Assembly (NCBI GenBank): GCA_963930775.1
Contig: OZ005689.1
Span: forward strand, 20,589,262 to 20,653,261
Origin: Cliona cf. orientalis
Lineage: Eukaryota > Porifera > Demospongiae > Clionaida > Clionaidae
Direction: 5' to 3'
Length of the DNA stretch: 64,000 bases
A program made the translations under genes and the position numbers. Shown piece by piece: positions 1 to 64,000 of the stretch. The notes below the pieces were generated by a model. The model was not told the origin of the DNA. It did no database searches and saw only the letters and a list, made by a program, of their open reading frames with translations. Numbering within the stretch: the stretch's first letter is position 1; each line of letters begins with the position of its first letter.

Positions 1-270
1 ACGTCGACTAAGCAAGGGTACTGCCTACCCCCCTTAGGTGGGATAAGCTACACTCGAGTGCGGGAACTGGTCCTTGAAAAATTGGAGGAGATCGGATTGG
101 ATCAAAAGTCGTTTGGCCTCCACAGCCTTAGATCCGGAGGCGCGTCTGCTGCAGCAAATGCAGGTAAACTTGACCGTTGGTTCAAACGGCATGGCAGGTG
201 GCTGTCAGAGAATGCCAAAGATGGATACGTCGAAGATAGACTCCGCGTAACTAAGAATTTAGGTTTGTAG
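1..270 (+). CDS. Tyrosine recombinase, C-terminal end (5' partial)
   Basis: The frame is open from base 1 to the stop at 270, so the gene begins left of the window. About 89 residues of the catalytic end are visible. The block HSLRSGGAS holds the conserved H-x-x-R, KRHGRW holds the next catalytic histidine, and DGYVED holds the probable nucleophilic tyrosine. This arrangement matches invertebrate XerD/Crypton- or DIRS-type recombinases that cut and rejoin DNA through a 3'-phosphotyrosine. Which element class it belongs to cannot be decided, because no reverse transcriptase or upstream domain is in view. The family assignment rests on motif recognition and the element class is left open. Confidence 0.8.
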   Translation, partial: TSTKQGYCLPPLGGISYTRVRELVLEKLEEIGLDQKSFGLHSLRSGGASAAANAGKLDRWFKRHGRWLSENAKDGYVEDRLRVTKNLGL

Positions 271-341
271 CTCTTGCCATCTAACTACTTTCATTGAGTC
301 TCACTGTTCATTGCCCCACAATTCCCCAATTTATCCCAATT

Positions 342-414
342 GAGAAATGTGACCAATATTGCATGATGCATGATCAAGCATGATGCATGATGCATACACA
401 CCTTTAGTGAGAGG
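342..414 (+). repeat. 73-bp direct repeat, copy 1 (partner at 1082-1154)
   Basis: This copy and the one at 1082-1154 match over their whole length with about seven differences. The core is built of GCATGATGCATGATC-like words and ends in CACCTTTAGTGAGAGG. They lie 740 bp apart in the same orientation just downstream of the recombinase gene. Confidence 0.8.
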
Positions 415-1081
415 TGTATCTGTCATTTGAACAAAGTGAATTAGATGGAAAACAAGCTCTCTAGCGCTAGGGCTCTGCATGCAGAATTGGGGGTGGGGCT
501 CGTGAGGGTGCATGTACATGTTGTGCATTCCAGAGTTGCCAGGTACAAGGTAGGCTGGTGGCTATTTAAAGCGGAAACTGCATGCATGATGGCAGTCCTC
601 TCAAGCAAGAACAGCATCATCTGCTACCTGGAAATTTCAAACTTGCAAAATGGAGAACACAGGTTGTCAAGATTTATATCTGTATTATGGTACCTTAGAC
701 TATAGCGCATTTTCACATGCTCCCTTTTCTATCCTTGCAAGTCCCACCCCCATCCTGTGTTAATGATCTCCCACTTAGGCAAGCTCCAAAGCTCTCTACC
801 AAGTAGACTCCGGACGAAGGTCAACATAGCTAGTCCTGGGATGCTATTTTAAGTTGGTTTTAGAGGGGTTTTTTTCCAAGGACATGCTGGCCACACGCAG
901 TTGGCTCATCCCAGTGTAGTTGTGTTAGTACATAGGGTATACCTGTGCCATAATAATATGTGCCTATGTACTCGTTGATCTTGTACCAGTTCTATCACTT
1001 TCTGTTAGAGCTGTTATGACTGTTTGTGTATTTCGTATGTTGTGTGAGTGACTCTGTTGTACGTTTTCCTCTCTTGCTGTT

Positions 1082-1154
1082 GAGAAAAGTGTCCAATATT
1101 GCATGATGCATAATCGACCATGATGCATGATGCATGCACACCTTTAGTGAGAGG
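1082..1154 (+). repeat. 73-bp direct repeat, copy 2
   Basis: Partner of 342-414. The sequence between the two copies (415-1081) contains no open frame with recognisable motifs. The pair could be short direct repeats of the recombinase element or two hits of a small repeat. Confidence 0.8.
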
Positions 1155-1230
1155 GAAACAGTGACTGTCTAAGATGTGACAGCACAAACCTCCAGGGTAA
1201 CCTTGGATGTATGTACAAGCACAGGAGGGA

Positions 1231-1910
1231 AAACATTCAGTTCTATCAATTCAACCAAGAGAAAGAACCAAAGTATAGAGATCCACGGAGGGATGAAAGC
1301 TAAGACCTTCTAGGTCGTTACTTGGACTTTCACTGTCATTATGAAGATAAAATTGATGACAATAATGTCATCTTAGAGAATGAAAAGTATACTCCATTAA
1401 TGCTACTGAGATAGATGAAGCCATTCAATTCTATCGATTCAACCAAGAGAAAGAACCAAAGTTTACAAGTCCAATATATTCCATGGAGGGATGAAAGCTC
1501 AGACCTAGGTCGATACATGGACTTTCGCTGTCATGAAGATAAAATTGATGACATCTTAGAGAATGAAAAGAAGTATACTCAAAGTGCTATTAAGATAGAA
1601 GCTATTATGATCTGTCTGAATGTTGATCACCCCAGCATTCACGAGACCAGGTAGCTCCAGGTACAGCTGAACAAGCACAAGCTTAAGCAGAAGGAGCTGA
1701 AAAAATTGGAGGCCTTGAACAGGAAGATTTGGATGCCAACGCAGAACTTCCAACATCAGTCAGCTCCGAGATTTGGCTTAGAAACCAACAGGGAGCTGAT
1801 TCCACCAGATAAGTATCGTGAACTGATGAGAAGAGCTATGTCATCTCTTATACACAGAGACACTGCACCTCTCTGGCCTTTTTTTTACGACGCACTTTCG
1901 ACAAATCATG
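1231..1910 (+). pseudogene. Decayed Helitron helicase fragment with internal duplication
   Basis: The translated blocks YIPWRDESSDLGRYMDF and DILENEKKYTQ resemble the stretch of Helitron Rep-helicase proteins of the form PWRnE...y.eky..i...in..k.Y. Farther on, ELIPPDKYRELMR resembles the segment just before the helicase core. The first half is present twice in tandem (about 1231-1415 and about 1423-1605, roughly 190 bp each). The first copy carries extra bases and stops. No Rep HUH motif and no helicase Walker A are visible, so only a middle slice survives. Helitrons are rolling-circle DNA transposons; this one cannot be functional. Assignment is from memory of the family. Confidence 0.55.
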
Positions 1911-2296
1911 CGCGTTTATCCCCGCTTTGATTGTGTCGCGTGCCCCCTGGGTCAGCCTAGCCTGTGGCTATAATATTATATATTATAGGCTCCACCTACT
2001 GCCATTTGGTGTGCCCATATTAATAGTGACTGACCTAGCTACCGATCATGATCTTGATTCCATCTAGTCATTTAAAGTGAGTCTCACCTAGATCTGAAAC
2101 GATTGGACTTACTTTCCGGTTCATTAGCTCAAGCAGTGCTGCCAGACCTGATCATGGCTCAGGATTTATACCGGATCGAATTATGTTTTTCTCTGACACA
2201 AATTTCAGGTCAGATAATTAAATACACAGAGAAAATTAATAATAAAAGTTGATAATAATTATCAAGGAATAGTCACTATTGTAAGTTTCAGCATAG
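1911..2296. other. Intergenic, nothing recognised
   Basis: AT-rich sequence with stops in all frames and no clear repeat structure. It should contain the 3' flank and perhaps the terminal repeat of the MULE that follows, but no matching opposite end was found. Confidence 0.5.
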
Positions 2297-4366
2297 CTAG
2301 CTACCATTTACCAGCATTCTGTAAACCTTTGGCAACATTCTTAATGAATGAATTCTCATTCCTTTTGGCTGTTTTCTAGTAGGCATGAAGTTCTTGCTGG
2401 CAGAAATTAAACCAGATTGTGAAGAAGCACTACATGGTCTACCTGATGGTACTTTGGATTTTCCACGTAAACTTTCCCACCTTCTTCCTGCTGATGTAAC
2501 TTGGACAGTGATCCTTTTTCTGTGTAGATCTTTGTACCTAGTCAAAAATTATCTCTAAGTAGCTGCTAATCTTTTTGCTCAATCTGTAATATTTGCAAAG
2601 CTATCCACTTCTTTAACTCATCTGTATTGATTTCTGAAACATTTGAATCCTGCTCAGAATTTGATGCCACTAGGTGATCAGTATTTGACCTATTCAAGTC
2701 CCATTCTGTTCCTTCAAACATTAGGATATCTGAGCACTGATTGTTATCCTTAGGTTCATTAATATCCTCAATAGCTTGGTGTAGTGAAGAATAAAATGAC
2801 AGTTGCTTAACAGCACTGTTGCCCAAGGCAATCGTTGCAAGCCTTAGTCTAGCCTTTGCTGAGTGTGGCAATGTAGTTAACAGACTCCTTTCCAAAGTAT
2901 AATACGACAGCTGCTTGGTGTACACAAGGTGAACCATCTTGTCCGCCTTCACAAGTGTGTAGGCCAATATTGACATTAATGTCATAGTATTTATGAAATG
3001 TGCAGCTTTTACTTGATACCACCCATTTTTTGAGTCTATAATGCGGTCCTTTAATACCTTTTTGGCATTGAGACCTTGAAATCTTAAAGCTACATACGTT
3101 TCAAATCTGTGATTAGAAATTGCAATTAGCTTTTTCTGATAATACATGTCCATGATATTATAGATGCATATGAACATTTGAAGAAGATTGTATGCCTTTA
3201 CTCGTAAAAATGCTCACAATTTTTATCCCAGCTTCGGCGTAATTGTTTGTATGATTGCCTTGGATTAAAAGTTTATGCCGATAGAAATGTGCGCATGAAT
3301 CCCTTTTTGTCCAAATTGATTTTAGATGTTCAAGAAAATGGGGATACTTCACTGATACTGCATGTTTAAGTAGTTGATCATATGTGACCGTCTACGGGAA
3401 AACCCAGCATATGGGATCCGCGCGCTATTCGCGCAATGCGCGTTTTTAGTAGCTCAGGTCGAAATTTGTCCAAGTCCAGATTTTGTCATATACATGTTGA
3501 ACAACCCTTCTTCTAACTGTTGCCGTCGTCTACGGAGGCCAGTCGATCTATACAAAGGCGAAATAAGCCTTCATCTTGGCCCACCTAGTCGGCCCAGCTG
3601 CCGTACACGGAGCCCGTTGCTATGGGCGGTAGTTAGAATTCTCTACCTAGATACAGCTAGATTCATCGAACTACTGTACATTCGCTCACCTTTTTAGCTT
3701 CTTGGGCATCTAAGAACAATCGGCTGTCATTGTCAACAACGAAATTCAACTCTTGCTCGATCTTTACGAACGGCTCCGCCCAGGTCCATTTAATTGATTT
3801 CCGGGTCACGCGTAGTATGCGGAAACGCAATACGCGTGCATAGCAACGCCTTTGGACCGTAATTTCTCGATTATTGAGGGTGTGGCGCGATCGCAAACAA
3901 AGCGCTGTATCTCCACAACGAAGCGCATGATCGGTCTAGAACTTGAACGCGAGTTAGCTCTATGGTAGAGCTTATCATAGATGCATCAAACTCAACTTTC
4001 ACAAAAAATCCCATATGGCGGGTTTTCCCATAGACGGTCACATATTATAAGGATGTCAAGGACTCTTCTGTAGGTACATTCACAAGTTTCCTAATTTCTT
4101 GAATGAGAGTGACTCTATGATCTTTGTTGATTTTGTTCTTGCCCTCATATAGCCACATCCATTGTCGTAGAAGGTGAAATGTACATAATAATAATACACA
4201 TATGCTTTTGGCCAACACTTAGTGATTGCACCTCTCTCAGCAGAATTGTCATCGATCATAACTACATCTGGACCTGCTTCCGATCCTTTTCCATAGAATG
4301 CACCAGCAGGAAGTATCAATTATAGCATCTGAAGACCACTCTTATGGTTTCTTCTCTCATCCGTAT
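2297..4366 (-). pseudogene. MULE (SWIM-type) transposase, 3' two-thirds
   Basis: Minus-strand remains of a Mutator-like transposase. Reading right to left: GPDVVMIDDNSAERGA carries the second catalytic Asp; the segment ending KSIWTKRD is followed by GNHTNNYAEAGI with the probable catalytic Glu; then MDMYYQKKLIAISNHRFE. A SWIM-like cluster (GGQDGSPCVHQAAVV) is readable about 2900-2960 in a neighbouring frame, showing a frameshift. LPHSAKARLRLATIALG and RITVQVTSAGRRW mark the C-terminal tail. The 5' part of the same gene lies 20.8 kb away at 25196-25690, beyond the piggyBac insertion. A 660-bp MITE interrupts it at 3383-4042. Several frameshifts and stops make it non-functional. It is the oldest layer of this nest. 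Confidence 0.8.
3383..4042 (+). mobile_element. 650-bp TGTGACC MITE, copy 1
   Basis: Begins TGTGACCGTCTACGGGAAAA and ends with its complement CGGTCACA, leaving TA on both sides. It is inserted in the MULE gene, whose coding sequence resumes on either side. Near its right end is GTTAGCTCTATGGTAGAGCT, which looks like a tRNA D-arm/A box. Related copies are at 26217-26874, 28570-29135 and 58676-59328, with divergent relatives near 37850-38450. No protein is encoded; the open frames inside it are fortuitous. Confidence 0.9.
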
Positions 4367-4386
4367 TTAACACTTAGCAGACGATT

Positions 4387-4485
4387 GTCACGGATTCGTG
4401 ACGCGCGCGCTTGCGCGCAGACGATTGTCACGCATGCGTGACACACATATATGTACCACACGGACGATTGTCACGCATGCGTGAC
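4387..4485. repeat. Subterminal palindromes of piggyBac
   Basis: Three 16-bp palindromes: GTCACGGATTCGTGAC at 4387-4402 and GTCACGCATGCGTGAC at 4427-4442 and 4470-4485. The first two follow the word GACGATT. A related GTCACGTTCCGCGTGAC lies at 25132-25148 near the other end. The placement just inside the termini suggests transposase binding sites; that role is inference. Confidence 0.8.
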
Positions 4486-4985
4486 ATCCAAGGTGACCGC
4501 CCCTTTAATGAATTTCGTTACTTAGCCGCGCGAATTTCGACGTGATTCACACCTGCGATCGACGGTTCTCTCATTCACGAAGGCTGCAAAGACCATGGCA
4601 AGGCTATTTGACGCTGCCCAGGTTGCTGACAGTTTGTCAGACTTTGAAACGGAGGCTGAAGGCGAAGACAGTATGTACAATGAGTCAGAGAGTGATACAG
4701 AGCTTTGCAAGTTACTTGTCAGAAGTAACTGGCAATAGGTAGTGTGGTTTGCCTAGTAGTGGTGGCTAATTTGATATTCATGATGCACTAGTGTACACAA
4801 ACATGACCACGTTCACTGTACTGCAACGCATTTTAATTAGTGGTCTAGACATAGCAAGTGCACTGTGCAGGCCAGGTGGTACCCATAGTGCGCATGTGCA
4901 GGTGCAGATTCAAATTTTGTAAAGCGCGAAATTTGATAACAGCTCGAGTATGACTTCTCGTACAGGAAAGCCATAATCCACTGAT

Positions 4986-5911
4986 TTGAGATGGAGGGCA
5001 GTGTGGCTACATGTATTCAAGGAAATGACCTTTGAGGAGGTGGGAGACTTGCTTTTCATGTCCTCCAGAAGTGTAAGGAGATATGTAAATGCCTTCTATA
5101 CATCTGGCAATGTAGATCCAGCCCAACACAGACATGGTCCACTTCCAATTTTGAATCAGTTTGAGCAGCTAACAGTCCTTCAGTCCTTACTTGATGATCC
5201 AAGCATGTTCTTGGATGAACTACAACAGGAACTAGTTAATATTACTGGCAAACCTGTCCACATATCAACTATCTGCAGAACCATTCATCGTCTGGGAATG
5301 ACTAGACAGAAACTAAGACACATTGCACTACAGCAAAGCCTGGATCAGAGGGCCCTTTTCATGCTTGATATTTCTATGTTTGACCCAGAAATGATAGTGT
5401 GGTTAGATGAGACAGGATCAGATCGGAGAGATGGTGTTAGAGCCTATGGATATGGACTTCGTGGGCTTACACCTGTTAAGCATCAATTGAAGGTATGGGG
5501 CAAACGCATTTCTGCGATTGGAGTCATGACCATGGAAGGAATTGAAGATGTGTTTGTTTACGAAGGCTCAGTAAATGGAGATGTATTCGAGTACTTTGTC
5601 AGAACAACTCTCTTACCCCTTCTCATGCCATACGACGGTCAAAACAAACACTCAGTAGTTGTAATGGACAATGCATCCATTCACCATCTAGAAACAGTGC
5701 AGGATATGATTCTAGGAGTGGGTGCTCTCATTCGTTTCTTACCCCCGTATAGCCCCGACCTAAATCCTATTGAGGAAGTATGAGATACCTCAAAGCAAAT
5801 GACATGTTATACCTAGCAACACTATCACCACGCCTCTTTATAGTTGATGCATTTCAAACTGTGACTCGGGAAGACTGGATTAATTACATTAGACATACTG
5901 GGTATTTGTAA
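4986..5911 (+). pseudogene. IS630/Tc1-type DD34E transposase
   Basis: The N-terminal helix-turn-helix region (EVGDLLFMSSRSVRRYV) recognises the transposon ends in this family. The catalytic core shows VWLDETGSDRR (first Asp), VVVMDNASIHH (second Asp) and YSPDLNPIEE (Glu), with 34 residues between the second Asp and the Glu. Right after NPIEEV the frame meets a TGA; a neighbouring frame continues as RYLKANDMLYLATLS to a stop at 5911, so a small deletion or frameshift breaks the tail. The start is uncertain: the listed ATG is internal-looking and a short upstream exon is possible. Cut-and-paste at TA is expected. The core is certain; activity is doubtful. Confidence 0.88.
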
Positions 5912-5971
5912 ATTATTATACACATTCAGTATCACATATGATTGTACAGAACACAATAATTATGCTAATTA

Positions 5972-7084
5972 TTACTCAGTGTCATGCTCCTGCATTTTGT
6001 TAACATAGTACAGTCTCTCTCTTTCAAACTCAGTATCACTAAGAGCTCCAATTTCATGTAGCTTAACTATCTCCTTTATTTGATCGATACACTTGCCCCT
6101 TAACTCAATAGCTCGTGTTCCAGGTGATAGTGTTAGGTTTGAGGGGGGTACAGGGCTCTCACTTGTACTCTGGTTGACAGCAGATTTTGTTTTGTGAGCT
6201 TTTCCAAACATTGGGTACGGTGGAGGATTCTGTGTATCAGTGTACACACCAGACACTAGAACTTCAGCCCACAGTCTATATTGCAGTTCATTGAATTTTG
6301 CACCATGTGTTTGCTTTAACTGAGATTTCATCTCCTCCACTTGTTCTGCTTTGCTATCAGCAGAAACCCTCTTCTTTTTTGTGCTTGCTGCATCATCATC
6401 TGCCTCACTACTAGCCACTCGTTTCTTAGTCGGCTGACTATTCTCCATTTTTTGGACACCAGTACACCAAAAGGTAAGCCGTCCACCATCATTAAGAAGT
6501 GACCACGCTTCCCTTACATCCTGAGCTGAGTTTATCCATAACTTTTTGTTTTGTTTATAGTAGCCAAAATCAAACTGCAAGTCCTTTGATACTTCAGACT
6601 CACTTAAGCGACAAAATATTTCCTCTCTCAACTCATCTGGGGTGTGCATGTCACGTGGAAAATCTCGAAGGGTGTGCATGTTCAAAATTTGCTTTTTATT
6701 CACTGGGTTCAAAACTTTCAAAAAAACTGTTGCTGTCACTGTACCTGAAGGCTCAGTATCCACACCGCTAGAAGTGGAGCTATCATTGTCACACAGGTCG
6801 ATAATGTCAGCTCCTCCCTGTACTTGCGGCGAGCAGCTAGGCCCGTGGTGTGCTTTATTTAGAAAGTGTAGCCTGTCCAATTCCACACGGGAGCCTTTAT
6901 CTTGACCATGTGGCCCTACAGTAGGATTGGTGTACATACCAGGTAGTCCATATCCAGGGGGTCCCGTGCCAAAGACGCTAGTATGGAAATTGTACGAAGA
7001 TACACTCACGGGGATGTTCGGCGATATGGCAGGAGGAAACGGTGCCATTTGACCGTGACAGTGATTTGGAGGTAGCTCTGCCAT
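5972..7084 (-). CDS. Accessory protein of the IS630-type element (370 aa)
   Basis: One uninterrupted frame from ATG at 7084. The N-terminus is Pro/Gly-rich (residues 1-80) and followed by a short acidic stretch IIDLCDNDSS. Residues about 115-210 look like a ubiquitin-fold/PB1-type module (VFLKVLNPVNKKQILNM ... FDFGYYKQNKKLWI ... LTFWCTGV). A basic, lysine-rich linker with possible nuclear localisation (KKRVASSEADD, TKKKRVSA) follows, then a helical segment with LQYRLWAEVLVSGVY and PPPYPMFG. I have seen similar proteins only as unnamed invertebrate transposon-linked ORFs. It lies inside the TIRs and faces the transposase, so it is element-encoded. Role unknown; an adaptor for transposition or host contact is speculation. 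Confidence 0.8.
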   Translation of the reverse strand: MAELPPNHCHGQMAPFPPAISPNIPVSVSSYNFHTSVFGTGPPGYGLPGMYTNPTVGPHGQDKGSRVELDRLHFLNKAHHGPSCSPQVQGGADIIDLCDNDSSTSSGVDTEPSGTVTATVFLKVLNPVNKKQILNMHTLRDFPRDMHTPDELREEIFCRLSESEVSKDLQFDFGYYKQNKKLWINSAQDVREAWSLLNDGGRLTFWCTGVQKMENSQPTKKRVASSEADDDAASTKKKRVSADSKAEQVEEMKSQLKQTHGAKFNELQYRLWAEVLVSGVYTDTQNPPPYPMFGKAHKTKSAVNQSTSESPVPPSNLTLSPGTRAIELRGKCIDQIKEIVKLHEIGALSDTEFERERLYYVNKMQEHDTE

Positions 7085-9899
7085 GATGGATACTGATTAG
7101 AATATCTCAGCACACTCAACTTTCGAAAAACAGGTAGATGAACAGCAGGTCGCTCTGAGCATACACTCAGTCACACAACTTAAAATACCAAGTTAGTACA
7201 GTACTAGCTAAGTACAAACGCGTATTTGCGCGCCTTTTTCATTATTAAGCTTATGTGACACATCCTGTGCAGGTGCAGACCCTATGGCAAGGTGTGGTTT
7301 ACCAGTTTACATAACTACACACTACCTATTTCCTATTCACTCTGACAAGTAACCTGCAAAGTTCTGTAACACCAATAGTAGTGACAATGATGCTAGCCTA
7401 GATGACAGTGATGCTACAGCTAGTGATAGTGACTCCTCTTCAAGTCTTGGAGGACCCTCTGGTGATGATGGGGACAGCTCCAGAGATGATGCTAGCACCA
7501 ATGGCAGGGGCAGGGGCAGGGGCAGAGGCAGAGGCAGAGGCAGAGGCAGAGGACGGGGTAGTGGAAGAGCAGGAGTGAGAAGAGGCAGACGAGGGAGGGC
7601 AGTCACAGGGTCCAGCAGCACCAATCTGTATGTGTGGACAACAGTTGGAGAAGGTACGTACCACCAGAGACCTAATTGTACACATACATGTAGAAGTAAA
7701 ATTGGCACCACCAAGGATAACTTCAAAACTCACATTTACATTGCACACATAAGCACATGCAAGTTACGTATAAATTTTGCTCATTCTACCTGTACATGTA
7801 CTTACATATTCTCCATTTTGCCTATGTATGTACTAAAAATCATTATTTGAGTCTTGTCTTGGGTTCTATTCAGTCTAAAAGTGCATGTCTATACACCTAC
7901 ATTCAAAATGATTAGAGCATAGGTTCACATGTAAGTACATGTATGTACATGCAAAAGTAGAATGAGATAAGAATCACCTAGACTTGCATGCTTGTACATG
8001 TACATGTAGGTACATGTGCATAAATTTGACTAGTCATCAACATACCTGTATAATTCTTTTTATGTAGACAACACTGCACCAGCCGCCCAGCCATTCACAG
8101 AGCAACCAGGGCCCAATGTACCACCATCCTGCCAGACTCCAGAGGACTGCTTCTCCCTCTTTTTTGATGACACCTTGCTCCAGTACCTCGTTGACACCAC
8201 CAACATGTACGCTACAAAGAGGCTCGCTACCATGACCATCTCACGCCGGTCACTATACAGGAACTGGAGGCCTGTGACGGTGGAGGAGATGAAGGGCTTC
8301 ATTGCTGTGGTGCTCAACATGGGGATAGTGCAGCTCACTAACCTCAAGGACTACTGGAGCACAGATGACACCACTAACTTCCCTTTCTTCCGTTCGGTCT
8401 TCTCCAGAGATCGATTCTTTCAGATCTTTGGCATGCTGTATGTGGGAGATCCAGATGGCACCACCAAGCGCAGCAAGATCCAGCCCCTACTTGACCGTCT
8501 CTGTCCAGTGTTTGAGGCCACCTTCACACCCGACAGATCGCAGTCGATGAGAGTGTCATCAACTTCAAAGGTAGAGTCTCCTTTCGCCAGTACCTGAAGG
8601 GAAAACCACACCCCTGGGGAATTAAAGCGTTTGTATTGTCAGATAGCAAGACAGGGTACCTTCAGCGTGTGTGTGTGTACTATGGCAGGGAGACTCAGCT
8701 CATCGACAACGATAACCCTCACACCGTCCGGGTTGTTCAGACGCTGGTTGAGCCGTTCCACAACAAGGGATACGATCTCTATGTGGACCGGTTCTACACG
8801 AGCCCTCTCCTCGCCAGTGAGCTGATGAAGGTTGGCATTACGGTTACAGGCGCAGTGCAATCAAACAGGAGGGGCATGCCGAAGGAGGTGACAGATAAGA
8901 GGAAGAAGGAACCCCGAGGCAATATCCGTGCTGCTCGGTCCGGCAACATTTTGGCTCTCTCCTGGCTGGATAAACGAAAAGTGTTGATGCTTTCAACGAA
9001 GCACAATGCTTCAACAACACAAGTGCGGACAAGGTACACAATTATAAACTCAATCAATGATCATAGGCTTGCTAAACATTACAATACAAAATATCATGTG
9101 TACTTACCTCTCTTCTTTTGTCCAGGCGTGGAGAAATCACAGACAAGCCCACGGTTGTTGCCGACTACAACCAATTCATGTTGGGGGTAGACAAACTGGA
9201 TCAGCTCATGGCTTACTACAGCTTCCTCCACAAGTCGGTGAAGTGGTGGCGCAAGATCTTCTGGCTGTTGGAGGTGATGGTCATCAACTCCTACATAATT
9301 TACAAGGAGTTGGCTAGAAGACGAGGAGAGAGACCAATCACTCACCTGGCTTTTCGGCGAAGGCTGATTGAAAGTCTGTCCGAGTCTATACGCAGTAGTA
9401 CCACCTCTAATGCCAGACCTGGTCCAAGGGCATCCAATAATCTCCAGCACCTCCAACCAGTACGACACTATCCTCAAAAAGGAAGGAAAAGACGTGACTG
9501 TGTAGTCTGCAGTGACAGAGAGAGTGGTCCTAGACATCTCACTCATTATCAGTGTGCTACATGCCCTGATAACCCCGCTCTGTGTCCTAACAGTTGCTTC
9601 CAGACCTACCACACACAGAGGAGTTACTGCTCATAACTCATATCAACGCTCACTCACCCCACCCCTCTAAACACTTTATGACTATCTAGCTAGCTACTTT
9701 ATTTATTTTATTTGTGCTTACCTTTTGTGTCTGTATGCATGCCCCGTCCCAGAGTCACCATCACGAGAGGCTTCTCGCTAATTTACTCCAGCGTTTGGCC
9801 AGTAAAAACTAGTCCACAATAAACGTCCAGCGAGTCAAACTTAAACGAGACGCGTTCAGCTTATCTATAGCTTCACATTAATGTCCAGTATTGCCACAG

Positions 9900-10194
9900 C
9901 TTTTCCCAGAAATTCTCAGAATGCCTTGGATAATCATCTTGGCAACACACTAAGTCCAGAATTTATGCGGAATTCTTGGGATGTGTCTTAGTATCCCAGT
10001 TAGATTGAGCTCCAGATTACTAAGTATCCTGGAATTCTCAGAATGTCCCTATGTTTCCCATTACTACATATAAACATGCCAGGATTCCTCGGCTGTTTCT
10101 TGGTGTCCCATAATATGATACTTGAACCCGGAATCCCTGGGATGTCCCTTGGTGTCCCATATGACAGTGGATTCCTTGAGTCCCGGAATACTAA
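9900..10194 (+). repeat. Left arm of KDZ element, outer degenerate part of 72-bp array
   Basis: About four diverged copies of the 72-bp unit, recognisable from words such as GGGATGTCCCTTGGTGTCCC and CTTGAGTCCCGGAATACT. The array is cut at the TAA of 10192-10194 by the Harbinger element and resumes at 12904. Confidence 0.85.
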
Positions 10195-10344
10195 TACTTT
10201 GTTCACACTTGTCCCAGTTCAACCGTTCCGTTCAGTTCTGTTCCAGAACTGTTCCACAGAACGGTTCTGACATGCGTTCACACTATAGACATATGAACGT
10301 GACTGAGGGGGCGGGGCAGTGGGCGTTACTGTGACTGACTAGCT

Positions 10345-11619
10345 ATGGCGTTGAGGGTAAGAACAGCACTGGTGATGTTTGCGCTATGGCTGCGAGCTGA
10401 TGAAGACAGAAGAGTAGCACAGAGAACTCGCAGACGTCGTTTATTACTCAGAAGACGGCTGGAGAGGCAACGTTTGCTTGTGTTATTGCTATTGGTGCTC
10501 TTTATTTGGAGCCGCACAGCAAGCAGGCCTCGAAGTATTTGGACGAGAACAAGGTAAATAATACTACAGGTACATTAATTTTAGTGTGAGAATTTTGTGC
10601 ACTGTAGGAGTTGTACCTGGTGGAATAGAATCGTGTTGGAGACATTTGATACTCGTGACTGGGTGGAGAACTTTCGTATGAAAAGGGAAACTTTTGATTA
10701 CCTTTGTGATAAACTTCGCCCTTCAATTATCCGGCAAGATACTCAGTTTCGTACAGCGATTAGTGTTGAACAAAGGGTTGCTATCACTGTATGGTGCTTG
10801 GCTACTCCGTGTGAGTACCGTACCGTAGCTCACCTTTTCGGAGTTGCTCGTTCAACCGTCTGTGAAATAGTTCAAGATACATGCCGAGCTATTGTACGTA
10901 TTTTATTAGAAACATACATACGATTCCCAACTGGCGATGCACTCAAGAGGGTTATCGATGGATTTGAGGATAAATGGGGTTATCCCCAGTGTGTTGGCGC
11001 CATTGATGGCTCACATATCCCTATTGCAGCTCCTGAGCTAAACCACACTGACTACTACAACCGAAAGGGGTGGTATTCAATGCTCTTACAAGCAGTTGTG
11101 GATCAGGATTACTTGTTTAGGGACATCTGTGTCGGTTGGGCCGGGAGTGTGCATGATGCAAGGGTGTTCGTAAATTCATTAATCTACAAGAGAATCACAG
11201 AAGATGGTTTGCTTTCTGATGCACAGAGTCGCACACTTGGTGGTAAAGAAGTTCCTGCATGCATAATTGGAGATTCAGCTTACCCAATAAATACATGGTT
11301 AATGAAGCCATTTGCAGATACATCCTCTCTCTCCCCTCAACAAAAGCACTTCAACTATAGGCTATCAAGGGCTCGCACTGTTGTGGAAATTGCGTTTGCA
11401 CGCCTCAAAGCCAGGTGGAGACGGCTTCTAAAAAGAAATGACATGCATACTGAGCATATACCTACAGTGATCTCTGCTTGCTGCATTTTGCATAATTTAT
11501 GTGAAGTGCATGGCGAAAGTTTCAACGATGTTTGGTTGTTAGAAGAGAGTGAATACGAGCAGCCAACAGCTCCATCCCTACCAAGCACTTCATCAGCTAG
11601 GAATGCAGACGATGTATGA
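10345..11619 (+). CDS. Harbinger DDE transposase (406 aa, two exons)
   Basis: Exon 1 (10345-10553) encodes a very basic Arg/Leu-rich leader. A 54-bp intron (GTAAAT...CTGTAG) joins it in phase to exon 2 (10608-11619); total 1,221 nt including the stop. An N-terminal helix-turn-helix-like segment (HLFGVARSTVCEIV) precedes the catalytic core: GAIDGSHIPIAAP (first Asp), WAGSVHDARVF (second Asp) and ARTVVEIAFARLKARWRRL (Glu). CCILHNLC near the end is another family hallmark. The protein acts as the endonuclease and needs the Myb-like partner encoded at 11932-12708 for nuclear import and end recognition, as known for PIF/Harbinger. Intact. Confidence 0.95.
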
Positions 11620-11931
11620 AATGCTCTTGTTGACTACTTGTATACACACTAGTGATACTAGTACATTTTGCTGTACAATTATTGTTGTATGCACTCGTGT
11701 TCATAATGTGATATTGTGTTACATGTTTATACATGCAGTGTCCCGGCCACATGCAGGTCTCTTTCCATGTGATGTGAGAAGTGAATGAGTGTGAGTGAGT
11801 GTATGCACACGAGTACCATGCATTGAAGATCCTGGTTGATAATAATAATTATTGAATAATAACCAATACCATTGTTTATGTAGTCTATAATATCTATGCC
11901 AATACCACAGCAAGAAGCAGTCCTGACGAGT

Positions 11932-12708
11932 TCACTGGTAATTATTATTGTCAGCATCGTCTGCAAATGAATACATGGGGTGATAGTTAAACGACGGCCC
12001 TGGTGGTTGTCGAGTAGAATTGCTATCTTTTGGCTGTCCTTGATTACACAGCAAAGTCATCATCTGCAACTGAAATTCACGACTCTCTCTTTGCCTCTGC
12101 TCTTCCATTTCAAGCATTCTTTCCTCCAGTTTTAAGTAATGCTGCTCACTCTCACTCTGCATCTTCATTACTTTCTCCACCAGTGACTCTATTTTTTCAG
12201 CTTTTTCACTCACTGATCTCTTTCTCTTCTTACCCTTAACTTGTGTCTTGATCTCTATAGGTGTTTCAGATCGGCTTCTCGAGCTCTCACCTTCATCAGG
12301 TTTGGGTTCAGCTATATCACCTGTTGCACTTTCCGCTTCTTCTTCATCTCCTGACTTGTGTCCTGAGCTGTCACTTGCAGCTGCTTCACCTGACTCCACA
12401 ACTACAGGTGGTTGTGTTGCTGGCTTATGGCCCAAAACAGCATCCATTTCTTCAAAATACCTCCAGTCCTTTCTTCCAGTTCCTGTCTTCTTTCTAGTAT
12501 CCTTTATTTTTCTATATTCCAGCTTCAACTTACGAATTTTACTATTGCATTGGTCGGCTGTTTTCTCGTATCCAGCAGCCTCCATTTTACGAGAAATCTT
12601 GTTGAAAACGTCTTTGTTTCGTTTACTCCCTTCGAGCATCGCTTGTATACTATCCTCGCCCCATATTTCAATCAATTTCAACGTTTCTTCTTCGCTCCAG
12701 ACCGCCAT
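11932..12708 (-). CDS. Harbinger Myb/trihelix DNA-binding partner (258 aa)
   Basis: A single uninterrupted frame from ATG at 12708. Residues 1-90 form a Myb/SANT-like trihelix domain: WSEEETLKLIEIW, then NKDVFNKISRKMEAAGYEKT, then CNSKIRKLKLEYRKIKD. An acidic/serine-rich linker (about 95-150) and a basic KGKKRKRS signal follow. A long coiled coil (about 165-225) ends the protein. In PIF/Harbinger elements this partner binds the transposon ends and brings the DDE protein to the nucleus. It lies tail to tail with the transposase gene. The start is supported by the domain beginning at once after the Met. Confidence 0.93.
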   Translation of the reverse strand: MAVWSEEETLKLIEIWGEDSIQAMLEGSKRNKDVFNKISRKMEAAGYEKTADQCNSKIRKLKLEYRKIKDTRKKTGTGRKDWRYFEEMDAVLGHKPATQPPVVVESGEAAASDSSGHKSGDEEEAESATGDIAEPKPDEGESSRSRSETPIEIKTQVKGKKRKRSVSEKAEKIESLVEKVMKMQSESEQHYLKLEERMLEMEEQRQRESREFQLQMMTLLCNQGQPKDSNSTRQPPGPSFNYHPMYSFADDADNNNYQ

Positions 12709-12903
12709 GCCTTCTAGTAGATCGACAACCGCGTGCTATCTGCGCATGCGCTTGCTATCTGTTCCGTTCTAGAACGGCAACGCTAACCGTTCCGTTCTGA
12801 ACGGAACAGATGAGAACGGAACGGAAACCGAAGCGTTCACACTCGATGCGGAACTGTTCTGGAATAGTTTGGAACGGTTCTGATTGCTAGTGTGAACGGA
12901 GTA

Positions 12904-13725
12904 TAAGTATCCTGGGATTCCTGGGATGTCCCTTGGTGTCCCATATGACGGAGGGTACTTTGAGTCCCGGAATACTATGTATCCAGGGATTCCTGGGATG
13001 TCCGTTGGTGTCCCATATGACAGTGGATTCCTTGAGTCCCGGAATACTAAGTATCCCGGGATTCCTGGGAAGTCCCTTGGTGTCCCATATGACGGAGGGT
13101 ATCTTGAGTCCCGGAATACTAAGTATCCCGGGATTCCCGGGAAGTCCCTTGGTGTCCCATATGACGGAGGGTACATTGAGTCCCGGAATACTAAGTATCC
13201 CGGGATTCCCGGGAAGTCCCTTGGTGTCCCATATGACGGAGGGTACCTTGAGTCCCGGAATACTAAGTATCCCGGGATTCCCGGGAAGTCCCTTGGTGTC
13301 CCATATGACGGAGGGTACCTTGAGTCCCGGAATACTAAGTATCCCGGGATTCCCGGGAAGTCCCTTGGTGTCCCATATGACGGAGGGTTCCTTGAGTCCC
13401 GGAATACTATGTATCTCGGGATTCCCGGGATAATCCCTTGGTGTCCTATATGATAGTGGATTCCTTGAGTCCCGGAATACTAAGTATCCCGGGATTCCTG
13501 GGATGTCCCTTGGTGTCCCATATAACGGAGGGTTCCTTGAATACCGGAATACTATAAGTATCCTGGGATTCCTAGGTACCTTGGTGTTCCATATGACAGA
13601 GGATTCATTGAGTCCCGGAATACTAAGTATCCCGGGACTCCTGGAATGTCTCTTGGTGTCCCATATGATGCAGAGTTCCTTGAATACCAGAATACTAAGC
13701 ATCCCGGGATTCCGACTATCTATTA
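12904..13725 (+). repeat. Left arm of KDZ element, inner part of 72-bp array (about 11 units)
   Basis: Units recur every 72 bp (CCCGG of the motif GTCCCGGAATACT falls at 12966, 13038, 13110, 13182). Each unit contains the self-complementary stretch TCCCGGGATTCCCGGGA. Because 72 is a multiple of three, all frames stay open through the array, producing long meaningless ORFs on both strands. Confidence 0.95.
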
Positions 13726-13860
13726 TGTAAAGACTAGTGGTCATAGGATACGATCTGTATCTTGTATGCATAATAATAATTATTATAATTTAAATGTACA
13801 CGCATTTTGTGACAATAACGTAAAGGTACACACATACGATTTCATGCTTAAAATTTACAA

Positions 13861-16800
13861 TTACACTGATAACTTTCTGTTGTGCAGATCACAGAGATAT
13901 AGAATGTAGAACTTAAAGTGGGAATTGTTCATATGCCGCGTTATCCTAGCGTAGTGATAACCATGCGAATGTTTGTTCACAAATCTCAGTATCAACCTGT
14001 ACGGTAATGGAAGCATAATTCTATAGCGTAAAGAGAGTCGAAAAACAATACATTTTCAAGATCACTGAAGTGGTTAGGATCACAATGCCTCTTACACCAT
14101 TCATCTGTGTGGCCCCTGAAGTGCATCTTGTCTACTACAATTGTAGTTTCTGCAATCTTTCTTGCTGTAGGGGTTAGAGAACTCCTACTAGGATTTGTGG
14201 CCAACCTTTTTTAGATGACATCCGTCATCGTAGACAATGAATCCTGTTTTTTAAGTATGTTATACATCAAACAAGTTGCATCTCTTTTATTTAAGACTTA
14301 CTGACATCAGAGAGTGTATTTGAGTTCAAATAAAAAAGGCTGTGTACACTGCCATAAACTTGACTTTTTGCTTCCGCTCGAAAAAGCTCATCAATCAAAG
14401 TAACTGTTCCACACGGCCAAATACCAGCTAAAATACCTAAAATGGTATTGTGCCATCCATTAATAATTTTAATACATAGATAAAAAAATTTACCTGCGGT
14501 CCTATAATGAAGCTTCTCTTTGTCCTTCTCTGTATTACACGCTAATGCTCCTGAATCATCACTTTTGCTATCAAACACTCTGCATAAATAGCATTTGTGT
14601 TCATCTGACAACTATTAATTTTGTTGTGTATTGGCAGAGGAGGTAATTGTTGGTAATTGTCATGCTGTGCCATCATTTCTGTCCCCACTTCACATATTAA
14701 CTACTGATAGTGATCTCTCGAGATCTCCAATTAGATATGTTTGTTAGTTTATATAAAACTTGGCCAGTTGTACTTTAGCGTAGCCAATACGTGGGTCATA
14801 CTGACGATGATTGTATTGTATCTCTACTGGTGTCCTACTAGGATACAATGATTCTTTTTTAGCGAAACTTGGAGGGGGTAGGGAAGGTGGGGAACTTGCA
14901 CTTATGAGCAGTAATTAACTATGGAGTATAATAAGGTAAGAAATGTATTACCATGACTTATGCAAAGGGAGCCTGCATTATAATGGAACTTTTGAGCAAC
15001 TACTAGTACATGCATGTACAAAAGCTTGAGGATCCAACACTTGATCCAAACTAGTAAACTATTTACATTAACTATTGCAGTTAACATACCCTTCATTTTC
15101 TGGTACCACTCGCTGGCAGGATGTACGACCAATGCTGGGCACTGCACTTGAATGTTGATGAGAAACCGTTAAAGTGTGCATTGTCTGGCCCAGTCCAGAT
15201 GAATAAACTTCTTCGGTGGCAAACGATGAGAGGCCCAGTTCGATCACTGAAGGTGGAACATTTTGTTCTGGCTCCCATGTGACCTTACACTCCTCCTTAC
15301 CTAGCCACAGTACCTGAAGTTTATGTTAATAATGTATGCGCATGAGCATCATGATCAAATACGAGAGTATGGGAACCCTCTCCCACTTTAATATAATGGT
15401 GCTTATACCTGCATGGATGATAATAGCAATTGCTTACCTGATAATACTTTCCACTCCTGGTTTGCTTCTCCTGAAGAATGGACTCTATAACTCTGTGCTG
15501 TGTTCCTCTGCTTAGGGCACGAACGGTGCTTTCATTTTCAGTCTTCATTTCTCGAGGCTTGTGCAGGGCGCAAAATGTGCTTGTCTGTATGGGAGTGTTC
15601 ATACACCCTGTCTTGACCATTCCAGGAAGTCCATGGTACTCTACGTATCCAGCTTCTTCTGCTGCACACACAGTGCGGTTATTTTTCTGGTTTCCATCCA
15701 GGACTAGAATTGTACCACAACCCTTAACATTGCAACGATGGCCTATAACATTGTAGATACATGTATAAATTAAATACCATATCCTAAACAGAGAGAAATA
15801 GCAGATTGTAGTGGCCAGTCACTCCAGTGGCAGATACAAGGATTGTATGGATTTCATCAATTCCTAAGGCTAATATTCTAGCAGTAACATTTTTTGATAG
15901 TACCAATGACAGGTTGCATACCGTACTTCTTTTTGCAGAGGATGGAGGCATTTTATCAACAAAGTGCACAAATTAAAATGCTTCAGTTTACATGTATAGC
16001 ACAGGTTCGAATGGGGGAGGGGGTGGGGGGTGCCCCCCCCCCCCCCCAACCAGCAGGGAAGGGGGCCAGTGCCTCAACAGCCAGAGCAATACCTGTACAT
16101 GCTGTAGTAGGTTCTGATCGACTTACTGTTTGTTTCTTCATTACGACGACCAAGAAACTCTGGCCTGACACCATCATTAACGCTGAAGGGGCATGGTTTG
16201 TACCCAAAGTGGGCGTGGTCGCAAAAATTTCGTGCATGCGCACCTACAGTGTACGGCAGTAAGCATTGAAATTACCGAAACTTCACCAATACCAATGGAG
16301 AGCTATTTTGCCAAATTTAAACTTATTTGCTATACGATATCAGTATTTTCAAAAAGCAGTCCTGAAAACTAATCTATCGTATTAACGACACCAAGAGTTT
16401 TTTTAATATGAACAAAATCAAGCTCAAATAAGAGTAGCCACACTCCAGCAATGCTGAAACTAATAATAGCTATTTAAATAAACACGGTATGCATGAAACA
16501 TCCATACAATAGTTGACACGATGCACTGCATATTTCATTGTATATACCTGAGTATTTCTTGTGAAACGCTTGTTGATATATCGGAGTGAATTTGAGAAGA
16601 TCTTTCTGATGGTCAGATGAAAACACAGGTGACTGCTTTATGTCACTTGAATACCAGGAGGTAATACAGAGAACTGCAAATTTGAAGTGTGCTGCCTCAA
16701 GCCGTCTCCTGTCAAGATGTTTTCTTTCCATCCTTTTGGGCTGATCACTGTATAATGAAAAAATAGGTATACTGCGCCATATCCTAGCAATATGGATAAA

Positions 16801-17663
16801 AAAAACATGATCCCAAAACATAAGGCTTATAAGGTCAAGCAGGTGATAATTTTACCCGAAGACTTCTATTACTAGTGCCTATTATAGTCTCGATGCAACT
16901 TGTAAAAAGTAATTAATTTTGCTACATACCTGCTATCATCCATGCTTTTGTTTGTGACATATCCATGTATACTGTTGTATATGTCGGCCCTTTGTTTGTA
17001 GCTGATTTGCCCTATCAAGATCTCTTTGTCTAGACGGCATAACATATCCATTGTGAAAGCTGTTTCACGAGTGGACATAAAGTAACGTAGTGTTGCCCAA
17101 TCCTCATCATATATGGTTTCGCTTAAAGTTCCCATTGTGTAGAATCCATAGTGTTGTTGTAAAGAACACCCTCCACTCCGGCAGTACTTGGTGTAGTGAG
17201 TACCAGGCAGTGTTCCCATGGAATCATTATAGACTGTGATAGTTGATGGACGGTCTGCCCTTACATATAGCTTAGACCCACAGTTGCGACAGCTCTCTTT
17301 GCTTGAGATGAGAACTACACCCAGAGGTATATCTGTGCCCATCCTTACCATTCCAATTATATCATCCACAAGCTGGAAATCAGTAGCTAAGGCATCCTTA
17401 TTAAGCACTTCAACATTCTCAATAAACTGACGAGCTTCTTCAATGGTAAAGCTGTTCCTGTGTTCCCTTTTCATCAAGCTGAAGGAGGCCAAATGGTTCC
17501 AGAAGAAAGGCATACTCCTTGGGTAAAAGGTAGCAGCAAATTCAGCCCTCCTAAGCACAGAAGGATCCTTGATGTGTGTACTGAGCTTGGACAACATAGC
17601 TAGCTCTTGAGGACAGCTGCATGTGATCAGGCTGTGGACCATGTGTTCACACTTAATTAACAC
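13861..17663 (-). pseudogene. KDZ transposase gene, about nine exons, 3' end frameshifted
   Basis: First exon 17663-16930 holds a CxC5-like cluster (CRNCGSKLYVRADRP ... HYTKYCRSGGCSLQQHYG) and ILIGQISYKQRADIYN. Exon 16747-16548 has LDRRRLEAAHFKFAVL. Exon about 15741-15437 has a CxC6-like cluster with GCGTILVLDGNQKNNRTVC, where DGN is the likely first catalytic Asp. Exon about 15314-15089 looks chromodomain-like (VLWLGKEECKVTWEPEQNV). Then GILAGIWPCGTVTLIDELF, IVYDDGCHLKK (second Asp), DKMHFRGHTDEWCKRHCDP, and in the last exon (13996-13861) VDTEICEQTFAWLS (Glu) and YARITRHMNNSHF. Two frameshifts are visible, after DGCHLKK at an A run and after FAWLS. Borders mostly follow GT-AG. The architecture follows known animal KDZ proteins. 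Confidence 0.82.
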
Positions 17664-17738
17664 TTATGTCATTCACTATTACATCATACCCTTAACAGAG
17701 CACATGGTCCAGCTAGCTAGCTAACTTCACCACTGATC
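17664..17738. promoter_or_regulatory. Shared divergent promoter region of the KDZ element
   Basis: Only 75 bp separate the first Met codon of the minus-strand transposase from that of the plus-strand ATPase. The interval contains AGCTAGCTAGCTAAC but no clear TATA box. Co-expression of the two genes is inferred from geometry only; untranslated leaders could extend into either gene. Confidence 0.4.
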
Positions 17739-20700
17739 ATGGCTTCTCCAGGCAGGCTTAACTCTAAGTCCAAAATGTGGGAACTCAAGGAGAGGCTTCA
17801 AAAATGCTGGGAGCTTCCCTTGAACTGGAATCTGTATCCCCAACACTTAACCAAGGTAAATAATAATGATATGTATGATTTTTATGAATATTTATTAGGT
17901 ACAGTAAAAGTTCTAATTACAGCGCCACTCTAATGTAAGCGCCATTTGGCATTGGACAGTATTATTGTTGTTCTAATTGTAGCGCCAAAGTACAGTCAGA
18001 GATACAAAAACTGGCGCCTTGTGTAATTTTTTAACGTTCTAATCGGAGCGCCAAGCGCGGTTCTGAATTATTTTTTTGGCGCTGTAATTAGAACTTTTAC
18101 GGTAATAGTGAAAGACTAACCGTAATAGCTTGATATTTTGAAGCTGATAGGGCATATTATTAAATACTATATCAACACACCATGTATCTATGGCATAATT
18201 TTATACTAGTTTAACCCACAAATCAATACTATTTTTTGATGTATAGTGTAGTAGCTATCATGCATGGCGCCACATAATATTATGGTAACATACGCACGGA
18301 TTTTAAGCGCACCTAGGAATTAAGCACATGTTTAGAAAGAAGCACATACTTTCTTCCTGGTTTGACTACTAGGAAACAGGCGTACTAGCCATCTAGACAG
18401 CCTGGAATTACTGTATCAAGCAGCTCTTGTCTTTTTTCTGGTCGCTCTTTCTGGTTCTAGATGGGTTTCTTGATTTTGATCCCATATGCATACAAAATCT
18501 GTGTCCTTGACGAGCCTTACCCACCTGTATACGTGGGGTATGACCATTCAGCATTAACTTATAAGCACATTTAAAAGTATATAGTTTCTTGCTCATTTTG
18601 CAATAGGCACATGCACTTAACAACCTGCATCTGTGATAGCTATTTCATTGTCTAAGTTGAATTATTACTGTGGCAGAGACATACCTTAAGGACACTTCTG
18701 TTTGCGGGTACTAAATTTAGTGAAAAAATGGAATGTTAATTTTAAAAACTTACTAAAATGTACGGTGGCCGAGAGGGGCCGCGCATTCTACTTTCATAAC
18801 TTCCAAAAATGGTCGTTTCCTACAATGGTTATTTCCAATTATGAGTATTTCTCATTACCGAAATTTCTCGATACGGATTTTTCTATCTAATAGTGGAAAA
18901 TCATAAAAACGCTCAGCGCTGCGCCAGCAGGCAATAATTGAAAGAGGCGGGGCTGTTTGCGCGGATCGGATTCGCTAGCCTCCTATTGCGCCGATAGCCA
19001 CCGTACATACGCACATTCTACTTTCAATTTAAAAAATTCCAAACATGGTCATTTTCTATTGTAGTTATTGCCGATTATGAGCATTTCTCATTACCAAAAA
19101 ATGTGCTCAGCGCTGCGCCCAGCAAGAAGAGGCGGGGCTGTCTTGCAGATAGGGTTCGAGACGTGCGCAAACCTTCTCTTGCGCCGTCATAATTATTATT
19201 CTGGTATCCGAGCCGTATTAGCAAGTCTTGCTTCAAGTAACACCGAGATTTCTTGTTTAATACACCGGTTTTGTTTTTCTATGGTGGCAGAGAAGGGATG
19301 CGCATTCTACTTTCAAAACATCCAGTAGAGGCCATTTCCCATCGTGGTTGTTTCCGATTGTGAGTATTTCTCATTACTAAAATTTTTTGACACGGATTTT
19401 TCTCATCATGCTATGAAACCGCTCAGGTATCTCATGCATGCGCAGCAAATTAAATTAACAGGAACAATCGCACGTGCGTATACGCGATGGATTCAAAGGT
19501 CATAGAAACTGCATGCGACCATATTAAAATTAGGAAATATTGATAGCACGAAATCAGCTTTACTGGAAGCGCCTTATGTAGTTATGGCTTGCGAATGAGA
19601 CCCGGGCACAAGAAAGATCCATGGCGTAGCTGCGTGGAGGATAGCCGTGCGTCTAGAACAAGAGAGCCCCGCCTCTTCTTGCTGGGCGCAGCGCCGAGGG
19701 CTTTCATGTCAAGATGAGAAAAACCTGTATCGAGAAATTTCGGTATTGAGAAATACTTATAATCGGAAATAATCATGGTAGGAAACGACCGTTTTGGAAG
19801 TTATGAAAGTAGAATGCGCGGCCCTTCTCGGCCACCGTAAAAATGAGTACCTGCTAAATGCACTATTTCCAAAATCTGCTAAAATTTGTACCCACAATAA
19901 TTATAGTCCTAAGGTATTGGTATGTCGAGGGGTCCAATTTTCACAATATTAAGCCAATATCTGAAAAATTAGACTAGCAAAATCGACACAATTGTACAGT
20001 GTATAGTGGGCATGGTCATGCACATCCAAACTGTGAAAATTTTGAAAACTGGCTTTCCGCAAAAATTGGACCCCATGAAAATAATTTCCCACTATTAACG
20101 TATTTTTTACCTTTTAGGGCTGCGAGCAGATAGGAAGAGCTCTTGACATGCCACGTGATGCCATTCTGTGTGGGCTTTTGCTGCTAGTGAGCTTCTTCAT
20201 GGCCCATAGTGCTATTACTGTGCCGAAAACAGTATGGGTTGAACCATCCATTCTATGGATTGTTATAGCCATGCCACCAGGAAGTGGCAAGACTCCGCTA
20301 TTTACTTTCTTGACTGGCATTCTGAGGAAGGTCAGAGATAAGCTGAAGCTGACGAGATCACACCCCCCTTGGCTTTTGGATGAAGCAAGTTTTGAAAAGA
20401 TGGGGGAGCTTATGGCCAACAATCACTCAAAACTCCTTGCTATGTATGACGAACTATCCACTTTCTTAGCCCAGATGAATGTGTACAGGGGGAAGGGTCT
20501 ATGTGATTCACATGATCTTTCCACATTTCTCTCTTTATACACCGGCAAATCATGGACTCGTGCAACTGGTAAATAATAATTGTTGCATGGCAAATGGTGT
20601 TAATATAATAGCACATGTATACTACTAGTACCAACATGTTTTTATTGGAAAAATCATCAGGACTTAGGTACATAGCCACACTCTCATATGTTCAGTTTGA

Positions 20701-23128
20701 CTTTCAATTACTTTTGTTGAGCCCCTTGGGAGCCTGAGATAATTTTATCATATAAAACACCCCCGAGTGTACATGACTATCATGCAATTATGTATGCACC
20801 TGAATAGACCAAGACTTAATCAATATTTTTCTATGTAGTGTCTGGAGATGCAAATTTTGAGATGGAGAGAACAGCATTAGTTGTAGGAGGCTTTACCCAG
20901 CCAGTTGTAGCAAAAGCACTAATCGAGATGTCATCCAGTATTGAGAAGGGTTTGACGCAGCGTTTCTTATGGTTGTCTCCTAAGCCTTCATATTCGAAGT
21001 ATTTCTCCTTGGATATGATTGATGAGGATTTCACCTCATATAATTATTGGTAAGTAATCACCAATATGCAATATGTCCATATTCAAATGGGTACACACAT
21101 GTACGCAGTTTCATACAGGGTTTTTCATGGGGGGGGGGGGGGCAATGTGTCAGGAAAATAATTATTTTTAATATCTCTGAGATTGCATTTCAGTGTATTG
21201 ACCAAAATTAATGTTGATTTTTAAGCAATAATAAGCAGTGTGACTGGTGAAATAGTCACAAGTGTTGTTCAGGGCGAGCCTGCATGAGTGAGCCCTGAAT
21301 ACACGAGAAACTGAAAGCGGTATCTATTATATATATAATGTATATTTTAGTGCATGATCTTATACAGTGACCACTCAACGTTGACGTGTAAATTTGTGTG
21401 ATTATTGTATTTTAGTTGATCTACTGGCTTCGTTGTGGAGGGCAGATGCCAAGAATGTGTGGATGTTGACAATTCCAGATGAATGTAAAGAATTCCAAGC
21501 TTATTTTGATGATATCCAAGAGAAAATCAGCCGAATATCTGTCCTTGATGATTTGCTGGCAGGTATTAACATAAAATACTGAAAGTTTCGTGTAACAATT
21601 ATGTTGGCTCTTTCAGTGTGTGCCATATACTGTATACGTTGAAATTTTCACTCCATACAAATTTCACCAAGCCCAGCTACCCAGAAACTTTTGATGAAAT
21701 AAATCTTTGCCAGTGCAGTAACAATGCAGTAAAAATTACCACACCCTCTATACAATCATTAGCACAGAAACAAACTTAGTGTGTTAATAGCACTTATTGA
21801 GGAATTGTATATTTTCTAATAGGAATGCTCAGCAAATCCAAAGGTCAGGTGCTGCGAGTTGCAGCTGTTTTACATGTGCTTTTTGTGGACCCATCTACAC
21901 TATCAACAATTCCATCTCTAATTTCTGTCGAAGCAATCACTGCTGCTCAAAACTTCGTTGATACCTGCTGCCAGCATGCTGCTTTCATCGCTGGTCGTGG
22001 TTTAGTTAATGAGGAGATTCAGCATCTTATTTCAGGTCCTTTATCTTATATATTTATACCACTAGTCTTAACGTAGGTACCCTTGTAATTTGTACGATAT
22101 TTCAGTTCCAACCAGGTTTATCAAATCACATACAACTGGATTGTCTCTTATTTTGCTAATATATAATTAATTATTATCACTACTAGGTAACACGGTGTCT
22201 ACTCCTCTATCAAAAAGTGGAAGCGTCGCTGCTTATTGTCTGTTGCTTCCTGGGAAAGTGCTTAATCTAAGCGCTCTTTTGCAAGCAAAAAAATTTCGTG
22301 GCAAGGGTAATAAGGAGGGGGCTGTGGCTGCATTGGAAGAACTGCATAAGGCTGGTTTGGGAAAATTAATTAGTGCAGACAGCCGAAGAGGAGCATCTTC
22401 AGTAAGTATACAATTTAATCTCACTATCATACTGAGTTAATGACACATGATAGTTAACTACAGATGTTCCATTTCCAGTATATATTTGATGGTTGTCATT
22501 ATGCCGTACATAACTATATCACCTTATGGCTGCAAGTACAAATGCTATAGAATCTAGGTAGCAGTTACCATGAGTTACTATAGCAACATAATGTCCATTT
22601 ATGGGATAGTTAAAGGTGATACAGGGTCATTAGTATGTTAGCTGCTACATAGCTTTACAGGGGAAGTATCAAAGTTTAAGCCTCTCCATGACGGGAACTA
22701 GAGATCTATTGATGCATATCTTATAATTATTGCAGGTATATACGTTTGTCAAGGAATTGGTCACTGAGGATAATATGGAGACCCTTGCTGATAAACTAGG
22801 TAGTTATGGTGTAAGTATCCCACAGTACCAGCGAGCACTACAACGAGAAATAGCCACCTCCTCGTAAGTACTATATATAATTGCATACAAGTATACAGAT
22901 ATTGTCCAAAATAACAACCACCTTAATCTTTGTAGAGTTTCTCTTTCAACGACACTGCCAAGGTCACCCCTTAAGAGGAATAGTGCTAATGGCCTACACA
23001 TTCATGGACACACCCCGCCAAAACATCCCAGACTACCTGGAGATATTAATGGGAGTAGTGCTAAAGGGCTATTTACAGATCAAGAGACCCACACAAATGG
23101 TGACACACCTGAAGATTGTGACGACTGA
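17739..23128 (+). CDS. DUF3987-like P-loop ATPase of the KDZ element (about 557 aa)
   Basis: Eight exons with GT-AG borders: 17739-17855, 20118-20568, 20839-21049, 21416-21562, 21823-22035, 22187-22401, 22736-22863, 22936-23128. Exon 2 has Walker A (AMPPGSGKTPLF) and a Walker B-like MYDELSTFL; exon 3 has QRFLWLSPKP; exon 5 has GMLSKSKGQVLRVAAVLHVL, resembling the C-terminal part of DUF3987. The tail is polar, Pro/Asn/Gly-rich. All junction phases agree except exon 3/4, which is one base out, so either that border is wrong or a small indel exists. In bacteria DUF3987 occurs in phage/plasmid primase-helicase contexts, so a DNA-dependent ATPase acting with the transposase is plausible but inferred. 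Intron 1 (2.26 kb) holds two MITEs. Confidence 0.78.
17902..18102. mobile_element. Small TA-flanked MITE in intron 1 of the ATPase gene
   Basis: TA on both sides; left end CAGTAAAAGTTCTAATTACA, right end its near-complement. GGCGC words recur inside. A Tc1/mariner-derived non-autonomous element is likely. Confidence 0.85.
18763..19837. mobile_element. TA-flanked MITE with about 130-bp TIRs, composite
   Basis: Left end CGGTGGCCGAGAGGGGCCGC and right end GGCCCTTCTCGGCCACCG are inverted copies, and similarity continues for about 130 bp. Two further partial copies of the same end sequence lie inside (about 19007-19090 and 19281-19400), suggesting nested or rearranged copies of one family. Confidence 0.8.
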
Positions 23129-23504
23129 TAACACTCACACCAATTAATGTAGGTGAATTATTCAAAGAAACTGCAGAATTCTTTCAATAGCTACACTGTG
23201 ATTCAATGGCAACTACACTTAACCAACGCTGCTAAATAACTAGTGAATCAACTCCCATGATTATCCATAACTACAACATGTATTATAGTATTATTCAACC
23301 ATAAAATTACACCTATGTATTTCACTACTGATTCAGTGGCATTAATTGACTAGTCTGGTTTAAATTTCAAATACATATTATAGTCAAAGCCATGTGTATA
23401 GTGTCATGTTCTCGGAAAATTATAGAGGATAATGTGCATCATCAAAAGAAGTGCAATAGGTAAATTAATGTACTACAATGGTATAATTCGGTGTACTGTA
23501 ATAT

Positions 23505-24893
23505 TTGAAGTACCAAGGGACACACCAGTAATCTCAGCAATAGTTTTCTGGGGATGGAATCACCTATTCCGGGACTTAGCTTCTTATGTGACACCAAGGG
23601 ACATCCCAGGAATCCCGGGATACCTAGTATTCTGGAACTCAAGGAATCCACTGTCATATGGGACACCAAGGGACATCCCGGGAATCCCGGGATACTTAGT
23701 ATTCCGGGACTCAAGGAATCCACTGTCATATGGGACACCAAGGGACATCCCAGGAATCCCGGGATACTTAGTATTCCGGGACTCAAGGTTCCCTCAGTCA
23801 TATGGGACACCAAGGGACTTCCCGGGAATCCCGGGATACTTAGTATTCCGGGACTCAAGGAATCCACTGTCATATGGGACACCAAGGGATTATCCTGGGA
23901 ATCCCGGGATACATAGTATTCCGGGACTCAAGGAATCCACTGTCATATGGGACACCAAGGGACATCCCGGGAATCCCGGGATACTTAGTATTCCGGGACT
24001 CAAGGTACCCTCAGTCATATGGGACACCAAGGGACTTCCCGGGAATCCCGGGATACTTAGTATTCCGGGACTCAAGGAATCCACTGTCATATGGGACACC
24101 AAGGGACATCCCAGGAATCCCGGGATACTTAGTATTCCGGGACTCGAGGTACCCTCAGTCATATGGGACACCAAGGGACTTCCCGGGAATCCCGGGATAC
24201 TTAGTATTCCGGGACTCAAGGAATCCACTGTCATATGGGACACCAAGGGATTATCCCGGGAATCCCGGGGTACTTAGTATTCCGGGACTCAAGGAATCCA
24301 CTGTCATATGGGACACCAAGGGATTATCCCGGGAATCCTGAGATACATAGTATTCCAGGACTCAAGGTACCCTCCGTCATATGGGACACCAAGGGACTTC
24401 CCGGGAATCCCGGGATACTTAGTATTCCGGGACTCAAGGAATCCACTGTCATATGGGACACCAAGGGATTATCCTGGGAATCCCGGGATACATAGTATTC
24501 CGGGACTCGAGGAATCCACTGACATATGGGACACTAAGGGATTATCCCTGGAGTCCCAGGATACTTAGTATTCCGTGACTCAAGGAATTCACTGTCATAT
24601 GGGATCTCGTATGGGACACAAACAGACATCCCAGGAGTCCCAGGATACTTAGTATTCCGGGACTCAAGGAACCCTTTGTCGTATGGGACACCAAGGGACA
24701 TCCCAGGAGTCCCAGGATACTTAGTATTCCGGGACTCAAGGAATCCACTGTCATATGGGACATCAAGGGATATACCAGGGATCCCGGGATACTTAGTGTT
24801 CCAGGATTCAAGGAAGCCTTCGTCATATGGGACACCAAGAGACATCCCAGGAGTCCTGGGATACTTAGTATTCCGGGACTCAATGGTGGGTGT
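23505..24893 (-). repeat. Right arm of KDZ element, 72-bp array (about 19 units), inverted
   Basis: The same 72-bp unit as at 12904-13725 but in the opposite orientation. Units vary between ACTGTCATATGG and CCCTCAGTCATATGG types. Together with the left array it forms a terminal inverted repeat over 1 kb long. Confidence 0.95.
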
Positions 24894-25195
24894 GGGAAGC
24901 ATAGGGGCCTAGCTACATTAAAGGACTCCTAAGTAAATCCTAGGACTATCTGTGGCAGTACTGGACATCACTCTAGCTTCACGGACTCGTGAGGCTTTAG
25001 CGTTGCCATGGGTAGCTTCCCGATCTCATTGGTCGAGTCGCTAGCCTAAGGCAAGTCGATCTTTCCCTCTCCTTCCATATCCTTCCATCTCCAAAGCACG
25101 CGGTTGAAGGAAGCCGTCTGGGGGAAATGATGTCACGTTCCGCGTGACGTCCGGGCGCAATATTTAAATATTTTTTCGCGTCCGCTAAGTGTTAA

Positions 25196-25690
25196 AAGCA
25201 CTCCTAGTGATATTCCAGAGGCAACTGAGTGAGTAGACAACACGAATACCATATCCATTGATGACGTTGAGTCACAAAACAGTAATTATCCCGCTTGGTA
25301 TATGTATTCATGTGCTCTTGCCATTAGAGGTGTACATATGGCAAGAACTAACAGTTTGCTCGTCGATTCTCTTCCTTTTTTGGGAGGGGGCGGATTGGAT
25401 TCACCATCACTGTTTATATCATCTGAATAGTTGTCTGTGTTTCATACCACTGCAGAAGAGCCCTCCCATTCTAATCTCAATGTTTGGCATTGTACTTGTC
25501 AACTTTTGCTTGTAGCCGCTCGATCAGTGGTTTACCATTGTCTTTCCCATACTGTTATTCACGCCACCGTTGAAAAAGCCTACAAATATCTTGAGCAGAT
25601 GGGTTTGTGTCTCTGTCTGCCAATACATACTGCTTTAATTCATCTGTAGCAGCGTCCATGATTAGATATTGTTCATGTGTGTGTCGAGCG
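25196..25690 (-). pseudogene. MULE transposase, 5' part separated by piggyBac
   Basis: Minus-strand translation gives LVLAICTPLMARAHEYIYQ and then FCDSTSSMDMVFVLSTHS, the first catalytic Asp region of the same MULE subfamily as 2297-4366, ending SLGVLL at the TTAA. Further upstream is MDAATDELKQYVLADRDTNP. The upstream limit is not clear; sequence beyond about 25690 reads better as another element on the plus strand. Stops are present, so it is dead. Confidence 0.75.
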
Positions 25691-28569
25691 GACGATGCTC
25701 TACAACCAAATTTATCGAAACCCCGAACTCTTCAACCAATCGAGGAAGGAATACACAGACCAAACTGTACCAGAAGTCTTACGAGCCCTACCCTACGTGC
25801 AACAGGTCTTGAGTGAAATTTATCAACAATTATATCAATCACACATTTATATCCTGAAGTATAAATTATTGTTGACTGTTTTTAACAAATCCAGAACAGC
25901 AGAAGGAGATGGTTATAGAATGCAAAGTCATTCTAGATATAAAACCACACAGACATCCCCACCAATAACAAGACAACTATCCAAATCCAAAAGTTTAACT
26001 CAAATGACCCTACAAACAACAGACACCACCCCCTATAGTCAGAACATCCACTCCAACCGAAACCATATCCACACCCGAAAATACTGATTTCTTATACGAA
26101 GACTCAAGTCAAGTAGATAAGAATCAGCGTCCTATTGTCTTACAAATACCGACGATGACATCACAACCATCCAGATCCGAAACTAATCTGCTTGATGGTG
26201 ACAATATGTGACCGGATTTGGGAAAACCCTCCATAAGGGATCTGCGCGCGATTTGCACAATGCGCGTTTTTAGTAGCTCAGGTTGAAATTTATCAAAGTC
26301 CAGATTTTGTCATGTACATGTCGAATAACCCTTCTTCTAACTGTTGCCGTCTTCTACGGAGGCTAGTCGTGCTATACGAAGGCGAAATAAGCCTTCATTT
26401 TGACCCACCTAGTCGGCACAACTGCCGTACCCGGAGCCCGTTGCTATGGGCGCTAATTGGAATTCTCTACCTAGATACAGCTAGATTCATTGAACTACTG
26501 TAAGTTCGCTTACCTTTTTAGCCTCTTGGGCATCTAAGAACAATCTGCTGTCGTTGTCAACAACGAAATTCAATTCTTGCTCGATCTTTACGTTCATTTC
26601 GAACGGCTCCGCCCATGTCCATTTAATTGATTTCCGGGTCACGCGTAGTATGCAGAAACGCCATACGCGTGCAAAGCAACGGCTTTAGACCGTACTTTCT
26701 CGATTATGGGGGGTGTGGCACAATCACAAACAAAGTGCTGTATCTCCAAAACGAAGTGTGTGATCGGCCTAAAACTTGAACGCGGGTTAGCTCTATGGTA
26801 GAGCTTATCAACCATGCATCAAACTCGATTTTCAGAAAAAATTCATTACGGAGGGTTTTCCCAAATCCAGTCACATATGGAGGTGGATCCACTGAGTGAT
26901 AGTGTTACACAAATAAATCTATCCGGAATTTTGAATAAAACGATACAATCTGAACCACACAGTGATAGCCCAGTGGATGAAGGATTAATGCAGACAACCA
27001 ATTTCATAGAAACATGAAGCAAGCGTTTAAAAGCAGCTCTCACTATTATTGCCAAGGCCAGCCACCATAAAGCCTTTGTGGAGACTTGCCTCTCGAGGAA
27101 TTGACCACCAAAGAATGTCGCTTTGGATCCAGCCGCATATTTACCAATCGAATCCTGGCGTAGAGAAATAATGGAAGGATACACTCCACCAGGCCTCGCT
27201 TACCCTCACGACTATACTGATAGACCACTATAAAGCGGTAATCAAAGTAGAGCAAGAGACCCTGGAAAAAATAACAAAGGAAATTACCGAATACCTTAAA
27301 CACCTATCAGGCACATCCAGAGAAGAGGAAATCACGAAATGGAAACAGCAATCCAAAAATGCTGAGGAGGAAGTGAGGAAGCTAAATGAAAGCCTAAAGG
27401 AAAGCAGAGAGTCTAAGCTATTTCGGAAATGGAAACGAACCAACAGCACATCTAATCTCAGGCCGAATCCATCGAAACAAGCCCTACTGCCTAGTGCACC
27501 TAAACAATCGTACCTACAACACACTACTGACTTTTTAGAAGCCCTTACAGGACTCATTCAGACTTATTCAAAAAACGGACGACCACAGCAACAACCATGA
27601 CAACTACAACAATCAACGAGAGGAAAAGAACCCACCAACGGAAGAGGCTTCCAAAGGAAGGGCGTTCCTCCTCCCGAAAAATAAAGAAAAGGACCATATA
27701 CAGAAAAAACAGACATATGAACATAGACTAATATACAGAACTCTAACAGTACTACTTATGCATGTACTGCCGAACACAATAACTATAATTAACACATAGA
27801 TAACGATACTAACGACGACGCTTTAGTTCAGTCATACTACTCCCCTAACAGAGACACAAGAGTGTACTTAGAAAAGGACTAAAATTCATACCCAAACCAA
27901 AACAGTTGCATATACAAGCCCTACATACAGATATTAGGCATTTTATGCATAGACTATAGAATTACACTTCAAAAATAAACCTCGGAAAACAGATAAGGAA
28001 CCAAACACCCTTTCAAATCAAAATACAATTGCCCTCTTAATTCAGTAAGATTATCTGATAATGGAACCCTAGACAACTTCTTACATAGTGTTAGACTAGA
28101 GATGCTTAATACGGATCAGTACAAACAGGATAATCTAACCAGAAAAAAGAGACTAGCACTCGCAGACCTAATAAATAATCCACACATAGTAATTAACAAA
28201 GCAGACAAAAGTTCCACAATAGTGGTTGAGGACAGAGACGAATATATTAAAAACACAATGTCACACCTAAATGACCCTAATGTATACAAACCCCTTTGTG
28301 AAGACATATCATATCACACATACTAAAAGAACAATATTAATCATAAACTCAGTGCATTAAAGAAAAATGGTTTCCTAAAGCAAACATGGTTTGATTTTTG
28401 CAAGCCACCTAAACATACATACATACACGCACATCAAGACTATATTGTTTGAGAAAAAATCCACAAAAACCCAATGGGAATACGACAAGCTGTAATAGCA
28501 TTCCTGAACCCATATCCCAATTTGTTGACAAGTGGCTACAACCACATGTAAAAAACCTCCTGTCATATA
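25691..28569 (+). pseudogene. Penelope-like retroelement remains
   Basis: The clearest segment (28102-28326) reads RKKRLALADLINNPHIVINK followed by ADKSSTIVVEDRDEYI, matching the N-terminal end of Penelope-like reverse transcriptases (lysine-Asp-Lys then hydrophobic, DR-x-x-Y). GLKFIPKPKQ and HTDIRHFMHRL near 27870-27960 are the usual upstream block. 27228-27600 encodes a charged, probably coiled-coil stretch. The first part (25691-26216) is placed here only by position and strand. The element is decayed, lacks the catalytic core and is interrupted by a MITE. Confidence 0.5.
26217..26874 (+). mobile_element. 650-bp TGTGACC MITE, copy 2
   Basis: TA-flanked. Begins TGTGACCGGATTTGGGAAAA and ends with the complement. 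It closely resembles copies at 3383 and 58676 and has the same tRNA-like GTTAGCTCTATGGTAGAGCT. Confidence 0.92.
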
Positions 28570-29135
28570 TGTGACCGGATTTGGGAAAACCCTCCGTAAG
28601 GGATCCGCGTGCGATTCGTGCAATGCGCGTTTTTAGTAGCTCAGGTCGAAATATGTCAAAGTCCAGATTTTGTCATATACATGTCGAACAACCCTTCTTC
28701 TAACTGTTGCCGTCGTCTACGGAGGCTAATCAATCTATACAAAGGCCAAATAAGCCTTCATTTTGACCCACCTAGTCGGCCAGCTGCCGTACCAGGAGCC
28801 CGTTGCTATGGGCGCTAATTATAATTCTCTACCTAGATACAGCTAGATTCATCAAATTGCTGTACGTTTGCTCACCTTTTTAGCTTGTTGGGCATCTAAG
28901 AATAATCGGCTATCGTTATCAACAACGAAATTCAACTCTTGCTTGATCTTTACGTTCATTTCGAACGGCTCCGCCCAGGTCCATTTAATTGATTTCCGGA
29001 TCACGCGTAGTATGCGGAAATGCCATACGCATGCATAGCAACGCCTTTAGACCGTAATTTCTCGATTATTGGGGGTGTGGCACGATCGCAAACAAAGCGC
29101 TGTATCTCCGTAACAAAGCGCACGATCGGCCTAAG
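28570..29135 (+). mobile_element. 650-bp TGTGACC MITE, copy 3, right end missing
   Basis: Starts TGTGACCGGATTTGGGAAAA like the other copies but stops at CGATCGGCCTAAG, about 100 bp before the expected right terminus, exactly where the LTR-element fossil begins. Confidence 0.9.
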
Positions 29136-32100
29136 AGAATGAGTGAGCAGCAGGAGAGAGGGCACATTGCAGACGAGGAAGCTGCGAAATTACCAGCCCT
29201 TGCTGCAGAAATTCACAGGGAAAGATGATGTTGAGAGCTATCTCGACATGTTCGAGTGAGTTGCCACCCAGCAGGAGTGGCCTAAGGAGACATGGGCCAT
29301 GGGCCACTTAGCTAGCGGGCTTACTCTCAGGCGATGCTCTATACAACTACTTAGCGCTTGCACCGCTAGTGCAAAAGATTACAACTCGGTGAAGGCAGCC
29401 ATCCTCAAGCGGTATCATGTGAATGCTCTAGACAGCTACTCAGCGCTTGCACCGGCAAGTGCGAAAGATTACAACTCGGTGAAGGCAGCCATCCTCAAGC
29501 GGTATGATGTGAATGCTGATACATATCAGCAGAAATTCAGGTTGGAGACAAGGAAGCGAACTGAGTCGTACCACAATTTTGGAGAACGACTCACTGATCT
29601 TCTGGGATGCTGGGAGAGCGCTGCTGAAGGGACTGAGCTGAGAGAGCTCGTTCTTCTGGAGCAATTTTTGCAGGCACTGCTGAAAGACATGGCTGTTCGA
29701 GTGAGAGAGGGGAAGCCTAAGACCATTAAGGAGGCTTCCAAGATGGCGGATAACTATGAGCTGGCTTGTACGGCAGCCAGGGGTGGAGCTGTGCAGCGGC
29801 AGCAGCAAGGACTAGACCAGACTTCAAATGCTGGTAGTTTGGCATCCGCGGCAAATATGAAGCCTTAAAGTCCACCACCCAGAGCAGGGCTGGGAATCCA
29901 GCGCAGCAAGACGAAATCCAAGGGAGACATTCTCTGCTGGGAGTGTGGAAGGTATGGCCATATTGATATTTCTTTCCCAACAGGAAGACACAAGGTAGTG
30001 AGTGCAAGGGCTGATAGTCAACCAGTACTGATGGCTACTCAACATCTGGGCCATCCACTGGCATTAAGGAAAGGTCAACTGGATGGCAAAGATGTTCAGA
30101 TTCTCCTTGATACTGATAGTGAGGTGTCCATTGCAAGAGCAAGTCTGGTGGACCCAGACAAATGGAGTCAATAAACCGTAAGAGTGCAGTGCGTACACGG
30201 TGATGAGATACCTTACCCCTCAGCCATAGTCAACCTGAATTTGGTTGGCTGGGAGAGAAGCATCAAGGTGGCTCTGATCCCAAATGTACCAGTGGATGTT
30301 GTGCTGAGACATGATGACCCCCTACTGTGACACAGAAGAGCCTCATGGTCACTACCAGGGCCTGGAAGCGACGATAGTTGCAAGAGGAACAGATGAAGAC
30401 GCTTGGTGAGGTGGAAGCGAACCCTATAGGAGCTGCTTTGTCTGTAGGTCAGCAGCCAGGCTTGGAGGGTTTATTTCCATCAGAGATGGAAAGCCGGGAG
30501 GGAAACGGTCCATCCACGGCTAGAGTACCTATGAGTGAATACCTCCATCGGCAGGAACCCAACCCTCCACAGACCTTGGTTGACGACAAAATGGCAGTGG
30601 CCCACAGAGGTTCACAAGCACACCTTTCAGATGAGGTTCTGCAAGCAACACCCCTATAGCTGAGAGACTGGCAACAACCCTACAGAAGGTCAGAGAGCTG
30701 GCATCATCACAGAAATGGGATGCGGGCCAAGGAAGGGCAACATTACTGTGGCGACTAATCTACAGAAGATGGTCACCCACGCTTGGAGAAAACCAGGATG
30801 TGTTGTCCTTTGATCAGCTGGTTCTGCCACAGCAGTGCCGACAACTGGTCCTCAACATTGCTCACGATGTACCAATGGCTGGTCACCTTGGCATCGACAA
30901 GACAAAGGGAAGAATCCTGAAATGCTATTACTGGCCAGGAGTCTTCAAGCAGGTAGCAAATTACTGCAAGACCTGTGAGGTCTGCCAGAAAAGTCAGAGG
31001 AGAAGATACCTTTTCTAAGCAGAGATGATCTCCATGCCACTGATTGATAAGCCTTTCCAGCGTATTGCCATGGACGTGGTTGGACCTCTCCCCAGAAACA
31101 GGTCAGGTAACAAGTATATTTTGACAATATGTGACTATGCAACAAGATATCATGAAGCCATTCCTCTCCCAAGCACAGAGGCAAGCAGGATTGCAAAGGA
31201 GCTGGTGACTGGGATGGGTATCTCCCATATTTGCTCTTTGCATACAATACAGGGGAGCCCCCAGGAATCGACTGGATTTCTCCATTCAAGCTCTTGTATG
31301 GAAGATGAGTGCGGGGTCCTCTGGATGTTCTCAGAGAGATGTGGGCGGAGGAGGAGTCTGAGAAGACCACTGAAGTCACCCACTTGATTCCTATGAGAGA
31401 ACGCCTGGAAGAAATGGCATGCTTGGTGAAGGCCAACCTTCAAAAAGCTCAGCGGAGACAGAAGAGAGCATATGATGAAAAAGTGACAGTGCAGTCACTT
31501 GAGGTGGGAGATGAAGTAATTGTCCTACCTACCAGGCTGAATAAGCTCCAGCTACAATGGTCAGGACCGTACAAGATCACCAAGAGGGTCACTCCTGTCG
31601 ACTACGAAGTGCAGAGACCAGGCTAAAGACAGGAGAGGAAAGTGTATCACATTAACCTTCTAAAGAAATGGCACCATGATGAGTGTCATATCACTGCTAG
31701 CACTTGGCACACAGGACACTGACTGCCATGGTGATGACGAGCTGGAGGAAGATTATCTACTGGAGATGAGCTCTCAGCAGGAGCTACCAACGGGAGCAAC
31801 CACTCACCTCACCATAGACCAAGCATTGGAAATAGAGAAGCTACTGCAGGAGTCCCCAGGGGTCACTGGCACCACTCTTGGTCGCACAATGGTTACGGAG
31901 CACACTGTGAATGTCGGTGACGCTACGCTATGCCCATCAAACAGCATCCCTACTGAATCCCACTTGCTATGAGAGAAGTAGTAAAGAAGGAGATTGATAA
32001 GATGTTGGAGCTAGGAGCAATCCAGCCTCTGGGCTTCACCAGTCGTTCTGGTTGAGAAAAAGGATGGTGAGGTCCGCTTTTGTGTGGACTACCGCAAGCT

Positions 32101-32807
32101 AAATCAGGTGGCAAGATTCGACGCCTACCCAACACCCAGAGTCGAAGAAGCTTTGGAGAGAGTAGGGCCAGCCACGTTCATCTCCACGCTCGATCTTGCT
32201 CGGGGCTACTGGCAAGTGCCAATGGCAGAGGAATCCAAGGAGAAAACCGCTTTTACTACACCTTATGGGTTATTTGATGTTGATGCCTTTTGGCCTCCAC
32301 AATGCCCCAGCAACATTCCAGAGACTCATGAATAGGGTGCTCCAGGGATGCCAAAGCTTTGCACAGGCCTACATCGATGATATTGTAGTCTATAGTAGGA
32401 CCTGGGAAGAGCACCTTCAACACCTGCGTAAGGTGTTCAACTGCTTATTGCAAGCAGGGCTAACACTCAAGCTACCTAAGTGCCAGTTTGGCCTAACCAA
32501 AGTCCACAATCTTGGCCACATTATTGGGAATGGTGAGCTGCTGCCGGATCCACAGAAGCTTGAGGCAGTGAAAGGTTTTAGAATACCGGAAACAAAATCC
32601 GAAGTGAACTCTTTCATCGGCCTCACCAGCTATTACCGCAAATTTGTCGCAGACTTCGCAACAATTGCCACCAACCTACTCAAGAAAAGGCAGCCAGAGC
32701 GAGTATTATGGACACAAGAGTGTGAACACGCATTCCAAAACCTGAAGACCAAGCTGATAAAGCCACCTATCCTGAAAGTTCCTGAGGTGTACAAGCAGTT
32801 CAGTGTC
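29136..32807 (+). mobile_element. Ty3/gypsy LTR retrotransposon fossil (Gmr1-like), main part
   Basis: A broken element with no recognisable LTR in the window. Parts in order: gag (about 29137-29868), protease region (about 30005-30330), integrase with zinc-binding H2C2 head and C-terminal domain (about 30800-31630), then reverse transcriptase (about 31900-32807, with the YIDDIVVYS box). Integrase upstream of RT is the Gmr1 order. RNase H lies beyond a 12-kb insertion at 44899. Roughly ten or more breaks; old enough to have received a large DNA transposon. The left end abuts the truncated MITE at 29135. Confidence 0.85.
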
Positions 32808-33552
32808 CACTCGAATGAGTGTACTAAAGTGGCCAAGTTGGATTCAGCCTTGCTGCCTACAGACCAGTCATGCCAGTGCTCTGAAATGGGATAAAGACAC
32901 TATGGCTGATGGCTTGGAAGCATAATGCTCTGGGCTCAAGGCCATAAAAGCCATAGACAATGGCTGACAGACTGTAGCTAAGGGCACTGCGGCTGATAGC
33001 TCTGGGCTCAAGGGCGCATAGCCAATGGGTGATAGACAGTGGCTAAGGGCACCTCAGCTGATCATGATAGCTCTGGGCTCAAGCTAGGCCATATGCATAG
33101 CCAATGGCTGATAGCTCCTGGGCCATGGGCTCAAGGCCTGACGGACTGCGGCTAAGGGCACCGCAGCTGCACTGCACTGATGGGCGGGCTCAAGGTCTGA
33201 TATATACGTAGTTGTCATTATTATGACCATTACCTTTTGCAGGAATGCCTCAAGAACAAGAACTTAAACATGTGATGACCATTACCTTATTCATAATGTA
33301 ATTAAAATTAATGTTGTTATTTCAACGATCATAATTATTATTATTGTCAAAATCACAAGTCAAGTTGCCAGAATCAATAGTATTATAATTATGATAGCAT
33401 CCTAGATGCATGAAGGCAGATGATCGGTACGTACCTAGTAGTACATGATAGATAAATCAAAAACAATAAAAGCAAAATCATCAGAATCTTTGTTCATGAT
33501 TGGCATTAAGCAGCATAGTCAAGTTCGGTTTTTTTTGTTCACTGTTGTTCCA

Positions 33553-34175
33553 TTAGTCATCCTCTGAAGATACCAATTTCGAAACAAGCTCACTAACAGA
33601 CTTGATTTCATTCACGAGTAAACTATCATCAATACTGATGACGGCCCTGCAATGTGGACAGGTTGAATCAAGTACTATCCAGCGTTCAGCACAAATCTTG
33701 CACATAAGCACGGCACAACAGCTGGTTATTAGCCATGGAAACTGGGCTACACTTTTACATATTATGCAGCTCAAAAACGTTTTCACTTCCTCCAAAGATC
33801 TTTCGAGTGATCTGTTCTTATCCTCTAGACATGATGAGATCCTCCTCACACGTTCTAGATCCTCGAAGTTGTCCAGCGATCGGTTTAGACCTTCCTCAAT
33901 CAATTCAATTCTAGCAGTGACATCTTTTAGCTCCTTTATCACACTGTTTTCATCGTTAACGAGGTCAATACATACTTCGGGTTTTTCCTTCACAGAAGTC
34001 AGAGTTTCTGCTTCCAATTTCTGTACTTTGCGTGGCAGAGACTCAAAATCTGAATCTGAATCTGAGAAATCTGGCATCACTTGCACACCGCGCCTCTTTT
34101 TTTTCCCACGAAAATCAGTGTAATCCTCCTGTCTTATTGCCTTGATTTTCCTAGTCGTTTTCCAATACTTGGCAC
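33553..34175 (-). CDS. RING-finger exon of the IS3EU-like element
   Basis: An open exon following an acceptor (AATATAG before 34175). It begins AKYWKTTRKIKAIRQEDY, passes a basic GKKKRRG and a serine/aspartate run (FSDSDSDFES), then a coiled coil (about 60-110 residues after the internal Met at 34077). It ends with a RING-like zinc finger: CIICKSVAQFPW, SCCAVLMCKICAERW, CPHCRAVI, where the usual His is replaced by Cys. RING proteins normally act as E3 ubiquitin ligases. The exon phase (two bases completing a codon) matches the donor at 40472, so this may be the last exon of the gene starting at 41141. The join across 6.3 kb is inference; the RING call is good. Confidence 0.75.
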
Positions 34176-34423
34176 CTATATTATAGACAAAAGTAACCTT
34201 TGACCCATACCTGCTACAGTGTGCTTTATCTAGAATATTTCAATGTCTAGTTGGATATATATATGGAATCCAAAGTGCTGATATAAAATGTAAGTAGAAC
34301 TGCATGGAGGTTATAATGATTATCCTTCTTATTACTATACATCAATAATATAGCAATGTTAATATGTTGTAGGTGGTACATAGGATCATTAAATTTTTAT
34401 AAACAATTAACAAGTATGTTTAA

Positions 34424-35438
34424 GGTACCATTTAATTGCGTGGGCGTGAGCGTCAGGAATGGCTAATTCAATTAGCGAATCGTGAAGGGGCGTGGCCGAA
34501 GAGGCCATACGAGTGCTTTTGGTCGAAGGTGGGCGTGTCCAGAATCGGCCAGGGATGATTATGCGCGTGTAATTAACGACCGGAAGTGGCCCCTGAAGAA
34601 AAGGCCGGTAATTGCCCACATCAAAGCAAGATCAAAGCATTCTTTCTTAACTATTAACCGCAACGACTTAAAAAAAAAAAAAAAAAAAAAAAAAAGCTTA
34701 TTAGGCCTAATTAAGCATGTGGGCGTGTTCCTGGCACTGTGTGGAGTGTGTGCGTGTGCGTTAATGCAGGTTTTATTGCTTCCGATTGGGCGTGGCTTCA
34801 CGGGCCAGTGCTTGGACATCGGCGCCTGGGACTTGGCCTCGGCGACAGGTGGGCGTGTCCCGGAAGCGGTGGCGACCTTTGAACCCCGCGAGGAGGCTTT
34901 GGGGGCGTGGCAGGAGGTCAAAGGTGAGGCCATGTCTGTTAATGAGGCACTGTACGGCGGTGCGATCGAGGGGCCCGTACGGCTGGACGGAAGCTGACGA
35001 TGGTTTGAAGCGGATGTGGTTGCGATGACGTGTTGTTACTCCGCCCACACAGGAAATGAGGTGAGCTCCTGCGTGGGCGGTGTGGCAGAACGGCCTCCAA
35101 GTGTTTGTGTGTGTTTTGGCCTTGAGGAAGCTGTGTGTTTTAATTGGGATTGATTGTGGGCTTCCGGTGGACATCCGGTGGTTAGTAGGCACTTGATTGA
35201 GAATGGTGGTCCTTGGGGAACAGGGTGGGGCTGTTTTGGGCGTGGCCTGGCCCCTCCCTTCCGGCTCGGCTTCCGGTCCATGGAGGATATTAAATGAACA
35301 CTTCCGGCTCTAGCAGCCACACCCCTGAGACCTGTGCAATTAAAAGGGCGTGGTTACACAACATGCACCTCACTAATGACTTTGATGTGGTTTAGGTGTC
35401 ATATCCCCCACCTCACGCCCACGCAATTTAATGGTACC
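34424..35438. mobile_element. TTAA-flanked MITE rich in GGGCGTG, copy A
   Basis: TTAA at 34420-34423 and 35439-35442. Ends GGTACCATTTAATTGCGTGG and its complement. It contains about nine GGGCGTG words on the plus strand and an A run of about 25 near 34670. The target suggests mobilisation by a piggyBac- or Kolobok-type transposase. ORFs within it are fortuitous. Confidence 0.93.
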
Positions 35439-35486
35439 TTAAAACTTATCTACTGTACACAGTATATGGCATAGTAAAAAGCTTAA

Positions 35487-35729
35487 GGTACCATTTAATT
35501 GCGTGGGCGTGAGCGTCAGGAATGGCTAATTCAATTAGCGAATCGTGAAGGGGCGTGGCCGAAGAGGCCATACGAGTGCTTTTGGTCGAAGGTGGGCGTG
35601 TCCAGAATCGGCCAGGGATGATTATGCGCGTGTAATTAACGACCGGAAGTGGCCCCTGAAGAAAAGGCCGGTAATTGCCCACATCAAAGCAAGATCAAAG
35701 CATTCTTTCTTAACTATTAACCGCAACGA

Positions 35730-35763
<34 letters not shown>

Positions 35764-36503
35764 TATTAGGCCTAATTAAGCATGTGGGCGTGTTCCTGGC
35801 ACTGTGTGGAGTGTGTGCGTGTGCGTTAATGCAGGTTTTATTGCTTCCGATTGGGCGTGGCTTCACGGGCCAGTGCTTGGACATCGGCGCCTGGGACTTG
35901 GCCTCGGCAACAGGTGGGCGTGTCCCGGAAGCGGTGGCGACCTTTGAACCCCGCGAGGAGGCTTTGGGGGCGTGGCAGGAGGTCAAAGGTGAGGCCATGT
36001 CTGTTAATGAGGCACTGTACGGCGGTGCGATCGAGGGGCCCGTACGGCTGGACGGAAGCTGACGATGGTTTGAAGCGGATGTGGTTGCGATGACGTGTTG
36101 TTACTCCGCCCACACAGGAAATGAGGTGAGCTCCTGCGTGGGCGGTGTGGCAGAACGGCCTCCAAGTGTTTGTGTGTGTTTTGGCCTTGAGGAAGCTGTG
36201 TGTTTTAATTGGGATTGATTGTGGGCTTCCGGTGGACATCCGGTGGTTAGTAGGCACTTGATTGAGAATGGTGGTCCTTGGGGAACAGGGTGGGGCTGTT
36301 TTGGGCGTGGCCTGGCCCCTCCCTTCCGGCTCGGCTTCCGGTCCATGGAGGATATTAAATGAACACTTCCGGCTCTAGCAGCCACACCCCTGAGACCTGT
36401 GCAATTAAAAGGGCGTGGTTACACAACATGCACCTCACTAATGACTTTGATGTGGTTTAGGTGTCATATCCCCCACCTCACGCCCACGCAATTTAATGGT
36501 ACC
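35487..36503. mobile_element. TTAA-flanked MITE rich in GGGCGTG, copy B
   Basis: Almost identical to copy A and in the same orientation, with TTAA at 35483-35486 and 36504-36507. Visible differences are the A-run length and a G/A change near 35909. Only 40 bp of other sequence lie between the two TTAA-flanked copies. Confidence 0.93.
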
Positions 36504-36507
36504 TTAA

Positions 36508-37849
36508 TGTCACAATCAAGGGATGATGTGGCTAGCATGCATGATCATCTATTAACAGTACATGCTCACAAAACATAGAGACATAGTTCATGCACAGATT
36601 TATATAATCTATGGTTCATGCACACTGCCTGTCCATTAGTACCGTGCCCATGCGCAGATGGAAGCGGTTGCAGAGGCCACACCCCTTGGCAAAGCAAGCA
36701 AGTGTGCTATGATAGATCTATGGCTATGGCAACGTTCTCGCTCTGCTCGAACGTTGCTACCGGACTACTGACAGGTATGAACAGACCTCGCCTCTCACTT
36801 TGCTCGAGGCTCGGTGGCTAGCGCCACCGCCTGCTTAGCAGGCCTTTCAAAGCGCGCGGCGCTTCCGCCGATCGTTCGATCGACAATGCGTCGCTAGCTG
36901 TAGCTATGGCCCGAGGCATTAAGGCTACTCTTCTTTGTGCACACGGCCCTACAGTTCTGACCAATCCTGAGCCTTGTAGTGTGGCTCGTTCATAGCAACC
37001 AGGCGCTTCCAAGACGCGTATCCATGCCCTCATGTAATGACACAGACTATATAATTAAGCTTCAATAAAATCAATACCATGTATGTATATACTATATATA
37101 ATAATAACTATTATACTCAGCCAAGTGTAAAGATGGCTAATCAGACACCAGATTGTACTACTTCTTTGTACTAAAGCTCTATCTAGTCGTGTCTGAATTG
37201 GATCACCATGCTAGGCTTTATCTTATACTTTATCAACCACTTTGAAATACTACATTCCACATAACATATTATAGCCCCATTGCATTAATTACATTATAAA
37301 ATAGGAAATTTCCAGATATCTCTGTATACTGACACACATCCGCCACCATTTTTGTGTACCACAAGTTAGGCCACTCCAATATTATGATTGGTTGTTTCCC
37401 ATTTCCCGCCCGCATCCTTTCCAGATTTTATTCATTAAAGTGTATTAGTATACCCGCTCTTATCTCGTTGTCTAACAGTAGCTTTGGCATGGGTCGTCAA
37501 TGTTGCTGGCGCTCTAATATAAAGTGAATAATGAACCGCCCGCCCGCATGCCCCGGGCTTTCTGATGAAAGGGGAAACAGTGAATCATACTTGAGTGGCT
37601 ATATGACCATTTGTGCTAGTAGCTATCGTTTAGTGACTCAAAGTCAAAATAAGCAATGGCCCAGGATAATAATTTCATGTCATTGAGCGATTCTCTCAGA
37701 AAGAGCAGCTGAAGGTCAGTCTAATACCTTTTTCTGGTAGACACACCCCTGCGTGGTACACCAAGATGGTGGCAGTCACATGACCTGTGATGATTTACTA
37801 CGTCAGCTGCAATGGGTCTATACAACTACATAATGAATACTTGCCAATA
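36508..37849. other. No gene recognised inside the IS3EU-like element
   Basis: The GC-richer stretch 36640-37010 has palindromic words (GGTGGCTAGCGCCACC, GCCTGCTTAGCAGGC) but no coding signal. The rest is AT-rich. If the RING gene hypothesis is right, all of it lies in an intron. Confidence 0.5.
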
Positions 37850-38450
37850 TGTGACTGGATCTGAGAAACCCGTAATCCATGAAATTTAGTTTGCTGTATA
37901 TTTGGATAGCTGTATCATTGGGCCTCCAAGTCTGAGACACATTGTGCGCTTGGCTGTGGAGCCAGAGTACGTTGTTTGCGAATCAGTGGCGTATCCGGGG
38001 ATGGGAGGTGGTGCTCAGGGTGCTCAAGCACCACCCTAAGGCTCAGAGGCATACAATTAATTAGTGCTAATATATATATGCCTTAGTTTACATCAATAAA
38101 TAATATCACTAGCATTTGTGACCGGATCTGAGAAAACCCGCCGTATTGGTCAATCCTTGAAATTTTAGTTAGCTGTATATCTGGATAGCTGCCTAGTATC
38201 ATAGGGCTAACCTGCCTCCAAGTCTGAGACCCATCGCACGCTTGGATATGGAGGTAGAGCGCTTTGTTTGTGATTGTGCCACACCCTCAATAGTCGAGAA
38301 ATTATGGTCTAAAGGCATTGCTATGCACGCATATGGCGTTTCCGTATACTACCCGTCAACCGGAAATCAATTAAATGGACCTGGGCGGAGCCGTTCGAAA
38401 TAAACGTAAAGATCGAGCAATGGTCCGACTTCAATGTTGACAACGGTCGG
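37850..38450. mobile_element. Two diverged partial relatives of the TGTGACC MITE
   Basis: TGTGACTGGATCTGAGAAAC (37850) and TGTGACCGGATCTGAGAAAA (38117) are related ends in the same direction. The interior of the second piece (about 38270-38430) matches the reverse complement of the right half of the 3383 copy. Older or different subfamily members, incomplete. Confidence 0.7.
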
Positions 38451-38689
38451 TGACTGTTATCACTATGAAATTTGCATGGGTTGATTCAACATTCTATCGT
38501 CGTCCTATTATACCTAAAAACTTCAGCTAGCTTTAATTAATAGGAAGAAGCATCAAAATCCTTCCTGATTCAATTGACGACTCTATCGGCTTCAAGCATT
38601 GATATTCCCTGCCCTATTGATATATTATAGGCTAGATCCCAAAGTTTAACATTCAGGTACAATTTGCAGCTGCCAATTAATCTAGCAAG

Positions 38690-38860
38690 CATGTTATAGA
38701 TGCATGGTCGAATGCACCCCAATTAAGGTCTTGTAACCGTCTTATTGGCCCATGACCCCCTCTCATCATTGGCCTACCCTATGATCACCCACACCCCTGT
38801 GGTGGCCGGCAATTTGCCTATAAAAACTTTGGTTGCTAGGTGATGGCCAATAAATATTAT
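38690..38860 (+). repeat. Interspersed repeat shared with 60186-60350
   Basis: Both places contain GAATGC(A/G)CCCCAATTA, then a stretch ending GCCTATAAAAA and TTGGTTGCTAGG-like sequence followed by CCAA.AAATA. Diverged copies of one family of unknown class. Confidence 0.65.
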
Positions 38861-39858
38861 AATACAACACTACTGGACCCATGCAGCTGACACCATTATT
38901 GTTATGATAGTGACCAAGAACTTCAAAGCTGCATGCTAGCCAATCATTGTAGGTGATAGTGCTAGGGGTGGAGACACATGTACAAACAAACAGCCACACT
39001 ATCTCAACTACTACCTGGTACAGCACACCTGTTATGGATCATGTGGGAACACAAGCAAGGCTTTATGCAGTCCCCCTGGTACAAGCATCTGCTTTGACAT
39101 TATTTTTAACCCCCCTATCTACGCCATGATGTGCTAGGGGCAGCTACATGTATAGGGTGGTAGAGTTATCTCTATCAAAAGTCATGCAGACTGCAAAAGC
39201 ATGAACATGTACTACCATAAAACATTACTATAAAGGTATACACTCCCCTGTTGCTGCAGGAATAAATATATTACTATGGCAACAGCACCCAATATTCACA
39301 AAAGTTACAGTGCATGCCTATATGGTGGAACAGTGGCCTACTATAGTAGTAATACCATTATGCTAATAAACATAAGATGTAAATAGCACAATCTTCTACA
39401 ATTCAGAATATCACGCAAAAGTTTGTGGTCAGCTAGAATTAACATGGTAAATACCTTAGACATTTCCACACTCAAACTGGCCTTCTACCACTGCTTAGCT
39501 TAGTGGAAATCATCAAAGTACATGTACACATAAATAGTATGGGATTGACATAACATGGAAATAGCAAAAACCTGGGGATTACCAGCATAAAAGCTGGGAT
39601 GCATGGCTTTGATCGCCAACTGGGTGGCAAGACATCTCAATAGTCAAGTAAGTCTAACAGTGAAATATTGTAACATTGTGCACGTTACACTTTCCACTGG
39701 AATACATGCAGGCACATACATGTATGCACAATGTCGTGCAGTTCACTACTTCCACTTTTAAATCTCATGGTTGCAAAAGGAGGCTAGGCTATTAAACATT
39801 CTGTTGACTTCCAAAATTGTTCACAGTCACAGTGCTCAACGTGGGGCAACGGTAACTA

Positions 39859-40350
39859 CCGTACTCGCTCTAATTATTCGAACGGCCAACAATAATTACT
39901 AATATTGCCGTTCGGTGTTAAATAGAAAGTAAATAAATTCGGGTAATGGTTTGTTCGAGTGTAAATAGAACGGATCCGGTACAAATGGAGAAAGCACTAT
40001 TATAGCGACGAAGAAACAGCAGTCGATGTCCAACTATAGGTTTATCGTCGACAGCTCTAGAGTTCTCAGTATCGCTGTGCTCTCAGGAGCGATCGCAAAA
40101 TGATCGCCGTCTGTGTCTGTGTTACCTTTCTGCTCTTATATGCTGTCCAAGATGTGGTAGCCACACTCTTCGATGAACGTGGAAGAGTTGTCTCGAGCTC
40201 CTGCCATGCTGTAGCGCGTGGCCGTTCGGTTGATTTAGAGCGGGTGAGAAAACTTGAAATTCAAGATGTTCGACGAATTAGGAAGGAAATTAATTACTTA
40301 AACTTGCTGTTCGGGCTATTAGAATGTTCGAATAATTAGAGCGAGTACGG
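39859..40350. mobile_element. TA-flanked MITE
   Basis: TA duplicated at 39857-39858 and 40351-40352. Ends CCGTACTCGCTCTAATTATT and its complement (the CGAAC after it also matches). A 79-codon ORF inside starting at 40100 is not supported as a gene. Confidence 0.88.
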
Positions 40351-40471
40351 TATTAAAGATTCAGAGCAAGACTACATGTGGGTTGGTATTAATAATAGCC
40401 ATCAAAATTATTATTAGCTACTACATACCAGTGAAACTTAACCACAAACAACTCAAAAGATACACACTTAC

Positions 40472-41141
40472 CTCTGGTACCAATGCTATCTGGAATCCTA
40501 AGGTTTTCAGAATCTAATATCACAACAGGCTCCCCACCAAATGCCTCCGCTGACGCGATGTCCGCAACTCCAGACACTGACGACGTTTGCTCGGTAAGAG
40601 TAAGGGGAAGGTTAAAGGTCTTCGTTATGGTCATGTCCACCTCATCGTATCTACAAATCTCCACAGTCTTTGTCCACGAATTACCAACATTCCTCTTTGC
40701 TTCTTGCTTAGCAACGCCCGGAGGAAGTTTGGATGCTCCAGAGGGCTTCCACTTCGCCTTCGTTGGCTGGGATACTCGGATGGAATCTGGTTGTTGGTAC
40801 GCGTAAGACGTGCTCGGTCCAGGTCTTGCGGATAGAAAATTCTCCGTAGCTGTAGGTTTCGAGGGATCACCATTCACCGTCCACGATACACTTGCGTTCA
40901 TCTCGTAAAGGCAAAAATCTCCATCGCTGTCCGGGGTGGCAACGGTACCGTCTTCTCCCACCAGCACAATGGAGTGGGGGAACACATTGAACACTTTCGC
41001 AATGGTATGGGCAGACATTTGGGATCGCCTGAGTTTAACTGATATCACTTGGTTCCTCAATGCATACATATCCATGATGGAGCTCAATTTGGCATACAGA
41101 TTCTTCTCAATCTCCTTTGCTTCACACTGCAGTACAGCCAC
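40472..41141 (-). CDS. PB1/ubiquitin-fold-like first exon, divergent partner of the transposase
   Basis: Starts at ATG 41141 and runs 670 nt to a donor (GTAAGT at 40471). Residues 1-110: NQVISVKLRRSQMSAHTIAK, then VFPHSIVLVGEDGTVATPDSDGDF, reminiscent of short ubiquitin-fold modules seen in other invertebrate transposon accessory proteins. Residues 110-175 are Ser/Pro/Gln-rich. It then has a folded-looking segment TVEICRYDEVDMTITKTFNL. I do not recognise a named family. It lies 121 bp from the transposase start and inside the same TIRs, so it is probably element-encoded. The exon ends in phase 1, compatible with the RING exon at 34175. Confidence 0.65.
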
Positions 41142-41262
41142 CTAGTGATTTTCTCGAACTAGCTATCTGTAAGTGGCTCTGAGCGTATGCGTAGGGCCTA
41201 GAGTACCCAAAAACGCGCGCGCGGGCAATTTACAAGCCACACCCTCTCTTCAAGTTTAAAAT
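41142..41262. promoter_or_regulatory. Shared divergent promoter region of the IS3EU-like element
   Basis: This is 121 bp between two divergent ATGs. It contains AACGCGCGCGCGGGC and GCCACACCCTC, but no clear TATA box. Bidirectional use is inferred from spacing. Confidence 0.4.
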
Positions 41263-44200
41263 ATGGATGGTCTGAAGAATCAAGATCCGGATTTGTTTGA
41301 AAACCTTCAAAAGATGGTGGATGAAGGAAAAACTTATGAACAAATAAGTGATGTTCTACAGATGTCCTATACATCGGTCACTCGCGGACTATCAGCAAGG
41401 AGCGTAAGGCGTTTTTGCGCTCTCCATGGGATTGCGAAGAAGAAAGGTCCAGACCTCGACCTGGTAATTTCCCAGAGCGTTTCTGAGGTTAGTTACAAGT
41501 ATGATATGACCATTGTCCAATTGCCAGTTACCCTGCTGTGCCAGAATGTGGGTGCATAGGCTGAGTGAGATCAAACATAGACTATTCATAATTTTTTATG
41601 ATATTTCCCTCAATTAGCAAGAATGGCACAGTGAAAATTCTCAACCATAGAAGATACTGGTGACCTAAAACCCTGTCACAATATTATATAGCTACTTGCA
41701 TGTAGCGGGAATGTGAAAATACGAATTTCCTGTTTCCAAGAAAATACAATTAATTAATTAATCATAATTAAATTAAAGAGTATCATACCCACCTATGCAT
41801 TTGATCTAGCATTATGCAAAAGATATTTCCCTCGATAGTCTCTTGCACCCTGACACAGGTTCTCTTGAGAGTTATACCCCCCCTCCAAATTACATATTGC
41901 CACTTTGCCCTCTCCGCGGAAGTCAAGTTAAATGATATCATCACTATTAATACTGTATAGATGGAAATTTTTGAGGGGTATATATTTTTGTGGATAGGTG
42001 ATCTAACATTAATTTTCATGATTCAAATTTCACAATTTTACCAGTATGATATTATATACAGTGGAACCCCTCCCATTGGGACCAAAAATTTTGTCTGCTG
42101 AAGCGAAGTGTCCTTAGCTCAGGGGTTAGTGGTTGACCATGCCCCTCCTACGGTGCAGCCAATTATGATAGAGCACTACTGTGTATACGACGAAAATGAC
42201 CACATTGATGAGAGATCTGTCAACTGACAGCTCCTATGCAAGAATTTGAGACATATTAATTTTAGGCTTTACTGTAGTTGCTGGTCGCTGAAACCGACCG
42301 ATTTAGATGGTGGGTGTGGCCTAACTGTCTGTTATGCGAGGTTGTTCAATATTGCGCTGGCTCGAACGTGACCAAAGTAAGTGTCTGTTACACGGAATAG
42401 CGGGGTGTCCGCTGTTGAGGGGGTTTGAATATATTGAAGTCTATGGAAATACAATTCAGACATTCAGAATTGTCCGTTATATCACAGGTGTCCGCTGTTG
42501 AGGGGTGTCCGTTAAGCAGGGTTCCACTGTACTTATAAATGAGCTGTGAAAACGGACCCTCAAAAATTCTTGCTATGCAGTCCAGCACCTGAGTTATTAT
42601 AGTATGATAGTGTATACTTTATTTCTCTTATTCGTTAGGTTGGAATATCATATGGCAGAAAAATGATGAAAGGCCTTTTGGCCACAAAAGGGATTAGAGT
42701 GTCTGAGTCTAGAGTTGGTACATCCTTGCAGCGCGTTTGCCCCAGGGGACATAATGCAAGAAGGACAAACTCTGTAAATCGTCTAAATCCAGTGAGATAT
42801 GCTGCCTCCTACTTTGGTCATAAGCTCCATATGGACCAGAATGAGAAATTAATTACCTTTGGTGTAACTCATGTCGTGGCACGTGATGGTTATTCAGGTA
42901 TGATAGTTGGCTACATGACTCTACCTGTGAAGAATAATGTTGCCATTTATGAAGAAATTTTCAGGTCAGTATTTCAGTCTAGTGCAACGTATGGCAGGAG
43001 CCGCAGGACCTGGTAGTTTTTGGGTGCTAATTTTTTTGTGCTAATTGACTGCAAAGCATACGTATATCTTATACAATACACAAATGAGGTACTATAGTTT
43101 GGTTATTAGTTGCATTGACTTATATAATACACATTATGTACATTTTGGGAGGGGTAGATGGCTGTCTGATCATCAGTATTTCTGGCTATTGGACAGTAGG
43201 TATAATTTTTAGGCTCCTAATTTTGTATGAAAGAGCTGTAGTATATAGCCTGATGCTAATAATTATTGTAATAATAATGTGCATGCATGTAACCTACATT
43301 AGGGTGACCATTTTTGTGGAAACCAATGTTTGATATTTCTGTGGATTGGTCCAAAAACGCAAAAAATTGTCATGCTCACATTATAATTAAGCACTATATT
43401 ATTATAGAGCATTAGAATTTGTTGACCCTGTACCTTTTTTGTGAACGGGTAGCAAATTTGTCAAAATCGCAGAAAAATGTTGCTGCAAATAATTGTCACC
43501 CTAAGGTATTGATTTATCCATGCAGATCAGCTGTAGAGAAGTATGGTCTATGGGACCAACTGAGAATCGACCATGGACGGGAGTTTTATCTATCAATGTA
43601 CATACAGGAGCAGCTGAGAGTAACTTACGGATGCCCTTCTATAACTCCATATGTTCAGTCTAGATCTAAAGAGGTAAATCCTTGAATAGAACCCGAGAAC
43701 ATACAACAATCCCATGAAGTATGCTTATAAACTTTTTCAGAACCTAACCATCGAAAGAATATGGCCTGAGGTCAACCATCGCGTTAATTATCCTATTAAA
43801 CTCAAATTGATTGAGATGGAGACCCAAAATTACATTGACCTCACATCACCCACTGTCAAATTTTGTGTATCCTTCGTATGTGTAAATGTTGCAGCTTGTG
43901 GACTAAAAATTTTTGTTGAAGCTTGGAACTCCCACCCAATTACAGGTAAAAATAATGCATAGAAAATAATAAATTATTATTATTGTTATTGTTATAAAAT
44001 TAATCATTCAGGTGGTGGAACCCCTAACAGTAGAGCAACTGAGAGATGGGGGACAACACCCATTCCCGGAGGTACACTGCCAACGGGTACCTTGGCTAGG
44101 CAGCAATATGAGGCCCAGGGGGGAAGCATCACTGCATTCGGTCAATTTGGGATCGATCCCTTAAGAAACAGACAGGATTTGGTGATTAGACGCGACTCTT

Positions 44201-44328
44201 TGTTTGCAGAGCAGAATCCCCCTTTCAATATAATGTTCTCAGATGTAGTCAGCAGTAGTGGAATATATTTAAGAGATGGCATTTTAAATTTTATTTTCCT
44301 GACTGAACAGTTGGAGCAATTGTTGTAA
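41263..44328 (+). CDS. rve-type DDE transposase, IS3EU-like (406 aa, five exons, intact)
   Basis: Exons 41263-41487, 42639-42964, 43526-43673, 43741-43945 and 44012-44328 sum to 1,221 nt with all phases consistent and no stop. The N-terminus has a helix-turn-helix (YEQISDVLQMSYTSVTRGL). KMMKGLLATKGIRVSESRVG follows, then the integrase-type core: HKLHMDQNEKLITFGVTHV (first Asp), LWDQLRIDHGREFYL (second Asp) and IERIWPEVNHRVN (Glu). The C-terminal part has AWNSHPITG and EAQGGSITAFGQFGIDP. Proteins of this type are common in cnidarian and sponge genomes. Expected to cut and paste with a 6-bp duplication. Superfamily name uncertain; the catalytic triad and intactness are well supported. Confidence 0.9.
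42059..42529. mobile_element. TA-flanked mariner-type MITE in intron 1 of the transposase gene
   Basis: Ends CAGTGGAACCCCTCC and, reversed, CAGTGGAACCCTGCTTAACG, with TA at 42057-42058 and 42530-42531. GTCCGCTGTTGAGG words repeat inside. Recognisable as a widespread mariner-derived MITE type. Confidence 0.9.
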
Positions 44329-44898
44329 TTAGTCATGCTTAGCCTAACAATTTAATAATATTATTGATATCAAGTTCACGATCAAGACATAACAATTAAA
44401 TTGCAGCTGGCCGGGGATGTTATTAATACAAATAACTATGATAGGTAATGGTCGTCGAGAATACCACAGAAACTGGGGATGATAGGTAATGGTCGTCAAG
44501 ATGACCCATCATTATAATGCTATGAACTCGGCCCGTCGGAGCCTAGAGCCATCAGCGCGGTGCCCTTAGCCACAGTCTTGAGCCCAGGAGCTATCAGCCA
44601 TTGGCTATGCATATGGCCTAGCTTGAGCCCATGATCCTGAGCTGAGGTGCCCTTAGCCGTGACTGTCTATCACCCATTGGCTATGCGGCGCCCTTGAGCC
44701 CAGAGCTATCCAGCCGCAGTGCCCTTAGCTACAGTCTGTCAGCCATTGTCTATGGCTTTTATGGCCTTGAGCCCAGAGCATTATGCTTCCAAGCCATCAG
44801 CCATAGTGTCTTTATCCCATTTCAGAGCACTGGCATGACTGGTCTGTAGGCAGCAAGGCTGAATCCAACTTGGCCACTTTAGTACACTCATTCACTCG

Positions 44899-45110
44899 GA
44901 TGCTTCAAATGTTGGTCTAGGGGCCGTGCTTAATCAAATAGGTGAAGATGGAGAAGAACATCCAGTTGCCTATGCCAGCAGGAAGCTGAAGCCTAGAGAG
45001 ACCCGGTACTCCACCATTGAGAAAGAGTGCTTAGCGGCAGTTTGGGCCTTGGAACAATTATCTTTATGGACAGCCATTCACCATTCACCATTCACCATTC
45101 ACCATTCACT
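44899..45110 (+). mobile_element. Continuation of the Gmr1-like LTR fossil (RNase H part)
   Basis: Resumes right after the CACTCG duplication with the RNase H region (about 44899-45075). It fades into CCATTCACCATTCA repeats at 45075-45108 and then a hairpin-repeat array. Its 3' end and LTR are not recognised. Confidence 0.8.
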
Positions 45111-45160
45111 ACGGTGGCCCAGAAGGTCACTCGTGATTGCACATTGGCCTTTCAATTGTG

Positions 45161-45560
45161 CTAAGAGATTGCACATTGGCGATTCGAACTTCGAATCTCC
45201 AATCTCCAATCTCTTAGGACACCGTGCTAAGAGATTGCACATTGGCGATTCGAACCTCGAATCTCTAATCTCCAATCTCTTAGGACATCGTGCTAAGAGA
45301 TTGCACATTGGCGATTCGAACCTCGAATCTCCAATCTCTTAGGACACCTTTTTAAAGAGAATAGCTACACATTGCTAGCCTCGTCCCCATACCCCCAAGA
45401 GAGCCTGGGGACTACGTAGATGAGGCTAGCCCATTGCGAACCTCGAATCTCCAATCTCTTAGGACACCGTGCTAAGAGATTGCACATCGGCGATTCGAAC
45501 CTCGAATCTCCAATCTCTTAGGACACCGTGCTAAGAGATTGCACATCGGTGATTCGAGCT
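45161..45560. repeat. Array of about six hairpin-forming 59-bp repeats
   Basis: Each unit reads CTAAGAGATTG ... ATTCGA, a 3-nt spacer, TCGAAT ... CAATCTCTTAG, so one unit can fold on itself. Units start near 45161, 45228, 45291, 45470 and 45530. One is interrupted by a foldback insertion at 45377-45432 with ends GCTAGCCTCGTCCCC / GATGAGGCTAGC. Confidence 0.88.
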
Positions 45561-47067
45561 AGGTAGGCGCGGCTGTATGGGCTGGGGATTTCCCTCGTCA
45601 CACCGTCTTTAATTGCGCATGCGCGCATGTGATTCTACCATAGCCGTACACGATCCCATCCAGAGCAGGAGAAGGCGTTATACGAGACTAGCACGTAGCC
45701 TGTGCTCTTCCACCATAAATTGTAGTGTGAGATTCCTTGCTATTATACTGGTGAGTATGCGCACGTGTGTATACATAGAACATGTGGGCCATGAGAGGAT
45801 TTGTAACCGTCGCTCACATAATTTGTTCCAACTTGCAAGTCCGTAAAATTTATGTTCATAATCTGTCAGGAAATTATTATATCTTCTGTCACTGACTTTG
45901 GGTCTTGATATACGTACCGTGATTGGCAACAACACAATCTAAATAATGCACACCATAATAACAACCTATTAATTAAATTATGTAAGACTTCAGCAGATGG
46001 CTTAGACGTATATTAGGTAGAAACTATATTGTCAATTGCAGGCCTTTGCCAGGCACCAAGTGCATGCTAATATTAGCTACAACATGTAATAGTAGTAGTC
46101 CGGGGTTCTGAGCCTGACTCCCCGGGCCATGCCAGGGTCTATCATGGTGATGGGAAATTTGACTGTGACACGTGATAAAAAACGGTTTAGTCCGATAGCA
46201 TAATGCCGTATAGCCAGAAATTTTCTCCAGGAGAAAGATTTCATCAGTTGCTTTCTTTGCCATCAATCTGAGTGCAATGAAAGGTTGCTAGGCTTGGTGA
46301 CTCGTATTAGTATACCGGTCACAATGATACATTTCGGCTAATGCGGTATGCTATTATACACACATACTTTATATATATATATAATATTATAGGTATGTCA
46401 GGTCACCCGCCAGCATTTGACTTCCATAATATCATAATAATCATGGTGTGTAAATCGGAAGTATGGTTGGGATGTAAGTTAGACTGCGTGATCAGTATAA
46501 AGTGTGTATATATACAATAATTATATTTCTATTTAGTCATGAGTATGATAGCAATCTTTAATAGAAAGGTTTTGAATTCATATTGATAGTTACTTAATTA
46601 AGGAGGTAATTACTAAGCATACTTTTTAATTAGGTGAATTCTTGGAGGCAAGATGTTTTTGATAATGGTCCACCGAACCGACGTAGTAATAATAATTATA
46701 ATAACGTTAAATACATAACTTTCACCTAAATTTGCCTTGTCTATAGTGAGTCTTAAGCATGAGTCTATATTGGGAGTTAGTGTGCACCAGCATACGGTAA
46801 TAGCAGAACGTTTGTTGAGGACATTTTGCCCAGGCAAGAGTATGAAGGTAATTTAAAAATAATATTATTGATACACATGTTTAAGGGGGTGAAAAACTCT
46901 GTTTTAAAGTTCGAACCATGCATGACAACCATAACTATCATAGAATTTTTCTTGGTGTTTTGGCGTTGGAGCTACTGAAGCATGCATTCTCCTACTTCAA
47001 GAATTCTACAACATGGATTATAAAAATGTGATGCATTGTTATTTTGCTCATTGTAACATGACTAATA
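45561..47067. other. No gene recognised
   Basis: AT-rich with scattered stops in all frames. It contains an AT microsatellite near 46370 and direct ACGTACC/ATTATT words, but no motif-bearing frame and no clear element ends. Confidence 0.5.
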
Positions 47068-47784
47068 CCGTGTTTATGCTAATAGAACGCATGATCCAAT
47101 TACCGCAAGAAAATTCAATTCCAGGAATTTTTTGTATTCTAGTAGAACGGAAGCGACTGTCTGTAATTATTTTCTATGAATCCAATTAGCGCAATAGTGC
47201 TAAGGTGAGGCTATTGCGCATGCTCAAACCGCGTGCTGCACGGTTAAACCACACCTGCTTAGTAATAAACCGTTCTGGAAGCCTCTATAATATTATTATA
47301 TCTCGCTCTGTCTCTCGGACTCGTAGCTAGCTATAGTTAACCAAATCGCAAGTGTCGTTCGTCGTTCATGAGGGTACTAAACTACACTCGGGACTGCATG
47401 ACCTTAGTTGGAACTAGTTGGGCGGAGCCCAACCTTCGCGGGAAGGTTGGGCTCCGCCCAACTAAGTTGGAACTGCACTAAGTCCAGCAGCTAGGGCCTC
47501 AGGCTGCGATCAGCACGATTCAGTGGCATCGCTAACCATGCGGCGCGGCTGTCAGAAGGCCTTTCTCAGGCTACCCTCGTGATGATCGGAGCCAGGGGCA
47601 CAGGTACGATACCATCGATAGCCACTATTCGTCGTCGCTCAAAGCTTATGCTAATTGTTCTATTACAACGCAACATCTAATTAACGCAAGAAAATTCACT
47701 TCCTGGAATTGTTTTGACTCTAATTGTGCGCAAACCAGATTTGAAATTATTTTTTTTGCTTGCGTTCTATTAGAATAAACACGG
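47068..47784. mobile_element. TA-flanked MITE with internal perfect hairpin
   Basis: TA at 47066-47067 and 47785-47786; ends CCGTGTTTATGCTAATAGAA and, reversed, CCGTGTTTATTCTAATAGAA. GCAAGAAAATTCA words recur near both ends. The interior is GC-rich and contains the hairpin at 47416-47463. Confidence 0.88.
47416..47463. repeat. Perfect 22-bp stem hairpin flanked by a 10-bp direct repeat
   Basis: The left arm AGTTGGGCGGAGCCCAACCT(TC) pairs exactly with 47442-47463 around a GCGG loop. AGTTGGAACT occurs immediately before (47406-47415) and after (47465-47474). Confidence 0.95.
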
Positions 47785-48346
47785 TATTAGAAAATTACAG
47801 GCAGAAGTACTCCTGTTGACTGGAAGCAAGCCTAAGGAAGTGTTCCCAGACTCCATTCGCACAGTCCCGGGCCCGGCGCCTCGTACTACAATATTATAAT
47901 ACTGTACTCGAGACTGAGAGCTAGCTACTATGGAGTACGATAGAGCTTGTAATATACCGCTAGGCTGCGCATGCACTTTTCTGTAGGGCGGCTGCACTGG
48001 GCGCCCCCCTTCGCACGCGTGCGCAGCTAGCTAGAAGGGGTGGAGTTACAATTGGATCTGGGGGTCGGGTTCCAGATCCGGATAGGAGGATCGGGTACCG
48101 ATACCCAGGATCGGTACGTTGAGCCACCACGCGGTTCGGTTTGTACGCTATGGATCATGGAGTCAAAAAAGATTCAAGTGGCTAAAGAGCAGCTCAAGGC
48201 AGCTCTTAACACGCAAATCACCTGAACCTGCAGGTAGTAGCAGGAAGCGCAGTAAGTGCTGCTCCACGATACATGTAGCTGTGTGTTATTAAAATACTGT
48301 GCCATGTTGATCTGCTCAGTAAGTTGTTTTAATATGCTTATTAAAA

Positions 48347-51300
48347 AGGTGCTCTTGATGCCCTGACCGAAGGTTACACGGTGCAGCGGACTCTCCGTCG
48401 TGGAACCATCAGCAGAGTCATAACCAAACCTTCGCGTGATACGGTGACTGTAAGTTCAAGTTGTGTGCACTATTATTAATTTAGTTTAAGCGCTCAACAT
48501 TAGGTGTACTTAAGTTCCAAAATTGTTGAAGTGCATTGTTATGAAATGAGAAATAGATGGGAATAATGACCAAGAGGACAGGGCATAATGGGTATTAGTT
48601 ATTTGAATTTTTTTAGGTAAAACCAAGAGGTCTCTAACTATAAGCCTTTGATGTGGAGAGAATGTGTTGGAATGCTAATAGTCTAGAAATTACAAGGTGT
48701 TGTGCCTGTGTGGGATGCAAAATTTACCCAAGTACATGTGTACCAATACTGTGTATTTCCAAATATAGAATTGGCATTGCACAGTTAGCATTTACTCATT
48801 ACTGGTGGAATATTAATGGTTATGTAAGTATTTTTAATATTGTAGTTGAAAGTGTGTGCCATTACAAGAAATAGGAAGCACAATTACTCAAGTACTGGGG
48901 GATATGTTGAGGTCAGAGTTCGGAGGAGTATTCTGTACTATGACTTAATCCATGAGTGTGCAAGAAGCCTACAACTGGAAGCAGCTCCCCTGGAAAGTGA
49001 ACTATCACTGTTCCGTTCTGATGGCACAATAGTTCCACCAACACCTATAGATGAATCTGGGAACGAGTGGACTCGAATAGACTATCTGAAAACCATTGAT
49101 CGCTCAGCTGGGCAAGTTAGGTTTGGTGTGGGCTTTATCTCTAAGGTTTGTGAACTTGAGTATGCTTACTGATGTCAATAAGATGTTTTTATAGTCACCT
49201 AGAATCCCCTAAACAAACCACTGAAGATATTGGTGGCCCACCCCTTCGTAAGTATACATTGTTAGTGATTTTGTAATCGGATAATCGTATATACATTAAT
49301 TTTTATGGTGAGCAGAAAACAAAAAGCCAAAGATTATGCACAGTCCTAAGATTGAAGGTGAGTATAACTGTTACTATTTCTTAGCTCCTCAAAGTTAATA
49401 ATCGTAATAATATGATTGCCTAGTATTGTACTCGGCTAAGTTGGGTCGGCAAGGGTTCGATCTAAAGTATGTGATGACACGAGAGGAGGTTTTCACTTCA
49501 ATTTGGGATCTGTTGAAGGGGAAGTTCATGGATGAGATTTCCCCATATCATCCTGAAGATGATCAGTACTTTGTTGTGAAGCTTTCTCACGGCAAGATTT
49601 ACGATCAATTTATGAAAATGCACGTTTATTACCATACGTATGTACATAATAGGAGGTGAAGAGTTGTTATCCTGTGATGAGAGTGGAAAGTACACGGTCA
49701 AAGGAAACACTTCAGGTTTTATTTTGGGTGTATGAAGGGGATGGCTTCAGGGATAGTGCCTGACAAAAAGCTGTGTTTGATTTGTACATGTAAATCACTT
49801 CTTTATTCACACCAATAAAATTGCCAGCAACAATTTTGGGCAGTGGAGTGGTCCAAAGCTATTGTACTGATTTATATGCAGTCCCCCCTCCTAGAAAAAA
49901 TGAGTACACCCACCGAATAGCCTCTTTTGAATTAACAGTTGACCAATTTATGCACGCATATTCAGATGTCTTTGGGGTCCTTCATCAGACCAACAATGCA
50001 GTTTTGACTGATGGAACATGTGTACCATTATACTGCATTGCTGCCGATCACAGTCTCATGTACACGTACGAGTGGGAATGCCTTGACGAGAAAGTATGAG
50101 TGAACTCCCCGGTGGTGTGGGTGGACAAAGTTGGTGAGTACAGATGTACTGTCTCAAATGGAACCACCCAATGCTTCTCAGAAGTGGTACATGTAACTAT
50201 TGAAGATGGTAATGATTTTATTTGTGTAGTGTGTATGAGGTATTTAGTTCATTGCTCCTTTTTTTACCAAATATTTCAATAGTTGTAATTATTCAAGACG
50301 AAGAAAAAAATGAAGCAGCTGGGAGCACTGTTGGCGGAGCCGGTGGGAGCGATCGAGGTGGAGCCAGTGGGAGCACTCGAGGTGGAGCCGGTGGGAGCAG
50401 TCGAGGCGGGGCAAGTGGGAGCACTCGAGGCGGAGCCGGTGGGAGAGGTCGAGGCAGAGCCGGTGGGAGCAGTCGAGGCGGGGCAAGTGGGAGCACTCGA
50501 GGCGGAGCCGGTGGGAGAGGTCGAGGCGGAGCCGGTGGGAGCAGTCGAGGCGGAGCCGGTGGAAGCACTCGAGGCGGAGGCGGTGGGAGCACTGTTAGCG
50601 GAGCTAGTGGGAGCACAGTGAGTGCTACTGGTGAGAGCACTCAAGATCTTGTTGGAGAAGGTGGCAAAGGCTTTGTATCTGGTATGCAAACTTTTTTATC
50701 TCAAAAATAATGATAATGTAACAAAATACAGGATCCGATATGATTGTCACAAAAGATGACCTAGAAACAGCGACAAATCATTTTTGTGATATGATTGGGA
50801 ATGGGGGATTTGGAACTGTCTACAAAGGGAAATACCGACACGTTAATGTAGCAGTTAAAGTTTTGAATGAAGTAAGTTGAATAATTTATGCTAGTGTCTA
50901 TGTGTAAACTAACCTACGTTTATGCAGACTGGACTTGCAAGTATCAATCGGTGCCAGCATACCACTTTACTCGAGACAGAAGTTAACACACTGAGAAGGT
51001 AATTTGTAGTTCCTTGTATGAGTATAATATTGAAAAAGTAGACCACAATAATACAGATTCCGTCATCCAAACCTTTTAATGTTGATGTGCTATTGCAAGG
51101 AGCCACCGGCACTAGTGTATCCGCTGATGGAAAATATGTCCTTGCACAGCAACCTTCATGATTATGATGTAAGCTATGATATCACTCTGTTACTGGTTTC
51201 ACTGTAATAATAATATTATAATTGGTAGTTTGATGCACTTTCGTGGACAAAACGCCTCTCTATACTGAAGGATGCTTGTTGTGGTTTGGTGTATTTGCAC

Positions 51301-51595
51301 GAAGATCATCCCCCTGTAGTTCACCATGATATAAACAGGTATAAATTAGTTTAGTTACTGTGAGTGTTGTGTATAAATCAACATGTCTCCCTGCAGTAGC
51401 AACATCCTGATTGACAAACACTTCACTGCTAAGCTTGCAGACTTTGGATTCTCAATCCAGCTACCACCAAGAAAAGCGAATAAAACAATCGTCACCGCTG
51501 TGGAGGGTCTCCCTGGAACTGATGGATACAGACTCCCTGAGTACAGTGACCGAAAGTACTCTACTAGGAGTGATGTATATGGGGATAGTAGTCTC
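48347..51595 (+). pseudogene. Ig-domain plus TKL/IRAK-like kinase gene, apparently broken
   Basis: Multi-exon gene. An early exon gives ALDALTEGYTVQRTLRRGT. A ubiquitin-fold-like exon ends near 49145 (YVEVRVRRSILYYDLIHECA). YSAKLGRQGFDLKYVM starts another at about 49425. An Ig-like domain follows (YTYEWECLDEK ... GEYRCTVSNGTT), then a Gly/Ser/Arg repeat linker (50320-50620). The kinase domain spans small exons: MIGNGGFGTVYKG (Gly loop), VNVAVKVLNE (Lys), VVHHDIN with NILID (catalytic loop, His-Asp instead of Arg-Asp), KLADFGFS, and DGYRLPEYS. A TGA interrupts the Ig domain at about 50098, and the C-lobe is lost after SDVYG, beyond which lies a MITE. An N-terminal exon near 48100-48250 is possible. 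TKL kinases with HHD loops resemble IRAK/Pelle relatives, so a role in innate signalling is only inferred. Confidence 0.7.
50320..50620 (+). repeat. Minisatellite coding for Gly/Ser/Arg repeats
   Basis: Units of 24-30 bp such as GGAGCCGGTGGGAGC and AGTCGAGGCGGGGC encode GGASGSTRGGAGGSSRGG-like peptide between the Ig and kinase domains. It is free of stops in several frames, which explains overlapping ORFs here. Confidence 0.9.
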
Positions 51596-51693
51596 AATGT
51601 GGCTTGTACTTGCACCATGCATTGTAGCGAGATCAAAATTGCCATCACAGATTGATGTACAGTGCTAACTCAAATAGCAACAATTGAAAAAAG

Positions 51694-52144
51694 GCTGTGT
51701 CTAACCGTACTGGCACTGGTACTGAAAATTTAGCACTTCGAGTACCAGCAAACTAGCCCGCCAAAAAACTTAGAAAATTTTTCAAAAGTGGAATAAAAAA
51801 AATCTAAAGATCAAGCGGGATTCGAAGCCACGACCACCGCTCCACCAGCCCAAGCCCTAGTCTGCTCTGCCAACCCAGCTCGCCGCTGCTAGATGATGTT
51901 TTTTGCCACCTTTGTACACCTTGTCACTATAGTACTAACCCTTTGTCAACAACCATAGCCTAAACCCAAAACCCCTCATCACTAACCGACTATCCCCCCC
52001 CCCCCCCCCCCCCCCCCCGCTACTAGCCTCACTAGCCAGCCGTCTAGCGCTCAGTATTAGTGGCTATTAGTATAGCTAATATTAGAGCTTCTGGTACTCC
52101 AAGCACTAAATCTTGGGTACCGGTGCCGGTACAGTAGACACAGT
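51694..52144. mobile_element. MITE downstream of the kinase gene
   Basis: Left end GCTGTGTCTAACCGTACTGG, right end GGTACAGTAGACACAGTG, inverted for about 45 bp including ATTTAG.GCTT. It contains a C run of about 28 at 51990-52018. Confidence 0.8.
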
Positions 52145-52601
52145 GTTGAAAAAAGTCTCTGCAGAAATTAAAACTAGGCTATAACTAGCCATACATTGTG
52201 CCCGTGTATGAGCAAGAACTGATGAAAATGTACCTGACAATACCTACTGTTTGCACTTGACAATGTGATGAACATTGTTTACGCTTTGCCCAACTGAGTA
52301 AATTATGTGCTCAACAAGGCAGTCGCTGCCATACGCCCCTGGAGCAGCTAGATCTCTTCATCATGCAGACAAGCTAGCTAGCATTGGTCTATACCTTGAG
52401 CTACAAACTCGAGTGCTCTATTGTTTTACACAGCAAACGTTTCCGCTACTTGCTAGTTAGTTGGCGAGGCTATGGGGAATTGTACGTACAGCACCACTTG
52501 GTGTATATTTCACTTTTGTTGCTGGTGGGGTGGGCCATTTCTTGGGGTACCGGGAGTAAGTACCAGCCACGCCCCTACATGCTCAGAGCTAGCTAGATAG
52601 C

Positions 52602-53290
52602 AAAGGTCACATGATCAATTATTGTCCTGTAATAAGGTCAAAGGTCAATGATACTGTGCTTTGATAAATGGATCAAAACCTTTCTTCTATCGCTGTGCAT
52701 CCAACGCTAATATATTTGATGGTTACGAAGGTCTTATTATTGAAGAAAGCTTATAAATGTTCACATCTTGGATTGTGAGAGCCATCTGATCAATGTCGTG
52801 GCGCCAGTTGCTATCATGCAGATTTGCTGAGAAAATCGTATGGTTAGGAACGTACTGTTAGTATTGGCTTAACACGCATGGTGATTTTAAGGGATTCTGG
52901 ACTAGCTAAATATGCTGTAGTTTTGGACAACAAAATGACTCAACTTTGACTTGCAAATCAGGCCACCAATGATCTGATATAATATTGTTACATGTACCTT
53001 CAGCAATTGTCCTTGTGGCATTCGAAAGCACCTATGCAATGGTATACATTTATTATGGACCTTTGGTGATGCTATTAAATCACTTCTATGGAATTTTAAT
53101 GATCTCACGGACCATCAGATGGCTCTTAAATCTTCAATGATCAATATAATGAGAATATTTACCAATTATCCGGCCGAAGTTCATAGACCTTCACAACTGT
53201 CGATATTGGATGGATAGCCTTAAAAGATTTAAAGCACTGTATCATTGACCTTTGACCTTGTATATGGCAGCAACTGATCACGTGACCTTT
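52602..53290. mobile_element. MITE with long inverted ends
   Basis: AAAGGTCACATGATCA at the left and, reversed, AAAGGTCACGTGATCA at the right; the shared block AAGGTCAAAGGTCAATGATA follows on both sides. An inner inverted pair (AGAGCCATCTGATC and its complement) adds to the foldback. Confidence 0.85.
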
Positions 53291-53329
53291 GTTCTCCGTG
53301 TGGGGGCATGGCTGGCACTACGCCATACC

Positions 53330-53545
53330 CCATGCCAATAAAAAAACTACCCCCAAGAAATGGCCCACTCCTCCATTAAAAAGACTACCCCCATATGAAA
53401 TGGACACCCCTCCCAAAAGCATAGTACCCCGCAAATGAAATGGACACTAATGAAAGATCCCGTCTCCCCCCCTCCCCCCAAAAGAAATGGATACCCCCCA
53501 GAAGAAAAGATTACCCCCAAATAGAATGGATATCCATCTCAAAAC
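53330..53545. repeat. Degenerate tandem repeat, GAAATGGACACCCC-type
   Basis: About nine irregular copies of AAATGGAYACCCCCC separated by 5-10 bp, followed later by TGTATGG repeats near 53699-53735. Confidence 0.7.
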
Positions 53546-56140
53546 AATACTATATACTATTCATAATTATGACACTAATATACCGCCATAGGGAGGGGTC
53601 TGCAGAGCGATACCAGGTTACTATCAAATGTAGGTGTATCCACAGTATATTATTATTATTGCTACAATTTTCTGAAACTCAAGGTACATGTACAGGTGTA
53701 TGGTGTATGGTGTATGGTGTATGGTGTGTGGTCTGTTATGTATTGTGCTGATTTCTACAGAGATTTGTGTTGGAAATTTCAGCAGTTCATTCAAGTTTTG
53801 TTATTCAACATAATTATTATTAACGTCAGTATATGCACCATAGTGTGATTGTGACCATAATGGAGTGCGTGCATGGTAATACTGTATCTATTCATCTTCT
53901 GGAGTCAGTTGAGAGTGCTGATGTACAAAAAGTGAGTACTTGAAGAAAATATTAGTCTCGGACCTGAGCGATTAATTTTAATTATTATTGTTTTTACACA
54001 GGATGTGTGTGTTACACAGGGTATGTATACTGTGTCTGGTGATGCACCAGAAAGGCCGGTGATAGACAGTATTATCAAGGTAAGGTGACAAACGCATGTT
54101 ATAAGAGTTTGTTTGTGGGGGGGGGGGGGGCGTATTTTTGAGGTTGGGTCCTATCTCCAAGTTTAATTTCCGCCAATGTTCATAAGCGGATTATTACATG
54201 TATATCACCTGATGATTCTGAGGGGGAGTGTCTACTTAATTATAATCGGTTGAGTGAGCAAACCATGTAAGATAGAATTACGCTGAGAGCATGTCCGGCT
54301 TTTCCTGATGGTTGAGGCGTACACAAAAAGATTGAAGCTATGTATGGAAAATGCCTGTTATAATAGTCGAAATCTGTACTAGAATACCGGATGAAAGGCA
54401 GGATCAGCACAAAGATCGTCCAATGATACTCTTTCTTTCTGGACTGAAGATCATAGCGATCATAGTCATTACCATGAAGATTCAGCTCCTCCAAGTCAGT
54501 GGTTACACAAATTCCATGCTTGATACCAGTGACAGACAAGAAATACAAATTGCGTAAACAACTGCAATGTATGTTCAAGGCTGGAACAATCTTCCATCCT
54601 TTAGGAACTTATCTTAGTAGCGAGACGGAATATTAAACTCAGCTCCTTAATTTGGATCAACCTCATAATAATTATACTGAACATTATATTCCCACATCAG
54701 GAGTTTGGCCACACATCATGGTATGCAATGATTTCATAATTTTGATGGTGCGGCATACCAGTGATACCAGTGATACCAGTGGGGTGCTGGTGGCTTCCTC
54801 TTATGTCCCCCCTCTGTCCCCTTTCTGTGCACTATAAGGACATGCCTTGGGCACAAATATAACCATTAAGTAGGGAAAAAAAACACGAAATTCTCAATGT
54901 TGTAAGAATGTTAAAAAAGTCCCAATAATATGAGGAATCCTGGGTAGAATAAGAACTGGAGAGATGTAGTTATGCATAATATAGGCAGACACACTGTGGG
55001 CGGGCATGAGACTTCCAAATGATATACTTTACATACTACATGACCAAGGAGTGATGATGCTTTACCACTTTGTTAAGTCTGGCTAGTGGGGGGAGGGAGG
55101 GCCTGGTGGGTGTACACTGGACTGGGAGGCTGATACATTCCGCTTACAATGACATTGTACATGTTCATTGAAAGAAGTTGTCTGTATGCGTTCACATCAC
55201 CCGTAAGTTTTCTTTGCCATTTAGGATACTCCCACGTCAAATAATGATAGTCTCAATGTGACAGTGGAGAGTGATGGAGAGACTGACAGTCTCAACGTGA
55301 CAGTGGAGAGTAATGATGGCTCCCTGTACATTCCAACCCCTCAAAGAAAGGTTAGAGAGAGGATAGAAAATACATCAATTATTCCATCAAGTATTTGCTT
55401 CATGGACTTGAAACAATTGAACAAGTTCATCAAGCAAGTGAATCATATACGTTGTTGTGCCACACCTGGTTGTAAAGGTGCATTGTGTCCCATTCATATG
55501 AAAAGCCTTGGGCTGGGTGGTGCTTGTTCTATCACCTATGCTTGTAACGGTTGTGCTAGTCAGTGGGCATTGTTTGAAACATCATCTAAATACGAACTTG
55601 GCTGTGCTACCGAAATTGGTATTGCTGCGCAGGTGGCTTTTATCATAGCTGGTTGCACGCATGTGACTTATTACAAGGTATTGAAGCATGCACTTGGGAT
55701 TGAAGGAGTTAGTTGGCCAATATTTGACTCGACCATGAAGAGAATGTACCCTATTGTCAAAGAGATGGTCGATAAGATGTGCAGTGATGCAAAGGATGGC
55801 ATGGACCAAAATGAACTGGGTTCATGGAGTCGTGCCATCACGTCCGCTGATGGCACGTAGATGACACGTGGTCATCACAGCAAGAATGCTACTTTCAGCA
55901 TTCGAAATTACTACAATGGAGCTCTTCTTTACCGCAAGCATCTCTGTCAGAAAGGTAGAGATGACATAATTAAAGAAGAGGGACATCCAAGGGTGCCGAA
56001 GGCTATGCCGCACGCCTTACGTTCAAAAAGGCCAAGGAGGAAGGGATGAACATTGCAATTCAGTGGCAAGATGCCGACTCCTCCTCTGCTAAGGCAGTGA
56101 TAGACCACTTTTCCAATGCAGAGATCATGATCTGTGGTGC

Positions 56141-56528
56141 AGGGGCGGAGAAATAGGGGGGGGGAGCAGGGGGGGCTTCAGCCCCCCCACTTTGGAAACA
56201 AGGGGAGCTGAGCCCCCCCCCCCCCCCCCCCCCCCACATTTTAACACATGCCCATACTACAAAATTACAGCAACATAGTTCTGTCATAATTCTAGGTGTT
56301 TGCAAAGAGTGCTAAAGTAAAAATTGCTACTAAAATCAGTCCAAAAACTGGTGCCAGATTGCACCAGAAATGCTCTCAGAGAGTCGAAATTTCCAAAATT
56401 TTCTGGGGGAGCATGCCCCCAGACCCCCCTAGGTGGGCTGTGGGCATATGCCCACAGCCTAATGGTTGTCACAGTATACAGTCACAGGTCTGAGCCCCCC
56501 CCCACTTTTGCTACCTGTTCTCCGCCCT
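56141..56528. mobile_element. hAT-type MITE inside the Mutator-like gene
   Basis: AGGGGCGGAGAA at the left and TTCTCCGCCCT at the right; flanks TGTGGTGC and TGTGGTGG form an 8-bp duplication with one difference. Ends of the CAGGGGCGGA type are usual for hAT. The interrupted frame resumes as CGGHTSRAHKKQLEKL. A C run of about 25 lies at 56214-56236. Confidence 0.82.
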
Positions 56529-58675
56529 TGTGGTGGGCATACCAGTAGGGCCCACAAGAAGCAGCTGGAAAAGCTACAGAAAATTAAGTCCTTCACTGTT
56601 GATTTAATAAGAAAGTATAAAGACACCTTTCCCTCTGTTGGCGATGTGGTCTGTCATTGCTCAAGACATAAACAGGGATGTGGTTGCTTCTCCAAGGAAT
56701 TCATTGAAAAGGCTAGAAACTACTTTTCGCTAATTTTGTCGATGAGTGAATCTGCCGAAGAGTTTGCAACCAGGATGAAAGGATTGGCCAGACATACCAG
56801 CGACGAGCACGATTGGGGGTTTGGTAGGTGTGACTTTCACCAACTTCGAGTATGCAGCTGTGGTGAGTGTGAGGATGGAGAGGATCTGAAGTGCGAAGGA
56901 ACAGACTATCACACAAGGCATGCATGCATGCACTGACATGTCCTTTCCACTCTCTGGCTTACGAAATTGACTGCCATGAGAGAGCAGAAATGGCTGAACA
57001 CCTGGTTCACCCCATTCTTAAAAGGGGGCATTCCAATTGGTTGGAGGCCTCCCACAATGTGTTCATTCGCTTCAGACCAAAGCACATCTTCCTCAAGAGG
57101 CTACACTATGTGGCTTCAACCGAGCTGGCTCTGCTGCAATCCAACATGACATACATGTATGAGAAGTGTGGGCCACAATATCATTGGGTGGTTGAGCTGT
57201 TTGAGCGTCTGAAGCTACCTGTGTTTGATGGTGTTCAGGCTGCTCTGGAGACATTCAATCGACAGAGAAAGATGTATTTAGATCAGGAAAAGACCGATTC
57301 CTCCAAGCGGAGGCAAATACAGTTGAAAAGTGAGCGAACAGTGGATGCAGTGTCGCAAGCTGTGGTCAAAGAAGCATGGCCATGATACCTATGGCAGTGA
57401 CGACAGTGACATAGACGAAGATGAACTCAAACAAAAAGGACAGAAGAAGCGTACAACTGGAGGGACGTGCAAGTGTGGGTCCACCACTCACCTACGTACC
57501 AACCATAGTGAATGTCCTTTGAACGTAAAAAATCAGAGAAGTGATGTTTCTGTGGATGACAGAGCATCTGACAATAATGATGTCCTTTCCTATTCTGAGG
57601 ATACCCTGTCAGATGCAGAGAGCATTTCTTTGGAAAAAGTGTGCCTACCCCAACTGGTGACACTAGTTGGTGTTTTGAAGATGACGTAATAATTGGTATC
57701 TGTGTGTGCGGAGCGCTCGGACGAGCACACAAGAGGGATTGCCCCTCAAAGTCACAAAATCGTTATGTTGGGTGCACATTGTTTCCCAAGGCCTCTTCTG
57801 CTGACTCTGACAAGAATGGCAAATGTGAAATCCAAACCTCCTAAAGCAAGCAAGCCGGTCAATATGAGGTGCACTCGTCGAGGAAAGAGAGAAAAGCCAG
57901 GTGGTGAGAAGCCTCCCCCAGCGAAAAGGCCTAGGCCCAACTTCAAGGTGGGTGACTGCGTGAATTTGCATGATAGCAAATTGGGCAAATGTCACCTTCC
58001 TTGCGTTGTGCAAGTGTTTGGTGATCGATGCCTACTATGTTGTCACAAGGGAGTTCTCACTACTGGCTATGCAAAGGGGCAGTTGACAGCTATCAGCAGT
58101 GATCTATCCATTTCAGTAGACAACTGGCGAACTGCAGGAAGATCTCACTACGAGATGTAGCAAATGATTCTGCAAATCTCAAAGTGTGTAACTGTGGCCT
58201 AGCCAAGACCGTTGTTGAGGATGTTGTTGACCTGACTGACGATCCCACAGCCGTGTCTTCAGCCAATGGTTCTGCAGTTGTAAGCAACACCTGGGTGTCC
58301 ACTCCACTGTACACCTTGCACATAGATAAGAAACAGGAAATTGTTTCACCTGATGGTTGGCTCTCAGACACAGTCATTAGGGCCGGTCAGTTGCAGGAAT
58401 TCCCAAACATAACCGGCCTGCACAATCTGGCAGTTCACAGGAGTCTGTCGTTCCAAATCCTCAGAGGAGAATTTGTGCAGATCGTCTTTGTTCGAGGCTG
58501 TCACTGGTCAATGTGTACGACAGCATGTACTCCAGTGCTTCCAGTGGGACAGTTAAATTGATTGCCAGCCTTGTGTTCAGTCCTGCTAAACAGCTTGTAC
58601 TGAGAATGATGGATGTTGGAAGGCAGTCAAATGGTTCCGATTGTGGAGTCCTTGCCTTAGCATTTGCATACGACA

Positions 58676-59328
58676 TGTGACCGGAGTTGGGAAAACCCTC
58701 CGTATGGGATCCGCGCAGGATTCGCGCAATGCCCATTTTTAGTAGCTCAGGTCAAAATTTTTAAAGTCCAGATTTTGTCATATACATGTCAAACAACCCT
58801 TCTTCTAACTTGCTGTCTTCTATGGAGGCTAGTCGTGCCATACAAAGGCGAAATAAGCCTTCATTTTGACCCACCTAGTTGGCACAGCCACCGTACACGG
58901 AGCCCGTTGCTATGGGCAGTAATTAGAATTCTCTACCTAGATACAGCTAGATTCATCGATCTACTGTACGTTCGCTCACCTTTTTAGCTTCTTGGGCATC
59001 TAAGAACAATCGGCTGTCGTCAACAACGAAATTCAAGTCTTGCTCGATCTTTACATTCATTTCGAACGGCTCCGCCCAGGTCCATTTAAGTGATTTCCGG
59101 GTCACGCGTAGTATGCGGAAACGCCATACGTGTGCATAGCAACGCGTTTAGACCGTAATTCCTCGATTATTGGGGGTGTGGCGCGATCGCAAACAAAGCG
59201 CTGTATCTCCACAACCAAGCACACGATCGGCCTAAGACTTGAACGCGGGTTAGCTCTATGGTAGAGCTTATCAACCTTGCATCGAACTGAAAAATCCCAT
59301 ACGGAGGGTTTTCCCAAATCCGGTCACA
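58676..59328 (+). mobile_element. 650-bp TGTGACC MITE, copy 4
   Basis: Complete copy, flanked by CA on both sides. It interrupts the peptidase domain between ALAFAYD and the following CSGNDPCK. It has the same ends and tRNA-like internal word as the other copies. Confidence 0.93.
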
Positions 59329-59801
59329 CATTTGCAGTGGTAATGACCCATGCAAGATCAAGTACAATCACAGGTCTATGAGGCAGCTCTTGGCAGAGTG
59401 CTTGGAGAAATGTCGCCTCTCTTGCTTCCCAGCGGTCAGTGAACGCAGGACTGCTGGTGTCAGGCACACCCAGTCAGTGGACCTTCACTGCTCCTGCCGC
59501 TTGCCCAAGGAAATAGGTGATAAGATGGCCGAGTGTGATGTATGTAAAACCTGGTACCACAAACACTGCATGGACGTTCCTAGCTATGTTTTTGAAAAAA
59601 AAAAAGATGTCCCCTGGAAGTGTAAATCATGTGCCGCAGTGTGAAACTCTACCTAGTATTTTGTTGTGTATAGTATACCCAGGTGTGGCCACATGTATTG
59701 ATTACCAATCCATCCTCTCTCTCTTATGTTTCTCTCTCTGGGATATGATATCACCTCTCCCTCTATTATATACACGTACATGTATAACTGCATATATCTA
59801 T

Positions 59802-59862
59802 CTTCTCTCTCTCTCTCTCTCTCCCTCTCTCCCTCTCTCTCTACCTCTCTCTCTCTCCCTCG
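59802..59862. repeat. CT microsatellite
   Basis: An almost pure run of CT dinucleotides with a few CC interruptions, 150 bp downstream of the PHD-finger stop. The antisense reading gives a meaningless Glu/Arg peptide. Confidence 0.95.
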
Positions 59863-60185
59863 AATTGGCCGGGGAAACGTACCCACGAAACTTTTCTATT
59901 TCTAGGTCGAACTGGAAGCTTTCGTCCTCCATTTTGTTTGAATAACTGGTAACTAAGCATATCTAAGGGCAGTAACATACTCGTCATACCGGTTTGCTCT
60001 ATGATCTAAACTTGTTAGACACTGTTTAGTCAGTTTCCACGTAATTTAGAAGACCTCAGGGCTCCGTAGAACCCTCGCTGCGCTGAGGATTCTACATAGA
60101 GACCTTCGGTCTTCTAAATCACATAGAAACCTCCAAAACAGTGTCTAACTAATATGTAGTTATCTGACAGTAATTGGGGTGCATG

Positions 60186-60350
60186 AGATGCATGTTTGAA
60201 TGCGCCCCAATTATTATCAGATCACTTTTTTGTTGGCAGTTGACCTCTGTTCATCGATCATCGACCTACTTTATGACCCAGCCGGTGAAAATTTTAATTG
60301 CCTATAAAAAAAAACGTTTTGGCTGCTAGGCAACTACCAACAAATAGACA
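60186..60350 (+). repeat. Interspersed repeat, relative of 38690-38860
   Basis: Shares GAATGCGCCCCAATTA, GCCTATAAAAA and the GGCTGCTAGGCAAC region with the copy in the IS3EU-like element. Diverged; no ends determined. Confidence 0.6.
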
Positions 60351-60612
60351 TGTACACAATATTCAGTAATGGATCGTCAACCTACTCCATGTGCCCATAA
60401 TTTTTTTTATGGGCAAACATTGCAAATGTATGGCTTCCTACAGAAACACATGGGGAAACTTCAAAGAGCCATATCTTTTAATTCCAAGGTGTGAATCAAA
60501 ATTTCCTGCCATCAAATTTCTACTTTCGACCAATTCTGCATGCCCATGTAAACCATTTCTCCCCAAGTGCTCCCAACTCTCCTGTGAATCACATTAATTT
60601 TTTTCTCATCAG

Positions 60613-63600
60613 AGTGCATTAGAGAGTGAAGGTCTCAGTAGCACAGTGGAAGTAAGTACACTACAACATAAATTAAGTGCTTGACATCCCCAGACCCTGC
60701 CGTAAGGGAGAATGGGTCTGTCTAATAATACGGTAGCATGATGTTACAAAGGTGGTATTGCCTCCAAGAGTCAAGAAGCTTAGCAGTTACTTCGTTGAAG
60801 ATTTGTTAGCAGGCAGTAGTTCTACAAGCCTACAAGCATTAATACTAAAACTAGTTACTTTCTATCTTTGAAAGCAGTCTATATACTGTTGTTCATTTTG
60901 TTCATTAAGAAGTCGCCAGGGAGCACGAAGAGCAGCCATGAGCAAATGACAACATTACTGCAGAAGAAAGCCTTTCAATGAAGTCCACACAAATCTTGCA
61001 TTTTAAACGCTATAAGTGAACCATAAATACCGTACTCAAGCCTCGCAAATAAGGTTGTCACAGTTAGTGTGGTAGCAGACAGACAGACAGACATGCATAG
61101 AACGACTATCATAACTCACACATGCACCGAGGGTGCATTTTGTGGATGAATGTTATGGGTATTTATTCGAATAGTAGCCGCAGCTACTATAATTAATTTC
61201 AGCCTTGCTGGAGTGCAGTTCTTATTCGAGGGTGGCTCTTCTTAATATTGGAGCGACACCTCTTGACATGGTAGACTTATTTCAGAACTGGTATTCAAAT
61301 ATTCAAGCTATATGATTGAGACATACATGTACATGTAAGCAGCAAAACCAAGCCAAGGATGTTTTCTGCCATGTTTTTGCCTCGAACTAACGATGGTCCA
61401 TGGTTTGCGATCATGGCCACACCCACTCAATTGTGTTCGTGCATTCATGAAGCTACTATTCGAGGGCAGCTATCATTTCTTTCGCAGAGCTCCATGTGCG
61501 GCTACTATTCGAGGGCGGTTACTAATGAGGGCGCGGCTTCTATTCGAATAAATACAGTACGTATTTCTTTAGTGACCACTAAAATATTATGTGATTTCTT
61601 TAGGTTTTTCCCCGAAAGAAGCAGCGAATTGAGGAGGGCCAGGTATATATATGCGTACATAATTATTATTGTACTGTTAATTTTGACAGTCTATCCATAT
61701 ACGTACATGTATGTAGGCCTGCTCCAGTTCTGCAGCTCATGCACCTGATCATGAGGAGAACGAGGTGATCATTACCAATGAGCCTGTGTCATGTTGAGGG
61801 CTAGAGGGGGGGGGGTGCAAGGGAGATGCTGCACTCTGGCAGAAAACACTAACTTTTCTCGATCAAGAAACAATGGAAAGAGCTAAGTATTATTCCAATT
61901 AATGCTCACTTTACTCTTTGAGCATGTAATGTATGGTAGTCGAGGTTTCATTTAGGATTTTTGTCAAGGGGGGGCAAACGCGACAATTGCAGTTAACTGG
62001 GGGCAAAGACTATAGTATATTTTTCCATCCGTGAAGAATGACATGCTCATTATATTGGAGGGGTTTGGGGGTATGCTCCCCCAGGAAAATTTTTAAGTTT
62101 CAACCTCTGAGACTGTTTCTGGTAGCTTCTGAGCACTCGGATGGGAGTCTATCAGTAATAAAGGGTCGTTCGTCAATGCGCATGTACCCCACGTGCCCAT
62201 AATATTTCTTATGGGCAAACATTGCTTATGGCCTGAAATTTGCTTCCTAGTGCTCTAATCTTTTTTCGATTCTTTTTTTTCTACTTAGTTCAAGGGGACC
62301 ACGCACTAAGCAAAAAAAAATATCCGGAGACATCCACATGGTCGAGCTGGATGCATAGTAGAGCAATACAATGCAAGCAGGCAGCTTGTATATTATACTC
62401 CAATTTTGAGCAAGTTTGATAAAGGTTGTCAGAGTAATATGTGCGTGTGCGTAATGGGTATTCCCCATTCATCATGTAGTGCATGGGCAGGAAACATTGC
62501 AAATTTCTCACCTACCAAATGAACGCTTGTCACTTTTTGTCCGTTTCGTTCTCCTTTTCACACTGTTCAACACTCGTAGCTTTTTATTGGCCACTACTGT
62601 AACTTTGCATGGGCACGCAAAATGGATCAAATGGTGTTAATCAAAATTCCTAAAGGTCAAATTTGCATTCGATCCATTCTGCGTGCCCATGCAAAATTAC
62701 AGCAGTGGCCAATAAAAAGTTAACGTTGTTGAATAGTGTGAGTTGAACAGTGTGAGTACAATGCGTAATAAGATAGCCTTAGTCGCTTTCTGCGCTGGCT
62801 TTGCGATTGCTAGGCAGCTCTACTTAGCCACTTGCTGGAAGCCAAGCCGATATATTTTTAGCTCGAGGCGATCGCTTGAGACGATTGATAAGACACAAAG
62901 ATACAGAAACCACCGCACATGCAGTTAGAACCATACAATGCAAGCAGGCATCCAAATAGCAATACACGGTGTTTGGTAAAGAGATCGTCAATGTACCCAC
63001 ATACCCGGAAATTTATTATGAGCAAACATTGCAAATGTATAGCTTCAGATAACCATAAGCCTATTTCGCAGAGGCACCGGTTATCTAGCAGTGCCATGAC
63101 TACCTAAGTTCTTGCTTTGCCCTTCGATGGCACACAAAAGTATTTTTGTATGTGCGTGACTTACATGTATTTTCCACGGTTCAGTAGATCTAAATTTAGT
63201 AACAATCACCATTTATGTTGTGACATAATGCCTTTCTCCTGAAGTACATTAATTACTTTAAAGATCGAAATTAATGTGCAATTTGTGGAGAACTCAGGAT
63301 TTTATACTGCATTCATGCATTCTTATACAGGAGAGTGAGTCTTATTACGCCTGTACTCTCCATTCCCAGCTGATGACTGTCCTACCCGAATTCCTTAACG
63401 AGAGAACGAAGGACTTGAACAACGAGAAGGGGAAAAAGCTGGTATTCTTGCTTTTATCGTTCGTCTTTCACTTCAATAAACAGATCACTATGTAAGTGCA
63501 TGGTATTTGAGAGTCTGGAAATCCTTATCCCTTTTAATGCAGTATGGTGTTAGAATATGTGTGAAGAGTATGATTGGTGTATGCATGTTATACTAACGTT

Positions 63601-63730
63601 ACAGAGATTTCACAACAGGGCAGGACCCTTCACAGATGGGTGGATTCAAGGGGGAGATTGTCTTCAATAGGGAAACTCAGAGGAGATTGACTGGGCCCCC
63701 CCTTCAAGGGACACCTACTACTTATTTGCA
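60613..63730 (+). CDS. Unrecognised multi-exon gene, 3' end outside window
   Basis: Candidate exons with good GT-AG borders: 60613-60651 (SALESEGLSSTVE), 61604-61642 (VFPRKKQRIEEGQ), 61717-61764 (ACSSSAAHAPDHEENE), 63331-63491 (ESESYYACTLHSQLMTVLPE and on to NKQIT) and 63605-63730 (DFTTGQDPSQMGGFKGEI to TPTTYLQ). The first three are each a multiple of three; the fourth and fifth join in phase to give ITIDFTTG. KKQR could be a nuclear signal. I do not recognise the protein. It could equally be the tail of a transposon gene. Confidence is moderate for exons 4-5 and low for the first three. Confidence 0.45.
61156..61557. mobile_element. TA-flanked MITE within the unknown gene
   Basis: Inverted ends around GTATTTATTCGAATAG(T/A)AGCCGC with TA on both sides (61154-61155, 61558-61559). 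CTACTATTCGAGGGC words repeat inside. It resembles the MITEs at 39859 and 47068 in style. Confidence 0.82.
62560..62742. repeat. Foldback sequence of about 180 bp
   Basis: CACACTGTTCAACA...TTTTTATTGGCCACT at the left pairs with AGTGGCCAATAAAAA...TGTTGAATAGTGTG at the right. The inner GCATGGGCACGCA.AATGGATC pairs with GATCCATTCTGCGTGCCCAT, leaving a loop of about 25 bp. Confidence 0.88.
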
Positions 63731-64000
63731 GTAAGCTATACATATATGAAGCACACTGTATGGTGAGAAACTTTTGTGGGGTCCAATGTTTGCACAGGCC
63801 CAGTCTTGGAAGCTTTTATGTTTTAGTAAATGTGTCACATTTGGTACAAGTATAATAAAACAATTGGAGAATGAAGTAGGGATGGCAGGATCAAAAGTAC
63901 ACAAGCAAGAGATAATCACATCTATGCTACACATCCCTACGCTTGCTTTTTGAGGGGTGCAAAAATAACCAATAATAATGCGATTGAATCAAGAATTGAT
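63731..64000. other. Right edge, no gene recognised
   Basis: Probably intron of the gene whose last visible exon ends at 63730. No further exon or repeat is evident. Confidence 0.4.

Follow-up and report, generated by a model that had tools for sequence, protein, structure and literature searches.

Eukaryotic cut-and-paste elements are commonly regarded as providing only the cutting and joining of DNA, with host enzymes supplying everything else. The closest described relatives of the locus analyzed here are the Kyakuja-Dileera-Zisupton (KDZ) transposons, which share its KDZ domain. According to the excerpts of the published descriptions used here, nematode Zisupton likewise has a multi-exon transposase (PMC9297572), fungal KDZ elements have terminal inverted repeats (TIRs) and an 8-bp duplication (PMC12730594, PMC12810828), and brown-algal giant KDZ elements resemble it in being >10 kb, in containing nested unrelated elements, in their often broken transposase, and in carrying additional genes (PMC12477816). 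Additional genes within KDZ elements are therefore already described from fungi and brown algae (PMC12477816, PMC12730594). For example, the excerpts report fungal transposons (KDZ, hAT, Harbinger, Helitron, and others) with TET/JBP dioxygenases, so that KDZ elements there also have an enzyme gene beside the transposase (PMC12730594), although that enzyme modifies bases whereas the one at our locus is a putative DNA-motor ATPase of the DUF3987 family (PF13148), which is familiar chiefly from plasmids and phages of bacteria. Similarly, the giant DNA transposon Sola1-1_Ec32 carries an accessory gene of prokaryotic type, a prokaryote-like ParB/methyltransferase gene, opposite in strand to its transposase, but its superfamily and accessory function differ (PMC12477816, in part). 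Because such accessory genes are known, the new module combination proposed in a first-pass annotation of this DNA would concern the DUF3987 partner and not an accessory gene in KDZ as such. The available portions of the four KDZ descriptions (PMC12477816, PMC12730594, PMC9297572, PMC12810828) make no mention of a DUF3987 second gene, a transposase chromodomain, or arrays of 72-bp palindrome-bearing repeats.

The locus lies in a 64,000-bp stretch of the genome of the sponge Cliona cf. orientalis (hereafter, the window), in which positions 9876–24973 are well supported as a single KDZ-type DNA transposon enclosing both genes because of the ends, the target duplication, the inverted arrays, and the family matches. 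The 8–9 bp duplication that had been claimed, TAGCTTCA, is present on both flanks (9868–9876 and 24974–24982, both forward strand) and comprises 8 bases, or 9 with the next identical base (TAGCTTCA(C)). In the excerpts consulted, the duplications of Zisupton (PMC12730594) and KDZ1 (PMC12810828) are also 8 bp, and none was detected for the nematode elements (PMC9297572). The inverted ends proposed earlier (19 bp, one mismatch) were recovered with 18 of 19 bases in agreement between the left TIR (ATGTCCAGTATTGCCACAG, 9881–9899, forward strand, 5-base spacer CATTA outside) and the right TIR (24950–24968, reverse strand, 5-base spacer CACTC outside). These two sites are the sole matches to ATGTCCAGTAYTGCCACAG in the 64 kb at ≤3 mismatches (expected 0.03), and when both ends are compared inwards from the target duplication, 20 of 25 bases are identical. 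Dinucleotide shuffles (n = 25) contained on average 0.32 such inverted pairs and none with a flanking 8-bp repeat; the ends and duplication of the element are beyond chance. The same count in the real window is 6334, mostly derived from the arrays described below (595 outside them). Among the pairs listed, flanking 8-bp repeats also accompany many of those in the arrays, as well as one non-array pair at 33.1/44.6 kb (palindromic TATGCATA).

Just inside both ends, a 72-bp repeat forms subterminal arrays that mirror each other, enclose both genes, and are absent elsewhere in the window. The left array (reverse strand) consists of an outer piece (9940–10191), which is degenerate by eye, and an inner piece (12907–13713) with 10 copies of a 25-bp palindrome; the right array (23585–24883, forward strand) is inverted relative to it and contains 18. 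All 28 palindromes are located inside the arrays, with zero elsewhere in the window. Within the 72-bp unit, conservation of the palindrome was 0.966 versus 0.836 and 0.877, placing it third among the 72 circular windows. This is only a hint of extra conservation because the palindrome itself served to pick the units and a one-base shift affects some flanks. As single-stranded DNA, one 72-nt unit has a predicted hairpin with a z-score of −2.19. The outer left piece is truncated by a 2.7-kb Harbinger element inserted in the array (10195–12903, with a TAA duplication at 10192 and 12904, 10192–12906 in all), which encodes a DDE_Tnp_4 transposase (ORF 10585–11619, forward strand) and a Myb/SANT protein (ORF 11932–12735, reverse strand). 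Both the arrays and the insertion had been missed in the first-pass annotation. Without the nested Harbinger, the element is 12.4 kb long.

The KDZ transposase gene (13861–17642, reverse strand) has eight exons (17642–16930, 16747–16548, 15742–15438, 15313–15090, 14579–14494, 14436–14302, 14243–14052, and 13996–13861, the borders of the final two placed by eye). Its family assignment was borne out by Pfam KDZ (PF18758) matches of 43.8 and 48.6 bits (3.2e-11 and 1.1e-12) versus a cut-off of 26.6, using as query the joined exons with X at two frameshifts. These frameshifts, previously overlooked, are in the last two exons. A short intron after YDDGCHLKK was considered in place of a frameshift; removal of this segment lost the KDZ match and its retention gave 32.5 bits, so that the frameshift is preferred. 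It is unlikely that an intact transposase can be produced from this copy. The reported DGN, YDDGCH, and CEQTF motifs are all present, in fuller form as LDGN, VYDDGCH, and CEQTF, which we take to be the candidate DDE catalytic triad. As for the claimed CxC5/CxC6 clusters, a CxC5-like cysteine cluster is visible in the first exon (16930–17642, reverse strand) but falls below the Pfam cut-off (22.7 and 20.7 bits vs. 26.9; E 1.2e-4 and 5e-4), and CxC6 had no match in Pfam scans of the ORFs and joined transposase exons. The exons with LDGN (15090–15742, reverse strand) also encode a chromodomain spanning their junction (Pfam Chromo 1.3e-5 and 1.6e-6), a feature absent from the first-pass annotation. 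A PDB sequence search with the transposase returned 45 weak matches (best E 0.018), 44 of them over residues 378–436 in the chromodomain region. The KDZ core had no match among the phages searched.

The second gene (17739–23128, forward strand; exons 17739–17855, 20118–20568, 20839–21049, 21416–21562, 21823–22035, 22187–22401, 22736–22863, and 22936–23128) encodes a protein whose DUF3987-like body was verified by Pfam (PF13148, 1e-36, 127.4 bits vs. cut-off 27). Its exon pieces match positions 2–68, 188–242, and 312–361 of the 364-position profile, and the joined protein matches 123–359 in the better of two stretches. It also matches a PHROG annotated as DNA helicase (PHROG 2373, 3.7e-17). The Walker A motif noted earlier is intact together with other conserved positions: K97, E151, Q210, and R231 are invariant in five of five aligned proteins (four from plasmids and a phage), with K97 presumably the Walker A lysine and E151 presumably the acidic residue of the Walker B region. 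Its core has the same motifs as the DUF3987 proteins encoded by plasmids, prophages, and phage satellites, but it shares only 22–23% identity with the aligned plasmid and phage proteins, and its gene is spliced, paired with a transposase, and without a primase partner seen. Inspection of the ORFs of the element revealed neither a primase nor a polymerase gene, the NCBIfam scan had no match, and PDB sequence searches gave two chance-level matches each for the ATPase core and the profile.

We searched the flanks of the ATPase gene for inverted ends of its own (17631–17745 vs. 23121–23600); the best pairing was 11 of 15 bases, and shuffles reach 11–14. A separate nested ATPase element is therefore unsupported: across these two stretches, no inverted ends exceeded what shuffling produced. 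That a DUF3987 element landed by chance beside a KDZ transposase, giving two independent mobile elements, would fit a transposon-dense region in which Harbinger nesting is demonstrated, but a single set of inverted arrays and TIRs encloses both genes, and we consider this explanation very improbable.

The two genes are divergent and multi-exon, as had been described, with phase agreement at 12 of 13 GT-AG junctions checked (six of six in the transposase, six of seven in the ATPase); the exception, 21049/21416, breaks the frame as modelled and had escaped notice. Their start codons (17642 and 17739) are 96 bp apart rather than the 75 bp given before, with a common upstream region at 17643–17738, and this head-to-head arrangement suggests co-expression. 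Because the transposase is frameshifted twice, this copy offers no basis for arguing that the two genes are under selection. A tblastn search of the window with both joined proteins returned the genes themselves and one chance-level match (E 0.75) but no second copy, and scans of viral contigs and prokaryotic genome contigs with window sequences revealed no relative carrying both genes; the analysis thus covers one copy, with co-occurrence searches confined to viruses and prokaryotes. That a single copy was seen is compatible with the ATPase being passenger cargo, picked up by a KDZ element and moved along with no role in transposition. Such cargo has parallels in the TET/JBP genes of fungal KDZ elements (PMC12730594) and in the many giant Ectocarpus transposon families with nested insertions and additional genes, mostly of unknown function (PMC12477816), both known to us from excerpts. 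The suggested co-expression, the long intron-containing gene with intact motifs, and a family otherwise tied to mobile-element DNA replication argue against the cargo explanation, which we regard as possible but unlikely.

Plasmid and phage searches with the ATPase found distant DUF3987 relatives only. Eight homologues matched, and in two of the four gene neighborhoods inspected the DUF3987 gene adjoins a gene for a PriCT-2 or BT4734/BF3469-family protein (in a Sulfitobacter plasmid, a standalone DUF3987 gene is directly behind the PriCT-2 gene); the third homologue, from a phage, is annotated as primase/helicase, and the fourth has neither such a neighbor nor such an annotation. Scans of viral contigs with plasmid or phage DUF3987 proteins yielded seven loci, all via the Streptococcus phage query, and a predicted structure of a phage relative was discarded (mean pLDDT 42). 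Pairs of a P-loop ATPase and a DDE transposase are standard in bacteria. The presence of such a pair here is consistent with a transposition regulator that is not a helicase and acts in target choice or transposase activation like MuB/TnsC. Given that its relatives are plasmid DUF3987 proteins, a phage primase/helicase, and the PHROG DNA helicase family, and that the MuB or TnsC family was absent from the Pfam, NCBIfam, and PHROG scans, this role appears distinctly improbable. DUF3987 was predicted to be a helicase family that replicates mobile elements (Kazlauskas et al. 2018, PMC5862659, in part).

With slightly more confidence than doubt, we favor a two-gene KDZ transposon in which the DUF3987 ATPase is a true component acting on element DNA during transposition or copying. 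The earlier transposition-partner claim is well supported in that both genes belong to one KDZ transposon; a working partnership would be consistent with the position of the ATPase gene, with exons that are mostly open and retain their motifs, and with the lack of ends of its own in the stretches compared. Whereas the ends, arrays, gene content, family membership, and ATPase motifs are read directly from the DNA, the mechanism is a model. In an element of ~12.4 kb before the Harbinger insertion, a DDE-type KDZ transposase would recognize ends composed of the TIR and the arrays of 25-bp palindromes, and would mobilize the element by cut-and-paste, making cuts staggered by 8 bp; the chromodomain may anchor this transposase to chromatin. 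The DUF3987 protein, as a helicase-type ATPase related to those beside primase genes in plasmids and phages, would cooperate with the transposase, most likely by unwinding or remodeling DNA at the ends or by driving host-enzyme copying of the excised element; such a DNA-motor protein may assist in moving or copying the element. A bolder version, in which a KDZ lineage acquired a phage or plasmid replicative helicase that is loaded at the palindromic subterminal arrays and replicates the element while moving (copy-and-paste), is rather unlikely in our estimate, and would amount to a DDE transposon providing part of its own replication machinery.

If the favored two-gene reading is true, some giant KDZ elements supply part of their own DNA-handling machinery, and an element-encoded ATPase of the replicative-helicase type would go some way to accounting for the movement or multiplication of such long elements. 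It would also suggest that a gene of a prokaryotic mobile element had been transferred to a eukaryotic element, and the uncharacterized DUF3987 family would gain a defined, testable eukaryotic mobile setting in which one element combines a transposase and an ATPase with 28 candidate binding sites. Searches of the window for tRNAs and Rfam families had no match. The region is rich in transposons (Harbinger, Tc1, and Gypsy by profile scan; piggyBac-like by eye), and a further inverted-repeat element occupies the first ATPase intron (18751–19849).

The interval 9876–24973 behaves as a single DNA transposon of KDZ type. As the first-pass annotation had claimed, it carries terminal inverted repeats (TIRs) and a target duplication: nine identical bases (TAGCTTCAC) flank it at 9868–9876 and 24974–24982, and the 19-bp TIRs, which match at 18 of 19 positions, each start five bases inward of the 8-bp duplication on both sides. 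With up to three mismatches allowed, the TIR sequence occurs only twice in the window (0.03 expected). Comparable inverted 19-mer pairs arose at a mean of 0.32 per window in 25 dinucleotide shuffles, and none of these pairs was flanked by an 8-bp repeat. The real window holds 6334 pairs of the same quality, the majority derived from the element's subterminal arrays of a 72-bp unit (595 lie outside them), and numerous array-derived pairs are likewise flanked by 8-bp repeats because the arrays are self-repeating. Among the matches listed, one pair outside the arrays (33103–33121 and 44584–44602) is flanked by the palindromic 8-mer TATGCATA and is probably a piece of a longer inverted repeat.

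The left array (12897–13713; ~11 copies) and the right array (23585–24883; ~18 copies) run in opposite orientations, their 500-nt arms being 92% complementary. Most units contain a 25-bp near-palindrome, TCCCGGGATACTTAGTATTCCGGGA, which matches its own reverse complement at 22 of 25 bases; allowing up to four mismatches, we counted 28 copies, of which 10 belong to the left array and 18 to the right, and the rest of the window has none. This mirror-image layout looks like that of transposon end-binding sites, and the arrays are candidate sites for an element-encoded protein. A Harbinger transposon (10195–12903; 2709 bp) splits the left array. It has 15-bp ends (TACTYYGTTCACACT), a TAA target duplication, and two convergent genes (DDE_Tnp_4, 1.7e-35; Myb/SANT, 2.3e-23), and it sits within the palindrome of a 72-bp unit. 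Rejoining its flanks restores the centre of a regular unit, therefore the KDZ-type element, 12,386 bp long without Harbinger, predates this insertion.

The transposase gene lies on the minus strand (exons 17642 to 13861). Its splice junctions 1–6 are GT-AG and keep phase (6/6), and the last (14052/13996) was assigned by eye. The joined protein matched Pfam KDZ (3.2e-11) and Chromo (1.3e-5; 25.4 bits vs. a cut-off of 25.1), and a second scan of the separate pieces gave 1.1e-12 and 1.6e-6, respectively, in agreement with the proposed KDZ transposase. LDGN, YDDGCH, and CEQTF are each on a different exon. Of the cysteine clusters reported earlier, CxC5 was matched, but at 5e-4, under the Pfam cut-off. 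Two frameshifts, after YDDGCHLKK and after CEQTFAWLS, may reflect either mutation or sequencing error; as the out-of-frame segments were restored, the KDZ profile score rose stepwise from nothing to 32.5 and then 48.6 bits.

The second gene, on the plus strand, has eight exons (17739–23128), with six of seven junctions in phase (12 of the 13 tested across both genes); the exception, 21049/21416, may be a frameshift or an overlooked small exon. The joined protein (557 residues including one X) matched Pfam DUF3987 (1e-36), as had been predicted, and PHROG 2373 (‘DNA helicase’; 3.7e-17); no NCBIfam model matched it. When it was aligned with one phage and three plasmid proteins (22–23% identity), all five sequences shared four invariant residues: the lysine of Walker A, an acidic residue of the Walker B region, one glutamine, and one arginine. 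The first intron also contains an inverted-repeat element (18751–19849; 58-nt and 79-nt arms ~90% complementary, with additional internal copies) and a short fold-back (17900–18104; 28-nt arms, 96% complementary) that is perhaps a MITE.

In favour of the ATPase belonging to the element, both genes are divergent and enclosed by the same ends and arrays, their start codons separated by 96 bp, and the ATPase exons are open save at one junction. Inverted ends belonging to the ATPase gene itself (17631–17745 vs. 23121–23600) reached at best 11/15, within the 11–14 given by 100 shuffles. Against membership, a single copy was seen, and KDZ elements are known to carry unrelated genes. The element is real and unusual, its two-gene structure was read correctly in the first-pass annotation, and the proposed role of the ATPase as a putative transposition partner is plausible.

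In tblastn searches, the ATPase matched 7 plasmid records out of 72,556 (best E 8e-10), six of them annotated as DUF3987 and one as hypothetical; among 50,697 phage records there was a single match (E 7e-4). Gene neighbourhoods were viewed for four of these eight matches: a PriCT-2 gene with DUF3987 immediately behind it (Sulfitobacter plasmid), a DUF3987 gene preceding a BT4734/BF3469-family gene (Parabacteroides plasmid), a phage protein annotated as DNA primase/helicase, and a long single DUF3987 protein between an upstream hypothetical and a downstream ImmA/IrrE-family gene (Geminocystis). Kazlauskas et al. 2018 (PMC5862659), arguing that DUF3987 substitutes for known helicases next to primases, predict that the family consists of mobile-element helicases; in PMC10803314, DUF3987 and DUF5906 together serve as a primase marker of phage satellites. 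Scans of viral_contigs and genome_contigs with window sequences returned no relatives and the KDZ core matched no phage record; these collections cover viruses and prokaryotes, so the result says little about eukaryotes. KDZ elements reach 30.3 kb, and giant transposons show nested insertions, often broken transposases, and extra genes mainly of unknown function (PMC12477816, in part). The KDZ-DUF3987 pair is not described in the portions searched of a literature that includes PMC9297572, PMC8226300, PMC12810828, and PMC12477816 and excludes the founding papers (Iyer et al. 2014; Bohne et al. 2012) and Repbase. The terms DUF3987 and ATPase are absent from the main text of PMC12730594 as far as covered, and DUF3987 papers retrieved with ‘transposon’ concern, by titles and abstract openings, only bacteria or phages.

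Most likely, the transposase would bind the TIRs and palindrome arrays and integrate the element with an 8-bp stagger, as the 8-bp target duplication suggests, while the ATPase, by analogy with its relatives, would most likely unwind or remodel element DNA in movement, or aid copying; it is a putative helicase, ring-former, array binder, and transposase contact. The chromodomain could steer insertion. PDB chromodomains match its residues weakly (best SUV39H1, E 0.018), and methyl-lysine binding is doubtful because a lysine occupies the SUV39H1 tyrosine position, where an aromatic residue is usual.

Elsewhere in the window, we observed a Tc1/mariner-type transposase ORF (4977–5780; DDE_3 1.2e-27), long ORFs resembling piggyBac transposase by eye (8034–9636), and Gypsy-like retroelement pieces (29260–33083) in which integrase-like ORFs, identified by eye, precede the reverse transcriptase (RVT_1 9.8e-20 at 32166–32891). 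At 55225–58680, cysteine-rich ORFs precede a weak match to Ulp1/C48 protease (0.02, under cut-off) and perhaps represent a further large DNA transposon, and a protein kinase gene fragment lies at 51377–51652 (Pkinase 3e-7, slightly under cut-off). ORFs at 34476–35353 and 35720–36418, near-identical by eye and ~1.1 kb apart, are likely a recent direct duplication.
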